DNA of 20,842 bases from Actinobacteria bacterium UBA4719 (lineage in GTDB: Bacteria; Actinomycetota; Actinomycetes; Actinomycetales; Dermatophilaceae), in the NCBI GenBank assembly GCA_002404345.1, contig DHJN01000245.1:1-20842 (forward strand), in the 5' to 3' direction. Positions 1-20,842 of the stretch are shown here, in pieces (within the stretch, counting starts at the first letter, position 1; every line of letters begins with the position of its first letter). The notes under the pieces were generated by a model. The model was not told the DNA's origin. It was given only the letters and a program-made list of their open reading frames with translations, and did not search any database. The position numbers were made by a program, and so were the translations under genes.

Positions 1-191
1 CCGTGGGCGACGGTCTCCTTGATAAATTCGTAGGCATCGTTGATGTAGGTCAGCGACTGCTGAAGGTCAATGATGTAGATGCCATTGCGCTCGGTCATGA
101 TGAAGCGCTTCATCTTGGGGTTCCAGCGACGGGTCTGGTGCCCGAAGTGGACGCCGCTCTCGAGGAGCTGACGCATTGTGACGACGGCCAT
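1..191 (-). CDS. rpsB: 30S ribosomal protein S2, N-terminal part (runs off the left edge)
   Basis: Reading the minus strand from the ATG at 191-189 gives 63 complete codons beginning [20 protein letters not shown] and continuing through [11 protein letters not shown] and [15 protein letters not shown]. These are hallmark N-terminal segments of ribosomal protein S2 of the small subunit. The C-terminal three quarters lie outside the window. Weakly purine-rich sequence (GCGAGACC) precedes the start. In actinobacteria rpsB is normally followed by tsf, which would lie off the left edge. The family assignment is very secure; only the extent is cut. Confidence 0.97.
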
Positions 192-388
192 GCCGTGGTC
201 TCGCTTTCGTTCGTTCCAGTTATCCACGAGGCCGGCGGGATTGCCATTCTCGTGCCTGGCGTCTGCGAGCGCACCCCACCCGAAGGAATCGGGACTGCGG
301 TGGTGCGCACCCGTCATACGACGGTGAGAGACGCGCGAATTCCACCGATCTGCCCGAAGGCGGACCTGTGGTTTGCTCATCGTACGGC

Positions 389-394
389 TAGCCT
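389..394 (+). promoter_or_regulatory. Putative -10 box of a leaderless aminotransferase transcript
   Basis: TAGCCT matches the actinobacterial TANNNT -10 consensus and ends 7 nt before the ATG at 402. No Shine-Dalgarno sequence precedes that ATG, which would fit a leaderless mRNA. The -35 region is weak. This is inference from spacing only. Confidence 0.35.
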
Positions 395-401
395 GCCGGA
401 C

Positions 402-1565
402 ATGGGAAATCCGCTCGTTGCCCGCATGCGGGGCTTTGGAACGACGATCTTCGCCGAGATGAGCGAGCTGGCGCGCAGCACCGGCGCCATCAACCTCGGG
501 CAGGGCTTCCCGGACACCGACGGACCGCGCGAGATGCTCGACGCCGCCATCGACGCGATCAACTCCGGCCGTAACCAGTATCCGCCGGGAGCCGGCTTCC
601 CCGAGCTGCTGGACGCGATTGCCGAGCACCAGAGGCGGTTCTACGGGCTGTCGGTGGATCCCGCCCGGGAGGTCCTGGTCACCGCGGGCGCGACCGAGGC
701 GATAGCCGCGGTGATCCTGGGCCTGTGCGAGCCCGGTGACGAGGTCGTGACCTTCGAGCCGTACTACGACTGCTATGCCGCGACGATCGCGCTCGCGGGC
801 GGCGTACGACGTACCTCAATGTTGAGGTTTCCTGACTTCGCCGTTGACGAGGTCTCGCTGCGGGCGGCGTTCTCCTCGCGAACCCGCCTGGTCCTGTTGA
901 ACACCCCGCACAACCCCACAGGCAAGGTGTTCAGCCGGGCCGAGCTGGACCTGATCTGCTCGTTGGCCCGTGAGCATGACGCCTGGGTGGTCACTGACGA
1001 GGTGTATGAGCACCTTGTGTTCGATGGCGCGGCGCACATTCCGGTAGCGACGCTGCCCGACATGGCGGACCGGACCATCACGATCTCGTCAGGGGGCAAG
1101 ACGTTCTCGGCCACCGGGTGGAAGGTCGGCTGGCTGCACGGCCCCCCTGACGCCGTGGCCGCGGCTCGCACGGTCAAGCAGTTCCTGACCTTCGTCGCGA
1201 GCGGACCGTTTCAGCCGGCGGTTGCGCTGGCCCTGGGCCTGGACGACAAGATCTACCGCGGGCTGGCGTCGTCGTTGCAGGCCAAACGCGACCTGCTGTG
1301 TGAGGGACTTTCCACCGCGGGGCTTGCGGTGGCCAGGCCGGCTGCCACATATTTCGTGATCGCCGATGCCGCACCTCTGGGGGCGAGCGATGCCGTCGAC
1401 TTCTGCCGGCAGATGCCGGCTCGCTGCGGTGTGGTCGGCGTGCCGGTGTCCGCGTTCTGTGATGACAAGGACGCAGCGCGGACTCTCGTGCGCTTCGCGT
1501 TCTGCAAGCGCGATGCAGTGCTGAACGAGGCAGTCGTCCGCCTTAGTGCGCTGACCGCAAGCTGA
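402..1565 (+). CDS. Pyridoxal-phosphate aminotransferase, class I/II (DapC-like)
   Basis: This is a 387-residue fold-type I aminotransferase, probably acting on an amino acid or on N-succinyl-LL-2-amino-6-ketopimelate in lysine/diaminopimelate synthesis. Visible motifs are [13 protein letters not shown] (30-42), which is typical of the DapC and methionine/kynurenine aminotransferase branch, then VTAGATEA (93-100), NTPHNPTG (167-174), the PLP-binding TDEVYEH (198-204) and [16 protein letters not shown], with the Schiff-base lysine at 233. The reading frame stays open upstream to the window edge, but that part is antisense to rpsB and has no family similarity. I therefore chose the ATG at 402, where the conserved N-terminus begins. 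The gene is divergent from rpsB. The exact substrate cannot be read from sequence; the DapC label is only a family guess. Confidence 0.9.
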
Positions 1566-1580
1566 GCAACCCCGCCTACA

Positions 1581-1657
1581 GGGGTATGCCGTCCAGAGGG
1601 GTATGCCGGTTCGTCAACTGTCCACAGGGGTATGCCGGTTCGTCACCTCGTCCACAG
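1581..1657. repeat. Imperfect direct repeats with GGGGTATGCCG and GTCCACAGG cores
   Basis: GGGGTATGCCG occurs three times, at 1581-1591, 1598-1608 and 1627-1637. The last two copies extend to a shared 19-nt match (1598-1616 and 1627-1645), and each is followed by a (T/C)GTCCACA element (1619-1626, 1649-1656). The result is a two-copy tandem repeat of about 29-31 bp with a partial third copy. It fills the gap between the aminotransferase stop and the peptidase gene. ACCCC at 1569-1573 could pair with the first GGGGT as a weak hairpin. No function is evident. Confidence 0.8.
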
Positions 1658-1707
1658 GTGAGCCTCGCCGGCTGTCCCGGCGGCGTGCCGAACGCGAACC
1701 TTGGCCC

Positions 1708-2307
1708 ATGCGGCTCCTGGTTCCCGCGGCGTCGGCCGCCCTGTTCACTGCCATGGCACTGTCCGCCAGCGCTGGGCAGGTCGACTCGGCACCGGTGAGA
1801 TCGTCGGGTCCAACCCTTTCGGCGACCGCCGGCGGAACCGCAACCACACCGCTGGCTGGCGCGGATCCGGCTGCGGCCGCCCCGGTCCCGCAGCGCGGGA
1901 ACTTCGCCTGGCCGTTGTCCCCTCGGCCTGGGGTCTTTCGCCGATTCGAGCAGCCCCGGAACCCGTGGTCGCCCGGGCATCGCGGCGCCGACCTGTTGAC
2001 GGCCGTGGGCCAACCAGTACTCAGCGCAGGCGAAGGAGTCGTGGCCTTCTCAGGAGTGGTCGCAGGTCGTGGCGTGATCACCATTCGGCATTCCGGTGGA
2101 CTTCGCACGACCTACGAGCCGGTCAACGAAAGGTTGGCCTCCCGCTCGTTCGTTCATCGGGGCGTCCGGATCGGCGTGGTCTCACCGACGCCGGGACACT
2201 GCGTGCCGCTCATCTGCCTTCACTGGGGCGCCATCTCCGGACAGACCTATCGAGATCCCTTGTCGCTGTTGGGCTTCGGCCGGCCTGTCCTCCTGCCACT
2301 CGGCTGA
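1708..2307 (+). CDS. Secreted M23/LytM-family peptidase-like protein
   Basis: The 199-residue product starts with a signal peptide (MRLLVPAASAALFTAMALSA, likely cleavage after ASA near residue 22). A low-complexity Ala/Pro/Thr linker to about residue 62 leads into a LytM domain. The zinc motif HxxxD is present as HRGAD (H91, D95). The second family motif, usually HxH, reads C170-L171-H172, so the zinc-binding His is kept while the preceding catalytic His is replaced by Cys. The protein may therefore bind peptidoglycan or act weakly. An open frame extends upstream to 1603 through the repeat region; I preferred the ATG at 1708 because the signal peptide begins there. It converges with xerC, an arrangement common beside actinobacterial rpsB. 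Confidence 0.85.
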   Translation: MRLLVPAASAALFTAMALSASAGQVDSAPVRSSGPTLSATAGGTATTPLAGADPAAAAPVPQRGNFAWPLSPRPGVFRRFEQPRNPWSPGHRGADLLTAVGQPVLSAGEGVVAFSGVVAGRGVITIRHSGGLRTTYEPVNERLASRSFVHRGVRIGVVSPTPGHCVPLICLHWGAISGQTYRDPLSLLGFGRPVLLPLG

Positions 2308-2321
2308 CCTGGAGCCTGTCG

Positions 2322-2402
2322 GCATCAGGCAGAGGGCATCAGGCAGAGGGCATCAGGCAGAGCGCATCAGGCAGAGGGCATCAGGCAGAGGGGCATCAGG
2401 CA
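2322..2402. repeat. 14-bp tandem repeat array (GCATCAGGCAGAGG, 5.7 copies)
   Basis: Five head-to-tail units lie at 2322-2335, 2336-2349, 2350-2363 (last base G to C), 2364-2377 and 2378-2391. After one extra G comes a partial sixth unit at 2393-2402. The array fills the gap between the convergent peptidase and xerC genes. The xerC stop codon (complement of 2396-2398) lies inside the last unit. On the xerC strand each unit carries a TGA, and because 14 is not a multiple of 3 these stops fall in all three frames. Copy number could vary by slippage. Confidence 0.95.
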
Positions 2403-3337
2403 CGTGGGTGCGCCTGCTGGTAGGAGCGCTTCAACCGCTCGACCGAGACGTGCGTGTAGATCTGCGTGGTGGCCAGGCTGGCGTGGCCGAGCATCTCCTG
2501 GACCGCCCGAAGGTCGGCGCCGCCCTCGAGCAGATGCGTGGCCGCGCTGTGCCGCAGTCCGTGCGGCCCGACGTCCGGGGCGTCGGGCACGTGGTGCAGC
2601 AGTCGGTGAACCGCGCTGCGGACCTGGCGCGGGTCGACCCGGCCACCTCGTCGGCCCAGGAACAGCGCCGGACCACTGCGCGCTGTGACCACCTGGCCCC
2701 GGCCGAGCTGCAACCATCCCTGCAGCGCGGTGGCCGCGGGCCCGCCGAACGGGACCGTCCTTTCCTTTGCTCCCTTGCCCATGACTCGGACCAGGTTGGA
2801 GCCGAGGTCGAGGTCGTCGAGGTCCAGGCCCACCAGCTCACCGACCCGAATCCCACTGGCATACAACAGCTCCAGCACAGCACGGTCTCGAAGGTGCATG
2901 GCGTCCTGGTCGTCGGCGGCGACCGCGGCCACGTCCAGCACAGCGTTGATCTCGACCTGTTTGAGCACTCCTGGCAGGGTTTTCACGCGTTGGGGTGCCA
3001 CCAGGCGCAGCGACGGATCGGCTGCGATCACCCCGGTCCGAGTCGCCCAGCGCAAGAATGCCCGGGCCGACGCGGCCCGGCGCGCAAGGGTGGATCGAGC
3101 CGCACCGTGCTCCGACTGGTGGGCCAGCCAGGACCGCAGATCCGAGAGCTTCACGTCCGACAGGTCTGCGATTCCGCGATCGCGCGCAAAAGCCATCAAG
3201 TTGCTCAGGTCACCCACGTACGCCCGTTGAGTGTGCACGGACTGACCCCGCTCGGCCCCAAGATGTCGAGCAAAGGCAGCCAAGGCTTCGACGGGGTCGA
3301 CGGCATTGACCGGGTCGATGGGGTCGATGGGCACCAC
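2396..3337 (-). CDS. xerC: Tyrosine recombinase XerC
   Basis: The 313-residue protein has the core-binding domain in residues 15-105 and the catalytic domain from about 125. The tyrosine-recombinase residues are all visible: R164 (ASGIRVGEL), K188 (GKGAKER), H259 and R262 ([10 protein letters not shown]), H285 (LGHASLATT) and the nucleophile Y294 (IYTH). XerC with XerD resolves chromosome dimers at dif. The length and its place near rpsB and dprA fit the housekeeping enzyme rather than an element integrase. The start is the GTG at 3337, closely preceded by GTGAGG. The first codons encode an odd repetitive [15 protein letters not shown] stretch made by 9-bp-like GTCGATGGG repeats. The last codon lies in the 14-bp repeat array. 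Confidence 0.95.
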
Positions 3338-3424
3338 CTCACGCTGACAAAGCCAGGCCCGATCAGCAAGGACATCGGCGCCGCGGCTCGTCGTGTCACC
3401 GGCTGACGACCGACATCATCGCCT

Positions 3425-3449
3425 GACGGTTTGACGGCGGACGGTTTGA
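3425..3449. repeat. Direct repeat GACGGTTTGA, two copies 15 bp apart
   Basis: GACGGTTTGA occurs at 3425-3434 and again at 3440-3449 within the 176-bp divergent gap between xerC and the first glycan gene. The spacing could suit a tandem regulator site, but no partner protein is suggested by the sequence. Confidence 0.45.
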
Positions 3450-3499
3450 GGCTGACCTGTGTCGGTGCCGTTGAGGGTCCGGGCCGGCCGTGACGTTGA

Positions 3500-3505
3500 T
3501 ACCTT
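3500..3505 (+). promoter_or_regulatory. Putative -10 box for the first glycan gene, leaderless arrangement
   Basis: TACCTT fits TANNNT and ends 8 nt before the ATG at 3514. There is no Shine-Dalgarno sequence. TTGAGG at 3471-3476 is the nearest -35-like hexamer, but its 23-nt spacing is long. Confidence 0.35.
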
Positions 3506-3513
3506 TGGGCACC

Positions 3514-4572
3514 ATGAGCACGTCCATCGACCACCCCCAACAGGGCGAGGCGGCCGAACCGGAGCCCGTCGCGCCGGAGCCCGTCGACAGCCCATGGCCC
3601 CGCGTTGGTGTTGTCATGCCCATCCTCAATGAGGAGAGACACCTTGAGGAGGCAGTGGCTGCCATCCTCAGCCAGGACTACCCGGGGCCGATCGAGCTGG
3701 TGCTCGCCCTCGGGCCAAGCGTCGACGGCACCAACGAGATGGCAACGTCCATGGCCGAACGCAACCCGCGCATCAGGACCGTGACCAACCCGTCTGGCCG
3801 GACACCGGATGCGCTCAACATCGCACTGGCCGCCCTCTCCCCCGGTTGTGGCGTCGTTGTCCGCGTCGACGGCCATGGAGTTCTGGACCGTGACTACGTG
3901 AGGACGGCTCAGCAGCTGCTGCAGGAGACCGGCGCCGCCATCGTCGGGGGCCTGATGGATGCAGAGGGGGTCACGACGTTCGAACGCGCTGTCGCCGCGG
4001 CCATGACCTCACGACTCGGGGTCGGTTCCGCCCGATTCCACACCGGTGGTGAGCCGGGCCCCGCCGACACGGTTTATCTCGGCGCCTTCCTGCGTGAGTG
4101 GCTGGATCGGTTGGGGGGTTATGACCGACGGTTCGTCCGAGCCCAGGACTGGGAGCTCAACCACAGGATCCGCGCGGCCGGCGGAACGGTCTGGTTCTCG
4201 CCAAGGCTGCGCGTTGCCTACCGGCCGCGCCCCACGTTCAGCGCCCTGGCCCGTCAGTACCGCGACTATGGGAGGTGGCGCCGTGTCGTGGCACGAACGC
4301 ACGCCGGCACGATCAACGCCAGATACCTCGCACCTCCTACCGCGCTGGTCGGGGTAGTGGTCGGTACCCTCGCCGGGCTCGTCTGGGCTCCGGCGTGGAT
4401 CCTTCCCGCTGGATACCTGATGGTGACGACGGTCGGTGGCCTGCTGATCTCCGGTGATCTCAGCGGGCGCGAACGAGCGCTTCTTCCCCTCATCCTGCCC
4501 ACCATGCACCTCGCCTGGGGCTGGGGCTTCCTGACCAGTCGGGTGCGCATCGAGGCAGACGGCCGCGGCTGA
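3514..4572 (+). CDS. GT2 glycosyltransferase, succinoglycan ExoA-like
   Basis: The 352-residue protein has an N-terminal GT-A domain. VGVVMPILNEERHLEEAVAAI lies near residues 31-51, a nucleotide/metal-binding VRVDGHGVLDRDYV at 116-129 (DGH in place of DxD) and the acceptor/base motif RAQDWELNHRIRAAGG at 209-224. The segment VWFSPRLRVAYRPRPTFSALARQY that follows is characteristic of the ExoA-like branch. Two or three hydrophobic segments at about 275-293, 296-313 and 322-340 suggest membrane anchoring. It would transfer a sugar to a lipid-linked intermediate on the cytoplasmic face; donor and acceptor are unknown. A GTG at 3490 in the same frame is an alternative start. It converges with the spsF-like gene, leaving only 13 bp. 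Confidence 0.88.
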   Translation: MSTSIDHPQQGEAAEPEPVAPEPVDSPWPRVGVVMPILNEERHLEEAVAAILSQDYPGPIELVLALGPSVDGTNEMATSMAERNPRIRTVTNPSGRTPDALNIALAALSPGCGVVVRVDGHGVLDRDYVRTAQQLLQETGAAIVGGLMDAEGVTTFERAVAAAMTSRLGVGSARFHTGGEPGPADTVYLGAFLREWLDRLGGYDRRFVRAQDWELNHRIRAAGGTVWFSPRLRVAYRPRPTFSALARQYRDYGRWRRVVARTHAGTINARYLAPPTALVGVVVGTLAGLVWAPAWILPAGYLMVTTVGGLLISGDLSGRERALLPLILPTMHLAWGWGFLTSRVRIEADGRG

Positions 4573-4585
4573 GGCGCAGCTGGGG

Positions 4586-6214
4586 TCAGGTCAGCTTTCG
4601 TCGCCCGCTGCCGCCAACGTCGAGCAGCGCTTCCCGCACGGCCTCCCGCTCAGGGCCAGTCAAGGGGGGCCGCGTGGCCAGCCGCGAATGGTCGCGCAGC
4701 TGCTGCTCGGTCTCTGGGTCGACGACCACCGACGTCAGCCACGGATGCCCGAGCGCCCAGGCCATGCACAGATCGGCCACCCCTTCACGCCCCAGGTCCC
4801 GAGCCAGACCCTCGAGGGGCTCGCGCATGAGAGTGGTGTCGACCAGCGGCTCCCCCTCGACCGACGCCGTGATCCCCAGAGCCTCCCCCACGCGGACGCT
4901 GTGAGCGGCAACGACTGCTCCAGACGACTCCAGTGCTTCGGCTACACCGTCTTCCAGCCACCGGCGTCTGTCCAGTACGTCCACCGGCAGCCGCAGGTAG
5001 CCCAGACCTTCCAGGCGCAGGGCGTCCAGCAGCTCCCCAGGCGTGCGCACAGAGACCCCGACCCGTCCGACGTGACCGGACCTCTGGTACTCGACCAAGC
5101 GCCGCCACGCCGCCCCATCGCCGGAAACGGCCTCAACGACGCCCTCGAAGAGCACGGCGTCAGCTCGACGCCGGCCCAGCTCGGCAAAGCTTCGCTCCAT
5201 GCTGCTTTCGACGGCCAGCCCTGCAAGCTCGCGGTCATCGAGCCCCATCCGACCCCGAGGCAGGGCCAGCGTGGTGACCACACCGAGCCTCTGTTTCAGC
5301 GCCGGATCGCTACCCGAGCGAAAGGTCGCCTCGGTTCGATCGTCGGAACGGTTGGTCGCCACGTGGCTGATGCCACGTTCGACGGCGACCTGCAGCATCC
5401 TGCGGACCACCGACGCGTCTGTGCGCTGGCGGGCCGGGTCGATGCCCTGGACCCGTCCAAGCCGGGTGACATCGAGCAGCAGAGCGGACTGCGCAAGCTC
5501 GGAGCTGTCGCGAATCGGGACCAGCGGGGTGTCAGCGTCGATCTGACGTCCGAGCTCAGTCATGAGCATCTGCCACGGGGCCCCCACCGGGTCCGGCATG
5601 GCGCCAAACAGCGCCGAGACACGGTCGTAGTCGGCGAGCACGTCCACGGTGCAGCGAAACTGGCGCGGATCCCTGGGAGACTCCCTCGGCACGAACAACA
5701 GCTCCCCGAGCTCACGACGCAACCACGGGGTGACGTGTTCGCGGTCGTACGACGCGGTGGCACGGGCCGCCGCGGTCCGGATTGCCTCGACGGTGAAGGC
5801 CTCGACTCCCAGTCCTTCGGGAACGCGCTCGATGTCGACCCGGCCGTAGATGTGTCCAGATACGTCCATTGCGGCGAGCAGCTCGTCCACCAGGTCGGCA
5901 TCGGCTACCGGGTTGTCACCAGTCAGTCGCACCACCCGGTCGGTCACATCGAGATCGGCGGTGGCGGCCACGAAACGGCCGAGCACGTCGTCGAGCGAGC
6001 CGCGCATCACCGGAATACCGACGGCGCTCAGATGCTCGGCGATCCGGCGGTCGTAGTGCTCGTCGCTGGTTGCCACGACAACCTCGTGCCCGCTACGGGC
6101 CGCACGCCGTGCGACGAGCTCGACCAGGGGCATTCCGGCGATGGTGAGCAGCGCCTTGCCGGGCAGACGGGAGGAGTTGAGTCGCGACTGGATGACCACG
6201 CGGGTCCGCTTCAC
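4586..6214 (-). CDS. spsF: SpsF-type cytidylyltransferase fused to a degenerate aldo/keto reductase domain
   Basis: The 542-residue product begins at the GTG at 6214, with GAGGAG 7 nt upstream. Residues 1-235 form an SpsF/NeuA-like nucleotidyltransferase: VVIQSRLNSSRLPGKAL (6-22) matches the usual RxxSxRLPGK loop and LTGDNPVAD (97-105) is the metal/sugar motif. Such enzymes make CMP-activated acidic sugars. Residues 246-510 resemble aldo/keto reductases of the kind often paired with SpsF (RLGRVQG, VAVERGISHVATN, VGRVGVSVRTPGELLDAL, LRLPVDVLDRRR). However, the catalytic tetrad appears lost: Asp to A286, Tyr to D291, Lys to T315 and His to about E357. The reductase half may be structural or sugar-binding. 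It is transcribed opposite to both neighbours and is divergent from the methyltransferase gene. Confidence 0.85.
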   Translation of the reverse strand: MKRTRVVIQSRLNSSRLPGKALLTIAGMPLVELVARRAARSGHEVVVATSDEHYDRRIAEHLSAVGIPVMRGSLDDVLGRFVAATADLDVTDRVVRLTGDNPVADADLVDELLAAMDVSGHIYGRVDIERVPEGLGVEAFTVEAIRTAAARATASYDREHVTPWLRRELGELLFVPRESPRDPRQFRCTVDVLADYDRVSALFGAMPDPVGAPWQMLMTELGRQIDADTPLVPIRDSSELAQSALLLDVTRLGRVQGIDPARQRTDASVVRRMLQVAVERGISHVATNRSDDRTEATFRSGSDPALKQRLGVVTTLALPRGRMGLDDRELAGLAVESSMERSFAELGRRRADAVLFEGVVEAVSGDGAAWRRLVEYQRSGHVGRVGVSVRTPGELLDALRLEGLGYLRLPVDVLDRRRWLEDGVAEALESSGAVVAAHSVRVGEALGITASVEGEPLVDTTLMREPLEGLARDLGREGVADLCMAWALGHPWLTSVVVDPETEQQLRDHSRLATRPPLTGPEREAVREALLDVGGSGRRKLT

Positions 6215-6313
6215 GGTGCTGCTCCTCGTCCGGTGGATGACCTGGAATGGGTTGACTCCAACCTGTCGCCCCGCGTGCAGCAGGCTAGCGTTCCGCAGGT
6301 GGCGCGGCGCAGC

Positions 6314-6319
6314 TAGGCT
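6314..6319 (+). promoter_or_regulatory. Putative -10 box upstream of the sugar methyltransferase gene
   Basis: TAGGCT fits TANNNT. It would start transcription near 6326, leaving a leader of about 20 nt that carries AAAGG (6334-6338), 7 nt before the ATG at 6346. It lies in the 131-bp gap divergent from the spsF-like gene. Confidence 0.35.
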
Positions 6320-6345
6320 GTTATACCCCCACTAAAGGTGCCGTG

Positions 6346-7374
6346 ATGTCACAGTGGCTGGACGAGAACGAGCAGCTCCAGGGCGGGCTCGAGACATGCG
6401 AACCGATCTACCGCCCCACGAGCTTCTGGGCGCCGGGCCTGCGCCGGCTGTCGGCTGACCTGCACACTCGCGGACTCGAGTCCTTCAAGAGCTGGCCGGG
6501 GGCCTCAACCTGGTTCTACCCCGTCTACGGCAGCGGCTTCTCCAGCGCCACCATCAGGGCAACGTTCGATCACGCCAAGTCCATCAACCCAAAAGCGCGC
6601 GAGAACTGGGTGTCCTCCGCGCTCAACGGTTCACTGGAAGCCCGACGGGACTTCGACGCGGCCCGCCTCGCGTGGGACCAGGACCGGTGGCCCTTCGACA
6701 TCGAAGGTTACGGTGAGAGTCGCGTGGGCCAACCGCCACAGCGGTACCGGATGACCGGAACCGACGAGGTCGGCTGGGGAAGGCCCTATCTCAACTACCT
6801 GCTTTGTCTGGCGGCGTTGTCACAGCAGGTCGAGGTCGAGCCAACGAGCTTCCTTGAGATCGGGGGAGGTTTCGGGACGCTGGGTGAGATCGTCATGCCA
6901 CGCAACGGCGCCGCGCGATACGTCAACGTTGATTTCCCACCGCTGCTCACGGTGGCCGCCTACTACCTGGTCGAGCTGTTCGGGCAGGACCGGGTGATGC
7001 TCCCCACCGAGGCACCCGAGCATGGCCCGATCAAGGTGGCCGGCTCGGCCTGCCTGCCCAGCTGGCGACTGCCTGACGTCGTCGGCCCGTTCGACGTCTT
7101 CATGAACTCCTTCTCATTCCAGGAGATGGAACCCGACGTCGTCGACCACTACATCAACGTGGTCGCCGCTCTGGGTGTGCGGTATGCCGTGTCGTACAAC
7201 TCCGTGCACGGCAAGCCGAAGAAGGTCGAGGGACACGAGGGAGGCGTCCTCGACCCGATGACGTCCTCCCGGATCATCGACATGTTTGAGCGCCGCGGAT
7301 ACCACCTCCTGCGCACCTACCGAGACCCACTGGTCGTCAGCGCCGCCGAGATCGCCGTGCTTGAGCGGCGTTGA
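6346..7374 (+). CDS. Putative sugar O-methyltransferase (NanM-type)
   Basis: The 342-residue protein has the layout of the putative sugar O-methyltransferase family found in surface-polysaccharide and antibiotic clusters. A helical N-terminal region of about 160 residues is followed by a class I S-adenosylmethionine fold. Motif I is FLEIGGGFGTLGE (169-181), then RYVNVDFPPLL (191-201), with DVFMNSFSFQEM near residue 250 at the position usually called motif IV. It most likely methylates a hydroxyl of a nucleotide sugar or glycan. A GTG at 6343 is an alternative start, but the AAAGG spacing favours the ATG at 6346. It lies upstream of pseB on the same strand, 164 bp apart. The acceptor sugar cannot be inferred. 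Confidence 0.8.
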   Translation: MSQWLDENEQLQGGLETCEPIYRPTSFWAPGLRRLSADLHTRGLESFKSWPGASTWFYPVYGSGFSSATIRATFDHAKSINPKARENWVSSALNGSLEARRDFDAARLAWDQDRWPFDIEGYGESRVGQPPQRYRMTGTDEVGWGRPYLNYLLCLAALSQQVEVEPTSFLEIGGGFGTLGEIVMPRNGAARYVNVDFPPLLTVAAYYLVELFGQDRVMLPTEAPEHGPIKVAGSACLPSWRLPDVVGPFDVFMNSFSFQEMEPDVVDHYINVVAALGVRYAVSYNSVHGKPKKVEGHEGGVLDPMTSSRIIDMFERRGYHLLRTYRDPLVVSAAEIAVLERR

Positions 7375-7432
7375 CCCGGCATCGAGCCCGTGCTCTCACT
7401 TCACCGTGCGACTGCGCAGCGTAGGCAGCCGG

Positions 7433-7438
7433 TATCGT
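7433..7438 (+). promoter_or_regulatory. Possible -10 box upstream of pseB
   Basis: TATCGT in GGTATCGTG fits TANNNT and recurs as CTATCGTG before the PhyH gene. It would give a leader of roughly 95 nt before the GTG at 7539. No good -35 is visible and the 164-bp gap shows nothing else. Confidence 0.25.
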
Positions 7439-7538
7439 GTCATGCCAAGGTCGCCCCACGAACGCAGGTCCCACCGGGGGCTGTCTCGCTCGGGCACCAG
7501 CCTGGCCACGACGTCTTCGACAGCACGGGAGTGCATCA

Positions 7539-8522
7539 GTGAGTGTTCTCAAGGGATCGTCCATCCTGGTAACAGGCGGAACCGGTTCATTTGGCAAGTC
7601 GATCATCCGACACCTGCTGGACGAGATCGACCCAGCTCGTGTGGTGATCTTCTCGCGCGATGAGCTCAAGCAGTACGAGTGCCGCAACCTGTTCGACAAC
7701 GACTCGCGGCTGCGCTGGTTCATCGGCGACATCCGGGACCGGCACCGCCTCAACCGTGCGATGCACGGCGTTGACCACGTGGTGCACGCCGCCGCGCTCA
7801 AACAGGTCGACACCGCTGAGTACAACCCGTGGGAGTTCGTCAAGACCAACATCATCGGCTCGCAGAACGTGATCGAGGCGTGCATCGATGCCGGGGTCAA
7901 GAAGGTTGTGGCCCTGTCCACGGACAAGGCCTCCAGCCCGATCAACCTGTACGGCGCCACGAAGCTGACGGCGGACAAGCTCTTCATCACCGGCAACCAC
8001 TACGCCGCCGCGTACCCCACCCGTTTCTCCGTGGTCCGCTACGGCAATGTGATGGGCAGCCGTGGCTCGGTCATCCCGTTCTTCCGCAAGCTGGCCGCGG
8101 AGGGCAAGTCCCTGCCGATCACCGACCTGCGAATGACCCGCTTCTTCATCACCCTTCCTCAGGCTGTCGATTTCGTGATGAAGTCCTTTGAGCTCATGCA
8201 GGGTGGCGAGCTCTACGTCCCGCGCATCCCGTCGATGAAGATCGTCGACCTGGCTCAGGCCGTGGCGCCCGGCGCGCCCATGCACAACTCGGGGCTGCGG
8301 CCGGGTGAGAAGCTGCACGAGGAGATGATCTCCCCCGAGGAAGGCCGTCGTACGCTGCGAGTCGACGACCGCTACGTGCTCCAGCCCGATCTGGCGTCAT
8401 GGGGCTACAAGCCCCCTGCCGGGGGCGTCCCCGTGTCCGAGGGTTTCACCTACACCTCGGACACCAACGACCAGTGGTTCACGCCGGAGGAGATCCAAAA
8501 GATCCTCGAGACCCAGGGATGA
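7539..8522 (+). CDS. pseB: UDP-N-acetylglucosamine 4,6-dehydratase (inverting), PseB-type
   Basis: The 327-residue short-chain dehydrogenase/reductase-fold enzyme has an N-terminal NADP-binding VTGGTGSFGKSI (11-22), the family segment FSRDELKQYE (38-47), FIGDIRD (61-67), HAAALKQVDTAEYNPWEFVKTN (83-104) and STDKASSPINLYGATK. The latter carries D129, K130, Y138 and K142, which align with the catalytic residues of the known Helicobacter/Campylobacter enzymes. These convert UDP-GlcNAc to a 4-keto-6-deoxy sugar with C5 inversion, the first step of pseudaminic acid synthesis. The start is the GTG at 7539, set by GGGAG at 7527-7531. The downstream gene follows after 7 bp, suggesting an operon. None of the other pseudaminic-acid genes (pseC, H, G, I) are in the window. 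Confidence 0.93.
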   Translation: MSVLKGSSILVTGGTGSFGKSIIRHLLDEIDPARVVIFSRDELKQYECRNLFDNDSRLRWFIGDIRDRHRLNRAMHGVDHVVHAAALKQVDTAEYNPWEFVKTNIIGSQNVIEACIDAGVKKVVALSTDKASSPINLYGATKLTADKLFITGNHYAAAYPTRFSVVRYGNVMGSRGSVIPFFRKLAAEGKSLPITDLRMTRFFITLPQAVDFVMKSFELMQGGELYVPRIPSMKIVDLAQAVAPGAPMHNSGLRPGEKLHEEMISPEEGRRTLRVDDRYVLQPDLASWGYKPPAGGVPVSEGFTYTSDTNDQWFTPEEIQKILETQG

Positions 8523-8529
8523 GCCACTG

Positions 8530-9513
8530 ATGCATCACAGCAACCACTTCTACGGTCATGCCCACATCTTGGCCCGCTACGCGCGGCTGGCCGAGGTCCC
8601 CCGGATCTGGGGTTACGTCCAGCACGGCTGGAACATCCATGACGGATATGCGGTCGGCACAGTCTTCGCGCCAGGTTTCCCCAAGTACATCTGGTCCGAG
8701 GCGCCGGGCCGGCGCGGTTGGTCGGTCGGGTTGCGCAACTACCAGGTGATCGGCTCCCCGTGGGCATACCTTTTGAACCTGGAGCGGCAGGAGGAGTGGG
8801 AGCACGCCCAGCACCCCCGGGAAGGGACGATCGTCTACCCTTTTCATGGGTGGGAGCAGCAGAACATCGTCGGCAGCCACGATGGGTATGTCGAGGAGAT
8901 CAAGGCAACAGAGGACGGACCAGTCACCATCTGCCTCTACTGGAACGAGTATCGCGTTCCTGAGGTCCGTCGCTCGTATGAGCGAGCCGGCTTCCGGGTC
9001 ATCTCGCACGGTTACCGCGGTCACATGTGGCAGGGTACAGACGCCGATTTCCTGGACAAGCAGCTCGCCGAGCTACGCGCCCACCGCCGGGTGGTCTCCA
9101 ACCGGCTGGGCAGTGCTCTCTTCTACGGCGCCTCGGTGGGTTGCGAGATCGGCGTGTACGGCGATCCGATGATCCTCGAGGCGGAACGAGCAGTTCTCGG
9201 AGGGATGGGGCGGCAGAAGCGACTGTGGCCCGAGCTGCACCAGCCCGCGGTACCACAGGACATCGCCTCCGAGCTCGCCCGCGTCGAGCTGGGGACGGAC
9301 CTGATCCTGAGCCGGCCTGAGCTCATCGAGACACTGGGCTGGCGCCACGCCCGACGCGCCGAGGTCGGCGTGCCTCCCGTCGAGACGCAGGGCTCGCTCG
9401 CTGAGGGCGGCCCTTCGACCGACCAGGACACCCAAATGCGCGACGGCCGACTCGAACGTCTACCCACGGATGACTCTGGGCCGTTGATGGACCAGGACGG
9501 CGACACCGCCTGA
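8530..9513 (+). CDS. Conserved-looking protein of unknown function, possibly GT-B glycosyltransferase-like
   Basis: I do not recognise this 327-residue protein firmly. It starts MHHSNHFYGHAHILARYA and has RIWGYVQHGWNIHDGYAVG (45-63), a central IVYPFHGWEQQNI, a TICLYWNEYRVPEVRRSYERAG segment, and VVSNRLGSALFYGASVGCEIGVYGDPM. That last block, a conserved Ser/Gly loop followed by a beta-strand, recalls the C-terminal nucleotide-sugar lobe of GT-B capsule and teichoic-acid enzymes. The tail after about residue 275 is polar and acidic, probably disordered (GGPSTDQDTQ, DDSGPLMDQDGD). There is no signal peptide or membrane segment. It follows pseB after 7 bp, so it is likely co-expressed and part of glycan assembly. 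It could alternatively be a modifying enzyme. Confidence 0.6.
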   Translation: MHHSNHFYGHAHILARYARLAEVPRIWGYVQHGWNIHDGYAVGTVFAPGFPKYIWSEAPGRRGWSVGLRNYQVIGSPWAYLLNLERQEEWEHAQHPREGTIVYPFHGWEQQNIVGSHDGYVEEIKATEDGPVTICLYWNEYRVPEVRRSYERAGFRVISHGYRGHMWQGTDADFLDKQLAELRAHRRVVSNRLGSALFYGASVGCEIGVYGDPMILEAERAVLGGMGRQKRLWPELHQPAVPQDIASELARVELGTDLILSRPELIETLGWRHARRAEVGVPPVETQGSLAEGGPSTDQDTQMRDGRLERLPTDDSGPLMDQDGDTA

Positions 9514-9514
9514 T

Positions 9515-9520
9515 TAGACT
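9515..9520 (+). promoter_or_regulatory. Putative -10 box for the ACP cassette
   Basis: TAGACT fits TANNNT and overlaps the end of the preceding gene's stop region. Transcription would start near 9527, at the beginning of the 17-bp tandem repeat, giving a leader of about 45 nt. No convincing -35 is seen. Confidence 0.35.
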
Positions 9521-9525
9521 GGACC

Positions 9526-9559
9526 AAACTCCCCCAACTTCAAAACTCCCCCAACTTCA
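9526..9559. repeat. Perfect 17-bp tandem duplication in the ACP leader
   Basis: AAACTCCCCCAACTTCA occurs at 9526-9542 and directly again at 9543-9559 with no mismatch. It sits between the putative -10 box and the ribosome-binding region of the ACP gene, so copy number would alter the 5' leader. Confidence 0.95.
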
Positions 9560-9570
9560 AGGCGAGGCGG

Positions 9571-9825
9571 ATGATGAGCGCACTGAGCAGAGATCAGCTA
9601 CGGACGATGATGGGCGACGTGCTCGAGGCACAGGGCAAGACGATTCCCTCGAGCGACGATTCCCCGCTGGACGAGATCGGCTTCCGCTCGCTGGACTTCT
9701 CCGAGCTGGCTCTGCGGGTCGAGGACGAGCTGGGCAGCGAGCTCAACTTCGACGCTCCGGGACTGCGTGCGATCGAGACCGTCGGAGACGTCCTTGAGTT
9801 CCTCGAGCAGCTTCAGCTAGCGTGA
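9571..9825 (+). CDS. Acyl carrier protein
   Basis: The 84-residue protein is a typical small four-helix carrier. IGFRSLDFSELALRVEDELG (36-55) contains the phosphopantetheine attachment Ser40, in an RSLDF variant of the usual DSL motif. It also has the expected acidic helix II and III residues and the C-terminal VGDVLEFLE segment. It carries an acyl or aminoacyl group as a thioester once modified by a phosphopantetheinyl transferase. Two adjacent ATG codons (9571 and 9574) are possible starts; GAGG at 9564-9567 fits the second better. The stop overlaps the ligase start by 4 bp (GTGA), so the two are probably translationally coupled. Its motif and neighbours suggest a dedicated carrier rather than the fatty-acid-synthesis ACP. 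Confidence 0.92.
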   Translation: MMSALSRDQLRTMMGDVLEAQGKTIPSSDDSPLDEIGFRSLDFSELALRVEDELGSELNFDAPGLRAIETVGDVLEFLEQLQLA

Positions 9826-11054
9826 GGCGCCACCCGGAAGCGGTGGGTACTGCCCTCCCACCGGGGTCGGGCAACAGGATTGTGATCGGCGGGTTCCGCG
9901 GCACGTGGGCCGACGTCTCAACAGCTTCGCTCCCCGCCGTCGCTGCCGCACTGGTTGAAACCCACCTCGCCGCGGCTGGCGCGGCCTGGGAGCACGCGAC
10001 CTCGCCACGCGAGACGCTCATCGCCGGCGCTGGCCGTGTGTCCGATGATCAGGCCCAAGAGCTGCGAGATGACGGATTCACCCTGGTCAGGGGCGAGAGT
10101 ATCGAACCGGCGTCCCAGCAACGCGAGGCCGTCACCGGACGACTGTGGCTCCTGACCAGCGGAAGTACCGGCCGGCCCAAGCGGGTCGCACACACTTTGC
10201 AGTCCCTGACGACAGTGGCAGCCGATCAGCCACCGCGTCGCTGGCTGTGCCCATACTCCCCTGGTGCGTATGCGTGGTGGCAGGTCGTGACCCTGTCGCT
10301 GGCCCACCCAGGGCAGGACGTGGTGTTCGTCGAGGCCGCGCAGCTCGACAGCTGGCCGCAGCTCGCGCTTGCCGAGGGCGTCACAGCCGCCTCAGGCACC
10401 CCCACATTTTGGCGACAGGCGCTCTGGCGCTCTGCCGAGACGGTTGCCAAGCTGCCGCTGGAGCAGATCACGCTCGGCGGAGAACCGGTGGACCAGGCGA
10501 TTCTCGACCGGCTGACCGCGCTGTTCCCAGCTGCGCGTATCTCGTGGATCTACGCTTCAAGCGAGGCAGGTGCGAGCATCGCTGTGCACGACGGCCGAGC
10601 CGGCTTTCCCGTTTCCTGGCTCGACCGCGACGTGCCGGGCAGGCCCCTTTTGACCGTGGTGGACGACGAGCTGCTCATCGACTCAGCGTGGAGCGCCAGA
10701 GGCTTCGAAGGTCCGCTGCGTACCGGCGACCGAGCGGAGATCATCGACGGCCGTGTGCACATCACCGGCCGCGTTGCCTCGGACGAGATCAACGTCGGTG
10801 GTTCGAAGGCCTCGGCCTCGGCCGTGCGGGCTGTGCTGCTTGCACATCCGGCGGTGGTGTGGGCTCAGGTCCGGGGACGACGTGCGCCAATCGTGGGCAA
10901 CGTCGTGGCCGCAGACGTCGTCCTCGACGGCCCGGTGAGCCAGGCGGAGCTCACCGGCTGGTGCTCGGAACGACTGCCCGACTACTCGGTTCCGCGACGA
11001 CTACGGTTGCTGAACGAAATCCCGATCAAGGAGACCCTGAAAAGCGATGTCTGA
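9822..11054 (+). CDS. AMP-forming acyl/aminoacyl ligase (ANL superfamily)
   Basis: The 410-residue enzyme is of the adenylation family. The phosphate-binding loop is LLTSGSTGRPKR (110-121). IYASSEAG (243-250) is the A5-type motif, LRTGDRAEI (299-307) the ribose-binding TGD motif and ITGRVASDEINVGG (314-327) the hinge. The final residues IPIKETLKSDV hold the likely catalytic lysine (K407). At 410 residues it is shorter than typical acyl-CoA synthetases because the N-terminal subdomain is reduced. It would adenylate a small carboxylic or amino acid and load it on the adjacent ACP, whose stop codon it overlaps. The SDR gene overlaps its 3' end by 8 bp. Substrate is not predictable. The GTG start at 9822 is supported by the overlap. 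Confidence 0.85.
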   Translation: MRRHPEAVGTALPPGSGNRIVIGGFRGTWADVSTASLPAVAAALVETHLAAAGAAWEHATSPRETLIAGAGRVSDDQAQELRDDGFTLVRGESIEPASQQREAVTGRLWLLTSGSTGRPKRVAHTLQSLTTVAADQPPRRWLCPYSPGAYAWWQVVTLSLAHPGQDVVFVEAAQLDSWPQLALAEGVTAASGTPTFWRQALWRSAETVAKLPLEQITLGGEPVDQAILDRLTALFPAARISWIYASSEAGASIAVHDGRAGFPVSWLDRDVPGRPLLTVVDDELLIDSAWSARGFEGPLRTGDRAEIIDGRVHITGRVASDEINVGGSKASASAVRAVLLAHPAVVWAQVRGRRAPIVGNVVAADVVLDGPVSQAELTGWCSERLPDYSVPRRLRLLNEIPIKETLKSDV

Positions 11055-11796
11055 GCCCCTCGGTCCCATTCCGGCCGCCACGTGCGTCCTCGTCTCGGGA
11101 GGTTCGCGCGGGCTCGGCCTGGCGCTGGTCACCGATGCCCTCGCCCGCGGCGCCAATGTCGCCACGTTTGCCCGAACTGTTACTCCCGAGCTCAAGGAGC
11201 TGGCGCTGCAGCACCCCACGAGCCTCCACGTCGGCTCGGTGGATGTTACGGATACCGCAGGTCTGACTGCGTTCATCCGCGAATCAGCGGCCAAGCTGGG
11301 CCCGATCGACGCCCTGGTCAACAATGCGGCCATCGGCCAGGACAGCCTTCACATCCACACCTCGCCCGAGCAGATCGCCGCGCTCGTGGCCACCAACCTC
11401 ACAGCGCCCCTTCTGCTGACGCGAGCGGTGCTGCGCCACATCATGGCGCGCGGCGGCCGAGGGCGCATCGTGATGGTGACCTCGGTGTGCGCCCAGCGCG
11501 GTTACTCCGGACTGGTCGCCTACTCGGCGACCAAGGGAGGGCTCGACAGTGCGGTGCGCACGCTGGCGAGGGAGATGCACGGACGTGTTCTGATCAACAG
11601 CGTGGCTCCTGGGTTCTTTGCCTCCGAGATGTCCTCGGTGCTCGGCCCGGACCAGCTTGAGACCATCACGCGCCGTACACCCTCGGGCCGGCTGGTGGAA
11701 CCCGAGAACATCCTTCCCGTCGTGCGTTCCCTCCTCTTCGAGGACACGAACTTCAACGGCCAGGTGCTCACCGTCGACGGCGGCTCCAGCATCTGA
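11047..11796 (+). CDS. Short-chain dehydrogenase/reductase, FabG-like
   Basis: The 249-residue classical SDR has the cofactor loop SGGSRGLG (17-24), NNAA (92-95) and the catalytic S146 with Y159 and K163 (YSATK). The C-terminal VAPGFFASEM and LTVDGG motifs are also present. This resembles beta-ketoacyl-ACP reductases, and the position directly after ACP and ligase genes suggests that the substrate may be a carrier-bound keto or hydroxy acyl group. It overlaps the ligase gene by 8 bp, and the following gene starts on the very next base after its stop (TGAATG). Alternative roles, such as nucleotide-sugar reduction, cannot be excluded. Confidence 0.87.
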   Translation: MSEPLGPIPAATCVLVSGGSRGLGLALVTDALARGANVATFARTVTPELKELALQHPTSLHVGSVDVTDTAGLTAFIRESAAKLGPIDALVNNAAIGQDSLHIHTSPEQIAALVATNLTAPLLLTRAVLRHIMARGGRGRIVMVTSVCAQRGYSGLVAYSATKGGLDSAVRTLAREMHGRVLINSVAPGFFASEMSSVLGPDQLETITRRTPSGRLVEPENILPVVRSLLFEDTNFNGQVLTVDGGSSI

Positions 11797-12306
11797 ATGG
11801 CGGCCCTCTCGAGGCTGCTGCGGGCAGCCGAGCAGACGTGCACCCTTGTCGCTCCAGAGTCAGCGGTGGGAACCGCGCAAGGCCTTCGGTCCCACCTTGC
11901 CGACGGCAGGGTCGTCTGCTGGTCGGCCTCGGTGCCGCGCGGGTTGCGGCTGGCGGTGGACGCCGAGATCAGCGACCAGCCTGTCCCACCGGCCTTGGCG
12001 TACCGGTTCGACCTGGTCGATCCCCACCGGTTCTGGGCTGCATGGACCGCCGTCGAAGTCTCTTGCAAACTGCGTGACGTACCCATTCTGACGTGGCTAA
12101 AACGCCGAGGCCTGACCCCGGACCCCGCTATCCGTACGAGAACCCTTCGGATAGCGGACATCACCGTGACCTGCGGTGCGGCAGACCTGGGGCACGCCGT
12201 GGTGAACGATCGAATGCAGGATCGAGTGCAGGGAGCCTGGCAGACGCCAGAAGGGCCCTACGATCGCGAAAGGCGACGCAGCATGACCTTTGCGCGGCGG
12301 GTATAG
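11797..12306 (+). CDS. Small 4'-phosphopantetheinyl transferase-like protein
   Basis: This 169-residue protein begins immediately after the SDR stop codon. Two segments match, in order and spacing, the signature of the Sfp/AcpS superfamily. LAVDAEISD (52-60) resembles the GVDIE metal motif with D55 and E57. FWAAWTAVEVSCKL (79-92) resembles WxxKEAxxK, keeping W83, E87 and K91 but with Val86 in place of the first Lys. Enzymes of this family transfer phosphopantetheine from CoA to an ACP serine, and an ACP is encoded three genes upstream in the same tight operon. The protein is shorter than Sfp-type enzymes (about 220 residues), closer to one and a half AcpS domains. Its 3' end overlaps the convergent gene by 49 bp. 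The assignment rests on motif reading only. Confidence 0.55.
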   Translation: MAALSRLLRAAEQTCTLVAPESAVGTAQGLRSHLADGRVVCWSASVPRGLRLAVDAEISDQPVPPALAYRFDLVDPHRFWAAWTAVEVSCKLRDVPILTWLKRRGLTPDPAIRTRTLRIADITVTCGAADLGHAVVNDRMQDRVQGAWQTPEGPYDRERRRSMTFARRV

Positions 12307-14156
12307 CCCGGCGGGATGACCGAGAGGACGACTCGGCGGCTGAGGAGGACGATCGCTCGCAGCGGCCACGTGAGCACCCGGCCGATCCGGAAGCTCACCG
12401 AACCGCGAATGGCCGAGAGCGTCCCATCCAGCTCGCCGACCCGGACGTCGCGTGCCCGCAGCGCTGCCTCCAGCCAAACAACCTGGCCTTCGCGCTCGTG
12501 GAGCGCCTGGGCCATCCGGCCGCCGGAGGCCAGTGCCTCTCGGTAACCGCGGAACGGGCCCCCACTTGATGCGTACTGGGAAGCTCCACCCTCGAGGTTG
12601 GACGCGTAAGCCCGGGCCTCGTCCGACGCATCTCCGCCTTGCAGGACGGTCTGGAGCTCCGCCTCGACCCGCGCGGCAACGTCAACCAGATGGGGGCGCC
12701 ACTCAACTCCCGCCATTGAGGCCAACGTCTGAGCGAGCGCGTCCGGGCTGATGTCCGGAGTCCATGGGTGCTCGGCGCCGGAGCGCAGCAACCGTCGGGC
12801 GAAGTCCCGCAACCCACGCACGATCAGGATGTCCGGGTCGAGGTGTGCGGTCCAGCGCCAGCTGTTGTCGAAGCACGCAAGGCCGGTATCGCTGACCACG
12901 ACGTTGGATGGCACGGCGAACAGCCGGCCTCCGGCCGATCCCTCCGGCCACACCTCAGAATCGCCCAACCATGTGGCGTAGCGCTGGACCAGCTTGCGGA
13001 CCGATGTGATGCTGCCGGTTGCACAGACCCGACGCAGGAGCGCCTCGAGGTTGGCGCCCTCGGGCACCAGCTCCGGGAGCTGGCTGTAGTCCCTGAGCAC
13101 GCGGCGTTCGCGCATCTCCGTAAGTTTGGAGACGGGCAGGGCCTGGTGGGTCCATCGACCGTCCTGTAGCTGCAACGTAGTGAGGGCGCGCCACTCGCTG
13201 CGGCCGCTGTCCTCACTGGCCATCAGCGCGGGCAGTGAGTCTCGGGCGGCGGCATCCGTAGCGGCGGCACCCGTAGCGGCGGCACCCGAAGCGGCGGCTT
13301 CGGTGGAGAGGCGGGCAACCACGATCCACAGCGGCGCGAACTCCATCGTCAGCCCGCTTTCGAACAGGCGCAACGACATGTCGTAGGCATCGACGAGGGA
13401 GGGCTGCTTGGAGAAGTGGGACTGCTCCATCCGTGCAGTAAGTGCAGCGGCCGTCGAGGCAACTGCCGGGGAATCGACCGCGTTGCTGTCGATGAGCAGG
13501 GACAGCGACTCTGCGGCAGGGAAGGCGGCATACACCGAGTCCGGGATCAGGTTGGCGGACTCCAGAGCGCCGCGCAGCTCGCGGTAGTACAGCGCCCGGT
13601 CATCGAAGCCGATGGCCCCGCGGTGCCACATGTCGTCACCGTCATACACGTCGCGGATCTTCATCCGGAACTGCTTGTCGAAGCCAAGCTCGTTGTCGAC
13701 GGAGGCCATCAGCGTGCCGTCCGCCGAGAGCCATCCGGCCAGCTTGCACAGCAACTCGCCATGGCCGAGTCCGACCGAGTCCGGGGACAAGAGATCGCTC
13801 GGGGCGCCAAGGGCCACGATCAAGTCGTACGACCCCTTGGTGTCGAACCGGTCGAGCCCCCCGCAGTAGACCGTGACGCCAGACCTCAGTCGCGACGCGC
13901 TGGCGAGCTTTCGCGCGTCAGGCAACCCTCGCACCAAGAGATCGACCGCTACAGCGTCTGGCAGATGTGCCACGAGATGGCTGGCTCGCACCCCGAGAAC
14001 CAGGACTCGTTTCGGGGTCTTGCCAGTGCGAAGAACACACCTCAGGAGGGGCGCCAGGCCTCCTGGGGAACTCTCATTCGCGAGGTCGGACCACTCTTGC
14101 ATCTCGCCACCGACGAGCCGGCTGCCAGAGGCGGCATCTACCTGATAGGAGGGCAA
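12258..14156 (-). CDS. Large methyltransferase-like protein with coiled coil and C-terminal hydrophobic tail
   Basis: About 632 residues if it starts at the TTG at 14156, which has AGGA 5 nt upstream; the frame remains open further upstream without conserved sequence. Residues 40-270 look like a class I methyltransferase fold (VLVLGVRAS at 51-59, YDLIVALGAPSDLL from 110), but the glycine-rich motif I is degenerate. A low-complexity Ala-rich linker (285-305) follows. A second domain around 415-437 reads VPSNVVVSDTGLACFDNSWRW, resembling a PxNxxxxxxGxxxxFDxxW block seen in polysaccharide methyltransferases and kinase-like folds. A coiled coil (about 540-585) and a basic/hydrophobic tail (RIGRVLTWPLRAIVLLSRRVV) follow, as in many membrane-associated glycan enzymes. 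It may modify, cap or scaffold the growing glycan. It is transcribed opposite to both flanking operons. Confidence 0.6.
   Translation of the reverse strand: MPSYQVDAASGSRLVGGEMQEWSDLANESSPGGLAPLLRCVLRTGKTPKRVLVLGVRASHLVAHLPDAVAVDLLVRGLPDARKLASASRLRSGVTVYCGGLDRFDTKGSYDLIVALGAPSDLLSPDSVGLGHGELLCKLAGWLSADGTLMASVDNELGFDKQFRMKIRDVYDGDDMWHRGAIGFDDRALYYRELRGALESANLIPDSVYAAFPAAESLSLLIDSNAVDSPAVASTAAALTARMEQSHFSKQPSLVDAYDMSLRLFESGLTMEFAPLWIVVARLSTEAAASGAAATGAAATDAAARDSLPALMASEDSGRSEWRALTTLQLQDGRWTHQALPVSKLTEMRERRVLRDYSQLPELVPEGANLEALLRRVCATGSITSVRKLVQRYATWLGDSEVWPEGSAGGRLFAVPSNVVVSDTGLACFDNSWRWTAHLDPDILIVRGLRDFARRLLRSGAEHPWTPDISPDALAQTLASMAGVEWRPHLVDVAARVEAELQTVLQGGDASDEARAYASNLEGGASQYASSGGPFRGYREALASGGRMAQALHEREGQVVWLEAALRARDVRVGELDGTLSAIRGSVSFRIGRVLTWPLRAIVLLSRRVVLSVIPPGYTRRAKVMLRRLSRS
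13243..13302. repeat. 15-bp in-frame repeats encoding an Ala-rich linker
   Basis: Four units related to GTAGCGGCGGCACCC lie at 13243-13257, 13258-13272, 13273-13287 and 13288-13302; the middle two are identical. On the coding minus strand they give AAAxG/D pentapeptides between the two halves of the methyltransferase-like protein. Confidence 0.9.
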
Positions 14157-14206
14157 CGCTGTCCTTTCGGTGTGCTTCAGAGAACCGGTGCGGGTGCGTG
14201 CGGTGG

Positions 14207-14223
14207 GCCTAGCATAGGCTAGC
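14207..14223 (-). promoter_or_regulatory. Putative promoter with overlapping inverted repeat
   Basis: The inverted repeat GCCTA-gca-TAGGC (14207-14219), followed by the palindrome GCTAGC (14218-14223), contains two TANNNT boxes on the minus strand (TATGCT at 14216-14211, TAGCCT at 14221-14216). It is placed to start the mRNA of the methyltransferase-like gene about 50 nt upstream of its TTG. The symmetry over the -10 could be an operator, though no regulator gene is present. Confidence 0.4.
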
Positions 14224-14326
14224 GGTGACGGTCGGCCGTCCGATTCTGGCCGTCCCAGCGGGGCTTGAACAGCGCCTCCACTGACAGCACAACCACCGAG
14301 AGCACCTTCGAATGTGAGGCTTGAGA

Positions 14327-15196
14327 ATGACCCCGCGGCCATCCTTCAGCGCAGTCATGCTCTCCATGGGAGACCGACCGGATGAGCTGGCGCAGGCGCT
14401 CACGTCGCTGCTGAGCCAGCAGGGAGTCGACCTCGACGTCGTGCTCGTGGGCAATGGCTGGTCCCCGACAGGACTGCCGCCGGAGGTTCGATGCATAGCC
14501 CTGCCCGAGAACGTCGGTATCCCCGAGGGGCGCAACGTTGGGGCCCGGCATGCGCGCGGGGAGTACCTGTTCTTCTATGACGACGACGCGGTCCTGCCAA
14601 GTGAACATGTACTGACTGGGCTCGCGGACGTCCTCCGGCGCGATCCCGACACAGCCATCGCCCAACCTCGGCTTGAGGACCCGACCGGACTCCCCTCCCC
14701 CCGCCGCTGGGTGCCGAGGTTGCGGGTTGGGGACGGCAAACGTCCGGGGGTTGTCACCGTCTTCTGTGAAGGTGTGTTCGCTATTCGGCGGGATGCCTTT
14801 GAGGCGGTAGGGGGGTGGCCGGGTCAGTTCTTCTACGGCCACGAGGGCATTGATCTCGCGTGGCGGTTGTCCGATGCCGGGTGGAAGATCTGGTATGAGC
14901 CCTCCGTCGTGGTAAATCACCCGGCCACGAGCCCGGCACGCCACGCCGTCTACTACCGGATGAACGCGAGGAACCGCGTGTGGGTGGCACGGCGCAACCT
15001 GCCCTTGCCGTTGGCTCCGATCTACATTGCGGTCTGGGCCGCCATCACCGTGGCACGCATCCGGCGGCTCAGTCCTTTGAAGATCTGGTTCCGCGGCCTG
15101 CATGAGGGGTTGACCACCGACTGCGGACCACGCCGTCCGATGAGCTGGCGAACGGTGCTGCGGATGAGCATCGCCGGTCGGCCTCCCATCGTGTGA
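14327..15196 (+). CDS. GT2 glycosyltransferase, rhamnosyltransferase-like
   Basis: The 289-residue GT-A enzyme has SAVMLSMGDRPDELAQALTSL at the N-terminus, NVGIPEGRNVGARHARGEYL (62-81), the metal-binding FFYDDDAVLP with DDD at 85-87, and FFYGHEGIDLAWRLSDAGW (168-186), the acceptor/base region. It belongs to the broad family 2 group that includes rhamnosyl- and other deoxysugar transferases. The C-terminus (to 289) is basic with a short hydrophobic helix (LAPIYIAVWAAITVARI), probably membrane-associated. I chose the ATG at 14327 because GAGG at 14316-14319 is 7 nt upstream; a TTG at 14321 is in frame. It overlaps the next gene by 4 bp (GTGA), so the two transferases are likely coupled. Confidence 0.88.
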   Translation: MTPRPSFSAVMLSMGDRPDELAQALTSLLSQQGVDLDVVLVGNGWSPTGLPPEVRCIALPENVGIPEGRNVGARHARGEYLFFYDDDAVLPSEHVLTGLADVLRRDPDTAIAQPRLEDPTGLPSPRRWVPRLRVGDGKRPGVVTVFCEGVFAIRRDAFEAVGGWPGQFFYGHEGIDLAWRLSDAGWKIWYEPSVVVNHPATSPARHAVYYRMNARNRVWVARRNLPLPLAPIYIAVWAAITVARIRRLSPLKIWFRGLHEGLTTDCGPRRPMSWRTVLRMSIAGRPPIV

Positions 15197-16239
15197 CCGC
15201 ATCGTCGACGGGACCACCATCAATGGGACCACCATCAACGGGACGACCCTCGGTACGGGTCTTCCTTTCCGGCGTACAGAGTGTCACCCACCTTCTTTAT
15301 GCGTCCTCCTACCTACGCCACCTGATCGAAGACACCGGGGCGGCCGTCACGCTGGTCGACCTCGGGGTCGGGCGCTTCCTCGGTCGGGCCAACGTGACCG
15401 CCCAGGATCTTCGTGGGGTGCTGGGCGACGACCCCAGGCTGACCGTGATCGGCGCGGAAGGCGCCGCACGCTGGCGCAGCGAACCCGGTGAACGGTGCAT
15501 CTACATGGGTGTCGGAGCGCCGGGGATCAAGCCATACCTCCGGTTGCGCGCGGCCCGGCCTTCCCGGGGGCTTCACGTCGTCGTCATCAATGAGGGCATC
15601 GGCAGCTATGGCAGCTGGCGCACGAGGCGCGTGGCGTTGCGCAGGCAGGGCGGGCGCGAGCCCTGGGCCTCTATCCGAGCCCTGGCGGTCGGCGCGGCAC
15701 GGAGCCTTCTCACCGACGAGCGCTGGGCGCTGTTCCGTCGGGCCGGCGCGGACTGGCTGGTCGACGATCGCGTCGCTGCAACGTTTCGGGCACGGATGAC
15801 GCCTCCGACCCCCACCAAGCCGGTGGGCGTGTTCCTTTCCCAACCCTGGGTGGACCTCGGGCTGATCACCGAAGCTGCCTACCTCGCCCATGTAGGTCAG
15901 GTGGCAGGAGTCTGTCGCTCGGCCGGTCTCGCCTTCCTTCTGAGTCCGCATCCAGCAGAGCCCGCCCAGCGTTATGCGGGGTTCGAGATGACAGCTCACC
16001 GCGGGCCGGCGGAGCTGGATCCGGACGTCGTCGGTGCGACCTTGGTCATCGGTGCGACGAGCACCGCTCTTCTCAACATCAAGGCGCTCTACGGGACTCG
16101 TGTCATCAGGGTCGTTGCGCCCGAGCTGACCCACCTCGACCACGAGCTGAGTCCCGGTCAGCGTTCGTTGCTGGACGCCTTTCTTCCTCCGGCTCGTCCG
16201 GTGACAACGCTGCTAGACAGGCTCACCGAGCTGGGGTAA
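15193..16239 (+). CDS. Sialyltransferase/polysialyltransferase-like glycosyltransferase
   Basis: The 348-residue protein lacks membrane segments. After a repetitive N-terminus comes VRVFLSGVQSVTHLLYASSYL (21-41). VVINEGIGSYGSW (130-142) resembles the [DE][DE]G motif of bacterial sialyltransferases with Asn in the first place (N133, E134, G135). VFLSQPWVD (213-221), LLSPHPAEP carrying the HP motif (H253, P254) and IGATSTALLNIKALYG with the Ser/Thr pair (290-291) follow in the order seen in families GT52, GT38 and polysialyltransferases. These use CMP-sugar donors, which fits the SpsF-type cytidylyltransferase in the locus. The GTG start at 15193 overlaps the GT2 stop; an ATG at 15223 is an alternative. 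The acceptor and exact sugar are unknown. Confidence 0.65.
   Translation: MTASSTGPPSMGPPSTGRPSVRVFLSGVQSVTHLLYASSYLRHLIEDTGAAVTLVDLGVGRFLGRANVTAQDLRGVLGDDPRLTVIGAEGAARWRSEPGERCIYMGVGAPGIKPYLRLRAARPSRGLHVVVINEGIGSYGSWRTRRVALRRQGGREPWASIRALAVGAARSLLTDERWALFRRAGADWLVDDRVAATFRARMTPPTPTKPVGVFLSQPWVDLGLITEAAYLAHVGQVAGVCRSAGLAFLLSPHPAEPAQRYAGFEMTAHRGPAELDPDVVGATLVIGATSTALLNIKALYGTRVIRVVAPELTHLDHELSPGQRSLLDAFLPPARPVTTLLDRLTELG
15210..15254. repeat. 15-bp in-frame tandem repeat at the 5' end of the sialyltransferase-like gene
   Basis: GGGACCACCATCAAT (15210-15224) is followed by a copy with one mismatch (15225-15239) and a diverged third copy (15240-15254). They encode GPPSM, GPPST and GRPSV just before the conserved domain. 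Confidence 0.9.
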
Positions 16240-16265
16240 TTGCCCGACTTCACGGCGTCATGACT

Positions 16266-16271
16266 TATCCT
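16266..16271 (+). promoter_or_regulatory. Putative -10 box of a leaderless ABC-transporter transcript
   Basis: TATCCT matches TANNNT and ends 6 nt before the ATG at 16278, with no Shine-Dalgarno sequence. TTGCCC at 16240-16245 is a possible -35, but the 20-nt spacer is long. Confidence 0.4.
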
Positions 16272-16277
16272 CGCCAT

Positions 16278-17171
16278 ATGACGGAACCGGTACCCGCGGC
16301 TGTGGGAGCGAATGCATCGCCCGCACCGAAGGACCTGGCAGCTCGGTATGGGCTGGCTCAAAGCGGTGCTCGCCCCACCCTGACCGCCTACATCAAAGCG
16401 CTGTGGGGGCGTCGGCATTTCATCGTGGAGTACGCACGAGCTCGCAACCAGGCGCAGTACACGGACACGGCTCTCGGGCAGGTCTGGCAGATCCTCACCC
16501 CGGTGCTCAACGCGGCCGTCTTCTACCTGATCTTCGGGATCCTGCTCAAGACCAGCCGCGGCGTGCACAACTACATCTCCTTTCTTGTCGTGGGTGTCTT
16601 CATCTTCACGTACACCCAGCGGGCCGTCCTGTCCGGGTCGAGGTCCATAGCGGGCAATCTCGGCCTGGTCCGGGCTCTGCACTTCCCCCGGGCAACGCTT
16701 CCACTGGCATCGACCGTGATGGAGCTGCAGCAGCTCCTCGTCTCGGTGGCGGTGTTGTGTGTCATTGTCCTTGCCACCGGCGAGCCGCTCACACTGAAGT
16801 GGCTGCTGCTCATCCCTGCGCTGCTCCTGCAGACGTTGTTCAACTGCGGGCTGGCTCTCATCTTTGCCAGGATCACCAGTCGCGTGCGTGACATGGAACA
16901 GCTCCTGCCGTTCGCACTGCGGACCTGGATGTACGCCTCAGGCGTCTTCTTCGTGATCCACACCTTCGCTCAGACTGTCCCGCTCGCCGCGCAGGTGGTG
17001 CTCAAGGGCAACCCTGCCGCCGTCTACATCGAGCTCGTGAGGGGATCATTGATGTCATCGCACCCCGCGGCACTTTACGAATGGCCGCTCGCCGTGTTCT
17101 GGGCTGTCGCCACCTTCGCGGTGGGCTTCGTCTACTTCTGGCGTGCGGAGGAACAGTATGGCCGTGGCTGA
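16278..17171 (+). CDS. wzm: Polysaccharide ABC exporter, permease subunit
   Basis: The 297-residue ABC-2-type membrane protein begins with a cytoplasmic amphipathic region carrying RRHFIVEYARARNQAQYTDTALGQVW (45-70), typical of TagG/Wzm permeases. Six hydrophobic segments follow at about 73-91, 98-115, 144-167, 174-198, 215-234 and 268-288. The ELVRGSLM segment near 252-259 is also family-typical. It would move a lipid-linked glycan or teichoic-acid-like polymer across the cytoplasmic membrane with the ATPase encoded next. An in-frame ATG at 16260 precedes the chosen start, but it would lie upstream of the predicted transcription start. The ATPase gene overlaps its end by 14 bp. Confidence 0.92.
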   Translation: MTEPVPAAVGANASPAPKDLAARYGLAQSGARPTLTAYIKALWGRRHFIVEYARARNQAQYTDTALGQVWQILTPVLNAAVFYLIFGILLKTSRGVHNYISFLVVGVFIFTYTQRAVLSGSRSIAGNLGLVRALHFPRATLPLASTVMELQQLLVSVAVLCVIVLATGEPLTLKWLLLIPALLLQTLFNCGLALIFARITSRVRDMEQLLPFALRTWMYASGVFFVIHTFAQTVPLAAQVVLKGNPAAVYIELVRGSLMSSHPAALYEWPLAVFWAVATFAVGFVYFWRAEEQYGRG

Positions 17172-17973
17172 CCGGGCGTCGATAAGAGAAGGCACGGTCA
17201 GGACCGGCAGCTATGGGCAGGAAGGCGACCGCGTCCCGACCGTCGTGGTGGACGACCTGCACGTGGTCTACCGTGTCGCGCGTGGCGGCGCCGGCGGGAA
17301 CGCGGCAGCATCCCTGCTGCAGGTCATCCAGCACAAGCCCCGGCAGGTAGTCACAGAGGTCCACGCGATCCGCGGTCTGACATTCACGGCCTACCGCGGC
17401 GAGGCGATCGGGGTAGTGGGGAGAAACGGCTCCGGCAAGTCGACTTTGCTGCGTGCCGTCGCAGGGTTGCTGCCACCGGCCTCCGGGGCGGTCTACACCG
17501 AGGGGCAGCCGTCACTTCTGGGCGTGAACGCCGCGTTGATGGACACCCTGAGCGGCGAGCGCAACGTCGTACTCGGCTGTCTGGCCATGGGCATGTCACC
17601 AGGTGAGGTGACCGCAAGGTATGACGAGATCGTGGCGTTCGCCGACATCCCCGACGAGGCGATCCAGCGCCAGATGAACACCTACTCCTCCGGTATGGCG
17701 GCCAAGCTGCGCTTCGCGATCGCCTCGGCCAAGACCCACGACGTCCTCCTGGTGGACGAGGCGTTGGCGACCGGTGACGCGGCCTTCCGGCGGCGGAGTG
17801 ACCAACGGATCAAGGAGCTACGCGAGGCGGCGGGCACGGTATTCCTCGTCAGTCACAACCTCGAGATCATTCGCGCAACCTGTCAACGCGCCCTGTGGGT
17901 CGACGAGGGCACACTTCGGATGGACGGGCCTGCGGACGAGGTCATCGACGCCTACGAGCGTGCCTACAAGTAA
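17158..17973 (+). CDS. wzt: Polysaccharide ABC exporter, ATPase subunit
   Basis: The 271-residue ATPase has Walker A GRNGSGKST (88-96), a YSSGM signature (176-180) in place of LSGGQ, as in Wzt/TagH proteins, Walker B VLLVDEALATGD (196-207) and the switch histidine H233 in LVSHN. The first 30 residues are polar and unmatched, and an insertion (ARGGAGGNAAASLLQVIQHKP) precedes the Walker domain, as in TagH-type proteins. There is no C-terminal carbohydrate-binding domain, so export probably does not depend on recognising a modified chain end. The start is the ATG at 17158, set by GGAGGA at 17147-17152. It overlaps the permease gene and pairs with it. Confidence 0.93.
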   Translation: MAVADRASIREGTVRTGSYGQEGDRVPTVVVDDLHVVYRVARGGAGGNAAASLLQVIQHKPRQVVTEVHAIRGLTFTAYRGEAIGVVGRNGSGKSTLLRAVAGLLPPASGAVYTEGQPSLLGVNAALMDTLSGERNVVLGCLAMGMSPGEVTARYDEIVAFADIPDEAIQRQMNTYSSGMAAKLRFAIASAKTHDVLLVDEALATGDAAFRRRSDQRIKELREAAGTVFLVSHNLEIIRATCQRALWVDEGTLRMDGPADEVIDAYERAYK

Positions 17974-18071
17974 CGTTCCGGATCCGGTCAACCGGGGTTG
18001 GAGTCGGGGTGGGTGTAGAGCAACTTGAGGTGGATGTCGTCGTGTCGGGCTGCAGCGGGGTCGGATTGGAC

Positions 18072-18077
18072 TATCGT
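18072..18077 (+). promoter_or_regulatory. Putative -10 box upstream of the PhyH gene
   Basis: TATCGT fits TANNNT, giving a leader of about 20 nt with GGAGG (18095-18099) 5 nt before the ATG at 18105. The 131-bp gap after the ATPase gene also contains the palindrome CCGGATCCGG, but no clear terminator. Confidence 0.35.
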
Positions 18078-18104
18078 GCCCGGTGACCACTCTGGGAGGG
18101 CTGC

Positions 18105-18935
18105 ATGTCAATTGCCAGCGGGATCGACGTAGACGCTTTCTGGGATCAGGGCTACCAGCTCATCCCGAAAGTGTATTCGCCTGACGAGATCCGAAAGCTA
18201 CGCGAGGCCGCAATGGCTTCCCGCTCACGCGGCGGTGACGTTCTGTCGAACCCGGGGCTGAGGTCCTCCCTCACCGATGGCCGCCTCGTGGAGATCGCTC
18301 GCACGCTCCTGGGCAGCGACGAGATCGTCTACGCCGGTGACAGTTCGTTCACGTTCAACTCGAATCAACACGGCTATCACAAGGACAATGCCGACCGTAC
18401 GGACCCGAAGGCGCCGGACTGGCAAGGGCGCTACACGATCCTGCGTTTCGGCGTCTACCTTCAGGACCACTACACCCACACGAAGGGGCTCAATCTGCGC
18501 GAGCGTTCGCACAACACGACGTCACTGGCTGAGGGCAAGAACATCTATGTCCGGTCGCGGGTGGGTGATGTGGCGGTGTGGAGCCTACGTACCAGTCACA
18601 GCGGCAACGGGACACTGCTGAGCTTCCCCCGCTGGATCCACCCCGCGCCTGCTCAGGATGGCAAGTACCCGAAGTGGTGGCGGGTGGCGAAGCCAGATGG
18701 TGACCGGATTGCGGTGTTCGCGGCCCTCGGGCTGGACGATGCCCACCACCACCGCTACGTCGACTATCTCAAGACCCGGCAGTACATCGTGGGCATGTGG
18801 GGCAAGTCTCGCTATGACGACGAGACCCTCCAGGAGGCTCGACGCGCAGGCCTGACAGTGCGGGACGTTCCGCGTGAGGTCGAAGGCCGCTCGGATGTCG
18901 GCCAGAACGTTGCCTGGCAGGCCATCCCGTACTGA
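18105..18935 (+). CDS. Phytanoyl-CoA dioxygenase (PhyH) family Fe(II)/2-oxoglutarate oxygenase
   Basis: The 276-residue protein resembles the PhyH family. Its N-terminal FWDQGYQLIPKVYSPDEIRKLREA (12-35) is the usual opening. GYHKDNAD supplies the HxD metal motif (H92, D94), LRFGVYLQDHYTHTKGLNLRERSHN (113-137) is the family core strand, and RTSHSGNGT gives a candidate distal iron ligand (H165). Members hydroxylate small molecules, lipids or, in some polysaccharide loci, sugars. The last third contains unusual His-rich DDAHHHRYVDYLKTRQYI. It is the last gene before dprA, on the same strand as the exporter, so it probably modifies a glycan precursor. The substrate is unknown. Confidence 0.82.
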   Translation: MSIASGIDVDAFWDQGYQLIPKVYSPDEIRKLREAAMASRSRGGDVLSNPGLRSSLTDGRLVEIARTLLGSDEIVYAGDSSFTFNSNQHGYHKDNADRTDPKAPDWQGRYTILRFGVYLQDHYTHTKGLNLRERSHNTTSLAEGKNIYVRSRVGDVAVWSLRTSHSGNGTLLSFPRWIHPAPAQDGKYPKWWRVAKPDGDRIAVFAALGLDDAHHHRYVDYLKTRQYIVGMWGKSRYDDETLQEARRAGLTVRDVPREVEGRSDVGQNVAWQAIPY

Positions 18936-18937
18936 TC

Positions 18938-18971
18938 GGAGCAGACCCGGGAGCAGACCCGGAGCAGACCC
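18938..18971. repeat. Three copies of GGAGCAGACCC downstream of the PhyH gene
   Basis: Copies lie at 18938-18948, 18950-18960 and 18961-18971, immediately after the PhyH stop codon. No terminator-like hairpin is formed. Confidence 0.9.
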
Positions 18972-19024
18972 TCCCTGCGTGTTTGACGACCCTCCCACGT
19001 GCTGAGGCCCTCTCACGTGATCTT

Positions 19025-19074
19025 AACAACCGGACTCGCCCTGCTCGCTAACAACCAGACTCGCCCTGCTCGCT
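19025..19074. repeat. 25-bp tandem duplication covering the 3' end of dprA
   Basis: A 25-bp unit starting AACAACCGGACTCGCCC (19025-19049) is repeated at 19050-19074 with one mismatch. The second copy encodes the last residues of DprA and the junction makes its stop codon (complement of 19048-19050). Confidence 0.95.
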
Positions 19075-20223
19075 GCGCTTGCGGTCGCCGTCGACTCGGG
19101 CCTTTCTCACCGCAGGGCCCTGTCGCCAACCGTCACCGTGACGTTCGGCCAGGGCACTCAGATCCAGACGGCCCAGCAACGAACGGACCTCGGACGCCGA
19201 GAGTCCCGACGACACCGCCAAACGACTGACCGGGACGCCTTTGCGGACAGGAAGGGCAGACAACAGACGGGCCGCGGGTTCGTCGAGCCCGTCACCGGCA
19301 AAGGCAGGGCCTCGGCGAACCGGAGCGAGGTCACTGCCATAGTCCCCGATGGCTTCGGCTGCCTCCGCGGCGTCCGTCACGAGCTGGGCCATCCCGGACC
19401 GGATCGCCTCGTGACACCCCGCGGACATCATGGACGTCACCGGGCCCGGAACCGCTGCCACCACTCGGCCGTGATCAGCGGCGATCCGGGCCGTGTTCAG
19501 CGACCCCGACCTCAGTCCCGCCTCGACCACAACGGTCCCGCGCCCCATCGTGGCAATCATTCGATTACGTTGCAGGAAGCGGGTCTTAGTAGGCGCCGAC
19601 CCCGGAGCCACCTCGCTGATGACCGCACCGACCTCGACGATGCGGGCGATCAGCGCAGCGTGCGACGAGGGATACGGACGTTCGACACCACCGGCCAGCA
19701 CGGCGATCGTGGTGGCTCCGGTGGCCAGCGCGCCTCGGTGAGCGGCTGCGTCGATACCGAAGGCGGCACCCGAGATGATCGTGAACCGACGCTCGCCCAA
19801 TCCCGCTGCCATGTCGGTCGCCACCATCTCGCCGTACGCCGTGGCGCTGCGGGCTCCGACCACGGCGGCACTGCGTTGACACGACGACGCGACGTCAACC
19901 GGTCCGCGGATCCAGAGGCAGTAGGGCGGTGCGGACAGATCGTCGAGACCTTGCGGCCACTCGGGGTCGCCGGGGCAGACGACACGGGCAGCGAACTTGG
20001 CGCCGACCTCAAGGTCTCGTTCCACATCGAGCACCTCCAGACGGGGCAGGAAGCGTTGCACGTTCTGCTCAGCGCCCGAGGCTGCCAGCAGCAGGGCGGC
20101 AACCGGACCGTGGCTCCGAATCAGGCGGGTGGCCACCTGGTCCCCGGGCTCTGCGACCCGGCTCCAGGCCGCTCGGGCGAACCGATCCTGTGAAAGCAGG
20201 CTGCTACGCAGGGGCGCACTCAT
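19048..20223 (-). CDS. dprA: DNA processing protein DprA
   Basis: The 391-residue protein has a Rossmann-like DprA/Smf domain. VVGARSATAYGE, IISGAAFGIDAAAHRGAL, LAGGVERPYPSSH, RFLQRNRMIA and VEAGLRSGSLNTA appear in the order expected for the single-strand-DNA-binding, RecA-loading protein of natural transformation. A C-terminal winged-helix segment (PVSRLAVSSGLSASEVRSLLGRLDL) is present. It overlaps the upstream yifB/comM-like gene by ATGA, the usual arrangement. The extreme C-terminus (RKRSEQGESGC) is coded by the 25-bp duplication and is likely unconserved. In related genomes xerC commonly follows; here the glycan locus intervenes. Confidence 0.96.
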   Translation of the reverse strand: MSAPLRSSLLSQDRFARAAWSRVAEPGDQVATRLIRSHGPVAALLLAASGAEQNVQRFLPRLEVLDVERDLEVGAKFAARVVCPGDPEWPQGLDDLSAPPYCLWIRGPVDVASSCQRSAAVVGARSATAYGEMVATDMAAGLGERRFTIISGAAFGIDAAAHRGALATGATTIAVLAGGVERPYPSSHAALIARIVEVGAVISEVAPGSAPTKTRFLQRNRMIATMGRGTVVVEAGLRSGSLNTARIAADHGRVVAAVPGPVTSMMSAGCHEAIRSGMAQLVTDAAEAAEAIGDYGSDLAPVRRGPAFAGDGLDEPAARLLSALPVRKGVPVSRLAVSSGLSASEVRSLLGRLDLSALAERHGDGWRQGPAVRKARVDGDRKRSEQGESGC

Positions 20224-20842
20224 GCCGCCACCGCCGACTGGGCCCGCAGGGTCAGGGCAAGTCCGACATCGTCGCGGTTGGGCGTACCCCCACCACCCAG
20301 GTCGGTCACCGTCCAGGCGACCTTCAGGACCCGGTCGTAGCCGCGAAGTGTCAGTATCCCCCGTTCGAGGGCACGCTCCAGATCCACGGTGGCCGCGGCC
20401 GGAAGCTTCAGGAATCCCTTACGCATCATCGGACCTGGAACGTCAGAGTTGAGCCGCCACATGGTGCGGGCCAAGCGTTCCGCCTGCAGACTCCTTGCCG
20501 TGGCCACCCGGGCGGCCACCTGGGCGCTGGTCTCCCCCGCAGGTGCGAACAAACCCACCCGGGACACAGGTCTGACCTGGAGCTGAAGGTCGACGCGGTC
20601 CAGAATGGGCCCTGCCAGCCTGCCCATGTAATCGCGACGGGCACGCGGCGAACAGGAGCAGTCGACACCCTTGCCGAAGCCGCGACCACACGGACACGGG
20701 TTGGCCGCCAGCACAAGCTGAAAACGTGCCGGGTATCTCACGACCCCAGAAGCCCGCGCCACGACCACCTCACCGGACTCCACCGGCTGGCGCAACGCCT
20801 GGAGCACCCCGGGCTTGAACTCAGGAGCCTCGTCCAGGAACA
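20220..20842 (-). CDS. comM: YifB/ComM-family AAA+ ATPase (Mg-chelatase-like), C-terminal part
   Basis: The visible 206 residues run from the right edge to the stop at 20220. They begin in the Walker B region (FLDEAPEFKPGVLQALRQP) and continue with ANPCPCGRGFGKGVDCSCSP, a cysteine cluster typical of YifB/ComM, then YMGRLAGPILDRVDLQLQV and the C-terminal ERGILTLRGYDRVLKVAWTVTDL domain. ComM is a helicase aiding branch migration during natural transformation. The 5' half lies outside the window. The stop overlaps the dprA start, so both are probably co-transcribed. Confidence 0.95.
   Translation of the reverse strand, partial: FLDEAPEFKPGVLQALRQPVESGEVVVARASGVVRYPARFQLVLAANPCPCGRGFGKGVDCSCSPRARRDYMGRLAGPILDRVDLQLQVRPVSRVGLFAPAGETSAQVAARVATARSLQAERLARTMWRLNSDVPGPMMRKGFLKLPAAATVDLERALERGILTLRGYDRVLKVAWTVTDLGGGGTPNRDDVGLALTLRAQSAVAA

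Follow-up and report, generated by a model that had tools for sequence, protein, structure and literature searches.

Among described systems, the priming cassette of mupirocin and thiomarinol is the one in which MupQ, MupS and MacpD yield 3-hydroxypropionyl- or 4-hydroxybutyryl-ACP (PMC10098928). Its genes for ligase, short-chain reductase (SDR) and carrier protein (ACP) are contiguous and follow one another in that order (MupQ-MupS-MacpD; TmlQ-TmlS-TacpD, compared on pTML1). We take TmlQ to be the thiomarinol counterpart of MupQ, and the study of the mupirocin cassette by Walker et al. 2020 reportedly involves a bis-thioester. A second relative, on plasmid p3 of Azospirillum brasilense Sp7, has the order ACP-ligase-SDR found in the cassette reported here and lies in a locus with pseI, with 40% identity in the ligase and 44% in the SDR; it differs in an extra ketoacyl-ACP synthase III and hydrolase gene, in adjoining a flagellin gene, and in having no PPTase-like neighbour among its annotated genes. 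Campylobacter Cj1307/Cj1308 are presumably a ligase and an ACP in a nonulosonic-acid locus, and we know of no SDR or PPTase partner for them. As to possible products, 4-hydroxybutyric acid is described (PMC9912281) as amide-linked to pseudaminic acid (Pse) within polysaccharide backbones. The literature searched yielded no description of enzymes making the 4-hydroxybutyryl group for Pse, of Pse together with an ACP or PPTase in actinobacteria, or of an acyl-Pse structure from a cassette-bearing species, and no carrier protein appears in the portions consulted of PMC7371886 or PMC13317340.

Here we characterize a four-gene cassette within a 20,842-nucleotide stretch of DNA (the window; contig DHJN01000245.1, Actinobacteria bacterium UBA4719), and present evidence that some actinobacteria appear to use an enzyme set of antibiotic makers to place a short hydroxy-acid on a carrier, most likely for decoration of a sialic-acid-like surface sugar. 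All four genes lie on the forward strand. The first (9571..9825) encodes an ACP of 84 residues (PF00550, E 1.3e-6) with a GFRSLD motif and predicted attachment site Ser40 (codon 9688-9690); the second (9822..11054) an AMP-forming (ANL) ligase of 410 residues with a short N-terminal part, assigned by PF00501, PF13193 (the C-terminal domain), alignment and tree to a MupQ/TmlQ-like group; the third (11047..11796) a MupS-type SDR of 249 residues (PF00106, adh_short) with S-Y-K and RRTPSG motifs; and the fourth (11797..12306) a compact PPTase-like protein of 169 residues. A first-pass annotation of this DNA had described four genes with 4-, 8- and 0-bp junctions spanning 9526..12306. The ORFs and junctions are confirmed (overlaps of 4 bp for ACP/ligase and 8 bp for ligase/SDR, 0 bp for SDR/PPTase-like), as is the end at 12306, but the first ATG is at 9571, downstream of the stated start at 9526. 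In keeping with its statement that ketosynthase and thioesterase are lacking, neither domain was reported by Pfam in the 20 window ORFs scanned, and a fatty-acid or polyketide module was rejected for lack of a ketosynthase domain in that set.

Sequence comparison identifies the first three genes as homologous to the MupQ/MupS/MacpD priming cassette. The SDR, searched against PDB sequences, matches MupS best (E 5.8e-46, the next match being at 7.9e-33), and a generic FabG identity was rejected because MupS is the better match. In the SDR tree the cassette proteins and MupS/TmlS form a group (99/99) that excludes 11 host rows (10 of them different); L105 was left out, a single ORF stands under both L100 and L104, and the trimming of L097 fell at an odd position. 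An RRTP/RRAP motif is carried by 74 of 75 cassette SDRs (the exception is L012) and by 6/6 triad SDRs, and by 0/11 host rows; the 75 were counted from a cluster of 76 because L078_20 is not a cassette gene. Cassette ligases likewise group with TmlQ (97/95), apart from eight host ANL rows, in a tree that drew long-branch warnings, has a narrow outgroup and represents the MupQ group by TmlQ; cas_L078, L127, L132 and L134 were lost from it for want of the trimming motif, and L129, L130 and L131 were not entered. Outgroups in both trees are the host's own paralogues only. Identity between the window ligase and TmlQ is only 26% over 330 residues, and the window ACP matches MacpD weakly (E 0.015) and TacpD not at all at E 1. 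The cassette differs from its mupirocin and thiomarinol relatives in gene order (ACP-ligase-SDR against ligase-SDR-ACP), in having no ketosynthase, in possessing its own PPTase-like gene, and in lying among Pse instead of polyketide genes. The earlier remark that no described module of this four-gene form was known from actinobacterial glycan export loci needs correction in that the ACP-ligase-SDR triad has this described relative.

This kinship also narrows the cargo, first proposed as a generic small acid or amino acid: since the triad is related to MupQ/MupS/MacpD, the likeliest cargo, by analogy, is a reduced dicarboxylate, either 3-hydroxypropionate or 4-hydroxybutyrate. Because MupS-like SDRs are very many (a protein search with TmlS gave 6332 matches), the presence of this SDR does not by itself settle the substrate. 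The 120 matches listed from that search, few of which carried an organism name, did not connect the triad with organisms known for 4-hydroxybutyryl sugars. An ordinary beta-hydroxyacyl group such as 3-hydroxybutyryl, still serving as N-acyl donor for Pse, would arise if the ligase loaded a beta-keto or beta-hydroxy acid and the SDR were a FabG-like ketoreductase. The SDR's best NCBIfam matches are in fact FabG models, below cut-off, and 3-hydroxybutyryl groups have been reported on amino sugars, a nonulosonic acid among them (PMC3210612). We nevertheless judge this unlikely: MupS outscores all FabG-type chains in the PDB sequence search, the MupQ-group ligase partner points to the priming-cassette reaction, and free acetoacetate would presumably be an unusual substrate.

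The fourth protein of the window has no match in Pfam (PF01648 included) or NCBIfam; four of 33 members of its family match PF01648, the best at E 0.11, short of the cut-off, and a mini-PPTase profile searched against PDB sequences found no PPTase. A profile match covers 11809-12192, and D55-A56-E57, W83, E87, K91 and P96 are invariant in all 33 aligned rows of the family, forming DxE and WxxxExxxK patterns that we take to be PPTase catalytic motifs. PPTases head the fold matches of its AF2 model, with middling scores. The protein resembles Sfp/AcpS PPTases in motif, has PPTases at the top of its fold matches, and differs from them in being shorter than Sfp-type chains and in escaping Pfam. 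From these features it looks like a compact phosphopantetheinyl transferase missed by Pfam, and the possible carrier-activating role first suggested for it holds up by motif and, more tentatively, by fold. Among 58 genomes, the gene and the ligase are found in one and the same set of 13; if our reading is right, it adds a small PPTase-like family undetected by Pfam.

The distribution of the cassette was assessed in 80 related loci, kept from 118 encoding stretches found. The order ACP-ligase-SDR occurs in 79 of these, with the ACP kept upstream of the ligase, and all four genes occur in 58, the search for the same order in other genomes having been among the checks proposed at the outset; a chance assembly in one genome was rejected on this conservation of the triad. 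PseI or PseH is encoded in 76/80 loci, so the cassette tracks with sugar genes, as expected of a carrier module in a surface-glycan locus. Association mainly with polyketide or siderophore genes, named beforehand as the pattern that would speak against such a module, was not seen in the 80 loci, because the cassette tracks there with Pse genes; more distant triads do adjoin polyketide genes. Among 58 genomes (the present one included), the ligase occurs in 13, all of which have PseI, against 4 of 45 ligase-free genomes (Fisher p 7.5e-10), a set not independent of the 80 loci because some of these genomes are the same contigs. A search of 296 genomes of the class, with six candidates scored per genome, gave the ligase in six, PseI in 14 and both in five. 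Four loci duplicate others (L117 the contig of L002, L118 that of L011, L119 that of L009, and L086 duplicates L139); each is taken once in the Fisher count and in the Asn count below. Genome G076 has the cassette on a 5.9 kb contig but gave no hit for PseI at the threshold applied.

Such linkage bears on a further reading, that an amino acid or unrelated acid is loaded and that the connection with Pse goes no further than genomic neighbourhood. ANL ligases are versatile, the solved relatives of this ligase include beta-aminoacyl-ACP synthetases, and two loci are free of Pse genes: L077, with a ligase lacking a detected ACP or SDR and adjoining a glycerophosphotransferase-glycosyltransferase gene, and L078, in which a triad is followed by a thioesterase gene. 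We regard this reading as highly improbable, given the Pse linkage across the related loci, the co-occurrence in both genome sets and the pairing of a MupS-type SDR with the ligase.

Within the window itself, PseB, the inverting UDP-GlcNAc 4,6-dehydratase, is encoded at 7437..8522 (forward; TIGR03589, 478 bits, cut-off 408), followed by a conserved protein (8530..9513, forward) without a Pfam match that recurs in related Pse loci (neighbour cluster in 44 loci; relatives 61-66% identical). On the reverse strand, 4586..6214 encodes a fusion of cytidylyltransferase and aldo/keto reductase (PF02348, PF00248), a candidate CMP-Pse synthase in a presumed PseF role. The window lacks PseC, PseG, PseH and PseI; loss of the pathway was rejected when these genes were found on another contig, C204, which encodes PseC (cut by the contig end), PseB, PseH, PseI and PseG and, with the window PseB, gives the genome PseB/C/H/I/G. 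The two PseB proteins are 88% identical.

The GNAT of the pathway changes type with the cassette. Cassette genomes carry a separate PseH, and in four Pse producers that lack the cassette a GNAT of another kind is fused to PseG; an exception is cassette-free G183, whose PseH is of the cassette type, with His at the Tyr138 position, and which has no cassette-type ligase. Tyr138 of Helicobacter pylori PseH, the proposed general acid, is replaced by Asn in 78/78 PseH of cassette genomes, and by His in FdhC, which we take to be a sugar N-(3-hydroxybutanoyl)transferase. All are GNAT-family proteins, and the profile of cassette PseH finds as its closest solved structure the ordinary PseH acetyltransferase 4xpk (H. 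pylori; E 1.8e-16), with FdhC as the second PDB match, a point in favour of the beta-hydroxyacyl reading above. The NCBIfam PseH model TIGR03585 (cut-off 93.1) is passed by PseH of L002 (98.2 bits) and not by that of L021 (75.8).

In another reading, the hydroxyacyl-ACP would form as proposed, PseH would acetylate from acetyl-CoA, and a different acyltransferase would move the acyl group to a Pse hydroxyl or to another sugar. The likeness to ordinary PseH fits this, as does the separation of cassette and PseH on different contigs here; in 21 of 79 triad loci PseH does not lie inside the 1.2 kb around the ACP, and in Rhodobacterales triads an annotated acyltransferase adjoins the ACP. Against it, in 58/79 triad loci a divergently oriented PseH gene lies no more than 1.2 kb from the ACP, the GNAT type follows the cassette, and the recurrent neighbours annotated, covering part of the neighbour clusters, included no further conserved acyltransferase that could be recognised; we consider such a route quite unlikely.

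On balance, and with modest confidence, we favour transfer by PseH itself: the cassette would supply an omega-hydroxyacyl-ACP, and PseH would pass the acyl group to a Pse precursor, at what becomes one Pse amino group. The PPTase-like protein would attach phosphopantetheine to the ACP at Ser40. A dicarboxylate, in all likelihood malonyl-CoA or succinyl-CoA, would be adenylated by the ligase at its free carboxylate and loaded on the ACP; the SDR would reduce the far end to an alcohol, giving 3-hydroxypropionyl- or 4-hydroxybutyryl-ACP; and the acceptor of the PseH-type GNAT would be UDP-4-amino-4,6-dideoxy-L-AltNAc, acylated on its 4-amino group, the later N-7 of Pse. If right, this gives a definite scheme, open to test, for how nonulosonic acids acquire hydroxyacyl groups, connects sugars of the cell surface with a priming cassette of the antibiotic type, and allows genome sequence to predict Micromonospora, Kribbella and other actinobacteria that make acyl-modified Pse.

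Pse would then be built into a surface polymer and exported by the Wzm/Wzt pair, a Wzm-type ABC exporter permease (16260..17171, PF01061) and a Wzt/TagH-type ATPase (17143..17973, PF00005; TagH-like, below the equivalog cut-off), both forward. Upstream, on the same strand, lies a polysialyltransferase-like protein (15193..16239), a candidate Pse transferase or polymerase, with a match to PF07388 (E 0.0034) below cut-off; four of five members of its family match PF07388, the best at 3.7e-6. We tentatively raise the possibility, on the doubtful side, that the terminal hydroxyl of the omega-hydroxyacyl arm is the point at which this enzyme attaches the next Pse, which would place the acyl group in the backbone of a wall polymer. 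Also on the forward strand are a family-2 glycosyltransferase (14321..15196, PF00535) and a putative sugar O-methyltransferase (6343..7374; TIGR04371, 150 bits, cut-off 44).

The window covers 20,842 bases at the start of contig C80 (56,845 bases), which belongs to an assembly of 3.77 Mb, 275 contigs and 87% completeness. The four-gene arrangement recognized in the first-pass annotation was confirmed: ORFs encoding an ACP (9571-9825), a ligase (9822-11054), an SDR (11047-11796) and a PPTase-like protein (11797-12306) follow one another on the forward strand, joined by a 4-bp overlap, an 8-bp overlap and a 0-bp junction, with Pfam domains PP-binding, AMP-binding with its C-terminal domain, and adh_short represented among them. 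The surrounding glycan locus includes PseB (7437-8522), a cytidylyltransferase-aldo/keto reductase fusion, a putative sugar O-methyltransferase, two family-2 glycosyltransferases and an ABC exporter pair. Genes encoding a tyrosine recombinase, an M23 peptidase, DprA and a YifB-like protein (2396-3337, minus strand; 1603-2307, plus; 19048-20840, minus) flank the glycan genes, which therefore appear to be inserted into a housekeeping neighborhood.

Alignment of ligase relatives against the genome collection revealed 118 encoding stretches, of which the best 80 (loci L002-L081) were compared; these include loci from Knoellia, Terrabacter, Dermacoccus, Raineyella, Micromonospora, Actinoplanes, Kribbella and Nocardioidaceae. 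Profile searches identified the ordered triad ACP-ligase-SDR in 79 of the 80 loci; the complete four-gene order is present in 58. Seventeen of the 22 loci short of the full order (16 from Kribbella, one from Streptomyces) have no PPTase-like gene after the SDR; three other Kribbella loci (L045, L048 and L057) have one. The other five are L010, with a PPTase-like gene at a distance of about 5 kb, L011, L024 (where the contig stops), L077 and L078. In L077 (Nocardioides marmoriginsengisoli, 10013-11239) neither ACP nor SDR was detected with the cassette-type ligase, which is preceded by a glycosyltransferase-glycerophosphotransferase gene and followed by oxidoreductase and aspartate decarboxylase genes. 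L078 (Saccharopolyspora spinosa, 9747-12793) carries the triad and then a thioesterase gene, in a stretch containing no pseudaminic acid (Pse) gene; in this variant the acid may be set free.

The cassette is linked to Pse synthesis. PseI or PseH occurs in 76 of the 80; among the four lacking any Pse gene, L066 and L080 have under 3 kb of sequence ahead of the ligase, and L077 and L078 have more. In 58 of the 79 triad loci PseH is divergent and no more than 1.2 kb from the ACP, and 18 of the remaining 21, all from Kribbella or Streptomyces, place PseH about 5-7 kb upstream in the same strand pattern, leaving L066, L078 and L080 without it. By NCBIfam models, PseC, PseI and PseH of L002 score above cut-off, whereas PseG of L002 and PseH of L021 score below it. 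Across 58 genomes (own included), the ligase and the PPTase-like gene occur in the identical 13, all of them among the 17 with PseI (Fisher p 7.5e-10). Among 296 genomes from the class (own included), six have the ligase, 14 PseI and five both (p 6e-7); the sixth ligase genome, with its cassette on a 5.9-kb contig, gave no PseI match at threshold. Ligase and PseI are separated by 0.9-1.9 kb in four of the five genomes having both, and lie on separate contigs in our own genome. There, a second contig (C204) encodes PseB, PseH, PseI, PseG and a PseC that runs off the contig end; the Pse pathway is therefore present, divided between contigs. The PseB copies of the window and C204 (L139, 909-1913) are 88% identical in both protein and DNA, and a 327-aa gene, with no PseC, directly follows the window copy.

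Sequence comparisons, chiefly of SDR and ligase, indicate that the triad is homologous to the mupirocin/thiomarinol priming cassette (MupQ/MupS/MacpD; TmlQ/TmlS/TacpD), which supplies 3-hydroxypropionyl- or 4-hydroxybutyryl-ACP (PMC10098928). Among PDB sequences the SDR matched MupS best (E 5.8e-46), ahead of a 3-oxoacyl-ACP reductase (7.9e-33). In a 31-row SDR tree, cassette SDRs, MupS, TmlS and plasmid triads reached by tblastn form one group (99/99), apart from an outgroup of 11 host SDR rows (10 different) comprising only the host's own paralogues; the motif RRTPxG/RRAPxG occurs in 74 of 75 cassette SDRs, in all six SDRs of the plasmid triads and in no row of the host outgroup. A 22-row ligase tree gave the same grouping (97/95) against eight host ANL rows, again only the host's own paralogues and with long-host-branch warnings. 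Ligase, SDR and ACP adjoin one another on the thiomarinol plasmid pTML1, as in the cassette. Walker and colleagues are said to have described, in 2020, a bis-thioester intermediate and the use of succinyl-CoA by TmlQ. Azospirillum brasilense Sp7 plasmid p3 (L088, 8453-11784) encodes ACP-ligase-SDR-ketoacyl-ACP synthase III flanked by pseI and a flagellin gene: a cassette-type triad within a proteobacterial flagellar Pse locus. Two Rhodobacterales plasmids (L090, 8393-10714; L091, 6766-9737) carry acyltransferase-ACP-ligase-SDR among glycosyltransferase or aminotransferase and epimerase genes, and are candidate glycan cassettes of the window's type. Bradyrhizobium and Burkholderia triads instead run ligase-SDR-ACP, followed by a gene exceeding 6 kb, annotated in Bradyrhizobium as a type I polyketide synthase.

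If PseH, a GNAT, depended on acyl-ACP, the GNAT type would be predicted to change with the cassette. At the position of Helicobacter pylori PseH Tyr138, described as the proposed general acid (PMC4363471), Asn is present in every one of the 78 distinct cassette contigs or genomes where a PseH was detected. In four cassette-free Pse producers, G001 and G003 (same genus), G017 (same family) and G172 (class), PseG forms a fusion with a GNAT of another type, and such fusion was found in none of 50 PseG frames (47 distinct) of cassette loci. Overall, eight of 13 cassette-free Pse loci have this other GNAT type, and in four no GNAT was found. Bifunctional PseG-PseH single frames were seen in the cassette-free actinobacterial Pse loci L135, L136, L137 and L109. 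G001, G003, G017, G022, G183 and G266, searched specifically, gave no cassette-type ligase (best 69 bits, versus at least 530 for the ligase matches in the 296-genome set). Two observations count against acyl-ACP dependence: G183, the remaining cassette-free locus (L110), encodes a PseH of the cassette type (4894-5373) in which His takes the Tyr138 position, yet no such ligase; and among solved structures the cassette PseH profile, which took in one Azospirillum row, is closest to an ordinary PseH (4xpk), with FdhC behind it.

Gene content, order, linkage, family relationships and GNAT exchange are established by this analysis. The working we propose is graded by falling certainty: most surely, the PPTase-like protein would activate the ACP; ligase and SDR would probably make a reduced dicarboxylate thioester, 3-hydroxypropionyl or 4-hydroxybutyryl; PseH may then transfer the acyl group to a Pse precursor; a wall polymer might take up the Pse; and, most tentatively, the acyl hydroxyl could serve as a linkage point. 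The earlier reading, in which a carrier module serves a surface sugar, holds in outline and needs restating as a priming-cassette homologue dedicated to Pse. Both halves, priming cassette and Pse pathway, are already known; we found no description of their union, or of the PPTase-like family, in the literature searched, nor any report there of hydroxyacyl Pse in a cassette-bearing species. As chemical precedent, polysaccharide backbones are described in which 4-hydroxybutyric acid is joined to Pse by an amide bond (PMC9912281). Sugars bearing a 4-hydroxybutyramido group are mentioned for Pseudoalteromonas (PMC3210612) and, in a title cited by PMC9695755, for Idiomarina abyssalis; for Kribbella, teichuronic or teichulosonic acid is given as the main polymer of the wall (PMC6113628).

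Four of five members of one window protein's family matched alpha-2,8-polysialyltransferases (best E 3.7e-6), the window protein alone scoring below cut-off. Two window proteins have no Pfam match: one (12258-14342, minus strand) with relatives in many related loci, the other (18105-18935, plus) resembling, as judged by eye only, a PhyH-type dioxygenase.
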